DNA of 64,000 nt from Geodermatophilus nigrescens (GTDB lineage Bacteria; Actinomycetota; Actinomycetes; Mycobacteriales; Geodermatophilaceae), in the NCBI RefSeq assembly GCF_900129495.1, contig NZ_FQVX01000002.1, positions 1-64,000 on the forward strand, given 5' to 3'. Shown one piece after another: positions 1 through 64,000 of the stretch. The notes under the pieces were generated by a model, which saw only the letters and a program-made list of their open reading frames with translations, searched no databases and was not told the origin of the DNA. The position numbers and the translations under genes were made by a program. Numbering within the stretch: the first letter of the stretch is position 1; the number at the start of each line of letters is the position of its first letter.

Positions 1-92
1 CGCCCGGACCCATTCCGAACCCGGAAGCTAAGCCTCTCAGCGCCGATGGTACTGCCCTGGAGACGGGGTGGGAGAGTAGGACGCCGCCGGAC
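1..92 (+). rRNA. rrf: 5S ribosomal RNA, 3' part (5' end outside window)
   Basis: The first bases read as the interior and 3' half of an actinobacterial 5S rRNA, including the conserved CCATTCCGAACCCGGAAG region of loop B/helix III and the typical end GAGTAGGACGCCGCCGGAC. A complete 5S is about 117-120 nt, so roughly 25 nt of the 5' end lie before base 1. It is the last gene of an rRNA operon, because a strong terminator follows 12 bases downstream. Confidence 0.95.
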
Positions 93-103
93 AACCATTC
101 GAG

Positions 104-140
104 ACGGGGGTCGGAGCCATTGGCTCCGGCCCCCGTTTTC
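104..140 (+). terminator. Rho-independent terminator of the rRNA operon
   Basis: Bases 106-118 (GGGGGTCGGAGCC) pair with 122-134 (GGCTCCGGCCCCC) with one G-U pair and a 3-base loop; flanking C105-G135 and A104-T136 extend the stem. A TTTT run at 136-139 follows. A U-tract is rare in this GC-rich window, so this is the most canonical terminator seen. It also argues against the TTG at 120, inside the hairpin, as a start for the next gene. Confidence 0.93.
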
Positions 141-215
141 GTGCGTTGTCCGCAGATTCCATCCCACGGAGCGCCCACAGGAGTGCTCCCCGCCGTACGA
201 GGTATTCAGGACTCC

Positions 216-2009
216 ATGACATCTCCCCGACGAGGCTCCCCCGGCCGTGGCCGGCCCGACGGCCAGGACGGTCGCGGGCAGGGCCGATCCGGCCGCGACG
301 ACCGCCAGGGTCCGCGATCGGGTGGCCGCCCCTCGGGCGCGGGACGCGGATCGGGCGGCTACGGCTCCCGACGTGACGAAACCAGCGGCAGCCGCGAGGG
401 CGGGTCCGCCCGCGGCGGTCAGGGTGCCCGCGGGGACCGTCCCCAGGGTGACCGCGCCGGCCGCCCGGTCGCCGGGAGCCGCGGCGCCGGGGACTGGCGC
501 GACCGTCGTCCGAGCACCGACCGCGCCGGCGGGAACTGGCGGGACCGGCGTCCCGACAGCGACCGCAGCGGCGACGACCGTCAGGACCGCCGTCCGGCTC
601 GGTCGTCCGGGGACTGGCGCGACCGCCGGCCCGGTGGCGATCGTCCGACGGGCGACCGGCAGGACCGCCGCCCCACCGGCGGTGGCGGGGGAGGCTGGCG
701 CGACCGGCGTCCGGAGGGCGAGCGGTCGTCGGGTTCGTGGCAGGACCGTCGCAGCGACGTGGGCCCGGCCCGGGACCGGTCCGCCGGTGGCTGGAGGGAC
801 CGTCGCCCGGGCGGCGACCGCGTGGAGGGCGGACGTCCGGCCCGCCGCGACGACGCCGCGCGCGGCGCCCGGCCGTACGAGGACCGTCCGCGGCGCCAGG
901 ACGTCGATGCGCGCCCCGAGTGGCGGGACCGTCGTCCGCAGGGGGAGCGTCCCGCTCGCGCCGGTGGCTACGAGGGCGGCAGGGGCCGTCCGGAGCCGCG
1001 CGGTGCCGGCGGTCGGCCCGACCGCGCCGGGGGCCGTGACTGGCGCGACCGCCGTCCCACCGACGACCGCCGTCCCCGCCCGGACCGCGACCGCACCCCG
1101 CCGGCCACGCCCGGTCCCGACCTGCCCGACTGGGCCGACCCGCGCGAGCTCGACCCGGCCGTGCGTGCCGCCCTCCGGGGGCTCGACTCGCGTAACGCGG
1201 AGAAGGTCGCCAAGCACCTGGTCGTCGCCGGGACGCTCGTCGACGAGGACCCCGAGCTCGCGCTCGCGCACGCCCGTGCCGCCCGTGACCGCGCGTCGCG
1301 TCTCGCCGTCGTCCGGGAGGCCGTGGGCGTCGCCGCGTACCACGCCGGGGACTACGCCGAGGCGTCCCGCGAGCTGCGGGCCTACCGGCGGATGAGCGGC
1401 GAGGAGGGCTACCGCGCCGTCCTCGCCGACTGCGAGCGGGCGCTGGGCCGGCCCGAGGTCGCGCTGCGGCTGGTGCGCGAGGCGCTCGCCGACCGTCCGG
1501 ACCGCGAGGAGACCGTCGAGCTGCAGCTCGTCGAGGCCGGGGCGCGCCAGGACCTCGGCGAGGTCGCCGCGGCGCGGCTGGTGCTCGAGGGCGCCCTGGG
1601 CGGCCGCCCGGCCCCGGGCCGGGTGGACCTGCGCGACGAGGGCACCCTGCGCCTCGCCTCCGCCTACGCCGACCTGCTCGCGGCGTCCGGGGACGCGTCC
1701 GCGGACGCGTGGCGCGAGGTCGTCACCGCCGCCGAGCCGGAGGCCGAGGACATCGCCTTCGGCGAGGAGGAGGTCCCGCTCGCCGAGCTGGCGGTGGACG
1801 ACGAGCCGCAACTGGCGCCGACCGCTGAGGCAGCGGCGTCGGACGGCGACGCGGACGAGGACGAGGACGAGGACGACTCGGACGGCGACGCGGACCTCGA
1901 CGACGACGCGGACGACGACGAGCTCGACTTCGACTCCGACGTCGAGCGCGAGGTGGCCGAGCTCCTCGGTGAGGTCGAGCCGCCGGCGGGGGACCAGCCC
2001 GGGCACTGA
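216..2009 (+). CDS. TPR-type protein with Arg-rich W-R-D-R-R repeat region and acidic tail
   Basis: A 597-residue protein in three parts. Residues 1-300 are a low-complexity Gly/Arg/Asp region with eight copies of a W-[RQ]-D-R-R motif and two DRQDRRP variants between about residues 93 and 282. Residues about 310-530 form an Ala/Leu-rich helical region (for example LALAHARAARDRASRLAVVREA) typical of tetratricopeptide repeats. Residues about 556-585 are a nearly pure Asp/Glu tail. ATG 216 was chosen because the upstream TTG at 120 lies inside the rRNA terminator; GAGG lies about 13 bases before the ATG. Similar Arg-rich TPR proteins are annotated in related actinobacteria without a known function. 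The RGG-like basic region followed by an acidic tail suggests RNA binding or self-association, but this is inference only. Confidence 0.8.
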   Translation: MTSPRRGSPGRGRPDGQDGRGQGRSGRDDRQGPRSGGRPSGAGRGSGGYGSRRDETSGSREGGSARGGQGARGDRPQGDRAGRPVAGSRGAGDWRDRRPSTDRAGGNWRDRRPDSDRSGDDRQDRRPARSSGDWRDRRPGGDRPTGDRQDRRPTGGGGGGWRDRRPEGERSSGSWQDRRSDVGPARDRSAGGWRDRRPGGDRVEGGRPARRDDAARGARPYEDRPRRQDVDARPEWRDRRPQGERPARAGGYEGGRGRPEPRGAGGRPDRAGGRDWRDRRPTDDRRPRPDRDRTPPATPGPDLPDWADPRELDPAVRAALRGLDSRNAEKVAKHLVVAGTLVDEDPELALAHARAARDRASRLAVVREAVGVAAYHAGDYAEASRELRAYRRMSGEEGYRAVLADCERALGRPEVALRLVREALADRPDREETVELQLVEAGARQDLGEVAAARLVLEGALGGRPAPGRVDLRDEGTLRLASAYADLLAASGDASADAWREVVTAAEPEAEDIAFGEEEVPLAELAVDDEPQLAPTAEAAASDGDADEDEDEDDSDGDADLDDDADDDELDFDSDVEREVAELLGEVEPPAGDQPGH

Positions 2010-2108
2010 CCGCCGACAGTCATGGCGGCGCCGTCCACACCGGCGTCTCCCGTCCACAGCCACCCCGTCGGCCCACCGCCGGGGAGGAGGCGGCCGCACG
2101 CTGCCGTC

Positions 2109-2468
2109 ATGAGCGTGGCTGTGATCGACCGCAACGACGTCGTGCTCCGCGGGCGCCTCTCGGCTCCCGCGGAGCTCCGCACCCTGCCGAGCGGCGACCC
2201 GCTGGTGACCTTCCGGCTCGTCGTCCGCCGGCCCGAGCCGCGGGCGCGCGGGTCCTCGGTCGACGTCCTCCCCTGCATCACCTACGACCGGGCGCTGCAG
2301 CGCCGTGTCGCCGCCTGGGAGGCCGGTGACGTCGTGGAGGTGGAGGGGGCGCTGCAGCGGCGCTTCTGGCGCACGGGCGCCGGCACAGCCTCGGTGTGCG
2401 AGGTCAACTGCCGCCGGGGGCGGAAGGTGCCGCGGTCGTCGGCCGGCGGCGGCGTCCGGACGGCGTGA
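2109..2468 (+). CDS. Single-stranded DNA-binding protein, short SSB-like
   Basis: A 119-residue protein with the OB-fold pattern of bacterial SSB: an N-terminal strand (DRNDVVLRGRLSAPAE), PSGDPLVTFRLVVRR in the middle, and the W-x-A-G-D-x-V-x-V-x-G-x-L core (AAWEAGDVVEVEGALQRRFW). It lacks the long flexible C-terminal tail and the acidic DDDIPF-type end of replicative SSB, so it is probably an accessory or paralogous SSB. ATG 2109 fits the fold; the in-frame ATG at 2022 would add 29 Pro-rich residues. It converges on the DUF1015 gene with 11 bases between stop codons. Confidence 0.82.
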   Translation: MSVAVIDRNDVVLRGRLSAPAELRTLPSGDPLVTFRLVVRRPEPRARGSSVDVLPCITYDRALQRRVAAWEAGDVVEVEGALQRRFWRTGAGTASVCEVNCRRGRKVPRSSAGGGVRTA

Positions 2469-2479
2469 GCGCCCGCCGG

Positions 2480-3796
2480 TCAGCCGCCGTGCGGGCGGAG
2501 CACCAGGCCGGTGCGCGGCTTGGGCACGAACAGCGTCGACTTGCGCGGCATGCGGGCGCCCGCGCGGGCCACGGCCGCCACGTCGGCGGGGGAGGGTGGG
2601 CGCAGCAGCACGGCCACCCCCGACCGCGCCCCGGCCAGGCGGAGCGCCTCCGGGACGCTGTGGGCCACGAGCAGCGACCCCGGCTCGTCGCTGCGGCCCC
2701 ACAGCGCGCCGACCAAGCCCGTGGTGGCCAGCACGACGTCGAGCCCGCGCCAGGCCGGCGGTGCCTCCGCCGGCACCGTGGCGCGCACCTCGGCGCTGGG
2801 GCCGGTCAGGTGCAGCAGGCGCTCCCCGTCGGTGACGAGGAAGCCGTCGAGGTCGGGCAGCAGCGACGCCACGTGGGCGGACACCGCGCCGGGTCCGCCG
2901 GGGACGGGCACCTCGGCCACCGCGAACCCGCGCGCGGCGGCGTCGGCGGCCTCCCGCAGCCCCAGGTCGGGCACGACCCGGTGGATGGACTCGACGCGCA
3001 GCCCGCCGGTGCCCATGGGGGTGAGCAGGGCCAGGACGCGGCAGTCGCCGTCGGGATGGGTGCGGTGCAGGGCCTGCGCGGCGGCGAAGCGGTGGTGCCC
3101 GTCGGCGATCACCGCGCCGGTGCGGCCCAGCGCGCCAGTCAGCTCCCGCAGCACGTCGGGGTCGGCGACGCGCCAGAGCAGGTGCGCGACGCCGTCGTCG
3201 TCGACGACGTGCAGGTCCGGGGCGGCGCCCGCCACGGCGGCGGTGAGGGCGGCCACGCGCGGCTCGGGGTCGTGCGCCAGCACGATGGGCTCGAGGTCGG
3301 TGGCGGTCGCCGCGAGCAGCGCGCGGCGGCCCTCGACGGCGGCGGGGAAGGTGTCCTCGTGCGGCAGCACCGCCCGGCCGCCCGCGGCGGACACCGCGAC
3401 GGCGCCGAGCCAGCCGACCGTCGGCGTCCCCGTCGCCGGCCGCATCTCGTAGCGCCACAGGGCCGGCTCGCCGTCCCGGACCAAGACGCCGTCGCGCTCC
3501 CAGTCGCGCAGGGTGGCGGCGGCGCGGGCGGCGACGTCCCCGGCCGCGACCGGGCCACCGGCGCCGGCGGTCCCCGGACCGGACGTGCCCCCGGGCAGGA
3601 TCAGGCGCACGATGTTGTGCGGGTCGGCGGCCGCCAGCCGCTCGGCGCCGTCGGGCGTCACCAGGTCGTAGGCTGGCGAGCTCACCCGGGCCAGGTGCCC
3701 GGGGTCCTGCTCCCGGTAGGTGAGAGCCCGGAAGGGCCGGACGTCGATCCCCGTCGCGACGGGGAGCGGGGGACCCGCCGGCGACGACTGCACCAC
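2480..3796 (-). CDS. DUF1015 family protein
   Basis: About 438 residues. The family signature is clear: the N-terminal GIDVRPFRALTY, SSPAYDLVTP and DPHNIVRLILPGG blocks, and the central IADGHHRFAAAQAL motif near the middle. DUF1015 proteins are widespread and linked by fold to ParB/SerK-like serine kinases, but their biochemical role is not established to my knowledge. The start is one of two adjacent GTG codons (3796 or 3793); no convincing ribosome-binding site helps to choose. It is divergent from the TPR gene at 3887, with about 90 bases between them. Confidence 0.85.
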   Translation of the reverse strand: MVQSSPAGPPLPVATGIDVRPFRALTYREQDPGHLARVSSPAYDLVTPDGAERLAAADPHNIVRLILPGGTSGPGTAGAGGPVAAGDVAARAAATLRDWERDGVLVRDGEPALWRYEMRPATGTPTVGWLGAVAVSAAGGRAVLPHEDTFPAAVEGRRALLAATATDLEPIVLAHDPEPRVAALTAAVAGAAPDLHVVDDDGVAHLLWRVADPDVLRELTGALGRTGAVIADGHHRFAAAQALHRTHPDGDCRVLALLTPMGTGGLRVESIHRVVPDLGLREAADAAARGFAVAEVPVPGGPGAVSAHVASLLPDLDGFLVTDGERLLHLTGPSAEVRATVPAEAPPAWRGLDVVLATTGLVGALWGRSDEPGSLLVAHSVPEALRLAGARSGVAVLLRPPSPADVAAVARAGARMPRKSTLFVPKPRTGLVLRPHGG

Positions 3797-3886
3797 CGGA
3801 TCGTAGGAGCCGCCGTCCCCGGCCCGCCGACGCGACCGGTCAGCGGGGGCGGGCGGGGGCGACCGCGGGAGATCGGGAGGGCATCG

Positions 3887-4342
3887 GTGTCGACAGCAGG
3901 ACCGCCGGAGGACGCCGGGGCGGAGACCACGCCCGAGGGAGCGGCCGGCCGCACCGGGCCCGAGGGCGGGGTCTACGAGTGGTACCGCCGGGGGCTGGAC
4001 CTGCTGGGCAGCGGGGACCCGGCCGCCGCGGCCACGCTGCTCAGCCGGGCCGCCGAGGCCGAGCCGGGCTCGCGGAGCGTGCTCGAGGCCCTCGCCCGCG
4101 CCCAGTACGACGCCGGCCGCTACCGGGAGGCCGTCGACAGCTTCGGGGAGCTGGCCGCCGTGAACCCCACCGACGACTACGCCCAGTTCGGGCTCGGCCT
4201 GGCCGCGAGCCGGGCCGGCGACCTGGAGACGGCGGCCGAGCACCTGGCCCTGGCGGTCGCCATGCGGCCGGACCTGCCGCACTACGCCCGTGCGCTGCGC
4301 GGCGTGCGCGCCCGCCGCGGTTCCGGGCCGGGGGCGGCGTGA
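3887..4342 (+). CDS. Small tetratricopeptide repeat protein (Rv1691-like)
   Basis: A 151-residue protein: a short Pro/Glu-rich start, then about three TPR-like helix pairs (YEWYRRGLDLLGSGDPAAAA, RSVLEALARAQYDAGRYREA, YAQFGLGLAASRAGDLETAA). It has no signal peptide and is probably a cytoplasmic scaffold. GTG 3887 is preceded by GGGAGG at 3875-3880 with ideal spacing. Its stop overlaps the start of the HAD phosphatase gene (GTGA), so the two are translationally coupled. The pair corresponds in order to Rv1691-Rv1692 of M. tuberculosis, as far as I recall that map. Confidence 0.85.
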   Translation: MSTAGPPEDAGAETTPEGAAGRTGPEGGVYEWYRRGLDLLGSGDPAAAATLLSRAAEAEPGSRSVLEALARAQYDAGRYREAVDSFGELAAVNPTDDYAQFGLGLAASRAGDLETAAEHLALAVAMRPDLPHYARALRGVRARRGSGPGAA

Positions 4343-5430
4343 GCACCGGACGCCCGCCGGCGCTGGCCGCCGGCAGCACCCGCCCGCCGGCCGAGCTGTT
4401 CGACGTGGCGCTGCTCGACCTCGACGGCGTCGTCTACGTCGGCCCCGACGCGGTGCCCGGGGTCCCGGAGGGGCTGGCGGCCGCCCGCGCGGCCGGCATG
4501 CGCCTCGGGTTCGTGACCAACAACGCGGCCCGCCCGCCCGAGGAGGTGGCCGCGCACCTCAGCGAGCTCGGCGTGCCGGCCGTCCCCGACCAGGTCATCA
4601 CCAGCTCGCAGGCCGCGGCCACGGTGGTCGCCGAGACGTTCGGCGCCGGCGCGCGCGTGCTCCCGGTCGGCGGCCCCGGGGTGGCGGCGGCCCTGCGCGC
4701 GGCCGGGCTGACGGTGGTCGAGCGGGCCGAGGACGAGCCGGTGGCCGTCGTGCAGGGCTACGGCCGCGAGGTCGGGTGGCAGCAGGTCGCCGAGGCGGTC
4801 GTGGCCGTCCGGCGCGGTGCCCGGCACGTGGCCACCAACGCCGACGCGACCATCCCCTCACCGCGCGGGCCGCTGCCGGGCAACGGCGCGATGGTCGGGG
4901 TGGTGCGGGACGTCACGGGCGTCGAGCCGCTGGTCACCGGCAAGCCCGACCCGGCGATGCACGCCGAGTGCGTCCGCCGCACCGGGGCGCAGCGGCCCCT
5001 CGTGGTCGGCGACCGGCTGGACACCGACATCGAGGGCAGCCACCGCGCCGGCGCCGCGAGCCTGCTGGTGCTCAGCGGCGTCACCGTGCCCGCGACGCTG
5101 CTGGCCGCCCGCCCGGACCACCGGCCCGACCTGCTCGCACCCGACGCCCGGGGCGTCCTGGTCGCCCACCCGCCGGTCACGGCCGCGGACGGCGGCTGGC
5201 GCTGCGGCGGCTGGGTGGCGGCCGCCGACGGCGACGGCACGCTGGTGCTGCGCACGGCCGGCAGGACGGAGCCGGACGGGGACGACCGGGACGGCGACGG
5301 GCTCGACGGGCTCCGGGCGCTGTGCGTGGCGGCCTGGTCGCGGGAGAGCGGAGCCGACGGCGTCCGGGTGCGGGCGGGGGACGAGCGCGCCCGGGCGGCG
5401 CTGGCCGGCTGGGACCTGGAGCCGCGGTGA
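4339..5430 (+). CDS. HAD-IIA family phosphatase (glycerol-3-phosphate phosphatase-like)
   Basis: A 363-residue member of the HAD superfamily, subclass IIA. The catalytic DxD motif is LLDLDGVVYVG (Asp27 nucleophile, Asp29 acid/base). FVTNNAARP is motif II, the lysine of VTGKPDPAM is motif III, and VVGDRLDTDIEGSHRAG is the Mg2+-binding motif IV. The homologue at the same place in M. tuberculosis (Rv1692) is described as a glycerol-3-phosphate phosphatase, so a role in recycling polar heads of phospholipids is reasonable but inferred. The last about 90 residues form an extra C-terminal segment beyond the HAD core. The start GTG overlaps the upstream TPR gene stop. Confidence 0.88.
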   Translation: MSTGRPPALAAGSTRPPAELFDVALLDLDGVVYVGPDAVPGVPEGLAAARAAGMRLGFVTNNAARPPEEVAAHLSELGVPAVPDQVITSSQAAATVVAETFGAGARVLPVGGPGVAAALRAAGLTVVERAEDEPVAVVQGYGREVGWQQVAEAVVAVRRGARHVATNADATIPSPRGPLPGNGAMVGVVRDVTGVEPLVTGKPDPAMHAECVRRTGAQRPLVVGDRLDTDIEGSHRAGAASLLVLSGVTVPATLLAARPDHRPDLLAPDARGVLVAHPPVTAADGGWRCGGWVAAADGDGTLVLRTAGRTEPDGDDRDGDGLDGLRALCVAAWSRESGADGVRVRAGDERARAALAGWDLEPR

Positions 5431-5614
5431 GGAGGGCCGGGAGGCTCTCCTGCGGGGCGGCCCCGGGGGCACCGGCCGGCTCCCGCGGGCGGGCGGCGGT
5501 GTCGTCCCCGGCCGGTAGTCTCGCGGGCCGGGGACACCGCGTCCCCTCCGCCGAGGCCCCCGCTCCCCGGGCTGCCCGCCCCGCCTCCGCCCTCTCTCCC
5601 GGAAGGTCCCCGCG

Positions 5615-5803
5615 ATGACCGAGCCGAGCCGACCGCGACCGGTCCCGGGCCCGCCGCGGCCCGGTCCCGTCGCGGACCCGGCCCGCGCGTCCGCGTCGGT
5701 GCTCGAGGGCCTGGACGAGCGGCCGGTCGCCGAGCACGTGGCCGTCTTCGAGGCCGAGCACGACCGCCTGGCCCGCGAGCTCGCCACGATCGACCAGCTC
5801 TGA
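5615..5803 (+). CDS. Conserved small protein upstream of tlyA
   Basis: A 62-residue protein with a Pro/Arg-rich start and a helical, charged second half (VLEGLDERPVAEHVAVFEAE). ATG 5615 is preceded by GGAAGG at a good distance. Its TGA overlaps the tlyA start as TGATG. A similarly sized uncharacterised protein occupies the same position (Rv1693) in mycobacteria, which supports its being a real gene despite its size. Function unknown; the strict coupling suggests a link to TlyA or to its expression. The 184 bases before it (5431-5614) hold no gene I can support. Confidence 0.8.
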   Translation: MTEPSRPRPVPGPPRPGPVADPARASASVLEGLDERPVAEHVAVFEAEHDRLARELATIDQL

Positions 5804-6600
5804 TGCCGCGCCGCAGCCGACTCGACGCCGAGCTCGTGCGGCGGGGCCTGGCCCGCTCCCGCGAGCACGCCGTCGCGTTGATCAGCGAGGGACGGGTCGC
5901 CGTCGCCGGGCAGGCCGCCACCAAGCCGGCCACCGGCGTGGACCCCGCCACCCCGGTGGTCGTCCGCACCGACCCCGACGAGCAGCGCTGGGTGTCCCGG
6001 GGCGCGCACAAGCTCCTCGGCGCCCTCGAGGCGTTCCCGGTGGAGGTCGCCGGCCGCCGCGCGCTCGACGCCGGCGCGTCCACCGGCGGCTTCACCGAGG
6101 TGCTGCTGTCCCGCGGCGCGCGCGAGGTCGTCGCCGTCGACGTCGGCTACGGCGAGCTGGCCTGGTCGCTGCGCACCGACGAGCGGGTGCGGGTGCACGA
6201 GCGCACCAACGTCCGCACGCTCGCGCCGGAGGACGTCGGCGGGCCGACCGAACTGGTCGTCGCCGACCTGTCGTTCATCTCGCTGCGCCTCGTGCTGCCG
6301 GCGCTCACCGCCTGCGCGACGGCGGAGGCCGACCTGCTGCCCATGGTCAAGCCGCAGTTCGAGGTGGGACGCGAGCGGCTCGGCGCCGGCGGGGTGGTGC
6401 GGGACCCGGCGCACCGCGCCGACGCCGTGCTCACCGTCGCCCGCGCGGCCGCCGAGCTGGGCTGGGGCACCGCCGGGGTGGTGGCCAGCCCGCTGCCCGG
6501 GCCGTCGGGCAACGTCGAGTTCTTCCTGTGGCTGCGCCGCGACGCGCCGCCGCCGGAGGAGGCCGACGTCGTCCGCGCCGTCGAGGAGGGGCCGCGGTGA
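5803..6600 (+). CDS. tlyA: TlyA: 16S/23S rRNA (cytidine-2'-O)-methyltransferase
   Basis: A 265-residue protein with an N-terminal S4 RNA-binding domain (about 1-60) and an FtsJ/RrmJ-like SAM methyltransferase domain. The SAM-binding loop is ALDAGASTGGFTEVLL (about 87-102). A KDKE-type tetrad is visible as Lys70, Asp155, Lys183 and Glu239. TlyA methylates 16S and 23S rRNA at the subunit interface; in mycobacteria its loss gives capreomycin resistance. The old name haemolysin is misleading. The start ATG overlaps the preceding gene stop (TGATG), and nadK follows closely. Confidence 0.95.
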   Translation: MPRRSRLDAELVRRGLARSREHAVALISEGRVAVAGQAATKPATGVDPATPVVVRTDPDEQRWVSRGAHKLLGALEAFPVEVAGRRALDAGASTGGFTEVLLSRGAREVVAVDVGYGELAWSLRTDERVRVHERTNVRTLAPEDVGGPTELVVADLSFISLRLVLPALTACATAEADLLPMVKPQFEVGRERLGAGGVVRDPAHRADAVLTVARAAAELGWGTAGVVASPLPGPSGNVEFFLWLRRDAPPPEEADVVRAVEEGPR

Positions 6601-6692
6601 CCGGGCCGGGCGCGGGCGGCGATCCCGGGGGACGCTGGGACGGGACGCGGCCGCAGCAGCCGCAGGACGACAGCGACGAGCAGGGAGGACCG

Positions 6693-7748
6693 ATGAGCGA
6701 GGCCGGCCAGGGCGGATGGCGTCCCGGGGGTACGCGGCACGTGCTGCTCGCCGTGCACACCGGGCGGGAGGACATCGTCGAGCTGGCCCGCAGCTCCGCC
6801 GCGCGGCTGGCGCGCGCCGGCATCACGGTGCGCGTCCTCGAGGACGAGGCGAAGGACCTGGGCATCGAGGGCGCCGAGGTGGTGGCCCCCGACGCCGAGG
6901 CCGCCCGCGGTGCGGAGATCGTCATGGTCTTCGGCGGCGACGGCACCTTCCTGCGCGCCGCCGAGCTCGCCCGCTACAGCCACGCCGCGCTCATGGGCGT
7001 CAATCTCGGCCGGGTCGGCTTCCTCGCCGAGACCGAGCCCGAGGCCGTCGAGGAGACCCTCACGGCCATCGAGCGCTGCGAGTACTCGGTGGAGAAGCGG
7101 CTGGCGGTGGAGGTCGACGTCATCGACGCTGGCGGCGCGGTCGTGGGCGGCACCTGGGCGCTCAACGAGGTGTCGGTGGAGAAGGCGCAGCGCTCGCGCG
7201 TCCTCGACGTCGTCATCTCCGTCGACGGCCGGCCGCTGACCAGCTTCGGCTGCGACGGCGTCCTGTTCGCCACGCCCACCGGCTCGACCGCCTACGCGTT
7301 CTCCGCCGGCGGTCCGGTGGTGTGGCCCGACGTCGAGGCGATGCTGCTCGTGCCCACGAACGCCCACGCGCTGTTCGCCCGGCCGCTGGTGACCTCGCCG
7401 GACGCCGTCCTGTCGGTCTCAATCCCGCCCGACGGCAACCGTGCCCGCGTGTCCGCCGACGGCCGCCGCGCCTTCGACGTGCCCGAGGGCGGCCGCGTCG
7501 ACGTGCGCCGGGCCGCCCGGCCCGTGCGCATCGCCCGCGTGCACCCCGCCACCTTCGGCGACCGGCTGGTGGCCAAGTTCGGCCTGCCCGTGCGCGGCTT
7601 CCGCGAGGTGCGCCGGCACGACCCGGGCCACGAGCTCACGCCCTCGCGCAACGTGCTGGCCCGCGACGTGGTGTCGCTGCCCCCGGCTCCCGGCCGCGGC
7701 CCGGCGCGGGAGGAGGTGCGCGGTGGCTCCGCGGACCCCGACGCGTGA
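6693..7748 (+). CDS. nadK: NAD kinase
   Basis: A 351-residue ATP-dependent NAD kinase that makes NADP+. Family motifs: GGDGT at 81-85, NE at 158-159 (ALNEVSVEK), and the Gly-rich TPTGSTAYAFSAGGP loop at about 194-208. ATG 6693 is preceded by AGGGAGG seven bases upstream; a GTG at 6597 overlapping the tlyA stop would add 32 low-complexity residues and lacks support. The C-terminal about 40 residues go beyond the usual kinase end. The gene overlaps the recN start by 26 bases, the usual actinobacterial tlyA-nadK-recN order. Confidence 0.95.
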   Translation: MSEAGQGGWRPGGTRHVLLAVHTGREDIVELARSSAARLARAGITVRVLEDEAKDLGIEGAEVVAPDAEAARGAEIVMVFGGDGTFLRAAELARYSHAALMGVNLGRVGFLAETEPEAVEETLTAIERCEYSVEKRLAVEVDVIDAGGAVVGGTWALNEVSVEKAQRSRVLDVVISVDGRPLTSFGCDGVLFATPTGSTAYAFSAGGPVVWPDVEAMLLVPTNAHALFARPLVTSPDAVLSVSIPPDGNRARVSADGRRAFDVPEGGRVDVRRAARPVRIARVHPATFGDRLVAKFGLPVRGFREVRRHDPGHELTPSRNVLARDVVSLPPAPGRGPAREEVRGGSADPDA

Positions 7749-9657
7749 GCGCGGTCCCCGCGCCCGGCGCACCGCGGCGCCCGCGGACACCGCCCCCGAC
7801 GGCACCGATGCGGCCGGCAGCGCGCCGGCCGCGGACGCCCGCCCCGCCGAGGACGCGACGGCGGCCGGGCGGGACGCGCCCGCCGGCGACGGCCTCGCCC
7901 CGGCGCCCCGCGCGCCGCACGGCCGGGGCCGCCTGACCGAGCTGCGCATCCGCGGCCTGGGCGCCATCGACGACGTCACCCTCGAGCTCGGCCGCGGCCT
8001 GACCGTGGTCACCGGCGAGACGGGCGCGGGCAAGACGATGGTGGTCACCGGGCTGACGCTGCTGTTCGGCGGCCGCGCCGACCCCGGCCGCGTGCGCGCC
8101 ACCGGGCGGGCCGGCGTCGAGGGCCGCCTCGAGCTGCCGGAGGGCTCTCCGGTGTGGGAGCGCGCCGCCGAGGCCGGCGCCGAGCCGGACGACGACGGGT
8201 CGCTCATCCTCGCCCGCACCGTCAGTGCCGAGGGCCGGTCCCGGGCGCACCTGGGCGGGCGCAGCGTGCCGGTCGGCGTCGTGGCCGAGCTCGCCGAGGG
8301 CCTGCTCGCCGTGCACGGGCAGAGCGACCAGCTGCGGCTGTCGCGCCCCGCCGAGCAGCGGCACGCCCTCGACCGCTACGCCGGGCCCGCGCACCTCCAG
8401 CTGCTCGAGACCTACCGCACCGCGTACGCCGGCTGGCGCGAGCTGTCGGCCGACCTCGACCGCCGCCGCGGCCAGGCCCGCGAGCTCGCCCAGGCCGCCG
8501 AGGTGCTGCGCCACGGCCTGGAGGAGATCGAGGGCCTGGCGCCCGAGCCCGGCGAGGACGAGGCCCTCGACGCGCAGGCCAAGCGGCTCGGCGACGCCGA
8601 CGCGCTGCGGGCCGCCGTCGACGAGGCGCGCATGGCGCTGGTCGGCGACGTCACCGGCGACCTCGGCGGCGAGGGCCTGCCGCAGGACGCCACCGCCGCC
8701 CTGGCCGCCGCCGAGCGGGCACTGTCCTCCACCGACGACCCCGCGCTGGTGCTCCTGGCCCGCGACCTCGCCGACGCCGTCGCGGTCGTGTCCGACGTCA
8801 GCGTCCAGCTCGCGGGCTACGTCGCCGACCTCGACGCCGACCCGGCGCGGCTGGCCGAGGTCCTCGACCGGCGGGCCGCGCTCACCGCGCTGGTGCGCAA
8901 GTACGCCGACCCGGGCGAGGGGCTCGCCGGGGTGCTCGCCTGGGCCGACGACGCCCGGGCCAAGCTGTCCGCGCTCGACGTCTCCGACGAGGCGCTCGAG
9001 GCGCTGGAGGCCGCCCGCGACACCGCCCGCGCCGAGGTCGACGACCTCGCCGGCCGGATCTCCGCCGGCCGCCGCGCCGCCGCCGACGGGTTCGCCGCCG
9101 AGGTGGGCCGCGAGCTGGCGGGCCTCGCGATGAAGAGCGCCCGGGTGTCCTTCTCGATCGACAGCCACCCCGGCGAGCCCGGCGCCGACGGCATCGACGA
9201 GGTCGCGCTGCTCATGGCCGCCCACCCCGGCGCCCCGCCGCGGCCGGTGCACCGCGGGGCGTCCGGCGGTGAGCTCTCCCGGGTGATGCTGGCCATCGAG
9301 GTGGTCTTCGCCGGCGCCGACCCGGTGCCGGTGATGGTGTTCGACGAGGTCGACGCGGGCGTCGGCGGGCAGGCGGCCGGCGAGATCGGGCGGCGGCTGG
9401 CGCGGCTGGCGCGCGACCACCAGGTCGTCGTCGTGACCCACCTCGCGCAGGTGGCCGCCTTCGCCGACACCCACCTGGTCGTCGACAAGTCCCCGGACAC
9501 CGCCGCCGGCGTCACCGCCACCGACATCCGCGCCGTCGACGGCGAGGACCGGGTGCGCGAGCTGGCCCGGATGCTGTCCGGCCTCGCAGACAGCGACACC
9601 GGCCAGGCGCACGCCCGGGAGCTGCTGGCCGTCGCCGCCACCGCCCGAGCGGAGTAG
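7723..9657 (+). CDS. recN: DNA repair protein RecN
   Basis: A 644-residue SMC-like ATPase for double-strand-break repair. Walker A is GETGAGKT (98-105); the ABC signature SGGELSRVMLAIE and Walker B VMVFDEVDAGVGG lie in the C-terminal lobe, separated by a long helical coiled-coil region. GTG 7723 follows a strong GGAGGAGG. The conserved RecN start (LTELRIRGLGAID) begins only at residue 71, so there is an Ala/Pro/Asp-rich N-terminal extension. No ATG, GTG or TTG lies between the extension and the core, so the extension is either translated or a CTG is used. It overlaps nadK. Confidence 0.94.
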   Translation: MAPRTPTRERGPRARRTAAPADTAPDGTDAAGSAPAADARPAEDATAAGRDAPAGDGLAPAPRAPHGRGRLTELRIRGLGAIDDVTLELGRGLTVVTGETGAGKTMVVTGLTLLFGGRADPGRVRATGRAGVEGRLELPEGSPVWERAAEAGAEPDDDGSLILARTVSAEGRSRAHLGGRSVPVGVVAELAEGLLAVHGQSDQLRLSRPAEQRHALDRYAGPAHLQLLETYRTAYAGWRELSADLDRRRGQARELAQAAEVLRHGLEEIEGLAPEPGEDEALDAQAKRLGDADALRAAVDEARMALVGDVTGDLGGEGLPQDATAALAAAERALSSTDDPALVLLARDLADAVAVVSDVSVQLAGYVADLDADPARLAEVLDRRAALTALVRKYADPGEGLAGVLAWADDARAKLSALDVSDEALEALEAARDTARAEVDDLAGRISAGRRAAADGFAAEVGRELAGLAMKSARVSFSIDSHPGEPGADGIDEVALLMAAHPGAPPRPVHRGASGGELSRVMLAIEVVFAGADPVPVMVFDEVDAGVGGQAAGEIGRRLARLARDHQVVVVTHLAQVAAFADTHLVVDKSPDTAAGVTATDIRAVDGEDRVRELARMLSGLADSDTGQAHARELLAVAATARAE

Positions 9658-9677
9658 TTGCCGCGCCGCTCGGTCGT

Positions 9678-9752
9678 GGGCGATCGGGTGACGGAACGCA
9701 GGAGTGTCGATCGCGGTCGCCGGGTAGGCGTTCCCCGTGCGCACCGATGCCC
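9678..9752 (+). other. Imperfect long hairpin between recN and the methyltransferase gene
   Basis: GGAACGC (9693-9699) pairs perfectly with GCGTTCC (9728-9734). The outer stretches GGGCGATCGGGTG (9678-9690) and CACCGATGCCC (9742-9752) are also largely complementary, with bulges. It could be a terminator of the recN operon or a structured 5' leader of the next gene. No U-tract follows. Structure was judged by eye only. Confidence 0.35.
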
Positions 9753-9792
9753 GATCCCGAACCGCCCCCCGATGCCCCGCGGGGGGTGCCCG

Positions 9793-10509
9793 ATGAGCTG
9801 CTTCAGCTCGGCCGACGAGTCGGCGCACTACGGCTTCTCGGTCTGCATGCTGCTGCAGCAGTACCGGGAGCAGCTGGGCTGGGAGTCCGCGCCCGTGGTG
9901 GAGCTCGGCACCGGTGACGCCTCGGCGATCGCCGACGTCGTCGCGGGCCTGCCCGGCCTGCGCATCCGCAGCTACGACATCAGCGAGGACTCGGTGCGCA
10001 GGGCGCGGGCCAACGTGGCCGAGCGCGGCGTCGCCGACCGCTACACCGTCGAGCTCGGCGACTTCTTCGACCAGGCCGACGCGGCCGGCGGGGAGCCGGT
10101 GACCACGGCGATCTCCAACCCGCCGTACATCCCGGCGCCCGACCGCGACATCCTCATGCCCGAGCTGTGGGGCGGGGAGCGCGGCAACGACCTGACGCTG
10201 CAGCTGCTCAAGGCCGGCTACGACCACGTGGTCACCGCGGTCGCGAGCTACGCCGACCCGGTCACCACCGTGGGCACCGCCGCGGACCTCGGCTACCGGG
10301 TGGTCAACTTCCTCGCGATGGGCCTGGACTACGGCCCCTACAGCAGCGAGCCGAAGGTGCGCGAGCAGATCCGCCGGATCGTCGCCGAGGGCCGCGGCTG
10401 GGCGGGCGACGACGAGTACATGGTCGCCGTCGCCCTGTTCACCCGGGACCCCGACCTCCCCGGCGACCGCGGCGACCAGCTGCTGCACGCCCTGCAGCTG
10501 CCTGCTTGA
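9793..10509 (+). CDS. Class I SAM-dependent methyltransferase (HemK/PrmC-like NPPY motif)
   Basis: A 238-residue protein. The SAM-binding motif I is VVELGTGDAS (about 35-44), the acidic post-I residue is in SYDISEDSV, and NPPY at 109-112 is the motif of enzymes that methylate planar amide or amino nitrogens (Gln N5, adenine N6, guanine N2). The substrate cannot be told from sequence. It is shorter than PrmC (about 280) and starts with an unusual SCFSSADESAHYGFSVCML segment. ATG 9793 is preferred; ATG 9772 would add seven residues. It stands apart from recN by 135 bases, so it probably has its own promoter. Confidence 0.8.
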   Translation: MSCFSSADESAHYGFSVCMLLQQYREQLGWESAPVVELGTGDASAIADVVAGLPGLRIRSYDISEDSVRRARANVAERGVADRYTVELGDFFDQADAAGGEPVTTAISNPPYIPAPDRDILMPELWGGERGNDLTLQLLKAGYDHVVTAVASYADPVTTVGTAADLGYRVVNFLAMGLDYGPYSSEPKVREQIRRIVAEGRGWAGDDEYMVAVALFTRDPDLPGDRGDQLLHALQLPA

Positions 10510-10545
10510 CCGCTCCGGGGCCCGATGGCTCCGGGACCTGACGGC

Positions 10546-11259
10546 TCAGCCCAGGGGCACGCAGAGCGCCGCCGGGTCGTCGGCGCAGGCCCCGGCGGCC
10601 ACGGTCACCCGGTCCCACGGCCCGGTGGCGTTCGAGCCCGCCTCGTTGCGCAGCCCCGAGATCCGCAGCACCAGGTCGCTCGTCGGCGCCGCGTCGCGCG
10701 CGACGACGTGGACGCTCGCCGAGGCGCCGTCCCCGGCGCCGGCGGACAGGCCGAAGCCGTCGCGGGTGGGCGACGTCGTCCCGTCCTGGCACCAGCGCGT
10801 GCCCGGCGCCGACGACCCGACGAACACCGCCGTGCCCGCCCGCGGGGCGCCGCCGTCGGCCGCGGTGAGCTCGACGGCCGCCGCCAGGCCGGCCATGGCG
10901 AAGGTCTCGTTGGCGAACCCGACCTCGACGACGAGCGAGCGCACCGAGCCGTCGTCGGGGAGGGCGCAGTCGGCGGCGAAGGACCCCGGCAGCGGCGGGA
11001 CGCCGACCGACACCGGGGAGCGGGTCGCCCGCACCGACGCGGTGAACAGCAGCTCGCCGGAGCGGTCGGACAGCCGCGCCGCGCCCACCTCGACCGGCGC
11101 GGGCGGCGGCGGGACGTGGACCGACGGCGTCGGGGCCGACACCGCGACCGGGGGCTCCTCGTCCGGCGTGGCGACGGCGGTCAGCAGCGCGCAGCCGGAG
11201 GTGGCCAGCACCGCGCAGGGCAGGAGGAGGGCGGTCCGGCGCAGGCGCACGCCGCGCAC
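10546..11259 (-). CDS. Putative secreted lipoprotein, function unknown
   Basis: About 237 residues with a short basic start, a hydrophobic stretch (TALLLPCAVLAT) and a lipobox-like LATSGC with candidate lipidated Cys23; the box is imperfect. A Pro-rich linker (VHVPPPPAPVEV) leads into a beta-rich domain with several Cys, which could form disulphides outside the membrane. I do not recognise the domain. The start GTG at 11259 could also be the GTG three codons inward. It lies convergent to the methyltransferase gene with 36 bases between, and shares strand with the TetR gene upstream. Confidence 0.65.
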   Translation of the reverse strand: MRGVRLRRTALLLPCAVLATSGCALLTAVATPDEEPPVAVSAPTPSVHVPPPPAPVEVGAARLSDRSGELLFTASVRATRSPVSVGVPPLPGSFAADCALPDDGSVRSLVVEVGFANETFAMAGLAAAVELTAADGGAPRAGTAVFVGSSAPGTRWCQDGTTSPTRDGFGLSAGAGDGASASVHVVARDAAPTSDLVLRISGLRNEAGSNATGPWDRVTVAAGACADDPAALCVPLG

Positions 11260-11293
11260 CCTGGCAGACGCGGCCCCGTTCCGGAACTCCCCG

Positions 11294-12280
11294 TCAGCGG
11301 CGTTTCGCGTACCCGGCCAGGCCGAACTGCAGCAGGGACAGCCCGCGGCGGCCGGCGGCCCGCAGCTCCGCGCCGAGCTCCGGCCCGGTCACCCCGGCCA
11401 GCACCCGGTCGCGCGCCAGTTCCAGGAGCCGCCCGTAGAGCGCGGTGACCGCCGCCGCGGTGAGCTCCGGCTCGACCGAGCCGTCGTCGGACCCCGTCTC
11501 CTCCCGGATCTGGGCAGCCAGCGCCGCGGTGATCTCCCCGAGGATCTCCCGCTCGCGCGCCTGCAGGGTCCGCGAGCCGCGCACGATGCGCGCCATCGCG
11601 GCCACCCCGGCGGCGGCCTCCGGGTCGCCGAGGGAGGTCATCGCCGTGACGACGAACGTGCCGGCCGCCGCGGCCGCCGACTCGCCCGCCGGACGGCCGG
11701 CCACGGCGGCCAGCAGCGCCCGGCGCATCGGCGGGTCGGTGGCCAGCACCAGCCCCTCCTTGACCGGGAAGTGGTTGAACACCGTCTTCTCGACGACGCC
11801 GGCCCGCTGGGCGATCTCGACGACGCTGACCGCGTCGAAGCCGCGCTCGGCGAACAGCGCCGCGGCGGCCTCGACGATCCGGTCGTGGGTCTCCAGCCGG
11901 CGCCGCTCCCGGACGCCGGGGCCGCGCCGCTCCCGCCGCTCACGACGCCGGGCCGCGCGGCCGCCGTCCGCGGGCTCGGGGGCGGGACGGCCGCCCGGCG
12001 GCGCGGCCGGCGGGGAGGGCACGGGGGCGTCGACGGCGGGCGGCGGGGCCGGCGCGGGCGCCTCGACGGCGGGCGGGGTCCGGTCCACCGGGGGAGCGGC
12101 CGGGCCCCGCGGGGACGTGGCCGGGGCCGGCGCCGGGCGGGCACCCGGCACCGCGCGGACGAGCGCCGAGCCGCTGCCCACGCCTCCGCCTGCGTTCCCG
12201 TCCGTGCTCCCGCCCGTGCCCCCGTCCGCGGCCCCGGGGCGGGTCGCCGGGACGCTGACGGCTGGAGCCCCACGAGTCAC
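11294..12280 (-). CDS. TetR-family transcriptional regulator with long Pro/Ala-rich N-terminus
   Basis: A TetR/AcrR DNA-binding domain is clear at about residues 127-180 (RIVEAAAALFAERGFDAVS, then VVEIAQRAGVVEKTVFNHF), followed by the all-helical ligand-binding domain, ending near residue 328. Before the HTH lies an unusual segment of about 125 residues of Pro, Ala and Gly ending in a basic patch (RRRERRERR). GTG 12280 was chosen as the first codon that keeps this segment without further upstream coding; an internal GTG (VPGARPAPAP) is an alternative, so the true N-terminus is uncertain. It is divergent from steA and could regulate its own or the neighbouring lipoprotein gene. Confidence 0.8.
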   Translation of the reverse strand: MTRGAPAVSVPATRPGAADGGTGGSTDGNAGGGVGSGSALVRAVPGARPAPAPATSPRGPAAPPVDRTPPAVEAPAPAPPPAVDAPVPSPPAAPPGGRPAPEPADGGRAARRRERRERRGPGVRERRRLETHDRIVEAAAALFAERGFDAVSVVEIAQRAGVVEKTVFNHFPVKEGLVLATDPPMRRALLAAVAGRPAGESAAAAAGTFVVTAMTSLGDPEAAAGVAAMARIVRGSRTLQAREREILGEITAALAAQIREETGSDDGSVEPELTAAAVTALYGRLLELARDRVLAGVTGPELGAELRAAGRRGLSLLQFGLAGYAKRR

Positions 12281-12361
12281 AGCGACGAACGCTAGACAGC
12301 GATCGGGGCGGTGTCGGCGGTGCGGGTGGGGCGTACGCGCCGGGCGTGTCGCGCTGTCCGT

Positions 12362-12374
12362 GGTGTCGGACACC
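12362..12374. promoter_or_regulatory. Palindrome in the tetR-steA divergent region (candidate operator)
   Basis: A perfect 13-base palindrome, GGTGTC-G-GACACC, lies 81 bases upstream of the TetR start and about 70 bases upstream of steA. Position and symmetry fit a TetR operator, but no promoter elements could be confidently placed around it. Confidence 0.35.
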
Positions 12375-12445
12375 CTCCGTGAGCAGGTCGTCGCCGATGC
12401 GCGTCGGAGGTCGGCCCCTCCAGGCGTGCGTGGGAGCATCGGTCA

Positions 12446-13633
12446 ATGCGCATCGGCACCCTGCGACGGAGCCGGGCCCAGGAGACGGAACCCGGGGTGA
12501 GCGGCACCGTCCGGCTGGACCGTCGCACGAAGAACCTCACCAAGCGCCTGCGGCCCGGCGACATCGCCGTCATCGACCACGTCGACATCGACCGCGTGAG
12601 CGCCGACTCCCTCGTCGCCGCCCGGGTCGGTGCCGTGGTCAACGCCGCGCCGAGCATCTCCGGCCGCTATCCGAACCTCGGCCCGGAGATCCTCACCGCC
12701 GCGGGGATCCCGCTCGTCGACGGCGTCGGCAAGGAGGTCTTCGCCGCGCTCAAGGAGGGCGCGCAGGTCCGCGTCGAGGGCAACGTGCTCTACGGCCCCG
12801 ACGGCCAGCAGGTGGCCACCGGCACCGAGCAGACCCCGGACACCGTCGCCGCCGCCATGGCCGACGCGAAGGCCGGGCTGTCCACGCAGTTGGAGGCGTT
12901 CGCCACCAACACGATGGAGTACATGAAGCGCGAGCGCGCGCTGCTGCTCGACGGCGTCGGCGTCCCCGACGTCAGGACGGCGATCGAGGGCCGGCACGTC
13001 CTCGTCGTCGTCCGCGGGTACGACTACAAGGAGGACCTGCAGGCGCTGCGGTCCTACATCCGCGACTACCGGCCGGTGCTCGTCGGCGTCGACGGCGGCG
13101 CGGACGCGCTGGTCGAGGCCGGCTACCAGCCGGACATGATCATCGGCGACATGGACTCGGTCAGCGACCACGTCCTGCGCAGCGGCGCCGAGGTGGTCGT
13201 GCACGCCTACGCCGACGGCCGCGCCCCTGGCCTGCAGCGCGTGCAGGACCTCGGCGTCGACGCGATCACGTTCCCGGCCGCGGCCACCAGCGAGGACATC
13301 GCGATGCTGCTGGCCGACGAGAAGGGCGCCAAGCTCATCGTCGCCGTCGGCACCCACGCCACCCTCGTGGAGTTCCTCGACAAGGGCCGCGGCGGCATGG
13401 CCTCGACGTTCCTCACCCGGCTGCGCCTGGGCGGCAAGCTCGTCGACGCCAAGGGCGTGAGCCGCCTGTACCGCAGCCGCATCTCGACCGCCGCGCTCGT
13501 CGTGCTCGTGCTCGCCGCGCTGGTCGCCATCGTCGCCGCCGTGGCCGTCACCACCGCCGGGCGCATCTACCTCGACCTGCTGGTCGACCAGTGGGACAGC
13601 TTCGTGTTCTGGTTGGAGAACCTCTTCTCGTGA
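12446..13633 (+). CDS. steA: SteA-like cytokinetic ring protein
   Basis: A 395-residue protein homologous to the Rv1697/SteA family. The large cytoplasmic part has DGGADALVEAGYQPDMIIGDMDSV, which resembles the catalytic core of thiamin pyrophosphokinases, and a single C-terminal membrane helix (about 347-372, AALVVLVLAALVAIVAAVAV). In Corynebacterium, SteA works with SteB at the division septum in daughter-cell separation through the RipC/FtsEX pathway. ATG 12446 has GGGAG about nine bases upstream. The stop overlaps the steB start (GTGA). Confidence 0.88.
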   Translation: MRIGTLRRSRAQETEPGVSGTVRLDRRTKNLTKRLRPGDIAVIDHVDIDRVSADSLVAARVGAVVNAAPSISGRYPNLGPEILTAAGIPLVDGVGKEVFAALKEGAQVRVEGNVLYGPDGQQVATGTEQTPDTVAAAMADAKAGLSTQLEAFATNTMEYMKRERALLLDGVGVPDVRTAIEGRHVLVVVRGYDYKEDLQALRSYIRDYRPVLVGVDGGADALVEAGYQPDMIIGDMDSVSDHVLRSGAEVVVHAYADGRAPGLQRVQDLGVDAITFPAAATSEDIAMLLADEKGAKLIVAVGTHATLVEFLDKGRGGMASTFLTRLRLGGKLVDAKGVSRLYRSRISTAALVVLVLAALVAIVAAVAVTTAGRIYLDLLVDQWDSFVFWLENLFS

Positions 13634-14580
13634 TCGACTTCCGCTACCACCTGGTCTCCCTGATCGCGGTGTTCCTCGCGATCGCCCTGGGGCTGGTGAT
13701 CGGCGCGACCCAGCTGTCGGGCCCGCTGCTGGACAACCTCCAGGGGCAGGTCACCTCGCTGCAGGAGGACAAGCGCGAGCTCGAGGACACCACCCAGGGC
13801 CTGCAGGCCCAGGTCGACGGCAGCCAGGCGTTCGAGTCCGCCGTCGCCCCCGCCCTCGTGGAGGGCGCCCTGGCCGGCCGCAGCGTCCTGTTCGTCGTGG
13901 CCTCCGAGGACGTCACCACCGACACCGTCGAGGAGGTCACCGCGCTGGTGACCGAGGCCGGCGGCACGGTGGCCGGCCAGCTCACCCTGGCGCCGGAGTA
14001 CAGCGACCCCGCCAGCGAGCCGGCGCTGCAGAGCTACGTGACCACGCCCGCCGGCCGCCCCGCCGGCGTCGAGCTGCCCGAGACCGACGACACCGGCCGG
14101 CTGGTCGGCGGGCTGCTCGCCGAGGTGCTCATGGTCCCGGCCGGCGGCCCCGCGCCCGACGCCGCGGGGGTCTCCACCGTCGTCGCGGGCCTCCAGGCGC
14201 TCGACGTCCTCACCCAGGACTCCGCCTCGCTCACCCCGGCCGACTTCGCCGTGGTGCTCACCTCCGGCACGGTCTCCGGCGACGACGCCGCCGACCGCAA
14301 CGGCGTGCTGCTCGACCTGGTCACCGCCCTCGACGCCGCGGGCTCCGGCGCCATGGTGGCCGGTGACGCCGCGTCGGCGGGCGAGGACGGTCTGGTCGGC
14401 GTCGTGCGCGCCGACCCCGAGACCGCCGCGGCCGTCTCCACCGTCGACAACGTGACCAGCCCCTCGGGCCAGGTCAGCACCGTGCTGGCCCTGCGCAGCG
14501 AGAGCGAGGGCACCTCCGGCGCCTACGGCACCGGGGAGGACGCCCAGCCGGTGCCGCCGGTGCCGGCCACCACCCCGTGA
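13630..14580 (+). CDS. steB: SteB / MctB family membrane-anchored protein
   Basis: A 316-residue protein with one N-terminal membrane helix (YHLVSLIAVFLAIALGLVIGA), a short coiled coil (about residues 35-65, rich in Leu, Gln and Glu) and an extracytoplasmic domain. The M. tuberculosis homologue (Rv1698, MctB) was described as a copper-transport outer-membrane protein, whereas corynebacterial SteB is described as SteA partner at the septum. Coupling to steA here favours the second role, without excluding the first. The GTG start overlaps the steA stop; the last bases overlap the next gene. Confidence 0.86.
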   Translation: MIDFRYHLVSLIAVFLAIALGLVIGATQLSGPLLDNLQGQVTSLQEDKRELEDTTQGLQAQVDGSQAFESAVAPALVEGALAGRSVLFVVASEDVTTDTVEEVTALVTEAGGTVAGQLTLAPEYSDPASEPALQSYVTTPAGRPAGVELPETDDTGRLVGGLLAEVLMVPAGGPAPDAAGVSTVVAGLQALDVLTQDSASLTPADFAVVLTSGTVSGDDAADRNGVLLDLVTALDAAGSGAMVAGDAASAGEDGLVGVVRADPETAAAVSTVDNVTSPSGQVSTVLALRSESEGTSGAYGTGEDAQPVPPVPATTP

Positions 14581-15401
14581 CCGCCCGCCCGGTCCTGGCC
14601 GCGCTGGCCGGGGCGGCCGCCGCCCGGGCCGGCCTGGCCGCGGGCCGCGCGCTCGACGCCCGCCCGGCCGGCGCGCCCTGGCGGCGCACCAACTACGCCG
14701 GCCGCCCGGTGACCCTGCTCGGCGGGCCCGCGCTCGCCGCCGCCGCGACCGCCGGCGCCGCCCTCGGCGCGCCGGCCGGCACCCGCGCCGCCGCCGTCGT
14801 GGCGGGCGCGGTGTCCGGGCTGGTCGGCGGCTACGACGACCTCGCCGGCGCCCGGCCCGAGCAGGCCCGGGACAAGGGCCTGGCCGGGCACCTGCGGGCG
14901 CTGCGCGCCGGGCGGGTGTCGGCCGGGGCGGTGAAGGTCGCCGGCATCGGCGCGGCGGCCGCCGTGACCGCGCTGCTGACCCGCCGCGAGCGGGGGCTCG
15001 CCGACGCCGTCCTCACCACCGGCCTCGTGGCCGGCACCGCCAACCTCGTCAACCTGCTCGACCTGCGCCCCGGCCGCGCGGCCAAGGCCGGGGCGATCGC
15101 CGCCGCGGCCGGCCTCGGCGGTCCCGCGGGCGGTCTGGTGGCCGGCCCGCTCGGCGCCGCGCTCGCCGTGCTGCCCGACGACCTCGGCGAGCGGGTGATG
15201 CTCGGCGACGCCGGCGCCAACGCGCTCGGCGCGCTGCTGGGCCTGCGGCTGTCGCAGGTGCCCTCGCGGCCCGCGCGGGCGGGCGCGCTCGCCGTCGTCA
15301 CCGCCCTCACGCTCGCCAGCGAGCGGGTCAGCTTCACCCGGGTCATCGAGGCCACCCCCGGGCTGCGCGAGCTGGACCGGCTCGGCCGCCGCCCGGCGTG
15401 A
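14577..15401 (+). CDS. MraY/WecA-like glycosyltransferase family 4 membrane protein
   Basis: A 274-residue, very Ala-rich membrane protein. Remnants of the polyprenyl-phosphate sugar-1-phosphate transferase motifs are readable: GGYDDLAG with a downstream KGLAGHL (Asp-Asp motif), NLVNLLDLRPGRA (the N-x-x-N-x-x-D motif) and MLGDAGANALGALLG (the GDxG motif). It is shorter than MraY (about 320-360) and may be divergent, so the donor (UDP-MurNAc-pentapeptide or UDP-GlcNAc) is unclear. GTG 14577 overlaps the steB stop. Followed by a MurJ-like flippase, it probably starts a lipid-linked glycan step. Confidence 0.72.
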   Translation: MTARPVLAALAGAAAARAGLAAGRALDARPAGAPWRRTNYAGRPVTLLGGPALAAAATAGAALGAPAGTRAAAVVAGAVSGLVGGYDDLAGARPEQARDKGLAGHLRALRAGRVSAGAVKVAGIGAAAAVTALLTRRERGLADAVLTTGLVAGTANLVNLLDLRPGRAAKAGAIAAAAGLGGPAGGLVAGPLGAALAVLPDDLGERVMLGDAGANALGALLGLRLSQVPSRPARAGALAVVTALTLASERVSFTRVIEATPGLRELDRLGRRPA

Positions 15402-15437
15402 GCACGGCGGGGCCGGCGTGAGCACCGCGGGGCCGGC
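15398..15437 (+). repeat. 20-base tandem duplication at the murJ-like start
   Basis: Bases 15398-15417 and 15418-15437 are adjacent copies of one 20-base unit beginning GTGAGCAC and ending GGGGCCGGC, differing at one position. The first GTG overlaps the stop of the preceding gene; the second is the in-frame start of the flippase. Since 20 is not a multiple of three, the first copy is out of frame. Confidence 0.9.
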
Positions 15438-17058
15438 GACGACCGGACGCCGGGTCGCCCAGGGCGTGGCCGGCGCGGCGCTCCTCATCGCCGTCCTCAC
15501 CGTGCTCGCCCGGCTCGCCGGGTTCGGCCGCACGCTGGTCTTCACCAACGCCGTCGGGCTGGACAGCACCGGCGACACCTACACCGCCGCCAACACCGTC
15601 CCGAACATCGTCTTCGAGGTGGTGGCCGGGGGAGCGCTGGCCTCCCTCGTGGTGCCCATGCTCGCCGGCGGCATCGCCACCGGCGACCGCGAGCAGGTCC
15701 GCCGCACGGCGAGCGCGCTGCTCGGCTGGACGCTGCTGGTGCTCGTGCCGCTGGGCGCGCTGCTCGCGCTGCTCGCCGAGCCGATCGCCCGGCTGCTGCT
15801 CGGCGCCGGCACCGACGCCGAGGTGGCGCTGGCCGCCCGCTTCCTGCTCGTCTTCGCCCCGCAGGTGGTGCTCTACGGCCTCGCCGTCGTGCTCACCGGC
15901 GTGCTGCAGGCGCACCGCCGGTTCGCCGCCCCCGCGGTCGCGCCGCTGGTGTCGAGCGTCGTCGTCGCCGGGGCGTACGCGCTGTTCGCGTGGCTGGGCG
16001 GCTCCCGGGACGTCGAGGGGCTCTCGACGCCGGCCGAGCTGGTCCTCGGGGTGGGGACGACGCTCGGCGTGGTCGCGCTGACCCTGCCGCTGCTGCTGCC
16101 GCTGCGCCGGCTGCGGCTGGGCCTGCGCCCGTCGCTGCGCTTCCCGGTCGGCGCGGCGCCGCGCGTGCGCCGGCTGGCGCTGGCCGGGGTGCTCACCCTG
16201 GCCGGGCAGCAGCTGGTGGCCGCCGTGGCGATCCGGCTGGCCAGCGGCGCCCCCGACGGCACCCAGGTGGCCTACACCGCCGGCCTGACGCTGTTCCTCG
16301 TGCCCTGGGCCGCGGTCGCCGTCCCGCTGGCCACGTCGGCCTACCCGCTGCTGGCCGAGCGGGCCGGCACCGGTGACGAGGCCGGATACCGCCGCGCACT
16401 GGCGCCGGTGACCACGCTGGTGCTCGTCGCCTCGCTCGGCGCCGCCGCGGTGCTCGCCGCCGTCGCCGGGCCCATGGCGCGGGTGTTCCTCGTCGGCGGG
16501 CCCGACGCCGGCGTCGCCGCGCTGCGCGACACGATCCTCGGCTTCGCCCCGGGCCTGGCGGGCTACGGGCTGGTCGCCGTGCTCACCCGCGCGCTGTACG
16601 CCCGGGGGCTGTGGAAGGCACCCACCGCGTGCGTGCTCGGCGGGTGGCTGCTCGCCGTCGCCGCCGACCTCGTCCTCTCCGCGCTGCTGCCGCCCGCCGA
16701 CCGGGCGCTGGCGCTGGCCGCCGGGCACAGCACCGGCGTCACGGTGGCCGGGCTCGCGCTGCTCGCCGTCACCGCCCGGGTGGCGCCCGGCGGGCTGGCC
16801 GGCGTGGCCCGCACCGGACTGCCCGCCCTGCTCGCGGCGCTGGCCGGCGCCGCCGCCGGGCTGCTCACCGCCCGCGCGCTGGGCGCCGACCCCGTGCCCG
16901 GCGGGTCGCTGCCCGGCGCGGTCGGGGCCGGGGTGCTCGCCGCCGCGGCCGTGACCGCCGTGGCGGCGGCGGTCATGATGGGGACGGCGCGCCGGCCCCT
17001 GCTGGCGGCGGTGCGCGGGCTGCGGACGCCCGGGGGGACGGAGGTGCACGGTGACTGA
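15418..17058 (+). CDS. MurJ/MviN-family lipid flippase (paralogue)
   Basis: A 546-residue polytopic membrane protein with about 14 hydrophobic helices and the MurJ N-terminus: ARLAGFGRTLVFTNAVG, DTYTAANTVPNIVFEVVAGG, ALASLVVPML. MurJ flips lipid-linked muropeptide across the membrane. The main actinobacterial MurJ carries a pseudokinase domain and lies elsewhere (near the origin); this copy has no such domain, so it is probably a paralogue for another lipid-linked saccharide or a second lipid II flippase. The GTG start is fixed by reading frame relative to the duplication at 15398-15437. It overlaps the glycosyltransferase gene by 8 bases. Confidence 0.85.
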   Translation: MSTAGPATTGRRVAQGVAGAALLIAVLTVLARLAGFGRTLVFTNAVGLDSTGDTYTAANTVPNIVFEVVAGGALASLVVPMLAGGIATGDREQVRRTASALLGWTLLVLVPLGALLALLAEPIARLLLGAGTDAEVALAARFLLVFAPQVVLYGLAVVLTGVLQAHRRFAAPAVAPLVSSVVVAGAYALFAWLGGSRDVEGLSTPAELVLGVGTTLGVVALTLPLLLPLRRLRLGLRPSLRFPVGAAPRVRRLALAGVLTLAGQQLVAAVAIRLASGAPDGTQVAYTAGLTLFLVPWAAVAVPLATSAYPLLAERAGTGDEAGYRRALAPVTTLVLVASLGAAAVLAAVAGPMARVFLVGGPDAGVAALRDTILGFAPGLAGYGLVAVLTRALYARGLWKAPTACVLGGWLLAVAADLVLSALLPPADRALALAAGHSTGVTVAGLALLAVTARVAPGGLAGVARTGLPALLAALAGAAAGLLTARALGADPVPGGSLPGAVGAGVLAAAAVTAVAAAVMMGTARRPLLAAVRGLRTPGGTEVHGD

Positions 17059-18189
17059 CGCGGGAGGCGCGCCGGGACCGCTCGCCGGCCGCCGCGTCGC
17101 CGAGGTGCTGGCCACGAGCACCGGCGGCGTGGGCACCCACCTGCGCTCGGTGCTGCCCGCGCTCGCCGGGGCGGGGGCGGCGGTCACCGTCTGCGGGCCC
17201 GCCGCCACCGACGCCCTCTTCGGCTTCTCCGCCGCCGCCCGCTTCACCCCGGTCGAGATCTCCGCCGGCCTCGACCCGCTCGCCGACGCCCGCGCCGTGC
17301 TGGCCCTGCGCAGGGCGCTGGCCGGCGCCGACCTGGTGCACGCCCACGGCCTGCGCGCGGGGCTGGTGGCCGCCGCCGCGGTGCGCACCGGGCCGCCGCG
17401 CCGGCTCGTCGTCACCCTGCACAACGCCCTGCCCGACCGCGCCGGCCCGCTGCGCCGCGTGCTCGCGCAGGCCGAGCGGGCCACCGTCCGCGCCGCCGAC
17501 GTCGTGCTGGCGGCCTCGGCCGACCTCGCGGAGAACGCGCACCGGCTGGGCGCCCGCGACGTCCGGGTGGCGCCCGTGTCGGCGCCCGCGTTGCCCCCGC
17601 CGACCCGCACCCGCGAGGAGGTCCGCGCCGGTCTCGGCCTCGCCGACGGGCGCCCGCTGGTCCTCGCCGTCGGCCGGCTGCACCCGCAGAAGGGCTACGA
17701 CGTCCTGCTCGACGCCGCCGCCACCTGGACGGGGGAGCCGCGGCCGCTGGTCGCGATCGCCGGCGACGGGCCGCTGGAGGCGGAGCTGTCGGCGCGGATC
17801 ACCCAGGGGTCCCTGCCGGTGGCACTGCTCGGCCGGCGCGACGACGTCGCCGACCTGCTCGCCGCCGCCGACCTCGTCGTGCTGCCCTCCCGCTGGGAGG
17901 CCCGCTCACTCACCGCCCAGGAGGCGCTGCGGGCCGGCACGCCGCTGGTGGCCACCCGCGCCGGCGGGCTGCCCGAGCTGCTCGGCGACGCCGCGGTGCT
18001 GGTCCCGCCCGGCGACGCCCCGGCGCTCGCGTCCGCGGTGCGCGAGCTGCTCGCCGACCCCGCCCGCGCCGCCGCCCTGGCCGCCGCCGGGCGCGAGCGG
18101 GCCGCCGGCTGGCCCGACGAGGCGGCCACCGCCCGCACGCTGGCCGCCGTCTACCGCGAGCTGCTGGGCCCGCCGGAGAGCGGCGCGGC

Positions 18190-18193
<4 letters not shown>
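17051..18193 (+). CDS. Glycosyltransferase family 4 protein (GT-B fold)
   Basis: A 380-residue cytoplasmic glycosyltransferase. The N-terminal Rossmann lobe starts VAEVLATSTGGVGTHLRSVL; a linker VSAPALPPP separates it from the nucleotide-sugar lobe with VLAVGRLHPQKGYDVLLDA, AIAGDGPLEAEL and the E-x7-E type region LPSRWEARSLTAQEALRAGTPLV. This is the GT1/GT4 PimA-like class, whose donor is often GDP-mannose or UDP-sugar; the exact donor is unknown. It overlaps both neighbours and belongs to the envelope-glycan module between steB and pyrG. Confidence 0.88.
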
Positions 18194-22311
<4,118 letters not shown>

Positions 22312-22312
<1 letters not shown>

Positions 22313-22911
22313 TGACGGAGCCGGCCGCCGAGGGCGACTACCGCGTTCTCGGCACCGAGACCGTCTACGAGGGCCGGGTCATCCGGCTGGTCAAGGACAC
22401 CGTCGCGATGCCCGGCGGCGGGGACAGCGTGCGCGAGGTGGTCCGCCACCCCGGCGCGGTCGCCGTCGTCGCGCTCGACGACGACGACAACGTCGTCCTG
22501 GTCCGGCAGTACCGGCACCCGGTGGGCGGCTACCTGTGGGAGCTGCCGGCCGGGCTGCGCGACGCCGACGGCGAGGCCCCGCTGCTCACCGGCCAGCGCG
22601 AGCTCGCCGAGGAGGCGCTGCTGTCGGCGGAGCGCTGGTCGCTGCTGACGACGACGTTCAGCACGCCCGGCTTCTGCGACGAGCAGGTGCTGGTCTACCT
22701 CGCCGAGGGCCTGTCCGACGTCGGCCGGCCCGAGGGCTTCACCGTCGAGCACGAGGAGCTCGACATGACGATCGAGCGGGTGCCGCTGGCCGACGCGGTG
22801 CAGCGGGTGTTCGACGGCGCGATCCGCAACTCGGCCGCCGTCATCGGCCTGCTGGCCGCCGCCCAGCACCGCGCCGCGCAGCCGCGGCTGCGTCCCCTCG
22901 ACGCCACCTGA
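22312..22911 (+). CDS. NUDIX hydrolase, ADP-ribose pyrophosphatase type
   Basis: A 199-residue NUDIX protein. The fold runs from VVALDDDDNVVLVRQYRHP through YLWELPAGL to the NUDIX box at 81-104, with the core RELAEE at 96-101 binding Mg2+. The position after pyrG and the sequence resemble Rv1700, an ADP-ribose pyrophosphatase. ADP-ribose is thus the likely substrate, though other nucleoside diphosphate derivatives are possible. The ATG overlaps the pyrG stop. Confidence 0.9.
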
Positions 22912-22928
22912 GGTGTCCTCCCTCTGAC

Positions 22929-22966
22929 GCTCGTGCTCTGCCCACCACCGTGTGCAGAGCACGAGC
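22929..22966. terminator. Hairpin between convergent NUDIX and FN3 genes
   Basis: A perfect 13-bp inverted repeat: GCTCGTGCTCTGC (22929-22941) and GCAGAGCACGAGC (22954-22966) with a 12-base loop. It sits right after the NUDIX stop and between convergent genes, so it can end transcription from both sides. No U-tract, as usual in this window. Confidence 0.75.
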
Positions 22967-23019
22967 ATCGGCGGGAGGACCTGCCGGCCGGTCGGGCTCG
23001 GCGCGCGCCCGGGCGTCGC

Positions 23020-23709
23020 TCAGCCGACGACGACGGGGCTCGACCAGCCGACCTGCACGTACTCGACCACCTGGGTGTCGAGGTCGAGCACGGCCTCCTC
23101 GAGCCAGAACACGTACGGGGTGCCCGGCGTCAGCCCGGTGAGCACCGCGCTCACCTCGCCGCAGTCGCCCCGCTGCGGCGCGTCCACCCGCGGGGGCGCC
23201 GGCTGCTCGCCGGCCACCAGCCGCTGGCTGACCGCCGTCACGCGGTAGCCCTGCACGGTCTCGCGGCCGTCGGCCTGCCAGGTGACGGTGGCGGAGCCCG
23301 GGCCCGGGACGACGCCCGGCGGCATCTGCCGCAGGCTGCCGTAGCCGCCGCACTGCGCGGGCGGCGGCGTGACCTCCAGCGGCTCGCCGCGGGGGACCAT
23401 CGGCGCGGGCAGCTGGACGTCCATCCGGCGCGGCACCGGCAGGGCGAGCACGGGCGTGTCGACGGCGGGCTCCGGCAGCGCGGGAACCGCCTGCGGGGTG
23501 AGCACCGGCGCGGGCTCCGGGCCGTCGGCGGTGCCGGCGTTGCGGAACGGCGCCCAGGACGCGCTGACCTCCGCGGCGATCTCGGTGGCGGGCGCCGACA
23601 GCGCCACCAGCCCGACGGCCGCGGCGGCGGTCACGCGCCCGGCGATCCCGGCGGCCGACGCGCCCCGGCGGCCCCGCCGTCGTCCCCGCGTGCGTCCCGC
23701 TCGTCCCAC
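23020..23709 (-). CDS. Secreted or anchored protein with fibronectin type III-like domain
   Basis: About 229 residues. A strongly basic start (RAGRTRGRRRGRRG) precedes one hydrophobic segment (AAAAVGLVALSAPATEIAA), a signal peptide or anchor. A Pro-rich stretch leads into a C-terminal domain (SATVTWQADG, GYRVTAVSQ, AVLTGLTPGTPYVFWLEE) with the alternating-strand pattern of fibronectin type III. GTG 23709 is preferred because GGGAGG lies five bases upstream; ATG 23736 is the alternative. Function unknown; probably a cell-surface protein. Its start lies 47 bases from the stop of the minus-strand gene upstream. Confidence 0.65.
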   Translation of the reverse strand: MGRAGRTRGRRRGRRGASAAGIAGRVTAAAAVGLVALSAPATEIAAEVSASWAPFRNAGTADGPEPAPVLTPQAVPALPEPAVDTPVLALPVPRRMDVQLPAPMVPRGEPLEVTPPPAQCGGYGSLRQMPPGVVPGPGSATVTWQADGRETVQGYRVTAVSQRLVAGEQPAPPRVDAPQRGDCGEVSAVLTGLTPGTPYVFWLEEAVLDLDTQVVEYVQVGWSSPVVVG

Positions 23710-23756
23710 CGACACCTCCCGATCCGCCCGGGACATCGGCACCGGCGGGAGCGATG

Positions 23757-24431
23757 TCAACCCGAGAACGGGGGAGCAGTGGCGCCGGGACCAGGGGTGG
23801 TGGCGCCCGACCCGGGGCCGTCCGGGGCGGGCAGCCGCAGGCCCAGCCGCCCGGCCTCCAGCGCCGCCAGGGCACGCACCGCCGCCGGGTCGCCGGCCCG
23901 CCACGCCTCCCCGGTGCCCGGCGGCAGGGCGGCCAGCCGGGGCAGGGGAGCGGTGGCGACGGCGCGGGCGGCCAGCAGGTGCAGGTCGGGGTGCCGGCCG
24001 CCGGCCAGCCGGGTCACCGCCGTCGCCTCCCGGATCCAGCCCAGCCGCCACGGCAGCCAGCGCAGCAGCGCCCAGCAGACCGGCAGCACCACCAGCACGA
24101 CGGCGAGCACGAACGCCAGCGTGCCGACGGCGTCCTGCGCGGCCTGCCCCGCGCCGCGCACCGAGCCCGCGGCGTCGCCGAGCGCGTCGAACGGCGACGA
24201 CAGCTCGTCGCCGACCACCGGCACGTCCTGCGCCGCGTCGGCCGCCGAGCCCATGCTGTCGGCCACCGAGGAGCCGAGGTCCTCCACCGCGCGGCCGGGC
24301 TCGGCGAGCACGAGCACCGCCCCGTGCACCGTGCGCGCCACCACCACCCACAGCACGACCCAGGCCAGCAGCCCCGCGTCGGCGAGCAGCTGGCGCAGCC
24401 GGTGGTCGGGTCGGGCGGCGTACAGGCGCAT
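23757..24431 (-). CDS. Membrane protein of unknown function (two hydrophobic segments)
   Basis: A 224-residue protein with a first membrane segment (LLAWVVLWVVVARTVHGAVLVL, about 21-42), an extracytoplasmic Ala/Asp/Ser-rich loop, a second long hydrophobic segment (TLAFVLAVVLVVLPVCWALL, about 104-124) and an Ala/Leu-rich cytoplasmic tail ending in a Gly/Pro linker. I do not recognise the family. ATG 24431 starts an otherwise plausible N-terminus; it is divergent from ald with about 170 bases between. Confidence 0.65.
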   Translation of the reverse strand: MRLYAARPDHRLRQLLADAGLLAWVVLWVVVARTVHGAVLVLAEPGRAVEDLGSSVADSMGSAADAAQDVPVVGDELSSPFDALGDAAGSVRGAGQAAQDAVGTLAFVLAVVLVVLPVCWALLRWLPWRLGWIREATAVTRLAGGRHPDLHLLAARAVATAPLPRLAALPPGTGEAWRAGDPAAVRALAALEAGRLGLRLPAPDGPGSGATTPGPGATAPPFSG

Positions 24432-24602
24432 GGATCAGCCTTCCGGGTGGACGCACGGGGACTCGCGCCATCGTCGGCGCTGCGCGGACTGGCGGCAGCC
24501 CGGGCGCTGGCTAGGGTCCGATCTGGTTCCCCACCGGGAGCCACGTCACAGGCGCGGGACCGACGACCTCGGCCCGGCCGTCGCAGAACGGGAGCGGATC
24601 GC

Positions 24603-25718
24603 ATGCACGTCGGGGTGCCTCGCGAGGTCAAGAACAGGGAGTACCGGGTCGCGCTGACCCCCGCCGGGGTCACCGAGCTGACCCGGGCCGGGCACACGGT
24701 GCTCGTCGAGCGGGGCGCCGGCGAGGGGAGCTCCATCCCCGACGCCGACTTCACCGCCGCCGGCGCGCGGATCGTCGGCAGCGCCGACGACGTCTGGGCC
24801 GACGCCGACCTGCTGCTCAAGGTCAAGGAGCCGGTCGAGGAGGAGTACGGCCGGCTCCGCTCCGGGCAGACGCTGTTCACCTACCTGCACCTGGCGGCGT
24901 CGAAGGCGTGCACCGACGCGCTCGTGGCCTCCGGCACCACCGCCATCGCCTACGAGACGGTGCAGACGGCGAACGGCGCCCTGCCGCTGCTCGCCCCCAT
25001 GAGCGAGGTCGCCGGCCGGATGGCGCCGCAGGTCGGGGCGCACAGCCTCGAGCGGGCGCACGGCGGCCGCGGCGTGCTGCTCGGCGGGGTGTCGGGCGTC
25101 TACGCGGCCAAGGTCGTCGTCATCGGCGCCGGGGTGTCGGGGATGAACGCCGCCACCATCGCGCTGGGCATGCAGGCCGAGGTCGTCGTCCTCGACCGCG
25201 ACGTCGACAAGCTGCGCGCCGCCGACGCCATCTACCGCGGGCACCTGCAGACGGTCACCTCCAACTCCTACGAGGTGGAGCGGGCCGTCCTCGACGCCGA
25301 CCTGGTGATCGGCGCCGTGCTCGTCCCCGGCGCCAAGGCGCCGACGCTGGTGAGCAACGAGCTGGTCTCGCGGATGAAGCCGGGCTCGGTGCTCGTGGAC
25401 ATCGCCGTCGACCAGGGCGGCTGCTTCGAGGACAGCCGGCCCACGACACACGACGAGCCGACCTTCCGCGTGCACGGGTCGGTGTTCTACTGCGTGGCGA
25501 ACATGCCGGGCGCGGTCCCCAACACCTCCACCTACGCACTGACCAACGTGACGCTGCCCTACGTCATGGCCCTGGCCGGGAAGGGCACGCGGGCGGCGGT
25601 CGCCGACGACCCGGCGCTGGCCCACGGGGTCAACGTCGTGGCCGGCGAGGTGGTGCTGCCGGAGGTCGCGGAGGCGCACGGCATGACCGCCGTGCCGTGG
25701 GAGGAGCTGCTGTCCTGA
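24603..25718 (+). CDS. ald: Alanine dehydrogenase
   Basis: A 371-residue NAD-dependent L-alanine dehydrogenase (alanine to pyruvate and ammonia). Substrate-site residues are visible: Arg15 (REYRVALTP), Lys75 (LLKVKEP), His96 (TYLHLAA) and Asp270 (DIAVDQGG), at the same numbers as in the M. tuberculosis enzyme as I recall. The NAD-binding loop is [13 protein letters not shown] (about 171-183). ATG 24603 follows GGGAG ten bases upstream. Pyridine nucleotide transhydrogenase alpha is related but longer. The gene lies directly before xerD, an order also seen near parA in Streptomyces as far as I recall. Confidence 0.96.
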
Positions 25719-25753
25719 CCGCCGTCCTGTCGCCCGGTCCCGCCGTCGAGCGG

Positions 25754-26677
25754 GTGGTGTCCGGCTACCTCGACCACCTCACCGTCGAGCGTGGCCTGGC
25801 CGCCAACACCATCGCCTCCTACCGTCGCGACCTGCGGCGGTACACGCAGTTCCTCGCCGGCGCCGGCGTGCGCGGGCTGGGGGAGGTGGCCGAGAGCGAC
25901 GTCGCCGGGTTCCTCGCCGCGCTGCGCGCCGGGGACGACGAGCACCCGCCGCTGTCGGCCACCTCGGCGGCGCGCGCCGTCGTCGCCGTCCGCGGGCTGC
26001 ACCGGTTCGCGCTGCTCGACGGGCTGGTCACCGGCGACGTCGCCGCCGAGGTCCGCCCGCCGGCCCCGGCGCGGCGGCTGCCCAAGGCGGTGCCGGTGGA
26101 GGCGGTGGTGGCGCTCATCGAGGCGGCGGGGTCGGTCGAGGGGCCGCGCGGGCTGCGCGACCGGGCGCTGCTGGAGGTGCTCTACGGCACCGGGGCGCGC
26201 ATCTCCGAGGCGGTGGGGCTGGCCGTCAACGACCTCGACCGCGGCCAGGCGGTGGTGCGGCTGGCGGGCAAGGGCGGCAAGGAGCGGATCGTCCCGGTGG
26301 GCAGCTTCGCGCTGCGCGCCGTCGAGGAGTACCTGGTGCGCGCCCGTCCGGCCCTGGCCGCCGCCGGGAGGGGCGGCGTCCGGGGCGGGCGGCTGTTCCT
26401 CAACGCCCGCGGCGGCCCGCTGTCGCGGCAGAGCGCCTGGGCGATCCTGCGCTCGGCGGCAGAGCGCACCGGCGACGCGTCCCTGGCCGAGCACGTCTCC
26501 CCGCACACGCTGCGCCACTCGTTCGCCACCCACCTGCTCGACGGCGGCGCCGACGTCCGCGTGGTGCAGGAGCTGCTCGGCCACGCGTCGGTGACGACGA
26601 CGCAGGTCTACACGCTCGTCACGGTCGACAAGCTGCGCGAGGTCTACGCGGGGAGCCACCCGCGGGCCCTGTCCTGA
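25754..26677 (+). CDS. xerD: Tyrosine recombinase XerD
   Basis: A 307-residue site-specific recombinase for chromosome dimer resolution at dif. The N-terminal SAM-like DNA-binding domain has [19 protein letters not shown]. Catalytic residues numbered from this start: Arg149 (GTGARISE), Lys173 (AGKGGKER), His251 and Arg254 (HTLRH), His277 (LLGHAS) and the nucleophile Tyr286 (TQVYT). GTG 25754 leaves only four residues before YLDHL, which is short. A CTG at 25715 overlapping the ald stop follows a strong GGGAGGAG, and a GTG at 25697 is also in frame, so the real start may be upstream. Confidence 0.93.
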
Positions 26678-26876
26678 CGACGGCAGGGCGCCCCGTTCGG
26701 CAGGTCCTGCCCACGGCTACCCGCCGGTACGCAGGAACCTGGGCGAGATCCGCCAGCGACCGGCGTGTCCCGTGGATCGGCGCAGGTGATCTCCCTACCG
26801 TCGTGCCCGGACCCGAGCGGACCGGGCCGGCCGACCGCGGCCGGCACCGCCGGGGAGCACGGAGGAAGGGCGACTC

Positions 26877-27782
26877 ATGGCGATCCGAGGGGACGTGGCC
26901 GGTCAGGCTCTCGCACTCCCGGCCGACGGCGGCGAGATGGGTGCGGCCGCCTCGCGGCTGGACCCGGCCCGCGCGCGTCAGCGCAAGCTGCCGGAGCCCC
27001 CGCCGCTGAAGCAGCACGGCCCGGCGCGCGTCATCGCGATGTGCAACCAGAAGGGCGGCGTCGGCAAGACGACGTCGACGATCAACCTGGGTGCCTCGCT
27101 GGTGGAGTACGGCCGCCGCGTGCTGCTGGTCGACCTCGACCCGCAGGGCGCGCTGTCGGTCGGCCTCGGCGTCCCCGCGCAGCAGCTCGACCGCACGATC
27201 TACAACGCCCTCATGGAGCGGCGCACCACGCTGGCCGACGTCCGCGTGGGCACCGACGTGCCCGGCCTGGACCTGGTGCCCAGCAACATCGACCTGTCCG
27301 CCGCCGAGGTGCAGCTGGTCAGCGAGGTCGCCCGCGAGCAGACCCTGCTGCGCGCCCTGGACTCCGTGCGCGACGAGTACGACTACATCCTCATCGACTG
27401 CCAGCCCTCGCTCGGCCTGCTCACGGTCAACGCCCTGACCGCGGCGCACGGCGTGGTGATCCCGCTGGAGTGCGAGTTCTTCTCCCTGCGCGGCGTGGCC
27501 CTGCTCGTGGACACGATCGACAAGGTCAAGGAGCGGCTCAACCCGTCGCTGGAGATCGACGGCATCCTCGCCACGATGTACGACTCGCGGACCGTGCACT
27601 GCCGCGAGGTGTTCAGCCGGGTGGTCGAGGCCTTCGGCGACACCGTCTTCCGGACCGTCATCCAGCGCACCGTGCGGTTCCCGGAGACCACCGTCGCCGG
27701 CCAGCCGATCACCACCTGGGCGCCCACCTCCTCGGGTGCGGCCGCCTACCGCGACCTGGCGAAGGAGGTCATCTCCCTGTGA
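26877..27782 (+). CDS. ParA-family ATPase
   Basis: A 301-residue ParA/Soj-type ATPase. After a 50-residue leader, the deviant Walker A KGGVGKTT (59-66) sits in CNQKGGVGKTTSTINLGASL; LLVDLDPQGALS is Walker A' and YDYILIDCQPSLGLLT is Walker B. ATG 26877 follows GGAGGAAGGG. It corresponds in position to Rv1708, distinct from the origin-proximal parAB. The 199 bases before it (26678-26876) hold no gene I can support. The stop overlaps the GTG of the next gene, which supplies a DNA-binding partner. Confidence 0.92.
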   Translation: MAIRGDVAGQALALPADGGEMGAAASRLDPARARQRKLPEPPPLKQHGPARVIAMCNQKGGVGKTTSTINLGASLVEYGRRVLLVDLDPQGALSVGLGVPAQQLDRTIYNALMERRTTLADVRVGTDVPGLDLVPSNIDLSAAEVQLVSEVAREQTLLRALDSVRDEYDYILIDCQPSLGLLTVNALTAAHGVVIPLECEFFSLRGVALLVDTIDKVKERLNPSLEIDGILATMYDSRTVHCREVFSRVVEAFGDTVFRTVIQRTVRFPETTVAGQPITTWAPTSSGAAAYRDLAKEVISL

Positions 27783-28285
27783 CCCGCCGTCCCGTGCTCC
27801 CGGGCGCTGCGGAGCTGTTCCGGCGCACCGACACCCCGCCCGCGGCGGAGGTCACCGAGCTGCCCAACCTGGCGTCGGCCACGGCCTCCCCGGCGCTGCG
27901 CTCGACGCGCCGCCGTCCGGAGCCCGAGCCCGAGGCGGAGGTCGAGCAGCCCGCGGCGCCGCTCACCCTCGTCCCCGGCGGCGCGCCCGCGGACCCGCTG
28001 GCCGCCTACCGCGCGCCCGCCACGCTGCCCGCCCCGGGCGCGCGCACCCGCGGCAAGGCCGCCCGCGCCGCCGGCGCCGGCCGCACCCGGCACGACGAGA
28101 AGATCACCGTCTACATCTCGGCCGAGGACCTGCTGGCGCTGGAGAGCGCCCGGCTGTCGCTGCGTGCCGAGCACGGCGTGGCCGCCGACCGCGGCCGGAT
28201 CGTCCGCGAGGCGATCTCGGTGCTGCTGGCCGACCTCGCCGACAACGGCGAGGACTCCGTCCTCGTCCGCCGCCTGAAGGGCTGA
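27779..28285 (+). CDS. Ribbon-helix-helix-type partner of the ParA-like ATPase
   Basis: A 168-residue protein. The first about 105 residues are Pro/Ala/Glu-rich and probably disordered. The last about 60 look like a ribbon-helix-helix DNA-binding domain: a strand (DEKITVYISAEDLLALES) followed by helices (RIVREAISVLLADLADNG). Translational coupling to the ParA-like gene (GTGA overlap) suggests it is the centromere-binding or adaptor partner, as in parA-parG/omega type loci. This is inference; it is not a ParB of the HTH/CTPase type. Confidence 0.75.
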   Translation: MTRRPVLPGAAELFRRTDTPPAAEVTELPNLASATASPALRSTRRRPEPEPEAEVEQPAAPLTLVPGGAPADPLAAYRAPATLPAPGARTRGKAARAAGAGRTRHDEKITVYISAEDLLALESARLSLRAEHGVAADRGRIVREAISVLLADLADNGEDSVLVRRLKG

Positions 28286-28292
28286 CGTCCGA

Positions 28293-28318
28293 GTCGCCTC
28301 CCGCACGCGGGAGGCGAC
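28293..28318 (+). terminator. Hairpin after the ParA/RHH operon
   Basis: A perfect inverted repeat, GTCGCCTCCCGC (28293-28304) and GCGGGAGGCGAC (28307-28318), forming an 11-bp stem with a 4-base loop eight bases after the stop. No U-tract. It separates the ParA-like pair from scpA, which therefore probably has its own promoter in the 117 bases that follow. Confidence 0.75.
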
Positions 28319-28435
28319 CCAGGGGCCATCAGCGCGACAGAGGCCCCTCCCGGCCGCCGTCCGGAGGCCGGCAGAGTCCGCCTTCCGCGCGCGGGTGACC
28401 GGAACTGTCGGTGGGACCGGATACCCTTGCGTTCC

Positions 28436-29287
28436 GTGAGCACGGGAACGCACGCGGTCGCAGCCGCGCCGGAGGTCGCCGACCCCGGCCGGTTCACCGT
28501 GCGGCTCACCAACTTCGAGGGCCCGTTCGACCTGCTGCTGCAGCTGATCGGCCGCCACCAGCTCGACGTCACGGAGATCGCGCTGTCGGTCGTCACCGAC
28601 GACTTCATCGCCCACCTGCGGGCGCTCGGCGACGAGCTCGACCTCGACCAGGCCAGCGAGTTCCTCGTCGTCGCGGCCACCCTGCTCGACCTCAAGGCCG
28701 CCCGGCTGCTGCCCGCCGCCGAGGTGGAGGACGAGGAGGACCTCGAGCTGCTCGAGGCCCGCGACCTGCTGTTCGCCCGGCTGCTGCAGTACCGCGCCTA
28801 CAAGGAGGCCGCGGGGGTGCTGCGCGAGCGGGAGGCCGAGGGTGTCCGGCGCTTCCCGCGCTCGGCGCCGCTGGAGCCCCGGTTCGCCGGCCTGCTGCCC
28901 GAGGTGCTGCTCGGCATCACCCCCGAGCGCTTCGCCGCCCTGGCGGCGCGGGCGCTCGCGCCCAAGGAGCCGCCGACCGTCGGCGTGACCCACCTGCACG
29001 CGCCGCCGGTCAGCGTGGCCGAGCAGCTGCTCGCCGTCCGCGCGGCCCTGCTCGGCGCCGGGGCGGTCAGCTTCCGGGCGCTCACCGTCGACTGCTCCTC
29101 CACGCTGGAGGTCGTGGCCCGCTTCCTCGCCCTGCTCGAGCTCTACCGCCAGCAGCGGGTCGTGTTCGACCAGCCCACCCCCCTCGGCGAGCTGCACGTG
29201 CAGTGGACCGGCCCGGCCACCGTCTCCGCCGTCTCCGACCTCGGGGGAGCGGGGGACGACCGCGCCGACGAGCGGGTCGCCTCGTGA
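28436..29287 (+). CDS. scpA: Segregation and condensation protein A
   Basis: A 283-residue kleisin of the SMC-ScpAB condensin. The N-terminal signature is FTVRLTNFEGPFDLLLQLIG followed by LDVTEIALSVVTDDFIAHL, which binds the SMC neck and ScpB; the central region is acidic (EVEDEEDLELLEARDLLF) and the C-terminus is a winged helix that binds the SMC head. GTG 28436 is the best start; a TTG three codons upstream is possible. The stop overlaps the scpB start (GTGA). Confidence 0.94.
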   Translation: MSTGTHAVAAAPEVADPGRFTVRLTNFEGPFDLLLQLIGRHQLDVTEIALSVVTDDFIAHLRALGDELDLDQASEFLVVAATLLDLKAARLLPAAEVEDEEDLELLEARDLLFARLLQYRAYKEAAGVLREREAEGVRRFPRSAPLEPRFAGLLPEVLLGITPERFAALAARALAPKEPPTVGVTHLHAPPVSVAEQLLAVRAALLGAGAVSFRALTVDCSSTLEVVARFLALLELYRQQRVVFDQPTPLGELHVQWTGPATVSAVSDLGGAGDDRADERVAS

Positions 29288-30111
29288 GCGAGCGGGAGGA
29301 CGAGCGCGGGCCGATCTCCTGGGAGGCGCTGGCCGCCGAGCTGGAGGCCACGCGGGACGACGAGGACGAGGCCGCCGGCGCCGACCCGGCCGTCTGGGAC
29401 GCCGTCGCCGCCCGGCTCGCCGCGCGGGTGGCCGACCGGCCCGCCCCGCCGGCCGACGACGTCCCGGCCGTCCCCGACGAGCCGCTGGTGCTGCCCGGCA
29501 TGCCGGAGCCGCCCGCGCCCGAGCCGGTACCCGAGCCGGAGGCCGACCTCGACGACGACCTCGACGACGACGAGGTGCGCGGCGGGGTCGAGGCGCTGCT
29601 GTTCGTCGCCGAGGGCCCGGCCGACGAGGAGACGCTGGCCGCCACGCTGCGGGTCGGCGTGCCCCGCGTGCGGGCGGCGCTGGCCGAGCTCGCCGAGGGC
29701 TACGACGCCCGGCGCGCCGGCATCGCGCTGCGCCGGGCGGGGGAGGGCTGGCGGCTCTACACCCGCGAGGAGTTCGCGCCGGTCGTCGAGCGCTCGCTCA
29801 CCGGCGGCGGGCGCAGCCGGCTCACCCAGGCCGCGCTGGAGACCCTCGCCGTCATCGCCTACCGGCAGCCGGTCACCCGGGCGCGCATCTCGGCGATCCG
29901 CGGCGTCGGCGTCGACGGCGTCATGCGCACCCTGCTCACCCGCGGCCTGGTCGTCGAGGTGGGCACCGACCCCGACAGCGGCGGCGGGCTCTACGGCACG
30001 ACGCCGCTGTTCCTCGAGCGCATGGGGCTCACCGGGCTGCACGAGCTGCCGCCGCTGGCCCCGCTGCTGCCCGACGCCACCGCGCTCGCCCGGGAGCAGC
30101 AGGAGGGCTGA
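29284..30111 (+). CDS. scpB: Segregation and condensation protein B
   Basis: A 275-residue ScpB with two winged-helix domains. The conserved part begins at about residue 98 (GVEALLFVAEGPADEETLAA) and includes LTQAALETLAVIAYRQPVTR and ISAIRGVGVDGVMRTLLTRG. The first about 95 residues are an Asp/Glu/Pro-rich extension not present in the shorter Bacillus ScpB. ScpB dimerises and bridges ScpA in condensin. It is coupled to scpA by a GTGA overlap. Confidence 0.94.
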   Translation: MSEREDERGPISWEALAAELEATRDDEDEAAGADPAVWDAVAARLAARVADRPAPPADDVPAVPDEPLVLPGMPEPPAPEPVPEPEADLDDDLDDDEVRGGVEALLFVAEGPADEETLAATLRVGVPRVRAALAELAEGYDARRAGIALRRAGEGWRLYTREEFAPVVERSLTGGGRSRLTQAALETLAVIAYRQPVTRARISAIRGVGVDGVMRTLLTRGLVVEVGTDPDSGGGLYGTTPLFLERMGLTGLHELPPLAPLLPDATALAREQQEG

Positions 30112-30154
30112 GGCCGCCGGTGGCACCGGGTGCCGCCCTGGCTACGGTCGGCTC

Positions 30155-30589
30155 ATGACCTCGCGCTCCGCCGCCCGGACGACCGCCGCTCGCACGCTCG
30201 CCGCCTCGCTCGCCGTCCCGGCCCTGCTGCTGACCGGCTGCGGCGCCTCGGCGGACGAGCAGCGCCTGGAGGCGTTCTGCGAGCAGGTGCCCGACCTGCT
30301 GTCGGACATCACCGACGACGTCAACGCCGTCTACTCCGACCCGCAGAGCGCACCCGACGTGCTGAACGAGGCCGTCGGGAAGCTGGAGGAGGTGCAGCCC
30401 CCGGCCGACGCCGAGGAGGTCTGGGGCGACCTGGTGAGCTCCTGGCGGGCCTTCACCGACCTCATCGAGTCGGCCGACCTGAGCGACCCGTCGGCCAACA
30501 CCGACCTCGCCGAGGAGGCCACCCGGCTGCAGGGCGACCTCGTCTCCGCCGGTGAGGCCGTCGACACCTTCGGCCAGGAGAACTGCTGA
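30155..30589 (+). CDS. Small lipoprotein, function unknown
   Basis: A 144-residue protein with a clear type II signal peptide: basic start, hydrophobic core and lipobox LLTGC with Cys29. The mature part is acidic and helical (PDLLSDITDDVNAVYSD, EVWGDLVSSWRAFTDLIES) with two further Cys (residue 38 and the penultimate-to-C-terminal region) that may pair. I do not recognise the family; actinobacteria carry many such periplasmic helical lipoproteins. It lies between scpB and rluB on the same strand. Confidence 0.78.
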   Translation: MTSRSAARTTAARTLAASLAVPALLLTGCGASADEQRLEAFCEQVPDLLSDITDDVNAVYSDPQSAPDVLNEAVGKLEEVQPPADAEEVWGDLVSSWRAFTDLIESADLSDPSANTDLAEEATRLQGDLVSAGEAVDTFGQENC

Positions 30590-30639
30590 CCCCTCCGGCA
30601 CCGGCCGGCGCCGCCGGCGGGGGTGGGAGGATGGAGGGG

Positions 30640-31488
30640 ATGGACACCGCACCGCATCCCGACGACCTCCCCGCCACCCCCGGCGGTGAGGGCTGGTCGG
30701 AGGACATGGAGCTCGCCCCCGCCCACCCCGGCGACCGCGAGCCCGCCGCCGCACCCGACGAGCGCGAGGGGGAGCGCCTGCAGAAGGTGCTCGCCCGCGC
30801 CGGCGTCGGCTCCCGCCGCGTCTGCGAGGACATGATCGACGCCGGCCGGATCAGCGTGAACGGCTCGGTCGTGCGCGTGCAGGGCATGCGCGTCGACCCG
30901 GCCACCGACAAGATCGCCGTCGACGGGCAGCGCATCGAGCTGCGCGACGACCGCGTCACCTACGCGCTCAACAAGCCCTTCGGCGTCATCACCGCGATGA
31001 GCGACGACCGCGACCGGCCGACCATCGGCGACATGATCGGCGACCTCGCGCCGGGCCTGGTGCACGTCGGCCGGCTCGACCAGGACACCGAGGGCCTGCT
31101 GATCGTCACCAACGACGGCGAGCTCGCCCACCGGCTGGCCCACCCGAGCTACGGCGTCAAGAAGACCTACCTCGCGCAGGTGTCGGGCTCGGTCGGCCGC
31201 GACCTGCACCGCACGCTGCGCGGCGGCGTCGAGCTCGACGACGGCCCGGTCAAGGTCGACTCGTTCCGCGTGGTCGACACCCACGCCGGCCAGTCGGTGG
31301 TGGAGGTCGTCCTGCACGAGGGCCGCAAGCACATCGTGCGCCGGCTGCTGGCCGCCGTCGGCCTGCCGGTCTCGCGGCTGACCCGCACCGCCGTCGGCCC
31401 CATCTCCCTGCAGCGCATGCGCACCGGCTCGATCCGCCGGCTCAGCCGCGCCGAGGTCGGGGCGCTCGAGGAGCTCGTCGGCCTCTAG
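30640..31488 (+). CDS. rluB: Pseudouridine synthase RluB/RsuA family
   Basis: A 282-residue rRNA pseudouridine synthase. An S4 domain (about 45-90, ERLQKVLARAGVGSRRVCED) precedes the catalytic domain. The nucleophile Asp147 is in VGRLDQDTEGLLIVTNDG, and the family blocks NKPFGVITA, HPSYGVKKTYLA and EGRKHIVRRL are present. ATG 30640 is chosen because GGGAGG at 30625-30630 lies nine bases upstream; for the ATG at 30631 the same site would be too close. In this family members modify 23S U2605 or 16S U516; RluB is the usual actinobacterial call. The order scpA-scpB-rluB is conserved. Confidence 0.92.
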   Translation: MDTAPHPDDLPATPGGEGWSEDMELAPAHPGDREPAAAPDEREGERLQKVLARAGVGSRRVCEDMIDAGRISVNGSVVRVQGMRVDPATDKIAVDGQRIELRDDRVTYALNKPFGVITAMSDDRDRPTIGDMIGDLAPGLVHVGRLDQDTEGLLIVTNDGELAHRLAHPSYGVKKTYLAQVSGSVGRDLHRTLRGGVELDDGPVKVDSFRVVDTHAGQSVVEVVLHEGRKHIVRRLLAAVGLPVSRLTRTAVGPISLQRMRTGSIRRLSRAEVGALEELVGL

Positions 31489-31504
31489 GAGGCCCGGTAG
31501 GGCA

Positions 31505-31537
31505 CCCCGCCCCGGCCGGAGCGCGGCCGGGGCGGGG
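31505..31537. terminator. Bidirectional GC hairpin between rluB and the GH3 gene
   Basis: Perfect arms CCCCGCCCCGGCC (31505-31517) and GGCCGGGGCGGGG (31525-31537), extended by G31518-C31524, around a 5-base loop. It lies between the convergent rluB and glycosidase genes. Confidence 0.8.
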
Positions 31538-31551
31538 GAGCAGGGACCCGC

Positions 31552-33939
31552 TCAGCGGGGCAGGGACTCCCGCAGGGGCGCGGCCGTCGTCTCCACCGTC
31601 ACCGGGGTGCTGAGCACCCGGTCGGCGCCGACCACGCGGTCCGGGCCGGTGAGCGGCACGGTCGCCCGCAGCCGCAGGTCCTCGCTGGAGGCGCCGACGG
31701 CCAGGACGACGTCGCCGGCCTCCACCACGCGGCGCAGGTCGCGGCCGGTGAAGGACGCCCGGTCGGCGTGCAGCCGGAACGACACCCGCGCCGACGCCCC
31801 GGCCGGCAGCTCCACCCGGGCGAACCCGACCAGCCGGCGCAGCGGCTGCACGGTGCTCGCCACCGGGTCGGACAGGTACAGCTGCACCACCTCGGCGCCG
31901 TCGCGGGCGCCGGTGTTGCGGACCGTGCAGGAGACGGTCACCTCGCCGTCGGTGGCCCAGGTGTCGCCGGAGAGCTCCAGCCCGGAGTACTCGACGGTGG
32001 TGTAGCCCAGGCCGTGCCCGAAGGGCCACAGCGGCGTCGGGTCGGCCGAGCTGATCCCGCCGGCGCGGCCCAGCGTCGGGGCGAGGTAGGTGGCCGGCGA
32101 CCCGCCCGGGCCGCGCGGCACCGACACCGGCAGCCGCCCCGAGGGCGACACCCGGCCGCTGAGCACGCCCGCGACCGCGCCGGCGCCCTCCTCGCCCGGG
32201 AAGAAGGCCTGCACGACCGCCGCGGCCCGGCCGGCGACCGCGCCGAGCGCGTAGGGGCGACCGGTGAGCAGCACGACGACGACCGGGGTGCCGGTCTCCA
32301 GCAGCGCCTCGAGCAGCTCCTGCTGCACGCCGGGCAGCGCCAGGTCCGCGGCGTCGCAGCCCTCGCCGGAGGTGCCGCGGCCGAAGAGGCCCGAGCGGTC
32401 ACCGACGACGGCGACGCAGACGTCGGCCTCCCGGGCGGCGCGCACGGCGTCGGCGATCCCGCTGCGGTCGGTCTCCTGGACCGGGCAGCCCCGCGCGGTG
32501 TCGACCGCCGCACCCGGGAACTCGGCCCGCAGCGCGTCGAGCAGGGTCGGCACCTCCAGGCCCAGCGGCACGTCGGGGTGCTGGACGCCCACGTGGTTGG
32601 GGAAGGCGTAGCAACCCATCAGCGACAGCACCTCGTCGGCGCACGGGCCGACGACGGCGAGGCGGCCCGGCGCGGCCAGCGGCAGCGTGCCCCCGGGGTT
32701 GTCGAGCAGCACGACCGAGCGCTCGGCGAGGACCCGGGCCAGCTCGCGCAGGTGCGGCGGGTCGAAGTCCAGCGAGCCGCCGTCGCGCAGCACCGGCGGC
32801 TCGGGGTCCCACCCGGCGTCGAGCAGGCCGAGCTCGCCCTTCTGCAGCAGCACGCGCTCCACGGCCCGGTCCACGAGCTCCAGGGGCACCGCGCCCGAGC
32901 GCAGCCGCTCCAGCAGCGGCTCGCCGTAGCAGCGCACGGTGGGCAGCTCGACGTCGACGCCGGCGGTCAGCGCGAGCTCCGCGGCCTCGCCGGGGGAGCC
33001 GGCCACGGACTGGGTGGTCTCGAGGAACGAGACGCCGAAGTAGTCGGCCACCACGACGCCGTCGAAGCCGAGGGTGCCGCGCAGCAGGTCGGTGAGCAGG
33101 GCCGGGTCGGCGGCGGGCGGGACACCGTCGACGGCGGCGTAGGAGTGCATGACCGAGCGGGCGCCGCCCTCGCGCAGCGCCGTCTCGAACGGCGGCAGGA
33201 CGACGTCGGCGAGCTCGCGGGCGCCCATCCGCACCGGGGCGTGGTTGCGCCCGGCGCCGGAGGCGGCGTAGCCGGCGAAGTGCTTGAGGGTGGAGACGAT
33301 CCCGGCGCCCTCGAGGCCGCGCACGTAGGCGGTGCCGAGCGCCGCGACGAGGTACGGGTCCTCGCCGATGGTCTCCTCGGTACGGCCCCACCGGGCGTCC
33401 ATGGTGACGTCGAGGACCGGCGCGAGGCCCTGGTGGACGCCGATGGAGCGCATGAGCTCGCCGATGCCGGCGGCCATCCGCTGCACGGTGGCCGGGTCGA
33501 AGGTGGCGCCCCAGGCCAGCGGGGTCGGGAAGACGGTGGCCTGCCAGGCGGCCAGGCCGGTGAGGCACTCCTCGTGGGCGAGCGCCGGGATGCCCAGCCG
33601 CGAGCCCTCGACGATGCCGCGCTGGGTGGCGGCGAGCACCCTCGCGCCGGTGAGCGGCTCGACCGGCACGGTGCCGAACACCCGGGTGAGCTGGCCCAGG
33701 CCGGGCCGCGTGAGCTCCTCCCACGGCGGCAGCGGCTCGGAGAACTCGTGCTGGTTGGGGGCGACGTCGGCGCCGCCGTCGGACCCCTGGTCGATCGTCG
33801 TCCAGACGCCGTAGAGCTGGGCGACCTTCTCCTCGAGGGTCATCTGCGCCATCAGCTCGCGCACCCGCTCGGCCAGCGGCCGGGCCGGGTCCCGCCAGTC
33901 GCCGGCGGGGGGTGCGTCGAGCAGGGAACGGTCGGTCAC
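31552..33939 (-). CDS. Glycoside hydrolase family 3 beta-glycosidase (beta-glucosidase/xylosidase)
   Basis: A 795-residue GH3 enzyme in the full three-part layout: N-terminal TIM-like barrel (1-about 370), alpha/beta sandwich (about 390-600) and C-terminal fibronectin III-like domain (about 640-750). Signature residues: RWGRTEETIGEDPYL (about 183-197), KHF at 219-221, and the catalytic nucleophile Asp299 in VVVADYFGVS. HSYAAVDGVPP resembles beta-xylosidase/beta-glucosidase members acting on short oligosaccharides. No signal peptide, so it acts on sugars brought in by the transporter at 35.3-39.6 kb. GTG 33939 start. It shares strand and probably control with the LacI gene upstream. Confidence 0.92.
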   Translation of the reverse strand: MTDRSLLDAPPAGDWRDPARPLAERVRELMAQMTLEEKVAQLYGVWTTIDQGSDGGADVAPNQHEFSEPLPPWEELTRPGLGQLTRVFGTVPVEPLTGARVLAATQRGIVEGSRLGIPALAHEECLTGLAAWQATVFPTPLAWGATFDPATVQRMAAGIGELMRSIGVHQGLAPVLDVTMDARWGRTEETIGEDPYLVAALGTAYVRGLEGAGIVSTLKHFAGYAASGAGRNHAPVRMGARELADVVLPPFETALREGGARSVMHSYAAVDGVPPAADPALLTDLLRGTLGFDGVVVADYFGVSFLETTQSVAGSPGEAAELALTAGVDVELPTVRCYGEPLLERLRSGAVPLELVDRAVERVLLQKGELGLLDAGWDPEPPVLRDGGSLDFDPPHLRELARVLAERSVVLLDNPGGTLPLAAPGRLAVVGPCADEVLSLMGCYAFPNHVGVQHPDVPLGLEVPTLLDALRAEFPGAAVDTARGCPVQETDRSGIADAVRAAREADVCVAVVGDRSGLFGRGTSGEGCDAADLALPGVQQELLEALLETGTPVVVVLLTGRPYALGAVAGRAAAVVQAFFPGEEGAGAVAGVLSGRVSPSGRLPVSVPRGPGGSPATYLAPTLGRAGGISSADPTPLWPFGHGLGYTTVEYSGLELSGDTWATDGEVTVSCTVRNTGARDGAEVVQLYLSDPVASTVQPLRRLVGFARVELPAGASARVSFRLHADRASFTGRDLRRVVEAGDVVLAVGASSEDLRLRATVPLTGPDRVVGADRVLSTPVTVETTAAPLRESLPR

Positions 33940-34003
33940 GCGGGGACTCCAGACGTGCGGGGAGGACGGCCGGGGCTGGTGCCGCCCGGCCGGGGGAGGG
34001 AGG

Positions 34004-35011
34004 TCAGGGACGCCGGGCCGTGGAGGCGCGCGGCACGAGGGTGGTGGCCAGCTCGACGCGCTGGCTGGCGAGCTCCTGGCCGTGGATCAGCTCGAGCAGC
34101 ATGCGGCCGGCCATGCGGCCCATGTCGACCAGCGGCTGGCGGACGGTGGTCAGGGGAGGGGAGGACCAGCGGGCCATCGGCAGGTCGTCGAAGCCGACGA
34201 CCGAGAGGTCGTCGGGCACCGACAGGCCGGCCTGCCGCGCGGCCTCGAGGACGCCGAAGGCCTGCTCGTCGCTGCCGGCGAACACCGCCGTCGGGCGGTC
34301 GGGCAGCTCGAGCAGCTCGCGGGCCCGCTCGTAGCCGCTGTCGTGGTGGAAGTTCCCGTGCCGGACCAGCGCCGGGTCGGCGGGGATGCCGGCGCGGTCG
34401 AGGGCGGCCCGGTAGCCGTCGATGCGCGCCCGGCTGCACAGGTAGTCCTCGGGCCCGCCGATCACCGCGATCCGCCGGTGGCCCAGCTCGATCAGGTGCT
34501 CGGTGGCGGCCATCCCGCCCGACCAGTTGGTGGCGCCGACGCTGGGCACGTCGGGGCCGGGCATGTCGGCCGGGTCGATGACCACGACGGGCAGGTGCGA
34601 GCGGCCCAGCCGGCGCTGGTCGGCGGCGGTGATCCGGGAGGCGACGACGATCGCGCCGCGGCGGCCGCCGGCGATCAGCGAGCGCACCCAGTCCCCGCCC
34701 TGTGGCCGGGCGGCGAGGGAGTCGAGGACCATCTCCAGCCCGCTCTCGGTGATGCCGCGCAGCAGCTCCACCGCCCACGGGCTGTCCAGGGCGGTGAAGA
34801 CGACGTCGACCAGCGGGCTCTCGGGCTCGGCGACCGCGCGGCGGGCCTGCGGCACGTAGTCGTACTGGTCGAGCAGGGCGAGGACGCGCTGCCGGGTGGC
34901 GGGGGCGACGTCGGTCTTGCCGTTGACGACCTTGGAGACGGTGGGCAGCGAGACGCCGGCCGCGGCTGCGATGCTCGCGAGGGTGGGGCGGCCGGCCGTC
35001 TGCTCGGTCAC
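34004..35011 (-). CDS. LacI-family transcriptional regulator
   Basis: A 335-residue LacI/GalR repressor. The HTH and hinge are PTLASIAAAAGVSLPTVSKVVNG at about residues 8-30, followed by a periplasmic-binding-protein-like effector domain (VVVIDPADMPG, GHRRIAVIGGPEDY, DLSVVGFDDLPMARW). GTG 35011 has GGAGGA about eight bases upstream; the longer in-frame extension has no coding support. It is divergent from the sugar ABC operon and directly upstream of the GH3 gene, so it is the natural repressor for both, sensing an oligosaccharide or its hydrolysis product. Confidence 0.93.
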   Translation of the reverse strand: MTEQTAGRPTLASIAAAAGVSLPTVSKVVNGKTDVAPATRQRVLALLDQYDYVPQARRAVAEPESPLVDVVFTALDSPWAVELLRGITESGLEMVLDSLAARPQGGDWVRSLIAGGRRGAIVVASRITAADQRRLGRSHLPVVVIDPADMPGPDVPSVGATNWSGGMAATEHLIELGHRRIAVIGGPEDYLCSRARIDGYRAALDRAGIPADPALVRHGNFHHDSGYERARELLELPDRPTAVFAGSDEQAFGVLEAARQAGLSVPDDLSVVGFDDLPMARWSSPPLTTVRQPLVDMGRMAGRMLLELIHGQELASQRVELATTLVPRASTARRP

Positions 35012-35224
35012 TGTCCGTCCTCCGTCGGTTCGCCGGGGTCCGGCCTGCGACGGGGAGCGGCACACCGCCCACCGGCGTCGGTGCCGGACGATCGTGGTCC
35101 GAGAAGCTATCGAAACATCTCCGAAACCGCTAGCCCCGACCCATCCACGCTGGTCAGTCCGCGAGCCCGCCCGGCGAGGCCGGATCGTGACCCGCGACAC
35201 GCCGTCCGCATCGGGACCCCGGCG

Positions 35225-35253
35225 TTGACACGTCCGGTGACCTGCCTTACGTT
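35225..35253 (+). promoter_or_regulatory. Promoter of the sugar ABC transporter operon
   Basis: TTGACA at 35225-35230, a 17-base spacer, and TACGTT at 35248-35253 form a near-consensus sigma-70/HrdB-type promoter. The predicted start near 35260 leaves a leader of about 50 bases to the binding-protein gene. The remainder of the 299-base divergent region (35012-35224) holds no gene; it carries further CGAAAC half-sites near 35108 and 35120. Confidence 0.8.
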
Positions 35254-35264
35254 CTCGCACCACC

Positions 35265-35277
35265 CCGAAACTTTCGG
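35265..35277. promoter_or_regulatory. LacI-type operator at the transcription start of the sugar operon
   Basis: A perfect 13-base palindrome, CCGAAA-C-TTTCGG, lies just downstream of the predicted start of the promoter above. Odd-centred GAAA-N-TTTC palindromes are known operators of LacI-family xylan/oligosaccharide repressors in streptomycetes, from memory. Position and symmetry make it the likely site for the divergent LacI protein. Confidence 0.72.
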
Positions 35278-35310
35278 TTTTCAACGTCGAAACAGAAAGG
35301 CGGCCATGGG

Positions 35311-36621
35311 ATGACATCCCGGCGTCTGACCCGAGGCACCGCAACTGCCGGCGCTCTCCTCCTCGCAGCGAGCCTGGTCGCCTGCGGCTCCTCCGGCCCT
35401 GCCGGCGGCGGCGGCGGTGGCGGCGGCGACGCCGCCCAGGTGTGGGCCCTGCAGGACACGGTCCTCAACCCGATCGAGCAGGCCTCGATCGACCGCTTCA
35501 ACGAGTCCTCCGAGGCCGGCGACTTCGAGCTGGCGACGTTCGGCAACGACCCGTACAAGCAGCGCCTGCGCACCGCGATCAACTCCCCGCAGGCCCCCGA
35601 CCTGTTCTTCAACTGGGGCGGCGGCAACCTCAAGGAGTACGTCGACGCGGGCCGGATCGAGGACCTGACCCCGCTGCTCGACGAGAACCCCGAGCTGCGC
35701 GACGCGTTCCTGCCCAGCGTGCTCGCCGGCGCCGAGCTCGACGGCAGCGTCTACGGCCTGCCCATGCGCGGCATGCAGCCGGTCGTCCTCTTCTACAACA
35801 AGGACGTCCTGGACGCCGCGGGCGTCGCCGTCCCCACCACCTGGGACGAGATGCTCGCCGCCGTCGACGGCCTCAAGGCCTCGGGCGTCACCCCGATCGC
35901 CCTGGCCGGCAGCCAGGCCTGGACCGAGCTCATGTGGGCCGAGTACCTGCTCGACCGCGTCGGCGGCCCGGAGGTCTTCCAGAACATCCGCGACGGCGAG
36001 AACGGCGGCTGGCAGCAGCCCGAGGTGCTCGAGGCCATGGGCCTGCTGCAGGACCTCATCGAGCGCGGCGCGTTCGGCGAGGACTTCGCCTCCGTCGGCT
36101 ACGACGTCGGTGGCGCCTCGACGATCCTCGCCCAGGGCGACGCCGGGTTCCACCTGATGGGCTCGTGGGAGTTCACCAACCAGCTCGGCCAGAGCCCCGA
36201 CTTCGTCACCGGCGGCGGCCTCGGCTGGGCGCCGTTCCCGGCCGTGACCGGCGGCGCGGGCGACCCGACGAACCTGGTCGGCAACGTGTCGAACTTCTAC
36301 TCGCTCACCGCCGACTCCCCGAACCGCGAGGCGGCCGAGGAGTTCCTCACCACCGCGCTGACCGACGAGGAGTACATCTCCGACCTCATCGAGGCCGGTG
36401 ACGTCCCGCCGGTGCAGGGTGTCCGTGAGCAGCTGCAGGAGACCGACAACGCCGAGTACTCGACCTTCATCTACGACCAGACGGTCGAGGCGGCCAACTT
36501 CCAGCTCTCCTGGGACCAGGACCTGAGCGCGGACGAGGCCACCGTGATGCTCGAGCAGCTGTCGCGCTTCTTCCTCGGCGAGATCGACGCCCAGGGCTTC
36601 GTCGACGCCCTGGCTGCCTGA
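35311..36621 (+). CDS. Sugar ABC transporter substrate-binding lipoprotein (family 1)
   Basis: A 436-residue extracellular solute-binding protein. Lipobox SLVAC gives lipidated Cys25, followed by a Gly-rich linker. Family 1 blocks include PYKQRLRTAINSPQAPDLFF, YGLPMRGMQPVVLFYNKDV and the tail region EEYISDLIEAGDVPP. Aromatic residues (FFNWGG, AWTELMWAEY) suit sugar stacking. It resembles BxlE/CebE-type oligosaccharide binders; together with the GH3 enzyme, xylobiose- or cellobiose-like sugars are likely. ATG 35311 is used; an ATG five bases upstream is followed at once by a stop. Confidence 0.92.
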   Translation: MTSRRLTRGTATAGALLLAASLVACGSSGPAGGGGGGGGDAAQVWALQDTVLNPIEQASIDRFNESSEAGDFELATFGNDPYKQRLRTAINSPQAPDLFFNWGGGNLKEYVDAGRIEDLTPLLDENPELRDAFLPSVLAGAELDGSVYGLPMRGMQPVVLFYNKDVLDAAGVAVPTTWDEMLAAVDGLKASGVTPIALAGSQAWTELMWAEYLLDRVGGPEVFQNIRDGENGGWQQPEVLEAMGLLQDLIERGAFGEDFASVGYDVGGASTILAQGDAGFHLMGSWEFTNQLGQSPDFVTGGGLGWAPFPAVTGGAGDPTNLVGNVSNFYSLTADSPNREAAEEFLTTALTDEEYISDLIEAGDVPPVQGVREQLQETDNAEYSTFIYDQTVEAANFQLSWDQDLSADEATVMLEQLSRFFLGEIDAQGFVDALAA

Positions 36622-36642
36622 CCGAACGGAGTACGACGGATC

Positions 36643-37593
36643 GTGGCCATCCGAGGGTCGTCCGCGGTGTCGACGCAGAAGCGTCCGTCCGCACCGACGA
36701 CACAGCAGCGGACCTCCGCGCCGGCGGCGCAGCAGCGTCCGTCCGCGTGGTACGCGGTGCCGGCAGTCGCCTTCTTCGGGCTGTTCGCCGTGGTGCCGAT
36801 GGTGCTGGTCGTCTTCCTCAGCTTCACCGACTGGTCGGGCTTCGGGTTCCCCGAGCTGTCCGGGGCGGGCAACTGGAGCCGCCTGGTGGAGGACACCGAG
36901 GCGCGTGACGCACTGGGGCTGACCCTCCTGTTCATGGTCCTGTCCTGGGTCGTCCAGACCCCGATCGCCATCCTGATCGGGGTCTGGGCGGCCGGGCGGC
37001 AGCGCAACCGCGCCGTCCTCAGCTCGCTGTTCTTCCTGCCGCTCCTGCTGTCGACGGCGGCCATCGCGCTGCTGTGGCGCTCGGTGCTCGACCCGAACTT
37101 CGGCGTCACCCAGTCGCTGCCGCTGCTGGACCGGTTCAACTTCCTCGGTGACACCGACGTCGTCGTCTACACGGTCGTCTTCGTGATCGCCTGGCAGTAC
37201 ATCCCGTTCCACACGCTGCTGTTCCAGGCCGCGGCCCGCGGGATCCCGGCCAGCCTCTACGAGGCGGCCACCATCGACGGCGCCGGCCGCTACCGGCAGT
37301 TCTTCACCATCACGCTGCCGCTGCTCAAGTACACGGTCGTCACCTCGACGGTGCTGCAGCTGGTCGGGTCGTTCACGACCTTCGACACGATCCTCATCCT
37401 CACCGGCGGCGGTCCCGGGGACGCCACCCGCATCGCGCCGCTGTACATGTACATCCGCGGGTTCAGCGGCTTCGAGTTCGGCTACGCCAGCGCGATCGCC
37501 ACGCTGCTGCTCGTCCTGGGCGCCGGCCTCTCGCTCGTCGTCACCCGGGCGACCGGCTTCCGCAGCATGCAGAGCCAGCAGGAAGGGGCCTGA
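36643..37593 (+). CDS. Sugar ABC transporter permease (MalF/BxlF type)
   Basis: A 316-residue inner-membrane permease with six predicted helices and the EAA loop EAATIDGAGRYRQFFTITLPLL near residue 205, which contacts the ATPase. The N-terminal about 35 residues are Gln/Ser/Ala-rich and cytoplasmic. GTG 36643 has ACGGAG upstream. It is the second gene of the operon SBP-permease-permease-ATPase-epimerase. Confidence 0.92.
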   Translation: MAIRGSSAVSTQKRPSAPTTQQRTSAPAAQQRPSAWYAVPAVAFFGLFAVVPMVLVVFLSFTDWSGFGFPELSGAGNWSRLVEDTEARDALGLTLLFMVLSWVVQTPIAILIGVWAAGRQRNRAVLSSLFFLPLLLSTAAIALLWRSVLDPNFGVTQSLPLLDRFNFLGDTDVVVYTVVFVIAWQYIPFHTLLFQAAARGIPASLYEAATIDGAGRYRQFFTITLPLLKYTVVTSTVLQLVGSFTTFDTILILTGGGPGDATRIAPLYMYIRGFSGFEFGYASAIATLLLVLGAGLSLVVTRATGFRSMQSQQEGA

Positions 37594-37595
37594 CC

Positions 37596-38498
37596 GTGGC
37601 CACCACCGCAGCCCTGGCCGAGCCGGGCGCCGTGCCCCCGGCCGCCCCGCGGCGGGTCCGGCGCGGCCGGCCCGCCGGCCGGCGGGAGAAGCCGAACTGG
37701 CTGGCCGGCGTCCTGGCGACCGTCTGGCTGGTCATCGTCGCCGTCCCGCTGTACTACCTGGTCTCGGCGAGCCTGCGCACCCGCCAGGACTACCTGAGCA
37801 CCAGCCCACTGACCCCGACCGGTGAGCCCACGGGGGAGAACTACTCCACCGTGCTCTCGGGCGGGTTCGCCCAGTACCTGCTCAACAACATGATCGTCAC
37901 GGTCGCGACGGTCGCGATCGTGGTCGCGGTGACCGTGCCGGCGGCCTACACCGTGGCCCGCAACGCCGGCCGGACCGTGCAGCGGATCTTCTCGGTCATG
38001 CTCATCGGCCTGGCCATCCCGGCGCAGGCCACGATCATCCCGGTCTACCTGCTCATCACCCAGATGCGCCTGTACGACACCCTGCTGGCGATCATCCTGC
38101 CGACGGCGGCGTTCGCCCTGCCGGTCGCGCTGCTGGTGATGACCAACAGCCTCCGCGACATCCCGTCGGAGCTCTACGAGGCCCAGACCCTCGACGGCGC
38201 CGGGCCGCTGGCGGTGCTGCGCCACCTGGTGCTGCCGCTGGCCAAGCCCGCGATCACCACGGTCGCGGTGTTCACCGCGCTCAACGCGTGGAACGGCTTC
38301 CTCTTCCCGCTGGTCCTCACCCAGTCCCGCGACACCCGGGTGCTCACCCTCGGCCTCTGGGACTTCCAGGGCCAGTTCGGCACCAACGTCCCGGGCCTGC
38401 TGGCGGCGGTCACACTGTCCGTCGTCCCCATCTTCGTCCTGTACCTCGTGGGCCGCCGCTACCTGCTCAGCGGACTCACCGCCGGTTTCGGCAAGTAG
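37596..38498 (+). CDS. Sugar ABC transporter permease (MalG/BxlG type)
   Basis: A 300-residue permease with six helices. The EAA loop is YEAQTLDGAGPLAVLRHLVL, and the C-terminus ends in the RYLLSGLTAGFGK tail typical of MalG-class subunits. It starts two bases after the previous stop, with AGGAAGG before the GTG. Confidence 0.92.
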   Translation: MATTAALAEPGAVPPAAPRRVRRGRPAGRREKPNWLAGVLATVWLVIVAVPLYYLVSASLRTRQDYLSTSPLTPTGEPTGENYSTVLSGGFAQYLLNNMIVTVATVAIVVAVTVPAAYTVARNAGRTVQRIFSVMLIGLAIPAQATIIPVYLLITQMRLYDTLLAIILPTAAFALPVALLVMTNSLRDIPSELYEAQTLDGAGPLAVLRHLVLPLAKPAITTVAVFTALNAWNGFLFPLVLTQSRDTRVLTLGLWDFQGQFGTNVPGLLAAVTLSVVPIFVLYLVGRRYLLSGLTAGFGK

Positions 38499-38510
38499 AG
38501 AGGAACCGTC

Positions 38511-39584
38511 TTGGCCACCGTCACCTACGACGCGGCGACCCGGGTCTACGCCGGCGCGGACCGCCCGGCGGTCGACGCGCTCGACCTCGAGGTCGCCGAC
38601 GGCGAGTTCCTCGTCCTGGTCGGGCCCTCGGGCTGCGGCAAGTCCACGTCGCTGCGCATGCTCGCCGGCCTCGAGGACGTCGACGGCGGGCGCATCCTCA
38701 TCGGCGACCGCGACGTCACCGGCGTCGCCGCCAAGGACCGCGACATCGCCATGGTGTTCCAGAACTACGCGCTCTACCCGCACATGACCGTCGCGGAGAA
38801 CATGGGCTTCGCCCTCAAGATGGCGCGCGTCGGCAAGGCCGAGGCGGCCGAGCGGGTGCGCGAGGCCGCCCGCCTGCTCGACCTCGAGCAGTACCTCGAC
38901 CGGCGCCCCAAGGCCCTGTCCGGCGGCCAGCGGCAGCGCGTGGCCATGGGCCGGGCCATCGTCCGCCAGCCGCAGGTCTTCCTCATGGACGAGCCGCTGT
39001 CGAACCTCGACGCCAAGCTCCGGGTGCAGACCCGCACCCAGATCGCCTCCCTGCAGCGCCGCCTGGGCATCACCACGGTCTACGTCACCCACGACCAGAC
39101 CGAGGCGATGACGATGGGCGACCGCGTGGCGGTGCTCAAGGACGGCCTGCTCATGCAGGTGGGCCGGCCCCGCGAGCTCTACGACCGGCCGCGCAACGTC
39201 TTCGTCGCCGGGTTCATCGGCTCGCCGGCCATGAACCTGCTGACCCTGCCGGTCGCCGACGGCGGCGTGCGCCTCGGCGGCGAGGTGCACCCGGTGGAGC
39301 GCTCGGTCCTCGGCGAGGCGCACGCGCCGTCGGTGGTGCTCGGCGTCCGGCCGGAGGACCTCGAGGTCACCGGGTCGGGCCTGCCGGTGGAGGTCGAGGT
39401 GGTCGAGGAGCTCGGCGCCGACGCCTACGTCTACGGCACCGCGCTGGTCGGCGACGACCGCCACCCGGTCACCGTGCGCGTCGACGGCCGCCGTCCGCCC
39501 CTGAAGGGCGACCGGATCGCCGTCACCCCGCGGGTCGGCCACGTGCACCTGTTCTCCACGGTGGACGGCGAGCGCCTCGGGTGA
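38511..39584 (+). CDS. Sugar ABC transporter ATP-binding protein (MsiK/UgpC type)
   Basis: A 357-residue ATPase. Walker A GPSGCGKS at 38-45, Q-loop MVFQNYALYPHMTVAEN, signature LSGGQRQRVAMGRA, Walker B VFLMDEPLSNLDA and H-loop VYVTHDQTEAM are all intact; the last about 110 residues form a TOBE/MalK regulatory domain. The TTG start follows AGAGAGGAA. Many actinobacterial sugar operons lack their own ATPase and share MsiK, so a dedicated copy is a noteworthy feature here. Confidence 0.92.
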   Translation: MATVTYDAATRVYAGADRPAVDALDLEVADGEFLVLVGPSGCGKSTSLRMLAGLEDVDGGRILIGDRDVTGVAAKDRDIAMVFQNYALYPHMTVAENMGFALKMARVGKAEAAERVREAARLLDLEQYLDRRPKALSGGQRQRVAMGRAIVRQPQVFLMDEPLSNLDAKLRVQTRTQIASLQRRLGITTVYVTHDQTEAMTMGDRVAVLKDGLLMQVGRPRELYDRPRNVFVAGFIGSPAMNLLTLPVADGGVRLGGEVHPVERSVLGEAHAPSVVLGVRPEDLEVTGSGLPVEVEVVEELGADAYVYGTALVGDDRHPVTVRVDGRRPPLKGDRIAVTPRVGHVHLFSTVDGERLG

Positions 39585-40495
39585 GCGTGCTCCCCAGCGG
39601 CGAGCAGCACGTCCTGCGCAGCGGGGACGCCGAGGCCGTCGTCGTCGAGGTCGGCGGCGGCCTGCGCACCTACACCGCGGGCGACCGGCACGTCCTCGAC
39701 GGGTGGTCCGAGCGGGAGATGGCGCCGGACGTGCGCGGGCACCTGCTCGCGCCCTGGCCCAACCGGCTGCGCGACGGCGTCTACACCTGGGACGGCGCCG
39801 AGCACGTCACCCCGGTCACCGAGCGCGCGCTCGGCACGGCCATCCACGGGCTGGTGCGCTTCGTGCCGTGGCGGGTGCTCGCCCGCTCGGCGGACTCCGT
39901 GGTGCTCGAGCACCTGCTGCACCCGCAGCCGGGCTACCCGTTCGCGCTGCGCCTGCGGGTGGGCTACGAGCTGTCGGCCGGCGGGCTGCGGGTGACGACG
40001 ACGGCCACCAACGAGGGCGACGCCGACGCCCCCTACGGCGAGGGCCACCACCCCTACCTCGCCGCGCCGGCCGGCCTGCGGGTCGACGACTGCACGCTGG
40101 TGCTCCCGGCCGCCACCCGCGTGCTCACCGACGACCGGCTGCTGCCCGTGGGCACCGAGTCGGTGCACGAGACGCCGTTCGACCTGCGCGCCGGCCGGGT
40201 GCTCGGCGACCTGCGGATCGACGACTGCTTCACCGACCTCGACCGCGACGCCGACGGCACCGCCGAGGTGCGGTTCACCGGCCCCGACGGGCACGGGGCC
40301 GCCGTCTGGATGGACGCCTCCTACACGCACGTGCAGGTGTTCACCGGCGACGTCGTCGAGCCGCCGTCGCGGCGCCGGCACGGCCTGGCCGTCGAGCCGA
40401 TGACCTGCGCGCCCGACGCGCTGCGCACCGGGGCGGTCCGCCGGCTGGCGCCGGGGGAGTCGGTCACCGGCACCTGGGGCATCCGCCCGCTCTGA
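39581..40495 (+). CDS. galM: Aldose 1-epimerase
   Basis: A 304-residue mutarotase of the GalM family. Family residues: PWPNRLRDG (Asn61-Arg62), His89 (AIHGLV), the catalytic-acid region GEGHHPYL (His156/157) and the general base Glu272 in AVEPMTC. It equilibrates alpha and beta anomers of the sugar released by the GH3 enzyme. The GTG overlaps the ATPase stop (GTGA), closing the operon. Confidence 0.9.
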   Translation: MSVLPSGEQHVLRSGDAEAVVVEVGGGLRTYTAGDRHVLDGWSEREMAPDVRGHLLAPWPNRLRDGVYTWDGAEHVTPVTERALGTAIHGLVRFVPWRVLARSADSVVLEHLLHPQPGYPFALRLRVGYELSAGGLRVTTTATNEGDADAPYGEGHHPYLAAPAGLRVDDCTLVLPAATRVLTDDRLLPVGTESVHETPFDLRAGRVLGDLRIDDCFTDLDRDADGTAEVRFTGPDGHGAAVWMDASYTHVQVFTGDVVEPPSRRRHGLAVEPMTCAPDALRTGAVRRLAPGESVTGTWGIRPL

Positions 40496-40501
40496 CCCGC
40501 A

Positions 40502-40520
40502 CGGCACTGCTCGAGTGCCG
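40502..40520 (+). terminator. Short hairpin after the sugar operon
   Basis: CGGCACT (40502-40508) pairs with AGTGCCG (40514-40520) around a 5-base loop, just after the galM stop. It is a weak terminator candidate with no U-tract. The rest of 40521-40722 is locally AT-richer (around TTTGTAGCGCTATTGG, 40604-40619) and probably holds the promoter of aroH-cmk-der, but I cannot place the elements. Confidence 0.5.
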
Positions 40521-40722
40521 CACGTCGCCCCATGAGCCGTTATCCCCAACGCGGCCCCCCCACCGAGGTCGGTCCTCCGCGCGCGAAGGCGGCGAGAGGG
40601 GCCTTTGTAGCGCTATTGGCCCATACGGGTCGGCGGACGGCGGGGAGGCGGGTGGCGCGCCGCACCTAGACTCGACCGGGCACCCCAGATCCGGGAGCCG
40701 GTACCGATCGAGGAGGGTGCAC

Positions 40723-41085
40723 GTGGCCGTACGGGCCATCCGGGGCGCGACACAGGTGGACGCCGACGACCGCGACCAGGTGCTCGAGGCCACCCGGGAG
40801 CTGGTGAGCGAGGTGGTCGGGCGCAACGGCCTCGACCACGCCGACATCATCAGCATCCTGTTCACCGCGACCCCGGACCTGGTGTCGGAGTTCCCGGCGC
40901 TGGCCGCGCGCGAGCTCGGCATGGGCGACGTCCCGCTGATGTGCGCCACCGAGATCGCCGTGCCGCACGCGCTGCCGCGGGTGCTGCGCCTCATGGCGCA
41001 CGTGGAGACGCCGAAGGAGCGCGCCGACATCCAGCACGTCTACCTGCGGGGTGCCGTGGCGCTGCGACGGGACATCGCCCAGTGA
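40723..41085 (+). CDS. aroH: Chorismate mutase, AroH class
   Basis: A 120-residue enzyme converting chorismate to prephenate. It is the trimeric AroH type (Bacillus-like), not the helical AroQ type: [11 protein letters not shown] (Arg7), [15 protein letters not shown] (Glu77, Arg89) and the C-terminal [10 protein letters not shown] match the family. GTG 40723 has AGGAGG six bases upstream. It is coupled to cmk by a GTGA overlap, an order shared with Streptomyces as far as I recall. Confidence 0.93.
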
Positions 41086-41783
41086 GCGCCGCACGCTTCG
41101 CCGGCCAGGTCACCCTCGACGGCCCCTCGGGCACGGGCAAGAGCAGCGTCGCGCGCGCCGCGGCCACCCGGCTGGGTGCGGCCTATCTCGACACCGGCGC
41201 CATGTACCGCGCCGCCACGGTGGCCGTGCTCGACGCCGGGGTCGACCCCGAGGACGCCGAGGCGGTGGCCCGCGTGGTCGCCGCGGCCCGCATCGAGGTG
41301 GGGACGACGGCTGCGACCGAGCGCGTGGAGGTCGACGGCACCGACGTCGCCGAACGCATCCGCGGCGCCGAGGTCACCCGCAACGTGTCGGCGGTGTCGG
41401 CGGTGCCCGCGGTGCGCCGCCAGCTGGTCGACCAGCAGCGCGACCTGGTCGCCGCGGCCGACGCCGTCGTCGTCGAGGGACGCGACATCGGCACCGTGGT
41501 GCTGCCCGGGGCGACCGTGAAGATCTACCTGACCGCCGCGCCGGAGGCGCGCGCCCAGCGGCGCGCGGCCCAGCTCGGCCTGACCACCCCGGAGGAGGTC
41601 GCCGCGCTCGCGGCCGACCTGCGCCGCCGGGACGAGTGCGACAGCAGCCGCGCGGACAGCCCGCTGCGGCCCGCCGCGGACGCGGTGGTCGTGGACAGCA
41701 CCGACCTCGACCGCGAGGCCGTCGTCGACCGGGTGGTCGACCTCGCTCTCGCGGCGGCCGGGGCACGAGGAGTGGACGCATGA
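41082..41783 (+). CDS. cmk: (d)CMP kinase
   Basis: A 233-residue cytidylate kinase. P-loop GPSGTGKS at 14-21, [12 protein letters not shown] for base binding, [15 protein letters not shown], and the lid/R-rich region RAQRRAAQL with [15 protein letters not shown]. It phosphorylates CMP and dCMP. The start GTG overlaps the aroH stop; the stop overlaps der (ATGA). Confidence 0.95.
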
Positions 41784-43126
41784 GCGAGGAGGGCACCGGC
41801 GGTCCGCTGCCGGTGGTGGCGATCGTCGGCCGGCCGAACGTGGGCAAGTCGACGCTGGTGAACCGCGTGCTGGGCCGGCGCGCGGCGGTGGTGCAGGACG
41901 TGCCGGGCGTGACCCGCGACCGCATCTCCTACGAGGCGCTGTGGAACGGGCGGCGGTTCACCGTCACCGACACCGGCGGCTGGGACCCCAAGGCCGAGGG
42001 GCTGGGCGCGTCGATCAGCCGGCAGGCGGAGTTCGCGATGCGCACCGCCGACGTCATCGTGTTCGTCGTCGACAGCCAGGTGGGCGCCACCGACACCGAC
42101 CTGGCCGCCGCGCGCATCCTGCGCCGCAGCGACCGGCCGGTGATCGTCGTCGCCAACAAGGTCGACGACGAGCGCAGCGAGGCCAACGCCGCCGAGCTGT
42201 GGTCGCTGGGCCTGGGCGAGCCGCAGCCGGTGAGCGCGCTGCACGGGCGGGGGAGCGGTGACCTGCTCGACCTGGTGCTCGACGCGCTGCCCGAGGCGCC
42301 GCGCGAGCAGCCCGAGGAGGGCGGCCCCCGCCGCGTGGCGCTGGTCGGGCGGCCCAACGTGGGCAAGTCCAGCCTGCTCAACCGGCTGGCCAAGGAGGAG
42401 CGCTCGGTCGTCGACTCGGTGGCCGGCACGACCGTCGACCCGGTCGACTCGCTCATCACCCTCGGCGGCGAGGAGTGGCGGTTCGTCGACACCGCCGGCC
42501 TGCGCCGCAAGGTGAACACCGCCAGCGGCATGGAGTACTACGCGAGCCTGCGCACCGAGGCCGCGATCCAGGCCGCCGAGGTCGCCGTCGTGCTGCTGGC
42601 CGCCGACGAGGTGATCAGCGAGCAGGACCAGCGGGTGATCACCCAGGTGATCGAGGCCGGGCGCGCGCTGGTCATCGCGTTCAACAAGTGGGACACCCTC
42701 GACGAGGACCGGCACGCCCAGCTCGAGCGCGAGATCGAGCGCGACCTGTCCCGCATCAAGTGGGCCAGCCGGGTGAACATCTCGGCGCTCAGCGGCCGCG
42801 GCGTCGGCAAGCTCGCCGACCACCTGCGCGCCGCGCTCGCCTCGTGGGAGACCCGGGTGCCGACGGCGGAGCTCAACGCCTACGTGCGCCAGCTGGTCAT
42901 GGAGACCCCGCCGCCGGCCCGTGGCGGGCGCGCCCCGAAGATCAAGTACGTGACGCAGGCCGACGTCCGGCCGCCGCGGTTCGTCGTCTTCTCCACCGGC
43001 TTCCTCGAGGCCGGCTACCGCCGGTTCCTGGAGCGCAAGCTGCGCGAGCGCTTCGGTTTCCACGGCACGCCGATCGACATCTCGGTGAAGGTCCGCGAGG
43101 GCCGGGGGAACGACAAGCGCGGCTGA
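41780..43126 (+). CDS. der: Ribosome-assembly GTPase Der (EngA)
   Basis: A 448-residue protein with two tandem GTPase domains and a C-terminal KH-like domain. G1 motifs are GRPNVGKS at 17-24 and 190-197; G3 is DTGG in the first domain and DTAG in the second; G4 are NKVD and NKWD. The end, [21 protein letters not shown], is the KH region that contacts rRNA. Der is needed for 50S subunit maturation. The ATG overlaps the cmk stop. Confidence 0.96.
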
Positions 43127-43256
43127 GGCGGCCCGGGCGGTCAGCGGGGTGTAGTCGCCCGCCGACCGCCCGGGGCGACCGGCCGCGCCGCCGCGCGCGG
43201 TCGCCGGACGACCCTCACAGGGACCTCGCAGCGACCTCCCAGCGGGAGTTCACTAC

Positions 43257-43277
43257 CCGGATCCGGAACGGATCCGG
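43257..43277. promoter_or_regulatory. Perfect 21-base palindromic element upstream of the M1 peptidase gene
   Basis: CCGGATCCG (43257-43265), spacer GAA, CGGATCCGG (43269-43277), ending 19 bases before the ATG at 43297. It could be an operator, a translation-blocking hairpin or a terminator for der (131 bases downstream of its stop). The 170-base region 43127-43296 has no gene. Confidence 0.5.
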
Positions 43278-43296
43278 CCCATGGACGGGGGTAGTG

Positions 43297-44811
43297 ATGC
43301 ACCGCAGGCTGACAGTGATCACGACGGCGGGTGTCCTGGTCGTCGCGGGCGCGGGTACCGCCGCGGCCGACGGCGGGCCGGAGGCCTCGCACCCCGGCGC
43401 GCCGAGCCCCGGCGCGCCGGGCATCGGCGACCCGTACTTCCCGCTCGACGGGAACGGCGGCTACGACGTCCAGCACTACGGGCTGGACCTGCGCTACGAC
43501 CCGGCCACCGACGTCCTCGCCGGGACGGCGCTCATCTCGGCCCGGGCGACCCAGTCCCTCTCCAGCTTCGACCTGGACCTGCAGGGCATGGAGGTCCGGT
43601 CGGTCACCGTGGGCGGGCACCCGGCGGCCTGGACCCGCGACGGCCAGGAGCTGGTCGTCACGCCCGCGCACCCGCTGCACCAGGGGCGGCGGTTCCTCGT
43701 CGAGGTCGTCTACGACGGCGTCCCGCAGACCCTCCAGGACGAGCTCGGAGCCTCGGGCTTCTTCCACACCGACGACGGCGCCGTCGTCGCCGGCCAGCCG
43801 CACGGCGCGGCGACCTGGTTCCCGGCCAACGACCACCCCCGCGACGCCGCCTCGCTCGACGTCGCGATCACCGTGCCCGAGGGGCTGGAGGGCATCTCCA
43901 ACGGCGTGCTGTGCGGCTCGTGGACCACCGACGGGTGGACGACGTGGTCGTGGTCGGCCGAGGAGCCCATGGCCACCTACCTGGTCACCCTGGCCGTCGG
44001 CGAGTTCGACGTGCGGGCCTACGAGGCCGACGGCATCGCCTACTGGGACGCCGTCGACCCGCGCCTGGCGGAGTTCGACGCCGACCCGGAGACCGAGGGG
44101 CCACTGGCCGGTGAGGTGGTCGACCACTCCTTCGGCCGGCAGCCCGAGATCGTCGCGGCGCAGGAGGAGTGGTTCGGCCCGTATCCGTTCACCGCCGCGG
44201 GCGGGATCGCCGACCACGCCCCCGAGCTGGGCTTCGCGCTGGAGACCCAGACCCGGCCGGTGTACTCGCCGTACTTCTTCTCCGACCCGCTGTTCGGGGA
44301 GCTCGTCGTCGTCCACGAGTACGCCCACCAGTGGTACGGCGACTCGGTGCGGCTCGACACCTGGCAGCACATCTGGCTCAACGAGGGCATCGCCACCTAC
44401 GCCGAGTGGCTGTGGCTGGAGCACGAGGGCGTGAGCACGCCGCAGCAGGAGTTCGACGCCCTCGCCGCCGCACCGGAGGAGGCGCTGCAGCCGGGCTTCT
44501 GGGACGTCGTCATCGGCGATCCCGGGGCGAGCGCCGACCAGCTGTTCCACTCGGCGGTCTACTACCGCGGCGCGATGACGCTGCAGGCGCTGCGCGTGCA
44601 GGTGGGTGACGAGGCCTTCTTCACCCTCCTGCGCGAGTGGGCGGCGACCAAGGCGGGGCAGACGGCGACCACGGAGGAGTTCATCGGCCACGCCGAGGAG
44701 GTCTCGGGGCAGGAACTCGACGACCTGTTCACCGTCTGGCTGTTCACCCCGGGCCGCCCGGCCGGGCTCCCCGAGCCCGCGCCGGCGCCGGAGCCGGCCC
44801 CGGCTCCCTGA
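43297..44811 (+). CDS. Secreted M1-family zinc metallopeptidase (short form)
   Basis: A 504-residue protein with a Sec signal peptide (about 1-27, ending TAAADG). After a beta-rich N-terminal domain comes the gluzincin zinc site HEYAHQ (His340, Glu341, His344) with the third ligand Glu363 in WLNEG, exactly 18 residues on. The catalytic Tyr region is VYYRGAMTL. The usual GAMEN exopeptidase motif is replaced by LGFALETQT, and the long C-terminal helical domain of aminopeptidase N is absent; the protein ends in a Pro/Ala/Glu tail. It is thus a secreted peptidase of uncertain exo/endo mode. ATG 43297 was chosen for the signal peptide. Confidence 0.88.
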   Translation: MHRRLTVITTAGVLVVAGAGTAAADGGPEASHPGAPSPGAPGIGDPYFPLDGNGGYDVQHYGLDLRYDPATDVLAGTALISARATQSLSSFDLDLQGMEVRSVTVGGHPAAWTRDGQELVVTPAHPLHQGRRFLVEVVYDGVPQTLQDELGASGFFHTDDGAVVAGQPHGAATWFPANDHPRDAASLDVAITVPEGLEGISNGVLCGSWTTDGWTTWSWSAEEPMATYLVTLAVGEFDVRAYEADGIAYWDAVDPRLAEFDADPETEGPLAGEVVDHSFGRQPEIVAAQEEWFGPYPFTAAGGIADHAPELGFALETQTRPVYSPYFFSDPLFGELVVVHEYAHQWYGDSVRLDTWQHIWLNEGIATYAEWLWLEHEGVSTPQQEFDALAAAPEEALQPGFWDVVIGDPGASADQLFHSAVYYRGAMTLQALRVQVGDEAFFTLLREWAATKAGQTATTEEFIGHAEEVSGQELDDLFTVWLFTPGRPAGLPEPAPAPEPAPAP

Positions 44812-44828
44812 GCCGGTCCCGGTCGCAC

Positions 44829-44867
44829 GAGGGCCGTCCGCGGGCACGCTGCCCGCGGGCGGCCCTC
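44829..44867. terminator. 18-bp hairpin between convergent peptidase and MFS genes
   Basis: Bases 44829-44846 (from GAGGGCCG) pair with 44850-44867 over 18 positions with a single G-U pair and a 3-base loop. It sits between convergent genes and can serve both strands. Confidence 0.82.
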
Positions 44868-44873
44868 CGCGTG

Positions 44874-46418
44874 TCAGCCCGCCGGGGCCGGGTCCTGCGC
44901 GTCGTCCGACGGGTCGTCGTCGAAGTGCAGCGGCTCGGTCCGGCCGGGCATGGCCAGCACCGCCAGCGCGATGACGACGGCGGTCACGGCGGTCGCGACG
45001 AACACGCCGTGCGAGGCGGCGTGCAGGCTCTCCCGGGCGAAGTCGGCGACGGCCCCGCCCTGCCCGAGCGCCGCCGTCGTGCTGTCGACGTCGGTGGGCA
45101 CCTCGCCGTCGAGCCCTGCCGGCGGGGCGGCGAAGCGCGCGGCGAGGGTGGTGTTGGCGATGGCGCCGAACACCGCCGCGCCGAGGGCCGAGCCCATCGA
45201 GCGGGAGAACATGTTGGTGGCGGTGACGACGCCGCGACGGTCCCAGCCGACCACCGACTGCACCGCGACGATCAGCGGCGACGACGACAGGCCGAGGCCC
45301 AGGCCGGTGACGAACATCCAGGCGCCGACCTCCCACAGGGAGGCGTCGGGGCCGAGGAACGCCGTCCCGGCCGTGCCGACCAGCACGAGGGCGACGCCGA
45401 GCAGCGCGGTGGTGCGGAACCCCAGCCGCAGGTAGACGCGGCCGGCGAGGCTCGCCGCGACGGGCCAGCCGAGGGTGAGGGCGGCGAGGGCGAAGCCGGC
45501 CTCCAGCGCGCTCGCGCCGAGCACGCCCTGTGCCCAGGTGGGCAGGTAGGAGCTCAGGCCGATGAGCAGCGCGCCCAGGCCGAGGGCGGCGACGTTGCCG
45601 CTGGCCAGGATGCGGCGGCGCAGCACCCACAGCGGCAGCACGGGCTCGGCGGCCCGCCGCTCGACCAGCGCGAACGCGGCCAGGAGCGCGACCGCCGTCG
45701 CGAGGACCGCGATGCCGGGCGCGGACGCCCACGCCCAGGCGTTGCCGCCCTCGAGCAGGCCGAGGACCAGCAGCGCGGCACCGGCGGACAGCAGGACGGC
45801 GCCGGCGACGTCGAGGCGGTGGGCGCTCCGCTCGACCTTCTCCGTCCAGCGGCGGGACAGGGCCCAGAACGCGAGCGCGCCCAGCGGCAGGTTGATCAGG
45901 AAGATCCAGCGCCAGGAGAGGGCGTCGCTGAACAGGCCGCCGAGGGTGGGGCCGAGCACCGAGGAGATGCCCCACACCGAGGCGAGGTAGCCCTGGACGC
46001 GGGCGCGCTCCTCGACGGTGTAGATGTCGCCGATGACGGTGATGCCCATCGGCTGGACGGCGCCGGCGCCGATGCCCTGCAGCGCCCGGCCCACGATCAG
46101 CGCCGGCATCGACCACGCCAGCCCGCAGAACAGGGACGCGGCGACGAACACCGCGATGCCGAACAGGAGCACCGGCTTGCGGCCGTGCACGTCGGCGAGC
46201 TTGCCGTAGACCGGCACCGTCACCGCCTGCGTGAGCAGGTAGACGCTGAACAGCCAGGGGAACTGGCTGAACCCGCCGAGGTCGTCGACGACGGCCGGGA
46301 CGGCGGTGGCGATGATCGTGCTGTCGAGCGCGATGAGGGCGGTGCTGAGCATGACCGCCCCGAGCACGGGCCCGCGCTCGGATCGGAGTCCCACCGCGGC
46401 GCGGGTACCGGTTGTCAC
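44874..46418 (-). CDS. MFS drug/solute exporter, DHA2 (EmrB/QacA) type
   Basis: About 514 residues with 14 predicted membrane helices, the DHA2 layout. Motif A is GKLADVHGRKPVLL, motif D1/C-type regions include LIALDSTIIATAVP in helix 1 and GRALQGIGAGAVQP in helix 4. The C-terminal cytoplasmic end is acidic. It is a proton-driven exporter; the substrate is unknown. The start is uncertain: GTG 46418 lies within an inverted repeat, while ATG 46451 would add 11 residues. The upstream frame runs into tRNA-Pro, so longer starts are excluded. Confidence 0.87.
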   Translation of the reverse strand: MTTGTRAAVGLRSERGPVLGAVMLSTALIALDSTIIATAVPAVVDDLGGFSQFPWLFSVYLLTQAVTVPVYGKLADVHGRKPVLLFGIAVFVAASLFCGLAWSMPALIVGRALQGIGAGAVQPMGITVIGDIYTVEERARVQGYLASVWGISSVLGPTLGGLFSDALSWRWIFLINLPLGALAFWALSRRWTEKVERSAHRLDVAGAVLLSAGAALLVLGLLEGGNAWAWASAPGIAVLATAVALLAAFALVERRAAEPVLPLWVLRRRILASGNVAALGLGALLIGLSSYLPTWAQGVLGASALEAGFALAALTLGWPVAASLAGRVYLRLGFRTTALLGVALVLVGTAGTAFLGPDASLWEVGAWMFVTGLGLGLSSSPLIVAVQSVVGWDRRGVVTATNMFSRSMGSALGAAVFGAIANTTLAARFAAPPAGLDGEVPTDVDSTTAALGQGGAVADFARESLHAASHGVFVATAVTAVVIALAVLAMPGRTEPLHFDDDPSDDAQDPAPAG

Positions 46419-46432
46419 GAGCAACTGTGACA
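46413..46432. promoter_or_regulatory. Inverted repeat at the MFS exporter start
   Basis: TGTCAC (46413-46418) and GTGACA (46427-46432) are perfect 6-base arms eight bases apart, overlapping the GTG start of the exporter gene. It looks like a dimeric repressor operator. No regulator gene lies adjacent, so the partner is unknown. Confidence 0.4.
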
Positions 46433-46539
46433 CCTCGGGGTGGCCGGGCATTCCCGCGCCCGACCACCGCGGAGGGCGGCCGACGGCGTGCGGTAACCTC
46501 GTCGGCGCAGCGATCGGGCGGTGCGAGCCGCCCGGCGCT

Positions 46540-46613
46540 CGGGCTGTAGCGCAGCTTGGTAGCGCACCTGACTGGGGGTCAGGGGGTCGCAGGTTCAAAT
46601 CCTGTCAGCCCGA
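46540..46613 (+). tRNA. tRNA-Pro (anticodon GGG)
   Basis: The sequence folds as a tRNA: acceptor CGGGCTG (46540-46546) with CAGCCCG (46606-46612) and discriminator A46613; anticodon stem CCTGA/TCAGG with loop CTGGGGG, giving anticodon GGG; T arm with GGTTCAAAT. The CCA end is not encoded. A possible -10 element (TAACCT, 46494-46499) lies upstream without an obvious -35. Confidence 0.95.
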
Positions 46614-46620
46614 CAGCGCA

Positions 46621-46662
46621 GGTCGAGGGCCGTTCCGGAGCGATCCGGGACGGCCCTCGACC
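46621..46662 (+). terminator. Terminator hairpin after tRNA-Pro
   Basis: GGTCGAGGG... at 46621-46638 pairs with 46645-46662 over 18 positions with one G-U pair and loop AGCGAT. It starts eight bases after the tRNA and is well placed to end its transcript. Confidence 0.85.
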
Positions 46663-46725
46663 GCCTTCCGGGGGTCACCCGGGCGGGTCCGGCGGTGCTG
46701 CCGCCCGCGACGCGAGGGGGGAGCG

Positions 46726-47532
46726 ATGCCCGAGGGCGACACCGTCCACCGCCTCGCCCGGCGCCTCGGGGTCCTGACGGGCACCACCGTCCGCGGCAGC
46801 GACTTCCGCATCCCCCGTCACGCCACCGCCGACCTGTCCGGCGCAGCGGTGCTCGGGACGACCGCCCGGGGCAAGCACCTGCTCACCCGCTTCGACCACG
46901 CGGGCCAGGCGCTGACCCTGCACACGCACCTGCGGATGGACGGCGAGTGGACGGTCCTCGCGGCCGGGCGCTCGCTGCCCCGCCGCCTGCAGGCCGACGC
47001 GCGAGTGGTGCTGACGACGACCGGGCCCACGGCGGCCGCGCTGCGCATGCCGGTGGTCGAGCTGCTGCCCACCGACGCCGAGGAGTCCGTCGTCGGGCAC
47101 CTGGGCCCCGACCTGCTCGACCCCGGGCGCTCCGCCGACGACCTGGTCGAGGACGCCGTCGGCCGGCTGGCGGCGCAGCCGGACCGGCCCCTCGTGACGG
47201 CGCTGCTCGACCAGCGGACCGTGGCCGGCCTGGGCAACGTCTGGGTCAACGAGCTCTGCTTCCTGCGGGGGCACCTGCCGCGCACGCCGGTCGGCGAGGT
47301 CGACGCCGAGCCGCTCGTGCGGCTGGCGATCCGGGCGATGCGGTTCGCGATCGCGCCCGGCGGGCCCGGGCGCGTGACCACCGGCGACACCCGGCCCGGC
47401 CGCCGGTACTGGGTGTACGGCCGCACCCACCAGCCGTGCCTTCGGTGCGGGACGGCGCTGCTGTTCAGCGAGCAGGGGAGCGAGGACCCGGAGGGCCGGC
47501 ACACCTGGTGGTGCCCCCGCTGCCAGACCTGA
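46726..47532 (+). CDS. nei2: Nei2-type DNA glycosylase/AP lyase (Fpg/Nei family)
   Basis: A 268-residue base-excision repair enzyme. After Met, Pro2-Glu3 form the catalytic N-terminus (PEGDTVHRLARRL), Lys50 is in ARGKHLL, the helix-two-turn-helix includes VAGLGNVWVNELCFL, and a C4 zinc finger closes the protein (Cys238, 241, 263, 266). PEGDTVHR is typical of the mycobacterial Nei2 group, which removes oxidised pyrimidines. ATG 46726 follows GAGGGGGGAG. Confidence 0.92.
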   Translation: MPEGDTVHRLARRLGVLTGTTVRGSDFRIPRHATADLSGAAVLGTTARGKHLLTRFDHAGQALTLHTHLRMDGEWTVLAAGRSLPRRLQADARVVLTTTGPTAAALRMPVVELLPTDAEESVVGHLGPDLLDPGRSADDLVEDAVGRLAAQPDRPLVTALLDQRTVAGLGNVWVNELCFLRGHLPRTPVGEVDAEPLVRLAIRAMRFAIAPGGPGRVTTGDTRPGRRYWVYGRTHQPCLRCGTALLFSEQGSEDPEGRHTWWCPRCQT

Positions 47533-47553
47533 GCGCGCGCCCGGGCCGGTCGG

Positions 47554-48807
47554 TCAGCGGTCGCGCAGGCCGAGCAGGCGGTCGAGCACGTCGCCGGCGC
47601 GCAGGCCGTCGTGCTCGAACTCGTTGGTGACCCAGGTGCGCACGTTGCCGACGGCGTCCGCCGTCTGCAGCGACAGGTCCGCGTCGACGTACATGTCGTC
47701 GAAGTAGACGACGGCGTCGACCGGCACCTCGTTGGCCGCCAGCCGCGCCGGGTCGTACAGCGGCGGGTGCTCCGGCAGTGCGGCGAGCGCGTGCGCGGCG
47801 TCCCGGAAGGGCCGCAGCGAGGCGATCTCGTCGAACATCCAGGGGTAGACCATCTCGCCGGTGAACGGCAGGGGGCGCAGGTCGGGGGAGAGGTCGGGCC
47901 CGCGCTCGGCCTCGGCGGCCCAGCCGGTGGCGCCCTGCCCGCTGCCGTAGATGCTCTCGTGCAGCACCGCGTAGAGCGGGTTGTCCCAGTACGACGTGCG
48001 CCGGGCGACCTCGTCGAGGAAGCCGGCGGACGGCTCGCCGTCGACCAGCGCCTCGTCGAAGAGCCAGTGCAGCTGCTCGGCGCCGGTCCCGGTGCCCAGC
48101 GCGTGGCCGAGGGTCTGCAGCCGGCGCACGGTGAGCCGGTCACCGTCGGGGAGCCGGACGTCCTCGGCGGCCAGCAGGTCGGCGACCGCGGCCACCCGGT
48201 CGACGTCGCCGGGGAACCGCTCGTAGAAGCGGCGGGTCTTCGCGGCCACCCGCGGGCCGGTGCGCCGGTACACCTCGCGCGCGTCCGCCGTCAGGCCCGG
48301 CAGCCCGCCGGTGACCAGGCAGCGGTCGAGCGCCTGCGGGGCCCGCGAGAGGTAGGTGAGGGTGAGGAAGCCGCCGTAGCTCTGGCCGAGCGTCGTCCAG
48401 CGGCGGCCGCCGTAGAGCGATGCCCGCACGTGCTCGGCGTCGGCGACGATCGAGTCGGCCCGGAAGGCCATGAGGTGGGCGGCGGCCGCCGCCGGGTCGG
48501 TGAGGGCGCCGATCCGCCGGGCGGTCACCGGGGTGCTCCGGCCGGTGCCCCGCTGGTCGAGCAGCACCACCCGGAAGTCCCGCAGCGCCCGGTCGACCCA
48601 GTCGCCGCGCCCGACCGGCCGCGGTCCCTTGCCGCCGGGCCCGCCCTGCAGGAACAGCAGCAGCGGCAGGTCGTCGGCGTCCCGGGACGGGCGGACGAGC
48701 TCCCGCACGAAGACGTCGATCGTCGCGCCGTCGTCGGCGTCCCAGTGCAGCGGCACGGGCACCGTGTGCTCGCGCACCCGCATGCCGGGCAGGTCGTACT
48801 CGGTCAC
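47554..48807 (-). CDS. Alpha/beta hydrolase, proline iminopeptidase-like (S33)
   Basis: A 417-residue cytoplasmic protein. The oxyanion HGGP equivalent is LFLQGGPGGKGP (about 51-62), DQRGTGRST follows, and the nucleophile is Ser143 in LGQSYGGFLTL. The C-terminal part provides candidate Asp (VYFDDMYVDAD) and His (EFEHDGLR). This layout fits proline iminopeptidases of family S33, which remove N-terminal proline from peptides; related ester/amide hydrolases are possible. GTG 48807 start; no signal peptide. Confidence 0.87.
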   Translation of the reverse strand: MTEYDLPGMRVREHTVPVPLHWDADDGATIDVFVRELVRPSRDADDLPLLLFLQGGPGGKGPRPVGRGDWVDRALRDFRVVLLDQRGTGRSTPVTARRIGALTDPAAAAAHLMAFRADSIVADAEHVRASLYGGRRWTTLGQSYGGFLTLTYLSRAPQALDRCLVTGGLPGLTADAREVYRRTGPRVAAKTRRFYERFPGDVDRVAAVADLLAAEDVRLPDGDRLTVRRLQTLGHALGTGTGAEQLHWLFDEALVDGEPSAGFLDEVARRTSYWDNPLYAVLHESIYGSGQGATGWAAEAERGPDLSPDLRPLPFTGEMVYPWMFDEIASLRPFRDAAHALAALPEHPPLYDPARLAANEVPVDAVVYFDDMYVDADLSLQTADAVGNVRTWVTNEFEHDGLRAGDVLDRLLGLRDR

Positions 48808-48830
48808 CGCCCGATCCTGTCAGTGCGCCC

Positions 48831-48883
48831 GGTGCCGACCTGCCGCCGTCTCCCGGTCGGGGAGGCAGCCGCAGGTCGACACC
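48831..48883 (-). terminator. Nested inverted repeat between two minus-strand hydrolase genes
   Basis: GGTGCCGACCTGC (48831-48843) and GCAGGTCGACACC (48871-48883) pair with one mismatch, enclosing a second hairpin CTCCC/GGGAG (48850-48854 with 48860-48864). Located after the stop of the secreted hydrolase and 24 bases upstream of the S33 start, it may end the first transcript or regulate the second. Confidence 0.5.
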
Positions 48884-48907
48884 GGGCGCATGGCGCCGCG
48901 AGCGGCG

Positions 48908-50302
48908 TCAGCCGGGGTACGGCCGGTTGAACCGCGGCGGGGTGTAGCCGACGTAGCGGGGCGCCGGGTCGGCCCCGAGCTCCGCAGCCCGGGCGTTCAT
49001 GGCCTGCGGCGACGTCGCCGGCCAGGAGCCGCTCTCGAGGCGGTCGCCCATCGTGCGCAGCGCCGCCTGCTGCTCGGCCCCCGAGAACGTGCAGTGGCCG
49101 ACGGACTCGACGTACGTCTGCCGCAGGAGCCGGTTCGCCCCCTCCCGCCGCACCCGGTCCTCGTAGGACTGCTGCTGCGCGACGGTCGAGATCTGGTCGC
49201 CGGTGCCGGACACCGTGAGGACCGGCACCTGCAGGTCCCCGTCGAGGACGATGCCCCGTGCGAAGCGCTCCACCGCGGCGGGGTCCGCGGCGATGCGCGG
49301 GGCCGCGGCGAGGGCGTCCAGGTCGGCCCCGAGGTCGAGCCCGGCCGCCGCGTACAGCTCGCGGACGGCGCGGCGCAGCTCCGGGTCGGCCCGGCGCAGC
49401 TGCTCGGCGTAGTCGACGCCGGTGTTCCACGACGGGTTGCCGCCGACGACCGCGGTGATCTGCCGCCGGCTGCTCATCGCCTGCCCGACGTAGGGCAGCG
49501 GCCCGCCGGCGAGGGCGAGGTAGGCGCCCTCCTGCAGTGCCGCGGCGTCGCGCGGGTCTGGGGGCGGCGGCGCCGTCCCGTCCGGCCGGACGCCCCAGGC
49601 GGGCAGCTGGCCGATCGCGGCGGCCAGCGCGATGCGCGCCCGGCCCTCCGCCGTCTGCTGTGCGGCCGCGAGGGCGTCGATCCACGCCCGCTGGGCACCC
49701 GCGACGTCGGCGGGGACGTCGACGACCGGCAGGCCCGGTGCCACCAGGTGCTCGAGCACGAAGACGGTGTCGAGCTTCTGGTTCCACTGCCCGACCGAGC
49801 CGCCGAGCCCGCCGCAGAACGGCACGGCCGCGTCGAAGACCTCGGGGTGGACCTGGGCGACCCCGGCGGACACGAACCCGCCCATCGAGGTGCCGGAGGC
49901 GATCGCGTACCGCGCCGGGCCGTAGGCCTCCTCGAACCGGGCCAGCGCCTCGGCCTGGTTGTCGATGGCCGACGCGATGTCCCAGCCGGTCACCGCGCGG
50001 GTGGTGCCGCCGCGGGCCACGCCGTCGGACAGCAGGCGGGCCGTGAGCTCCTGCGCCGGGCCGGGGCCGGCGAAGTCGAGGGCGACCACGACCGTGCCGT
50101 CCCAGTCGGCCGGCACGACGAACTCGTAGGGCGTGCCGTCCTCGAGGGTCCCCGAGATGCAGGTCGGCCGGTCGGGGGAGCCGGGCAGGCAGGGCGTGCC
50201 GCCGGGCGCGGCCGGTGCGGCGGTGGCCGTGCCGGTGCCCAGGACGGTGGCCGCGGCGAGGGCGGCCGTCAGGGTCCGCACGGTCGTGGTGCGTGAGAGC
50301 AC
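48908..50302 (-). CDS. Secreted alpha/beta hydrolase (DUF6351/esterase-like), Ser-His-Asp type
   Basis: A 464-residue exported protein. Signal peptide about 1-29 (TLTAALAAATVLGTGTATA). The nucleophile is Ser139 in ASGTSMGGF; Asp in SGTGDQIST and His in VGHCTFSG near the C-terminus complete a catalytic triad, and four Cys may form disulphides. The family resembles secreted esterases or S9/S28-like hydrolases, but I cannot name the substrate; the DUF assignment is tentative. GTG 50302 has GGAGGA about eight bases upstream, better than ATG 50317. It is divergent from the PaaX-like genes with 219 bases between, in which I see no gene. Confidence 0.82.
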   Translation of the reverse strand: MLSRTTTVRTLTAALAAATVLGTGTATAAPAAPGGTPCLPGSPDRPTCISGTLEDGTPYEFVVPADWDGTVVVALDFAGPGPAQELTARLLSDGVARGGTTRAVTGWDIASAIDNQAEALARFEEAYGPARYAIASGTSMGGFVSAGVAQVHPEVFDAAVPFCGGLGGSVGQWNQKLDTVFVLEHLVAPGLPVVDVPADVAGAQRAWIDALAAAQQTAEGRARIALAAAIGQLPAWGVRPDGTAPPPPDPRDAAALQEGAYLALAGGPLPYVGQAMSSRRQITAVVGGNPSWNTGVDYAEQLRRADPELRRAVRELYAAAGLDLGADLDALAAAPRIAADPAAVERFARGIVLDGDLQVPVLTVSGTGDQISTVAQQQSYEDRVRREGANRLLRQTYVESVGHCTFSGAEQQAALRTMGDRLESGSWPATSPQAMNARAAELGADPAPRYVGYTPPRFNRPYPG

Positions 50303-50521
50303 GTCGTGTTCCTCCACGTCGAGGCGATGGGACGGGCGAGGGGAAGGGATGGGGCGGCCGACTCCGTGTCGGCCGGAGCCCCTGTGACCGGCATTACTGC
50401 CGCATGTTTGGACGAGCGTTCAGCGATGTGTCGTCCGTGTCAACCCGGTCGGGGGGTGGTCCCGGCGGCCCCGGGACGTACGGTGGGTGCTCGCCGAGCC
50501 AGCCGAGGACGGACGAGACAC

Positions 50522-51523
50522 ATGACGCCGATCGACCTCCCCCGGAACCAGACGGGGCCCGAGCCGCAGCTGCTCCTGACGTCGCTGCTGGGCGACTTCT
50601 GGTACTGGCGGGACGAGCACATCCCCTCCAGCGCCCTCGTCCGGCTGCTGGCGGAGTTCGGCACCACCGCCGACGGCGCCCGTGCGGCGATGCGCCGGCT
50701 GGCATCCCGGGGGCTGCTCACCGTCTCCCGCAGCGGCCGGACCACCGCCTACGGCATCCCGCCGCGGACCTCGGAGGTCATCGTCCGGCGCACCCACCGC
50801 CTGCTGACCTTCGGGGCGTCGGCGCCGCGGTGGGACGGGAGCTGGACGGTCGTCGCCTTCTCCGTGCCCGAGCAGTCGCGGGAGCTGCGCGGTGCCCTGC
50901 GGGCCCGCCTGCGGGTGCTGCGCTTCGCCGCCCTCTACGACGGCGTGTGGGTGTCCCCGCACGACAGCGGGGCGGCCGCGCGCAGGCTGCTCGACGAGCT
51001 CGGCGTCGAGACGGCCACCGTGCTGCGCTCCACCGAGGTGCCCGGGGCCGGGCGGCTCGGCAGCCCGCGGTCGGCCTTCGACCTCGAGCCGCTGGTCAAG
51101 GAGTACCGGCAGTTCGTCGAGCGCTACGAGCCGCTGCTGGCCGCCGCCGCGGCGGGCCGGATCGGTCCGGCCGACGCCCTGCGCGCCCGGACCGAGCTCC
51201 GGGTCGACTGGCGCCACTTCCCGGAGACCGATCCCGACATGCCGGCCGAGCTCCTGCCCGCCGACTGGCCGCGGGCGCGGGCGCAGCGGGTCTTCGTCGA
51301 GATCTACGACCGGCTCGGGCCCCTGGCCGAGATGCGCTTCCGCGAGGTGCTGGCGCAGTCGGACCCGGACCTCGCCGCGCTGGCCCGCCACCACGACTCC
51401 CGGACCGTGGCCGAGCTGTTCGCCCAGCTCGGCGACCCGCAGCCCACCGGGGGCACGCCGTTCGAGCGGGCGGTCGAGGAGCGCCGGCTGCGCGAGGCCG
51501 CACCGCGGGGCCGTGGGCTCTGA
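50522..51523 (+). CDS. PaaX-family transcriptional regulator (first copy)
   Basis: A 333-residue PaaX-like repressor. An N-terminal winged helix (about 15-75: LLLTSLLGDFWYWRDEH, TTADGARAAMRRLASRGLL) is followed by the Cas2-like middle domain (WDGSWTVVAFSVPEQSR, LRVLRFAALYDGVWVSP) and the PaaX_C domain with ELLPADWPRARAQ. PaaX binds phenylacetyl-CoA in E. coli; relatives sense other acyl- or aryl-CoA. ATG 50522 follows GAGG. It is 72 bases upstream of a second PaaX-like gene and before the CoA-related operon, so it probably controls that operon. Confidence 0.88.
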   Translation: MTPIDLPRNQTGPEPQLLLTSLLGDFWYWRDEHIPSSALVRLLAEFGTTADGARAAMRRLASRGLLTVSRSGRTTAYGIPPRTSEVIVRRTHRLLTFGASAPRWDGSWTVVAFSVPEQSRELRGALRARLRVLRFAALYDGVWVSPHDSGAAARRLLDELGVETATVLRSTEVPGAGRLGSPRSAFDLEPLVKEYRQFVERYEPLLAAAAAGRIGPADALRARTELRVDWRHFPETDPDMPAELLPADWPRARAQRVFVEIYDRLGPLAEMRFREVLAQSDPDLAALARHHDSRTVAELFAQLGDPQPTGGTPFERAVEERRLREAAPRGRGL

Positions 51524-51595
51524 CGCGGCGCCCGGGCGTACCGGATCCGTTGCGGCCGTCACGGGAACGGTGAGGAACGCCGCCGGGGTGCGCCC

Positions 51596-52447
51596 GTGAG
51601 CGCGGAGCCGGCGGCGCCCGACGTCCCGGCGGTGCCGGCCGGCGCCGCCCGGCCGCAGGCCCTCCTGCTCACGCTCCTCGGCCGGCACGTCCTCGGCCGT
51701 GCCGTCCTCGTGTCGCAGACCAGCGTCTCGGAGGTGATGGCGCGGGTCGGTGTCTCCGACCCCGCCACCCGCTCGGTCCTGCTCCGGATGGAGAAGCGCG
51801 GCCTGCTCCGCCGGGAGCGGCGCGGCCGGCCCGTGTTCCTGGGGCTGACCCCGCGCTCCCGGGAGCTGCTCGCGGACGGCCAGCGGCGGCTGTGGGCGGC
51901 GGCTGCGGTCAGCGGCCACTGGGACGGCGCCTGGACGCTGCTGACCTTCTCGCTGCCCGAGGCCTGGCAGCGCCAGCGCCACCAGATCCGGTCCCGCCTG
52001 CAGTGGGCGGGCTTCGGCATGCTGCAGGGCGGGCTGTGGATCGCGCCGTCCGCCCTCGACGTCGGGCAGGTGCTGGCCGGCGTCGAGGGGGCCGACCGGG
52101 TCAGGGCGTTCGTCGCCCGCCCCGGTCCCGACGTCGACGTCCCCGAGATGGTGCGGGACGCCTGGGACCTCGCCGAGCTGCGGGCCCGGTACGACGAGTT
52201 CCTCGCCCGCTGGGGCGACTGCGGGCCCGCCGGGGCCGCCGGCGACGCGCTCGCCGCCCAGCTGGCCCTCACCACCGACTGGCTGGCCGTCCTGCGCAGC
52301 GACCCGCGCCTGCCGCTGGAGCACCTCCCCGCCGACTGGCCCGCCCGCCGGGCGCAGGAGGTCTTCCGCCGGTGGCACGCCGAGCTCGACCCGCCGGCGC
52401 GCGCCGCCGCGGCCGACATCCTGGTGACGGCGCCCGACCTGTCCTGA
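51596..52447 (+). CDS. PaaX-family transcriptional regulator (second copy)
   Basis: A 283-residue PaaX-like regulator with the same architecture: N-terminal winged helix (SVSEVMARVGVSDPATRSVL), the Cas2-like part (WDGAWTLLTFSLPEAWQRQ, LQWAGFGMLQGGLWIAP) and PaaX_C with HLPADWPARRAQEVF. It is clearly divergent from the first copy, so the two probably bind different sites or ligands or form a hetero-pair. GTG 51596 start. It lies immediately upstream of the promoter at 52506. Confidence 0.87.
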   Translation: MSAEPAAPDVPAVPAGAARPQALLLTLLGRHVLGRAVLVSQTSVSEVMARVGVSDPATRSVLLRMEKRGLLRRERRGRPVFLGLTPRSRELLADGQRRLWAAAAVSGHWDGAWTLLTFSLPEAWQRQRHQIRSRLQWAGFGMLQGGLWIAPSALDVGQVLAGVEGADRVRAFVARPGPDVDVPEMVRDAWDLAELRARYDEFLARWGDCGPAGAAGDALAAQLALTTDWLAVLRSDPRLPLEHLPADWPARRAQEVFRRWHAELDPPARAAAADILVTAPDLS

Positions 52448-52505
52448 GGGCCCGCCCGGCGACACGGGGGCCGGGCGGTGACGTGGTCGTTGCCGGGGCG
52501 TTTCG

Positions 52506-52534
52506 TTGACAGCCGTTGTGGCGGTGGTTACTTT
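52506..52534 (+). promoter_or_regulatory. Promoter of the eight-gene transport/CoA operon
   Basis: TTGACA at 52506-52511, a 17-base spacer and TACTTT at 52529-52534 form a near-consensus housekeeping promoter. The predicted start near 52541 gives a leader of about 64 bases to ATG 52605. Confidence 0.8.
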
Positions 52535-52548
52535 CGCCCCCTGTAACC
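52526..52548. promoter_or_regulatory. Inverted repeat across the -10 region (candidate PaaX operator)
   Basis: GGTTAC (52526-52531) and GTAACC (52543-52548) are perfect arms 11 bases apart, covering the -10 box and the predicted start. A repressor here would block polymerase. The adjacent PaaX-like proteins are the obvious candidates. Confidence 0.55.
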
Positions 52549-52604
52549 GGCGACACTTTCTCGTACTGCCGACCGCGCACCTGTGACGTACGACTGGAGA
52601 CCCC

Positions 52605-53534
52605 ATGCGCCACACCACTGCTCGACTCGCGCTGCCCCTGGCCGTCTCCATGGCCGTCCTGGCCGCCTGTGGCGGGTCGGGGGAGACCTCGTCGGCCGCC
52701 CCGGGGCCGGACCCGGCGGCGGGACCCTCCGGCGGCGTCGACACCGAGGCGGAGCTGTACGACCGGCTCCCGCAGGAGATCAAGGACGCGGGGGAGATCG
52801 TGTTCGCGGGCGACTCGCACCCGCCCTACCGCACGGTCGGCGCCGACGGGCAGACCGTGACGGGGATCGACGCCGACCTGCAGGCCGCGCTCTCCGAGGT
52901 GCTCGGCGTGCCCATCCGGACGGAGATCACCACGGGTCTCCCGGCGATGCTCTCCGGGATGCTGTCCGGGCGCTACGACGCCTTCAACGGGCCGGTGCGG
53001 ACCACCCCGGAGCGCGAGGCGGAGTTCGACGCCGTCGTCTGGATGACGACCGTGACCTCCTACGTCGTCCCCGAGGGCAGCGACGCCGGCATCGAGGACA
53101 GCGGCGACCTGTGCGGCAAGACGGTCGCCGGCACCGAGGGGTCGGTGACCCAGGAGATGGTCACCCGGCTCTCGCAGTGGTGCGAGGGGCAGGGGGAGGG
53201 GCCGGTGGAGTTCACCGGGCTCGCCGACACCAACGCCACGATCCTCGCCGTCGACGCCGGCCGGGTCGACGCCGCCGCGGTCACCGAGGCCGCCGCCATC
53301 GACATCGTCAGCGCCAGCGAGGACTACTACTACGTCTCGCAGACCGAGGACCAGGGCGCCGGCGTGGACCAGATGGCCCTGCTGACCCCGAAGTCCAACG
53401 AGCTCGGTCCCGTGGTGTTCGAGGCCTTCCAGGTCCTCTTCGAGAACGGCGACTACGAGCGCGTGATGGAGGAGTGGAACCTCCAGGACGTCACCATCGA
53501 CGAGCCCCTCCTCAACCCCGCCACCGAGCAGTGA
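52605..53534 (+). CDS. ABC transporter substrate-binding lipoprotein, polar amino acid type (family 3)
   Basis: A 309-residue solute-binding protein. The lipobox LAAC gives Cys22. Family 3 features: [54 protein letters not shown] and the hinge region around [15 protein letters not shown]. Two Cys (in DLCGKTV and QWCEGQ) may form a disulphide. The family usually binds amino acids or small carboxylates; the neighbours suggest a carboxylic acid later joined to CoA. ATG 52605 has GGAGA upstream. First gene of the operon. Confidence 0.9.
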
Positions 53535-53557
53535 CCCTCCTGTCAGGGGACGCCTCC

Positions 53558-54496
53558 ATGACCACCACGCACCCCGCTCCCGACCCCGCCGTCCAGGAGC
53601 GACCACCGGACGACGTCGCGGCCGCCCGGCCCCGGTTCCGCCCGGGGCGCTGGCTGCTGGGGGCCGTGCTCCTCGTGGTCGGCGCGCAGCTGGCCACCTT
53701 CCTCGTGGGCAACGAGCGCTTCGAGTGGGACGTCGTCGGGGAGTACCTCTTCCACCCGACCGTGCTGCAGGGCCTCGGCATGTCCGTGATGCTCACGGTG
53801 ATCGCCATGGTCGTCGGGTCGGCGCTCGGCGTCGTGCTCGCCGCCGGGCAGCTCTCCGACTTCGGGCCGGTCCGGTGGGCGTCGACCCTCTACGTCGGCG
53901 TCTTCCGCGGCATCCCGCCGCTGGTCCAGCTCATCTTCTGGTACAACCTCGCGTTCCTGGTGCCCGACGTGTCGATCGGCATCCCGTTCGGCCCGACGTT
54001 CGCGTCGTGGTCGGCCAACGAGGTCATCACCCCGCTCACCGCGGCCCTGATCGGCCTGACCCTGCACGAGGCGGCCTACATGGCCGAGATCGTCCGCGCC
54101 GGCATCCTCGCCGTGGACCCCGGCCAGCGCGACGCCGCCCGCGCCATGGGCTTCAACGGCCGCCAGGCCTTCTTCAAGGTCGTCCTGCCGCAGGCGATGC
54201 GGGTGATCATCCCGCCCACCGGCAGCCAGTTCATCAGCCTGCTGAAGGGCACCTCGCTGGTCAGCGTCATCGCCATGAGCGACCTGCTGCACTCGGTCCA
54301 GGTCATCTACAACCGCACCTACGACGTCATCCCGATGCTGGTCGTCGCCTGCATCTGGTACCTGACCGTCGTCACGGTCCTCTCGCTCGGCCAGAAGCGC
54401 CTCGAGCGCCACTTCGGCCGCGGCCACGACCGCACCGCCACCGTCGCCGGCGGCCGCCGCCGGCCCCGCCTCGGCCTCGCCGGAGCGCGGGCATGA
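53558..54496 (+). CDS. Polar amino acid-type ABC transporter permease
   Basis: A 312-residue permease of the HisMQ/GlnP class. After a 45-residue cytoplasmic start, the domain has [36 protein letters not shown] and the EAA-type loop [20 protein letters not shown] followed by [19 protein letters not shown] 53558 follows AGGGGA; a GTG at 53531 overlapping the upstream stop is less likely. As a single permease gene it probably acts as a homodimer. Confidence 0.92.
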
Positions 54497-55317
54497 CCGC
54501 CCCGGGGAGCGGGCCCGCACGCCCGGTGCTGTCCGTCCGCGGGCTGCGGAAGGTCTTCGGCGACCACGTCGCGCTCGACGGCGTCGACCTCGACGTGCAC
54601 GAGGGCGAGGTCGTCGTCGTCCTCGGGCCGTCCGGGTCGGGCAAGTCCACCCTGGTCCGCTGCGTCCACCAGCTCGAGTCGGTCGACGGCGGCGCGGCCT
54701 ACCTGGACGGCGAGCTGCTCGGCTACGAGCAGCACCGCGGCCACCTGCGGCCCCTGCCCGAGGCCCGCGTCGCCCGCCAGCGCCGCCGGATGGGCATGGT
54801 CTTCCAGCAGTTCAACCTGTTCCCGCACTGGACGGTCCTGCGCAACATCACCGAGGCCGCCGTCAAGGTGCACGGCCAGCGTCCCGAGGAGGCCCGCCGC
54901 CGGGCGGTGGAGCTGCTGGAGCGGACCGGCCTGGCCGACAAGCACCAGGCCCACCCCAAGCAGCTCTCCGGCGGTCAGCAGCAGCGGGTGGCCATCGCCC
55001 GCGCCGTCGCCACCGACCCGCGGATCATGCTCTTCGACGAGCCGACCAGCGCCCTGGACCCGGAGCTCGTCGACGAGGTGCTCTCGGTGGTCCGCGACCT
55101 CGCGAGGACCGGGATGACGATGGTCGTCGTCACCCACGAGATGGACTTCGCCCGCGAGGTGGCCGACCGCTGCGTCTTCATGGACCGCGGCCGCGTCGTC
55201 GAGGTGGGGACGCCGCAGGAGGTCTTCGAGGCCCCGCGCTCCCCGCGCCTGCAGGCCTTCCTCACCCGTTTCGCCCAGCGGCAGCAGCGCGCCGACGCCG
55301 CGGCTCCCGCCGTCTGA
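54493..55317 (+). CDS. Polar amino acid-type ABC transporter ATP-binding protein
   Basis: A 274-residue GlnQ/HisP-like ATPase. Walker A GPSGSGKS at 45-52, Q-loop [17 protein letters not shown], signature [14 protein letters not shown], Walker [16 protein letters not shown]-loop VVTHEMDFA. The ATG overlaps the permease stop (ATGA), so the transporter is one translational unit. Confidence 0.94.
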
Positions 55318-55333
55318 CCCGAGGAGACACCCC

Positions 55334-56485
55334 GTGGACCACCCCGTGACGGTCATGGCCGTCGGCGACCTGGTGCTCGACGAGCCCGATCCCGACAGCT
55401 TCTTCGCCCCGTCGACCGACACCCTGCGGCGCGCCGACCTGGCCATCGGCCACGTCGAGGTGCCGCACAGCACCACGACCACCAGCGCCAGCACCGACGT
55501 CCCGGCGCCCCCGGCCGACCCCGAGCACCTCAAGGCGGTCACCGCCGCCGGCTTCGACGTCGTCACCCTCGCCGGCAACCACGTCTACGACGCCGGCACC
55601 GAGGGCGTCGCCGACACCATCGCCCACGCCCGCGCGGCCGGGCTGCTCACCGCCGGCGCCGGCATGGACCTCGAGCAGGCGCGCACCCCGGCCGTCGTCG
55701 AGCGCGGCGGGCTGCGGATCGCGGTGCTCAGCTACAACTGCGTGGGACCGAAGGAGTCCTGGGCGACGTCGCGCAAGGCCGGCTGCGCCTACGTCAAGGT
55801 GCTCACGCACTACGACCTGGAGTACGCCAACCCGGGCGGCCCGCCGACCGTCTACACCTTCGCGGCCCCGGACAGCCTGCGGCGCATGCAGGACGACGTC
55901 CGCGCGGCGGCCGCCTCCGCCGACGTCGTCTGCGTGTCCCTGCACAAGGGGATCGGCCACACGCCCGTGCACGTCGCCGACTACGAGCGGCAGGTGTCGC
56001 ACGCGGCGGTCGACGCCGGCGCGTCCGTGGTGTTCGGCCACCACGCGCACATCATGCGCGGCATCGAGGTGTACCGCGGCCGGCCGGTCTACCACGGGCT
56101 CGGCAACTTCGTGACGGTCACGCGGGCCCTCACCCCGTCCGGCGGCAACGCCGCGGAGCTGGAGGCCTGGGCGCGCAAGCGCCGCGAGATGTTCGGCTTC
56201 GCGCCCGACCCGCGCATGCCGACCTACCCCTTCCACCCGGAGAGCCGGGCCACGGCGATCGCGGTGTGCCGGTTCGGCGCGGACGGCCGGGTCGAGGCGG
56301 GCTTCGTGCCGTGCTGGATCGACGACGACGCCCGACCGGTCCCGCTGGGGCGCGGGGTGAAGGGCGAGGAGGTGGCCGGCTACGTCGAGCGCATCTCGCG
56401 CGAGGCCGGCCTGGACACGCGGTTCGAGTGGTCCGGCGACGAGGTGCTCGTCCGCGCGGCCGGCGAGGAGGTCCCCGGTGAGTGA
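55334..56485 (+). CDS. CapA-family metallophosphoesterase-like protein
   Basis: A 383-residue protein of the CapA/PgsA group. Metal-binding motifs are recognisable: VMAVGDLVLDEP, LAGNHVYDAG, VSLHKGIGH, VVFGHHAHIMRGIE and YHGLGNFV. Family members are linked to poly-gamma-glutamate capsule synthesis but many are uncharacterised phosphoesterases. Unlike PgsA it has no membrane anchor or signal peptide, so it acts in the cytoplasm. Its place between the transporter and the CoA-transferase genes suggests a metabolic role; the substrate is unknown. GTG 55334; overlaps the next gene by 8 bases. Confidence 0.85.
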   Translation: MDHPVTVMAVGDLVLDEPDPDSFFAPSTDTLRRADLAIGHVEVPHSTTTTSASTDVPAPPADPEHLKAVTAAGFDVVTLAGNHVYDAGTEGVADTIAHARAAGLLTAGAGMDLEQARTPAVVERGGLRIAVLSYNCVGPKESWATSRKAGCAYVKVLTHYDLEYANPGGPPTVYTFAAPDSLRRMQDDVRAAAASADVVCVSLHKGIGHTPVHVADYERQVSHAAVDAGASVVFGHHAHIMRGIEVYRGRPVYHGLGNFVTVTRALTPSGGNAAELEAWARKRREMFGFAPDPRMPTYPFHPESRATAIAVCRFGADGRVEAGFVPCWIDDDARPVPLGRGVKGEEVAGYVERISREAGLDTRFEWSGDEVLVRAAGEEVPGE

Positions 56486-57716
56486 GCGTCCCCTGCAGGG
56501 CAAGGTCGTCGTCGACCTGACCACCGCGCTGGCCGGTCCCTACGCGACCCTGCTGCTCGGCGGGCTCGGTGCCCGGGTCATCAAGGTCGAGAACCCCGAC
56601 ACCGGCGGTGACGCCTCCCGCAACAACTCGCCGTACCTGACCGCCGACGGCCTGGGCGTGCGCCGCCAGGACGCCGACGACATGTCGGTCTCGATGCTGG
56701 TGCGCGGCCGCAACAAGGAGAGCGTCACCCTCAACCTCAAGGACCCGCAGGGGCGCGAGGTGCTCGCCGACCTGGTGCGCGCCGCCGACGTCGTGGTGGA
56801 GAACTACAGCGCCGGCGTGACCGCGCGCCTGGGCATCGACCACGAGTGGGCGCGGGAGCTCAACCCCCGCGTCGTCTACACGTCGATCAGCGGGTTCGGT
56901 GCGCAGGGCGGGCCCGGGTCGGGCAAGGCCATGGACACGATCATCCAGGCGCTCAGCGGCGTGATGATGACCGCCGGCGCCCCCGGCGAGCCCCCGGTCC
57001 GCTTCGGCCTGCCCGTCGGCGACCTGGTGGCGCCGCTGTACGCGGTGATCGGCACGCTCGCCGCCGTCGTGCAGGCCGACCGCACCGGGCGGGGCCAGCA
57101 CGTCGACGTCTCGATGCTGGGCGCGCTCACCTCGCTCGTGGCCTGCGAGCCCTTCGACGCGCTCGAGGAGATCGGCCTGCCCACCCGCACCGGGCCGACG
57201 GTGCCCCGGCTGGCGCCGTTCGGGATCTTCGCCGCCCGGGACGGGTGGCTCGCGCTGTGCGCGCCCACCAACTCCTTCGCGCACGGCGCGCTCCGGGCGA
57301 TCGAGCGGCCCGACCTCGTCGGCGACCCGCGCTTCGCCGAGCGGGACGGGCGGGTCGCGAACGCCGCGGCGCTGCACGACCTCATCGCCGACTGGGCGCG
57401 GGACCGGGACGTGGCCACCGTGTGCGCCGCGTTCACCGCGCACGGCGCGCCCGCGGCCGAGGTCCGCGACCCCCGGGCCGCGGTCCGCGACCCCCTGGTC
57501 GCGCAGCGCGGCGAGGTGGTGCCGCTCGCCGACCCCCGGTTCGGGACCGTCGCCGAGCTCCGGGCGACCGGCGTGCCGATCCGGATGTCGGACAGCGACA
57601 CGACGCTGGACCGGCCCGCGCCGCGGCTGGGGCAGCACACGGAGGCCGTGCTCGGGGAGCTCCTCGGCTACGGCGAGGACCGGATCGAGGACCTCCTCAA
57701 GGCCGGGGTGCTCTGA
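56478..57716 (+). CDS. CaiB/BaiF-family (class III) CoA-transferase
   Basis: A 412-residue CoA-transferase. The N-terminal CoA-binding part has VVDLTTALAGPYATLLLGGL and ARVIKVENPDTGGDASR; Asp182 in LPVGDLVAPLYA aligns with the catalytic aspartate of formyl-CoA transferase, which carries the mixed anhydride. GRGQHVDVSMLGAL is the second signature. It moves CoA from a donor acyl-CoA to a carboxylic acid. In the known 2-hydroxyacyl-CoA dehydratase systems (fldA, hadA) the same family supplies the CoA ester, which fits the next two genes. Confidence 0.92.
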   Translation: MSERPLQGKVVVDLTTALAGPYATLLLGGLGARVIKVENPDTGGDASRNNSPYLTADGLGVRRQDADDMSVSMLVRGRNKESVTLNLKDPQGREVLADLVRAADVVVENYSAGVTARLGIDHEWARELNPRVVYTSISGFGAQGGPGSGKAMDTIIQALSGVMMTAGAPGEPPVRFGLPVGDLVAPLYAVIGTLAAVVQADRTGRGQHVDVSMLGALTSLVACEPFDALEEIGLPTRTGPTVPRLAPFGIFAARDGWLALCAPTNSFAHGALRAIERPDLVGDPRFAERDGRVANAAALHDLIADWARDRDVATVCAAFTAHGAPAAEVRDPRAAVRDPLVAQRGEVVPLADPRFGTVAELRATGVPIRMSDSDTTLDRPAPRLGQHTEAVLGELLGYGEDRIEDLLKAGVL

Positions 57717-58868
57717 GTGCTGGACACCGGAGCCGGCTCCGACCCCACCTGGTGGCGGGACGCCGTCGACGGCCGCCGGGACCGGGCCCGGGAGCGGGCC
57801 GCCGGCGGGGTGCCCGTGGTCGGGTACGTCGGCGCCGACGTGCCGGGAGAGCTCGTGGAGGCGGCCGGGGCCTGCCCGGTCCGGTTGTCCGGGATCCCCG
57901 GGCGGACCTCGGCCGAGGCGGACCGCCTGCTGGGCGCCGCGGTCGACCCCGCGGTGTCCTCGGTCCTGGCGCAGCTCCTCGACGGCGACTGGCGGTTCCT
58001 CACCGGGCTGGTCGTGTCCCGGGACAGCCAGGCGTCGCTCGCGCTGTTCTACGTGCTCCGGGAGCTGCGCCGGCTCGAGCCGGGGCTGCAGTTGCCGCCG
58101 GTCCACCTGCTCGACCTCCTGCACCTGCCCCGGGCGTCCACCACCCGCTACGACGCCGCCCGGGTGGCGCAGCTCGCGGAGGTGCTCGCGGGGTGGACGG
58201 GCACCGCGGTGACCGGTGACGGGCTGGCCCGCGCGGTCGCGGGCGCCCGGCGGGTGCGGTCGCTGCTGCGGGACGCCCAGCGGCTGCGCCGCGCCGACCG
58301 TCCCGGGCTGTCGGGGACCACGGCCCTGCACGTCCACGGCGCCGTGACCGCGATGCCCGGGGCGGAGGCGGCCGAGCGGCTCGGCGAGCTGCTGGCCGCC
58401 GCGGCCGCGGGCCCCGCGCTGCCCGCGCGCCCGCGCCTGTTCCTGACCGGGAGCGCCCAGGACCACGACCGGCTCTACGTCGCGGTCGAGGACGAGGGCT
58501 GGCACGTGGTGGGGGAGGACCACGACCGGGGGGACCTCGCCCTGACCGTCGACGTCCCCGGGTGGGCCGGCACGGACGAGATCGCCCGCGCCTACCAGCA
58601 CCGCGGGCCGGCGGCGGCCACCTCCTCGATCCGCGCGCACGCCGAGTGGACCGCGGCGGAGGCGGCCGCGTGCCGCGCCGACCTCCTGCTCGCCGTGGTC
58701 CGGGAGCACGACGAGGCGCCGGCCTGGGACCTGCCCGTCCAGCGGGAGCGGGCCGCGGCGCTCGGGATCGGGACGGCGGCGCTGCTGCGCCAGCCGTACG
58801 TCAGCCGCACCTCCGACGTCCGCGCGGTGCTCGCGACGGCGTCCGCCGCGACGAGGGAGTCCGCATGA
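57717..58868 (+). CDS. 2-hydroxyacyl-CoA dehydratase-like subunit (HgdB/BcrC family), cysteine-poor
   Basis: A 383-residue protein of the D-component family of 2-hydroxyacyl-CoA dehydratases and benzoyl-CoA reductases. Recognisable blocks are PVVGYVGADVPGELVEAAGA followed by CPVRLSG, the middle LVVSRDSQASLALFYVLREL and FLTGSAQDH. In characterised members, three Cys hold a [4Fe-4S] cluster; the one normally in the middle block is replaced here (SRDSQ), and only two Cys are present in total (Cys53 and one near residue 335), neither clearly at a ligand site. It starts right after the CoA-transferase stop and is coupled to the next subunit. Activity is therefore uncertain. Confidence 0.8.
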   Translation: MLDTGAGSDPTWWRDAVDGRRDRARERAAGGVPVVGYVGADVPGELVEAAGACPVRLSGIPGRTSAEADRLLGAAVDPAVSSVLAQLLDGDWRFLTGLVVSRDSQASLALFYVLRELRRLEPGLQLPPVHLLDLLHLPRASTTRYDAARVAQLAEVLAGWTGTAVTGDGLARAVAGARRVRSLLRDAQRLRRADRPGLSGTTALHVHGAVTAMPGAEAAERLGELLAAAAAGPALPARPRLFLTGSAQDHDRLYVAVEDEGWHVVGEDHDRGDLALTVDVPGWAGTDEIARAYQHRGPAAATSSIRAHAEWTAAEAAACRADLLLAVVREHDEAPAWDLPVQRERAAALGIGTAALLRQPYVSRTSDVRAVLATASAATRESA

Positions 58869-60100
58869 GCCGCCTGGCCTCGGCCACCGCCGCGACCGCG
58901 CACCAGAAGCAGTGGTTCCGCTCGATCCAGGAGCGGGTCGCCGCGGGCGAGCCGCTCGCGCTGGTCAACGCCGACGCACCGCAGGAGGTGCTCAAGGCGA
59001 TGGACATCCCGTACGTGGTCAACCAGTGGTGGGCGTCGGTCGTCTCCGCCAAGCGGCAGGCCGACGCGAGCCTGCAGGTGCTGCGCGACCGGGGGTTCCC
59101 CGACCACAGCCGGCAGTACGACGCGATCTCCCTCGGCTCGACGAGCCTCCCGCCGGAGACGGCGCCGTGGGGCGGCCTCCCGGAGCCGAGCATCGTGATC
59201 GCCGAGACCAGCGGGGACGCGGCGCGCAAGGTGTTCGACCTGTGGGCCGAGCGGCCCGGCGTCGACTTCTTCCCCTTCGAGCGGTCGTCGGCGGTCACCG
59301 CGCCCGCCCGGTGGTGGGAGCTGGTCCCGCACCGCTGGGAGGAGGCCTACGGCAGCGAGCGGCTGGACCTGATGGTCGCCGAGATCGAGGAGCTCGTGAG
59401 CTTCCTCGAGGAGCGCACCGGCAGGACCCTCGACGTCGGCCGGCTGCGGCGCGTGATGGACCTGGTCAACGAGCAGGCGGAGTGGAACCGCCGGACCCGC
59501 GACCTCCTCGCGGCGACCCGGCCGACGCCGGTGGCGGTGAACGACACCATCCCGGGCGTGATGGTCCCGCAGTGGCACCGCGGGACCGAGTGGGCCGTGG
59601 ACGCGGCCCGCCGCCTGTACGAGGAGGTCGCGGAGCTCGCCTCGTCCGGCGCCGCGCTGTGCCCGGACGAGCGCGTCCGGCTGATGTGGATCGGCCGGGG
59701 CCTCTGGTTCGACCTCGACCTGTACCGGCGCTTCCAGGAGAGCCACGGCGCGGTGTTCGTCTGGTCGATGTACCTGGCCATCGCCGCCGACGGCTACCCG
59801 CGCCACGGCGACGACCCGGTCCGGGCCCTCGCGGCGCGGTTCGCCGGCTTCACCGACCAGCTCTACACCCCGCCGTGGTCGGGGGAGTGGTACGTGAAGG
59901 AGGCCCGCGCGCACGGCGTCGACGGGGTGGTGCACCTCGTGGCCGACGACGTGCCGGCCAGCTCGTTCACGACCCGGGCGCTGGAGGACGCCGGCATCCC
60001 GGTCCTCGAGATCCGGGCCGACAACGCCGACCCGCGGGCCAGCGACCCGGACGCGCTCACCGCCGCGATCACCGGCTTCATCGACGGCCGGCTCAGCTGA
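58865..60100 (+). CDS. 2-hydroxyacyl-CoA dehydratase-like subunit (HgdA/BcrB family), lacking Fe-S cysteines
   Basis: A 411-residue partner subunit. Family blocks: PLALVNADAPQEVLKAMDIP, VVNQWWASVVSAKRQ, YDAISLGSTSLPP, GLPEPSIVIAETSGDAARKV, GVDGVVHLVADDVPASSF and the terminal IPVLEIRADNADPR. In known enzymes Cys occurs after NWAA, in a DLCSYAR-type segment and after the LL-x-x-N block; here these read WASVVSA, DHSRQYD and AETSGDA. Only one Cys remains (ALCPDE). It looks like a complete, expressed but non-Fe-S variant. The ATG overlaps the previous stop (ATGA), implying a heterodimer. No activator ATPase gene is in the window. Confidence 0.8.
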   Translation: MSRLASATAATAHQKQWFRSIQERVAAGEPLALVNADAPQEVLKAMDIPYVVNQWWASVVSAKRQADASLQVLRDRGFPDHSRQYDAISLGSTSLPPETAPWGGLPEPSIVIAETSGDAARKVFDLWAERPGVDFFPFERSSAVTAPARWWELVPHRWEEAYGSERLDLMVAEIEELVSFLEERTGRTLDVGRLRRVMDLVNEQAEWNRRTRDLLAATRPTPVAVNDTIPGVMVPQWHRGTEWAVDAARRLYEEVAELASSGAALCPDERVRLMWIGRGLWFDLDLYRRFQESHGAVFVWSMYLAIAADGYPRHGDDPVRALAARFAGFTDQLYTPPWSGEWYVKEARAHGVDGVVHLVADDVPASSFTTRALEDAGIPVLEIRADNADPRASDPDALTAAITGFIDGRLS

Positions 60101-60102
60101 GC

Positions 60103-61347
60103 GTGCGCCGGCCGCCGTCCTCCCTGCGCATCGGCAACTTCCGGCTCTTCTTCGCGGGACAGGTCGTCTCGAACACCGGCACCTGGTTCCAGAACCTGAC
60201 GCTGTCCCTCATCGTCCTGGAGGAGACCGGCCGGGCGAGCGCGCTGGCGCTGGTGACGGTCTGCCAGTTCACCCCGCTCCTGCTGGTCGGGATGTACGCC
60301 GGGACGCTGGCCGACCGGCGCGACGTCCGGCGGATCCTGCTCGCGACCTCCCTCGCGTCGGCGGTGGCGGTCGCGGGCCTGGCGTGGGTCGTGTCGCGGG
60401 ACCCGCTGCGGCTGCCGCTGGTGCTCGGCCTGGTGGCGGTCCTCGGGGCGGCGCAGGCCTTCGAGCGGGTGGCGGCGCAGGCCTTCGTCTACGAGCTGGT
60501 CGGGCCGGAGCGGCTGGCCAACGGCGTCGCGCTGAACACCGTGGCGGTGTCCTCGGCGCGCTCGGTCGGGCCGGCGCTGGCCGGCGTGGCCTACGGCGCG
60601 GCCGGCGGCGTCGCCTGCCTGCTCGTCAACACCGCGTCCTACCTGGTCATCGCCGGGTGCCTGGCGCGGATCGACCGCACCGCGCTGACCTCCCGGCGGG
60701 GAGACGGCGCGGCGCCACCGGGCCTCCGGGCGGCGCTGCGGGAGATCCGCGGGAACCGGCCGCTGGTCGCCGTCCTCGCCGTCAACACGGCGGTGACCGT
60801 CGGCGCGCTGAACCTCATGGTGGTGATCACCGCGATGGTCTCGCTCACCCTCGGCGGGGACGCGGAGGTGCTGGGGGCGGCCCACGCCCTCAACGCGGTG
60901 GGCGCGGTGGCCGGCGGGCTCGCCGTGTCCTCCCGCCGGCAGGTCGGCCTCACGGCCCTCGGGGTGTCCTGCGCGGGGTACGGGTGTGCGCTCGCGGTCA
61001 ACGCGGCCGCCCCGTCGGTGACGCTGTTCCTGCTCGCCGCGCCCCTGCTCGGCCTGGGGCTCGGCGCCTACCAGGGCGCCGTCAACGGTGCCGCCCAGTC
61101 CCTGGCCCCGGCCGTCCTGCTGGGCCGGGTGACGGCGCTGCTCACCCTCGGCAGCGTCGGCACGGCCCCCGTCGGCGCCCTGCTCGTGGGGGCGCTGGTC
61201 GACGCGTCGAGCGCCCGGGTCGCCATGGGCGTGGGTGCGGTCGTCTGCGCCCTCTGCGCGGTGGCCCTCGTGCTCGTCCGGCGGTCGGTCGCCGCGGGTG
61301 TCCCGGTCGGCCCGGGAGCCGTGGCGGCCGACCGCGCCGGCGCGTGA
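60103..61347 (+). CDS. MFS transporter, EntS/MFS_3 type
   Basis: A 414-residue membrane protein with about 12 helices. The start NFRLFFAGQVVSNTGTWFQN and motif A GTLADRRDVRRILL are typical of the MFS_3 (enterobactin-exporter-like) group; EVLGAAHALNAVGAV opens the second half. GTG 60103 lies two bases after the previous stop. As the last gene of the operon it may export a product or an overflow intermediate. Confidence 0.88.
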   Translation: MRRPPSSLRIGNFRLFFAGQVVSNTGTWFQNLTLSLIVLEETGRASALALVTVCQFTPLLLVGMYAGTLADRRDVRRILLATSLASAVAVAGLAWVVSRDPLRLPLVLGLVAVLGAAQAFERVAAQAFVYELVGPERLANGVALNTVAVSSARSVGPALAGVAYGAAGGVACLLVNTASYLVIAGCLARIDRTALTSRRGDGAAPPGLRAALREIRGNRPLVAVLAVNTAVTVGALNLMVVITAMVSLTLGGDAEVLGAAHALNAVGAVAGGLAVSSRRQVGLTALGVSCAGYGCALAVNAAAPSVTLFLLAAPLLGLGLGAYQGAVNGAAQSLAPAVLLGRVTALLTLGSVGTAPVGALLVGALVDASSARVAMGVGAVVCALCAVALVLVRRSVAAGVPVGPGAVAADRAGA

Positions 61348-61352
61348 GGGCG

Positions 61353-61380
61353 CCGGCCGGCCGAGGGGACGGCCGGCCGG
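61353..61380. terminator. Hairpin between convergent operons
   Basis: CCGGCCGGCC (61353-61362) pairs perfectly with GGCCGGCCGG (61371-61380) around an 8-base loop, between the MFS gene and the convergent MaoC gene. Confidence 0.78.
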
Positions 61381-61388
61381 GGGGACCG

Positions 61389-61844
61389 TCAGCCGAGGAA
61401 GCGGAAGACCGGCTCGGCGATGCAGACCGGCTTGTCGCCGCCCTCGCGCTCGATGATCGCGGAGACGGTGAGCTGGTAGCCGCCCCGGACCTCCTCGACG
61501 TCGGCGAGGGTGGCGGTGAGGCGCACCTTGGAGCCGACGGGCACGGGCGCGGGGAACCGGACCTTGTTGAGCCCGTAGTTCACCGCCATGGCCGTGTCGG
61601 TCACCGTGAGGACCTGCGACCACATCGGGATGAGCAGCGACAGCGTCAGGTAGCCGTGGCCGATCGGGCCGCCGAAGGGGCTCTCGGCGTTCGCGCGCTC
61701 GACGTCGACGTGGATCCACTGGTGGTCACCGGTGGCGTCGGCGAACGTGTTGACGCGGTCCTGGGTGACCTCGATCCAGTCGCTGGTGCCGAGCTCGGTG
61801 CCCTTGAGGCCGGGCAGCTCGGCGAGGGTCGTGGTGGTGGTCAT
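61389..61844 (-). CDS. MaoC-like acyl-CoA hydratase/dehydratase
   Basis: A 151-residue hot-dog fold protein. The hydratase 2 motif is FADATGDHQWIHVD with catalytic Asp40 and His45, followed by GPIGHGYLTLSLL. It hydrates trans-2-enoyl-CoA or acts in reverse. ATG 61844 has GAGGAGA upstream and overlaps the ligase stop (ATGA). With the ligase and the amidohydrolase it forms a minus-strand operon facing the dehydratase-like operon. Confidence 0.92.
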   Translation of the reverse strand: MTTTTTLAELPGLKGTELGTSDWIEVTQDRVNTFADATGDHQWIHVDVERANAESPFGGPIGHGYLTLSLLIPMWSQVLTVTDTAMAVNYGLNKVRFPAPVPVGSKVRLTATLADVEEVRGGYQLTVSAIIEREGGDKPVCIAEPVFRFLG

Positions 61845-63388
61845 GCGGGGGTCTCCTCGGGGGTGACGTAGCGGTCGCGCAGGTCGGGTTTGCGGATCTT
61901 GCCGGTGGCGGTCTTGGGCAGCTCGGCGACGAACTCGACGTGGCGCGGCACCTTGAAGCCGGCCAGCCGGGCGCGGAGTGCGGTGCGGATCGCCTCGGGG
62001 TCCTCGGCCGATCCGGGTGCCGGGACGACGACGGCGAGGCCGACCTCGCCCCACCGCGCGTCGGGGACGCCGATGACGGCGGCCTCGAGCACGTCGGGCA
62101 GCTCGAGGAGGGCCGACTCCACCTCGGCGGGGTACACGTTCTCCCCGCCCGAGATGATCATGTCCTTGTAACGGTCGCGGATGTAGAGGTAGCCGTCCTC
62201 GTCGGTCGAGCCGGCGTCCCCGGAGTGGTACCAGCCGTCGACGATCGCGGCCGCCGTCGCCTCGGGGGCGTTCCAGTAGCCGGCCATGATGTTGGGCCCG
62301 GACAGCACGACCTCCCCGATCTCACCCGGGTCGCACTCGGTCCCGTCGGGGCGGACGACCCGCACGTCGACGAAGAACTGCGACCGGCCGGCCGAGCCGA
62401 CCTTGGCCACGGCGTCGGCGCTGTCCAGGGCGGTGCCGGCCGGTGCCGACTCGGTCATCCCGTACGCCTGCTGCACGGTGATCCCACGGTCCAGCCACGT
62501 GCGCAGGAGCGGCAGCGGGAGCGGGGCGCCGGCCGCGCCGATGGTGCGCAGCGCGGACAGGTCGACGGTGTGGAAGTCCGGCTGCCGGCTGATCGCGTCG
62601 AGCATCGTCGGGACGGCGAAGAACGACGTGACCCGCTGCTCGACGACCACCCGGAGCGTCGCCGGCGGGTCGAAGCCGCGGACCAGGACGACGCACCCGC
62701 CGCGCAGCAGCGTCGGGTTGAGCGTGCCGTTGAGCCCGCCGATGTGGAACAGCGGCGCCAGCCCCAGCGTGCGCTCGTCCGGCGTGAAGTCGAACCCGAG
62801 TATCTGGTTCATGCAGGACCACGTCATGTTGCCGTGGGTCAGCGTGGCGCCCTTGGGCCGGCCGGTCGTGCCGGACGTATACATGATCAGGCAGACGTCG
62901 TCGAGGGTGACCGGCTCGTCGCGCAGCACCGGCTCGGCGTCGGCCAGCAGGCGCTGCCAGTCGAGGGAGTCCGCGCCCCCCTCGAGCGGGGGCTCCGCGG
63001 CCGCCCAGTGGCGGACGGCGGGCACCTGCGCCCGCAGCGTGTCCGCCGTCGTCCCGTGCTCCCGCCCGTGGACGACGACGGTCGCGCCGGAGTGCTCGAG
63101 CACGTACCGGGCCTCGGGAGCGGTGAACCGGGCGTTGACCGGCACCCAGATCGCCCCGAGCTGGCCGCAGGCGTAGAGCGTCTCCAGCGCGGCCGGGTGG
63201 TTGGCGCCGAACCAGGCGACCCGGTCGCCCCGCGCCACGCCGAGGGCGTCCAGCGCCGCGGCCGCCCGGCGGACCCGGTGCGCGAACTCGCCGTGGGTGG
63301 TCGTGGTCCCCTCGAACCAGATCGCCGGCTTGCGCGGCGAGATGCGCAGCCGGCGCTCGGGCCAGCTGCCCAGGCCCGCGTTCCTCAC
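61841..63388 (-). CDS. Acyl-CoA synthetase (AMP-forming ligase)
   Basis: A 515-residue member of the ANL superfamily. The ATP-binding loop is YTSGTTGRPKG (170-180), then QQAYGMTES, YHSGDAG, IRDRYKDMIISGGENVYPAEVE and the C-terminal catalytic Lys497 in TATGKIRKPDLR. It activates a carboxylic acid to its CoA ester through an acyl-adenylate; fatty, aromatic and alicyclic acids are all possible. GTG 63388 overlaps the stop of the upstream amidohydrolase gene. Confidence 0.93.
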   Translation of the reverse strand: MRNAGLGSWPERRLRISPRKPAIWFEGTTTTHGEFAHRVRRAAAALDALGVARGDRVAWFGANHPAALETLYACGQLGAIWVPVNARFTAPEARYVLEHSGATVVVHGREHGTTADTLRAQVPAVRHWAAAEPPLEGGADSLDWQRLLADAEPVLRDEPVTLDDVCLIMYTSGTTGRPKGATLTHGNMTWSCMNQILGFDFTPDERTLGLAPLFHIGGLNGTLNPTLLRGGCVVLVRGFDPPATLRVVVEQRVTSFFAVPTMLDAISRQPDFHTVDLSALRTIGAAGAPLPLPLLRTWLDRGITVQQAYGMTESAPAGTALDSADAVAKVGSAGRSQFFVDVRVVRPDGTECDPGEIGEVVLSGPNIMAGYWNAPEATAAAIVDGWYHSGDAGSTDEDGYLYIRDRYKDMIISGGENVYPAEVESALLELPDVLEAAVIGVPDARWGEVGLAVVVPAPGSAEDPEAIRTALRARLAGFKVPRHVEFVAELPKTATGKIRKPDLRDRYVTPEETPA

Positions 63389-64000
63389 CGCTGGGCGGCC
63401 GGGGCGAGGTTCAGCGCGCGGATCGCGTTCTCCTTCATGATCAGCGGCCGGACCTCGTCCTTGATCTCGAGGGTCTCGAAGTCGCGGATCCACCGCTCGG
63501 GGCGGATGAGCGGGTAGTCCGAGCCGAAGAGCACCTTCCTCTTCAGGAGCCCGTTGGCCGCCTTCACCAGCTGCGGCGGGAAGTACTTCGGCGACCAGCC
63601 GGACAGGTCGATGTAGACGTTGGCCTTGTGGGTGGCCACCGAGATGGCGGCGTCCTGCCAGGGCACCGACGGGTGGGCCATGATGATCGTGAGGCCGGGG
63701 AAGTCGGCGGCGACGTCGTCGAGCAGCATCGGGTCGGAGTAGCGCAGCTTGATGCCGCGCCCGCCGGGCAGGCCGGCCCCGATGCCGGTCTGCCCGGTGT
63801 GGAACAGCGCCGGGACGCCGAGGCTCTCCAGCTCCTCGTAGAGCGGGTAGTGCCGGCGGTCGTTCGGCTCGAAGTCCTGGAAGCTGGGGTGGAACTTGAA
63901 GCCCCGCACGCCGTGCGACTCGACCAGCCGGCGGGCGGTGCGGATGCCGGCCCGGCCGCGTGCGGGGTCGACCGAGCCGAACGGGATGAGCACGTCGGGG
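63385..64000 (-). CDS. Amidohydrolase family 2 protein, C-terminal part (cut by window end)
   Basis: At least 204 residues of an amidohydrolase of the ACMSD/Amidohydro_2 type; the N-terminus with the first metal-binding HxH lies beyond base 64000. Visible: GVRGFKFHPSFQDF, a metal His in ALFHTGQTG, TIIMAHPSVPWQ, and the metal Asp in KVLFGSDYPLIRP. Such enzymes are decarboxylases or hydrolases of aromatic or cyclic acids and often sit in CoA-ester pathways. It is coupled to the ligase gene. Confidence 0.88.
   Translation of the reverse strand, partial: PDVLIPFGSVDPARGRAGIRTARRLVESHGVRGFKFHPSFQDFEPNDRRHYPLYEELESLGVPALFHTGQTGIGAGLPGGRGIKLRYSDPMLLDDVAADFPGLTIIMAHPSVPWQDAAISVATHKANVYIDLSGWSPKYFPPQLVKAANGLLKRKVLFGSDYPLIRPERWIRDFETLEIKDEVRPLIMKENAIRALNLAPAAQR

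Follow-up and report, generated by a model that had tools for sequence, protein, structure and literature searches.

A conserved actinobacterial branch of the benzoyl-CoA reductase/2-hydroxyacyl-CoA dehydratase superfamily lacking the iron-sulphur cluster cysteines, represented by a gene pair of Geodermatophilus nigrescens

Benzoyl-CoA reductases and 2-hydroxyacyl-CoA dehydratases make up a superfamily whose hallmark is radical reactions at very low potential, carried out in anaerobes. Described systems with which the present locus can be compared are the class I benzoyl-CoA reductase BzdNO(PQ) of Aromatoleum (PDB 8s02), the (R)-2-hydroxyisocaproyl-CoA dehydratase HadBC with HadA and HadI (PDB 3o3m), and DCCP (PDB 6eno). 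Passages of PMC11971306 name Cys95, Cys128 and Cys380 as the cluster ligands of BzdO and Cys36, Cys73, Cys100, Cys263, Cys293 and Cys327 as those of the double cubane of BzdN; according to other sections of that paper, Tyr97, Tyr298 and Gln274 of BzdO bind the oxygen of the thioester, and Glu65 and His131 have been proposed to act as acid/base groups. Among the top-listed papers of searches in an open-access library, judged by titles and the beginnings of abstracts, none described family members lacking these cysteines.

The window, i.e. the whole stretch of 64 000 nucleotides of G. nigrescens DNA that was analysed, was reported in an initial annotation to contain at 57717-60100 two intact, translationally overlapping genes of this kind (referred to here as alpha and beta; Table 1). 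Both frames are indeed open, the beta ATG at 58865 overlaps the alpha stop (4 bases), and both products score far above the PF06050 (HGD-D) cut-off of 28.4 bits, with 92.6 bits for alpha and 134.7 bits for beta, which places them in the family; no other protein encoded in the 4.74 Mb genome matches HGD-D. AlphaFold single-chain models without ligands reached pLDDT values of 92.8 (alpha) and 89.3 (beta), and in a fold comparison of these models alpha was closest to BzdN and beta to HadB/BzdO. In five relatives from the window's bacterial family (loci L109-L113), alpha and beta form a single open frame with a proline-rich linker; such natural fusions support the idea that the two subunits act together. 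The fusions adjoin CaiB and family 3 importer genes.

Table 1. Features of the alpha-beta locus, in order of position within the window
Feature	Position	Strand	Occurrence (best 80 of 324 loci)	Remarks
PaaX-type regulator	50306..51523	+		Pfam match begins at residue 90; true start probably inside the ORF
Second PaaX-type regulator	51596..52447	+		Just upstream of the importer unit
ABC importer substrate-binding protein, SBP family 3	52605..53534	+	67/80	
ABC importer permease (BPD_transp_1)	53558..54496	+	67/80	
ABC importer ATPase	54493..55317	+	67/80	
CapA/PGA_cap family protein	55334..56485	+	71/80	
Class III (CaiB/BaiF) CoA-transferase	56478..57716	+		PF02515, 365 bits; ends directly before the alpha start codon
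Alpha subunit, BzdN/HadC-type HGD-D protein, 383 aa	57717..58868	+		GTG start; ligand columns now Asp77, Ser104, Asp332
Beta subunit, BzdO/HadB-type HGD-D protein, 411 aa	58865..60100	+		ATG start; ligand columns now Arg83, Asp118, Asp362/Pro363
MFS_3 transporter, optional	60103..61347	+	18/80	Directly downstream of beta
MaoC-type hydratase, optional	61389..62054	-	10/80	N-terminus of the ORF probably spurious
AMP-dependent acyl-CoA ligase, optional	61841..63493	-	9/80	N-terminus uncertain
Amidohydrolase_2 family protein, optional	63385..63993	-	9/80	Reaches the window end

The cluster ligand columns were read in an alignment of 85 beta and 84 alpha sequences of the Cys-less type (window included), the five alpha-beta fusions and, as the canonical set, 16 pairs from other actinobacterial genomes, with the single-subunit types (L108, L123-L152 and L163) excluded. 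Wrong boundaries led to the removal of L003 and L048 from both sets and of L067 from the alpha set; in two other alignments the L112 rows and, in one of them, the L120 row were out of frame and were ignored. L005 and L115 are an identical pair, L029 and L122 are nearly identical, and the alpha part of the fused rows aligns poorly, with gaps at some columns. L083-L107 lie outside this alignment, and six of these loci were read separately.

Alpha columns 77, 104, 298 and 332 are occupied by Cys in 16/16 canonical sequences. The corresponding residue in the 84 Cys-less rows is Asp without exception at columns 77 and 332, Pro in 77 rows at column 298, and at column 104 Cys in 56 rows, Ser in 26, Thr in 1 and Arg in 1. 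Beta columns 83, 118 and 363 are likewise Cys in 16/16 canonical rows; among the Cys-less rows column 118 is Asp in 85/85, column 83 is Glu in 51, Arg (the residue of the window) in 16, Leu in 10 and others in the rest, and column 363 is variable, next to an Asp362 found in 85/85. The window motif at the last position reads VADDVPAS, where the Cys380 column can be placed only to within one residue (Asp362 or 363). A profile alignment to PDB chains brings the cysteines of BzdN and HadC to alpha 77, 104 and 332 (counted by hand), while with MbdO the middle beta Cys falls at Gly117, not Asp118, and the last at Asp362, both being certain only to within one residue. The window pair thus has neither the three Cys ligands that an O/B-type subunit requires for its catalytic [4Fe-4S] cluster nor the Cys ligands of the electron-transfer cluster in an N/C-type subunit. 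Its few cysteines, at alpha 53 and 319 and at beta 266, are outside the canonical ligand columns.

The initial annotation had put the loss in alpha at the motif SRDSQ, whose Ser104 indeed falls on a cluster Cys of the canonical rows, and had missed Asp77 and Asp332, which occupy two further ligand columns. Of the three beta motifs it had named, DHSRQYD (residue 83) and AETSGDA (Asp118) are ligand columns, but WASVVSA is not a ligand site: Cys occurs at its column 60 in 10 of the 16 canonical rows, and this position is outside the BzdO ligand set. It had also allowed that conserved cysteines might reappear at cluster positions once the proteins were aligned; none did so in the window pair, but across the family the middle alpha Cys is kept in 56 of 84 rows, as stated. 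In the six additional loci the beta residues are identical in 6/6, except at the variable columns 83 and 363; their alpha residues read D/C/D in L089 and L094, L085 is an unreadable fragment, and L090, L091 and L092 are gapped at some ligand columns, the stretch being cut. Since every one of the 84 alpha rows and of the 85 beta rows has the Asp replacements, the loss cannot be put down to chance or sequencing error. The five fused relatives lack Asp77 and Asp103 in alpha and Asp118 in beta, and for this reason Asp118 and Asp77 cannot be universally catalytic.

The ATP-driven activator is missing as well. Its absence from the window, pointed out earlier, extends to the whole genome (99.77% complete), in which neither PF01869 nor TIGR00241 finds a match. 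All 24 genomes of the order with a hit (out of 397) were tested: TIGR00241 matched in 0/18 genomes with a Cys-less pair or the fused form and in 6/6 with a cysteine pair, where the activator gene lies directly beside the pair. Beta ligand columns were read in all 18 Cys-less genomes (12 + 6), and those of alpha incompletely in 4 of the 18. The six actinobacterial genomes with canonical cysteine pairs and an adjacent activator (L119-L121, L165-L167) belong to the window's own order, an odd finding if their hosts are aerobic. Within the window's genus, 2 of 26 genomes have the pair; at the level of the class the figure is 8 of 394 including the window's own, two of the eight being remote. Host genera of the Cys-less pair are, we assume, mostly aerobes.

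A test of whether cysteine-free homologues form a separate clade had been proposed, and the trees do set them apart from the cysteine-bearing ones. In an unrooted beta tree (21 Cys-less, 5 fused and 16 canonical rows, picked from 106), a 100/100 branch splits the Cys-less and fused rows from the canonical ones, and in the unrooted alpha tree (20, 5 and 16 rows, respectively, picked from 105), the canonical rows form one side of a 100/100 branch. Being unrooted, the trees demonstrate separation, not the direction of change. The Cys-less proteins are a distinct and conserved non-Fe-S branch of a known superfamily. Conservation is unequal between the subunits. Over 40 beta sequences from many genera, mean column identity is 70% and 100 of 411 columns are invariant, several of them in pocket motifs; over 43 alpha sequences, mean column identity is 40% and 14 of 383 columns are invariant. 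Six of these 14 alpha residues are Asp (77, 103, 133, 268, 332 and 338), in a subunit that otherwise evolves fast. Nei-Gojobori dN/dS estimates against L004 are 0.18/0.55 for beta and 0.19/0.54 for CaiB, and 0.41/0.61 (about 0.68) for alpha. The fast evolution of alpha suggests that this subunit might be mainly structural.

What remains of the active site was examined in beta. According to the alignment, counted by hand, the equivalents of Tyr97, Tyr298 and Gln274 of BzdO are Tyr85, Tyr303 and Arg278; Glu65 corresponds to Gln54, and the His131 position is three residues after Asp118 (also hand-counted). Tyr85 and Tyr303 are invariant in the Cys-less, fused and canonical groups. Arg278 and Gln54 occur in every one of the 90 Cys-less and fused rows, the 16 canonical rows having Ile and Glu, respectively; Asp37, in a loop that matches Ser44-Trp46 of BzdO, is likewise common to all 90. 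In the beta model Asp118 starts a helix, Tyr303 stands at a helix start, and Asp37, Arg278 and Asp362 are in loops after strands. The modelled positions of Asp37, Asp118, Arg278, Tyr303 and Asp362 are as expected for a pocket. As Glu65 of BzdO is not kept, the residues named below as catalytic for beta are guesses from conservation.

An alternative is that the clusters were swapped for divalent metal ions (Mg, Mn, Zn or Fe) acting as Lewis acids that polarise the substrate, with alpha Asp77, Ser/Cys104 and Asp332 (joined by Asp41, Asp103, Asp133 and Asp268 at the ends of neighbouring strands) and beta Asp118 and Asp362 as ligands. We regard this as unlikely. Two of the four all-Cys canonical alpha columns (77, 104, 298 and 332) are among the 14 invariant ones, a coincidence with a probability of about 0.008 if random, column 104 is Cys or Ser in 82/84 rows, and the six invariant aspartates of alpha are found at strand ends and helix starts in the model. 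However, the losses in the five fused relatives argue against a universal metal site there, and the invariant Arg56 and Arg329 suggest that the aspartates may instead form salt bridges filling the cavity.

Further indications come from the neighbourhood. In the species collection 324 loci encode a beta relative, and the best 80 of these, which are Actinobacteria by their titles, were analysed, neighbouring genes being counted at fixed identity cut-offs. That the pair sits in a strong operon had been claimed from the window and is borne out by its relatives: the plus-strand unit is tight, in 79 loci of the best 80 (of 324) CaiB precedes the pair in the same orientation (the exception is a short contig), and in 65 of the 80 the full importer-CapA-CaiB order is kept upstream on one strand. 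A simple scan detected neither promoter-like sites nor terminators inside the unit, though scans of this type are ill suited to organisms of high G+C. Asp182 of CaiB aligns with Asp169 of E. coli Frc, which we take to be the catalytic aspartate, as appropriate for a class III CoA-transferase; the VDVSM motif, also considered as the site of this residue, was ruled out by the same alignment. The CapA protein has a weak match to the model of the lasso-peptide epimerase MslH (107 bits, cut-off 700). Among the 13 loci of the best 80 of 324 that have no family 3 importer, nine carry another one within the stretch covered, of the SBP_bac_1/8 type in six and of family 5 type in three; family 3 and SBP_bac_1/8 types occur together in six further loci. 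A PaaX homologue is present in 56 of the best 80 of 324 loci, DUF6351 esterase homologues in 28, CocE/NonD hydrolases in 16, P450 in nine and SDR in eight. These neighbours, together with the MaoC, ligase and amidohydrolase genes, which like SDR were tallied singly, point to the catabolism of organic acids or esters and to no single compound. The window itself has at 48908-50317 (minus strand) a secreted-looking alpha/beta hydrolase with a weak tannase-like DUF6351 match (23.7 bits, cut-off 22.4), which possibly releases the operon's substrate. A second alpha/beta hydrolase (47554-48807, minus strand) has an MFS_1 transporter (44874-46451, minus strand) as its neighbour, and relatives of this transporter are located about 2 kb or less downstream of beta in 14 other loci. 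Elsewhere in the window, a 797-residue open frame (18190-20583, plus strand) has no Pfam match at 1e-5 and is beside a stretch with a G+C content of about 0.81.

The constant company of CaiB, and the loose conservation of alpha, could also mean that the pair is not an enzyme and serves the CoA-transferase as a partner that binds acyl-CoA, as a scaffold or as a sensor; this is rather improbable, an invariant quarter of a protein such as that seen in beta being unusual for a mere scaffold. A slightly fainter chance is that another redox cofactor, e.g. a flavin, took over and that the pair is still a reductase or dehydratase. Some family members, e.g. 2-hydroxyglutaryl-CoA dehydratase, contain a flavin according to parts of PMC11574389, and the MaoC, SDR and ligase genes at some loci would fit an enoyl-CoA product, but among the annotated neighbour clusters none that is widely conserved next to the pair encodes a reductase or a flavoprotein. 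Finally, decay or mis-sequencing of the genes of a normal Fe-S dehydratase, as envisaged in the initial annotation and suggested by the low Cys count and patchy presence, may be discarded for practical purposes, given the open frames, the identical Asp replacements throughout both alignments, the strong conservation of beta and a conserved operon.

With intact genes, and with dN/dS well below 1 in beta and CaiB though less clearly in alpha, the pair is probably functional, with a chemistry other than that of Fe-S clusters. On balance we favour the view that it constitutes a heterodimeric acyl-CoA enzyme, derived from benzoyl-CoA reductase/2-hydroxyacyl-CoA dehydratase stock, which operates without clusters or activator by acid/base (proton-transfer) chemistry and is fed by CaiB. 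The reaction of a 2-hydroxyacyl-CoA dehydratase or a benzoyl-CoA reductase by the known mechanism is unlikely. According to passages of PMC11574389, protein bases cannot remove the beta-proton without a radical route; classical (R)-2-hydroxyacyl-CoA dehydration is thus unlikely, and the name '2-hydroxyacyl-CoA dehydratase', when given from PF06050 alone, should not be taken to imply the reaction.

At this stage a pathway may be sketched as follows. The ABC importer would take up a small carboxylic acid, which CapA may process and the CaiB-type transferase would load onto CoA. The thioester would then sit in beta, where Tyr85, Tyr303 and Arg278 would hold its carbonyl oxygen; an enolate-like oxygen would be stabilised by the Arg, which stands in place of Gln or Ile. 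Residues of the emptied pocket, with Asp37, Gln54, Asp118, Asp362 and His350 as candidates, could transfer protons on the enolate-like intermediate, in what may be an elimination, an isomerisation or an epimerisation. Alpha would be an obligatory partner, in which a charged pocket replaces the cluster, and the product could pass on through the MaoC, ligase and amidohydrolase genes. We propose that the enzyme, presumably tolerant of oxygen, has given up the clusters and the ATP-driven activator and so can work in aerobic Actinobacteria. A search for PDB relatives of the solute-binding protein at E 1e-8, made with a view to the importer ligand, gave none. A carnitine-like substrate was considered on account of an L-carnitine-dehydrogenase-like gene in L031 (below the model cut-off) and the 16 Trp of beta, and set aside, one locus being too little. 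With importer, CapA, CoA-transferase, alpha, beta and often PaaX in one conserved unit, substrate and function are amenable to direct tests. A broader proposition, which is conceivable yet somewhat less than probable, is that a whole branch of the superfamily has remodelled an oxygen-sensitive scaffold of radical Fe-S chemistry, giving it a new active site (acid/base or Asp-bound metal) and making of it an aerobic acyl-CoA enzyme, whose reaction, so far assigned to no enzyme, would belong to the catabolism of a soil compound.

If compared to described systems, the window pair differs from DCCP, whose double-cubane cluster is served by a dedicated ATPase reductase, DCCP-R. It has neither the cluster ligands nor the HadI-type activator of the HadBC system, on both of which the known radical dehydration depends. 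From BzdNO it is set apart by the lack of Cys at any alignable ligand column of the BzdO [4Fe-4S] cluster or the BzdN double cubane, by the changes of Glu65 to Gln54 and of Gln274 to Arg278, and by the activator family missing from the genome. With BzdNO it shares the fold of both subunits, the tyrosines that match those at the thioester oxygen of BzdO, and a gene order, N-type then O-type, which is that of the canonical pairs examined and presumably also of the bzd genes. If our reading is correct, this actinobacterial branch, devoid of clusters and activator, illustrates how a scaffold known for radical chemistry in anaerobes can be re-used.
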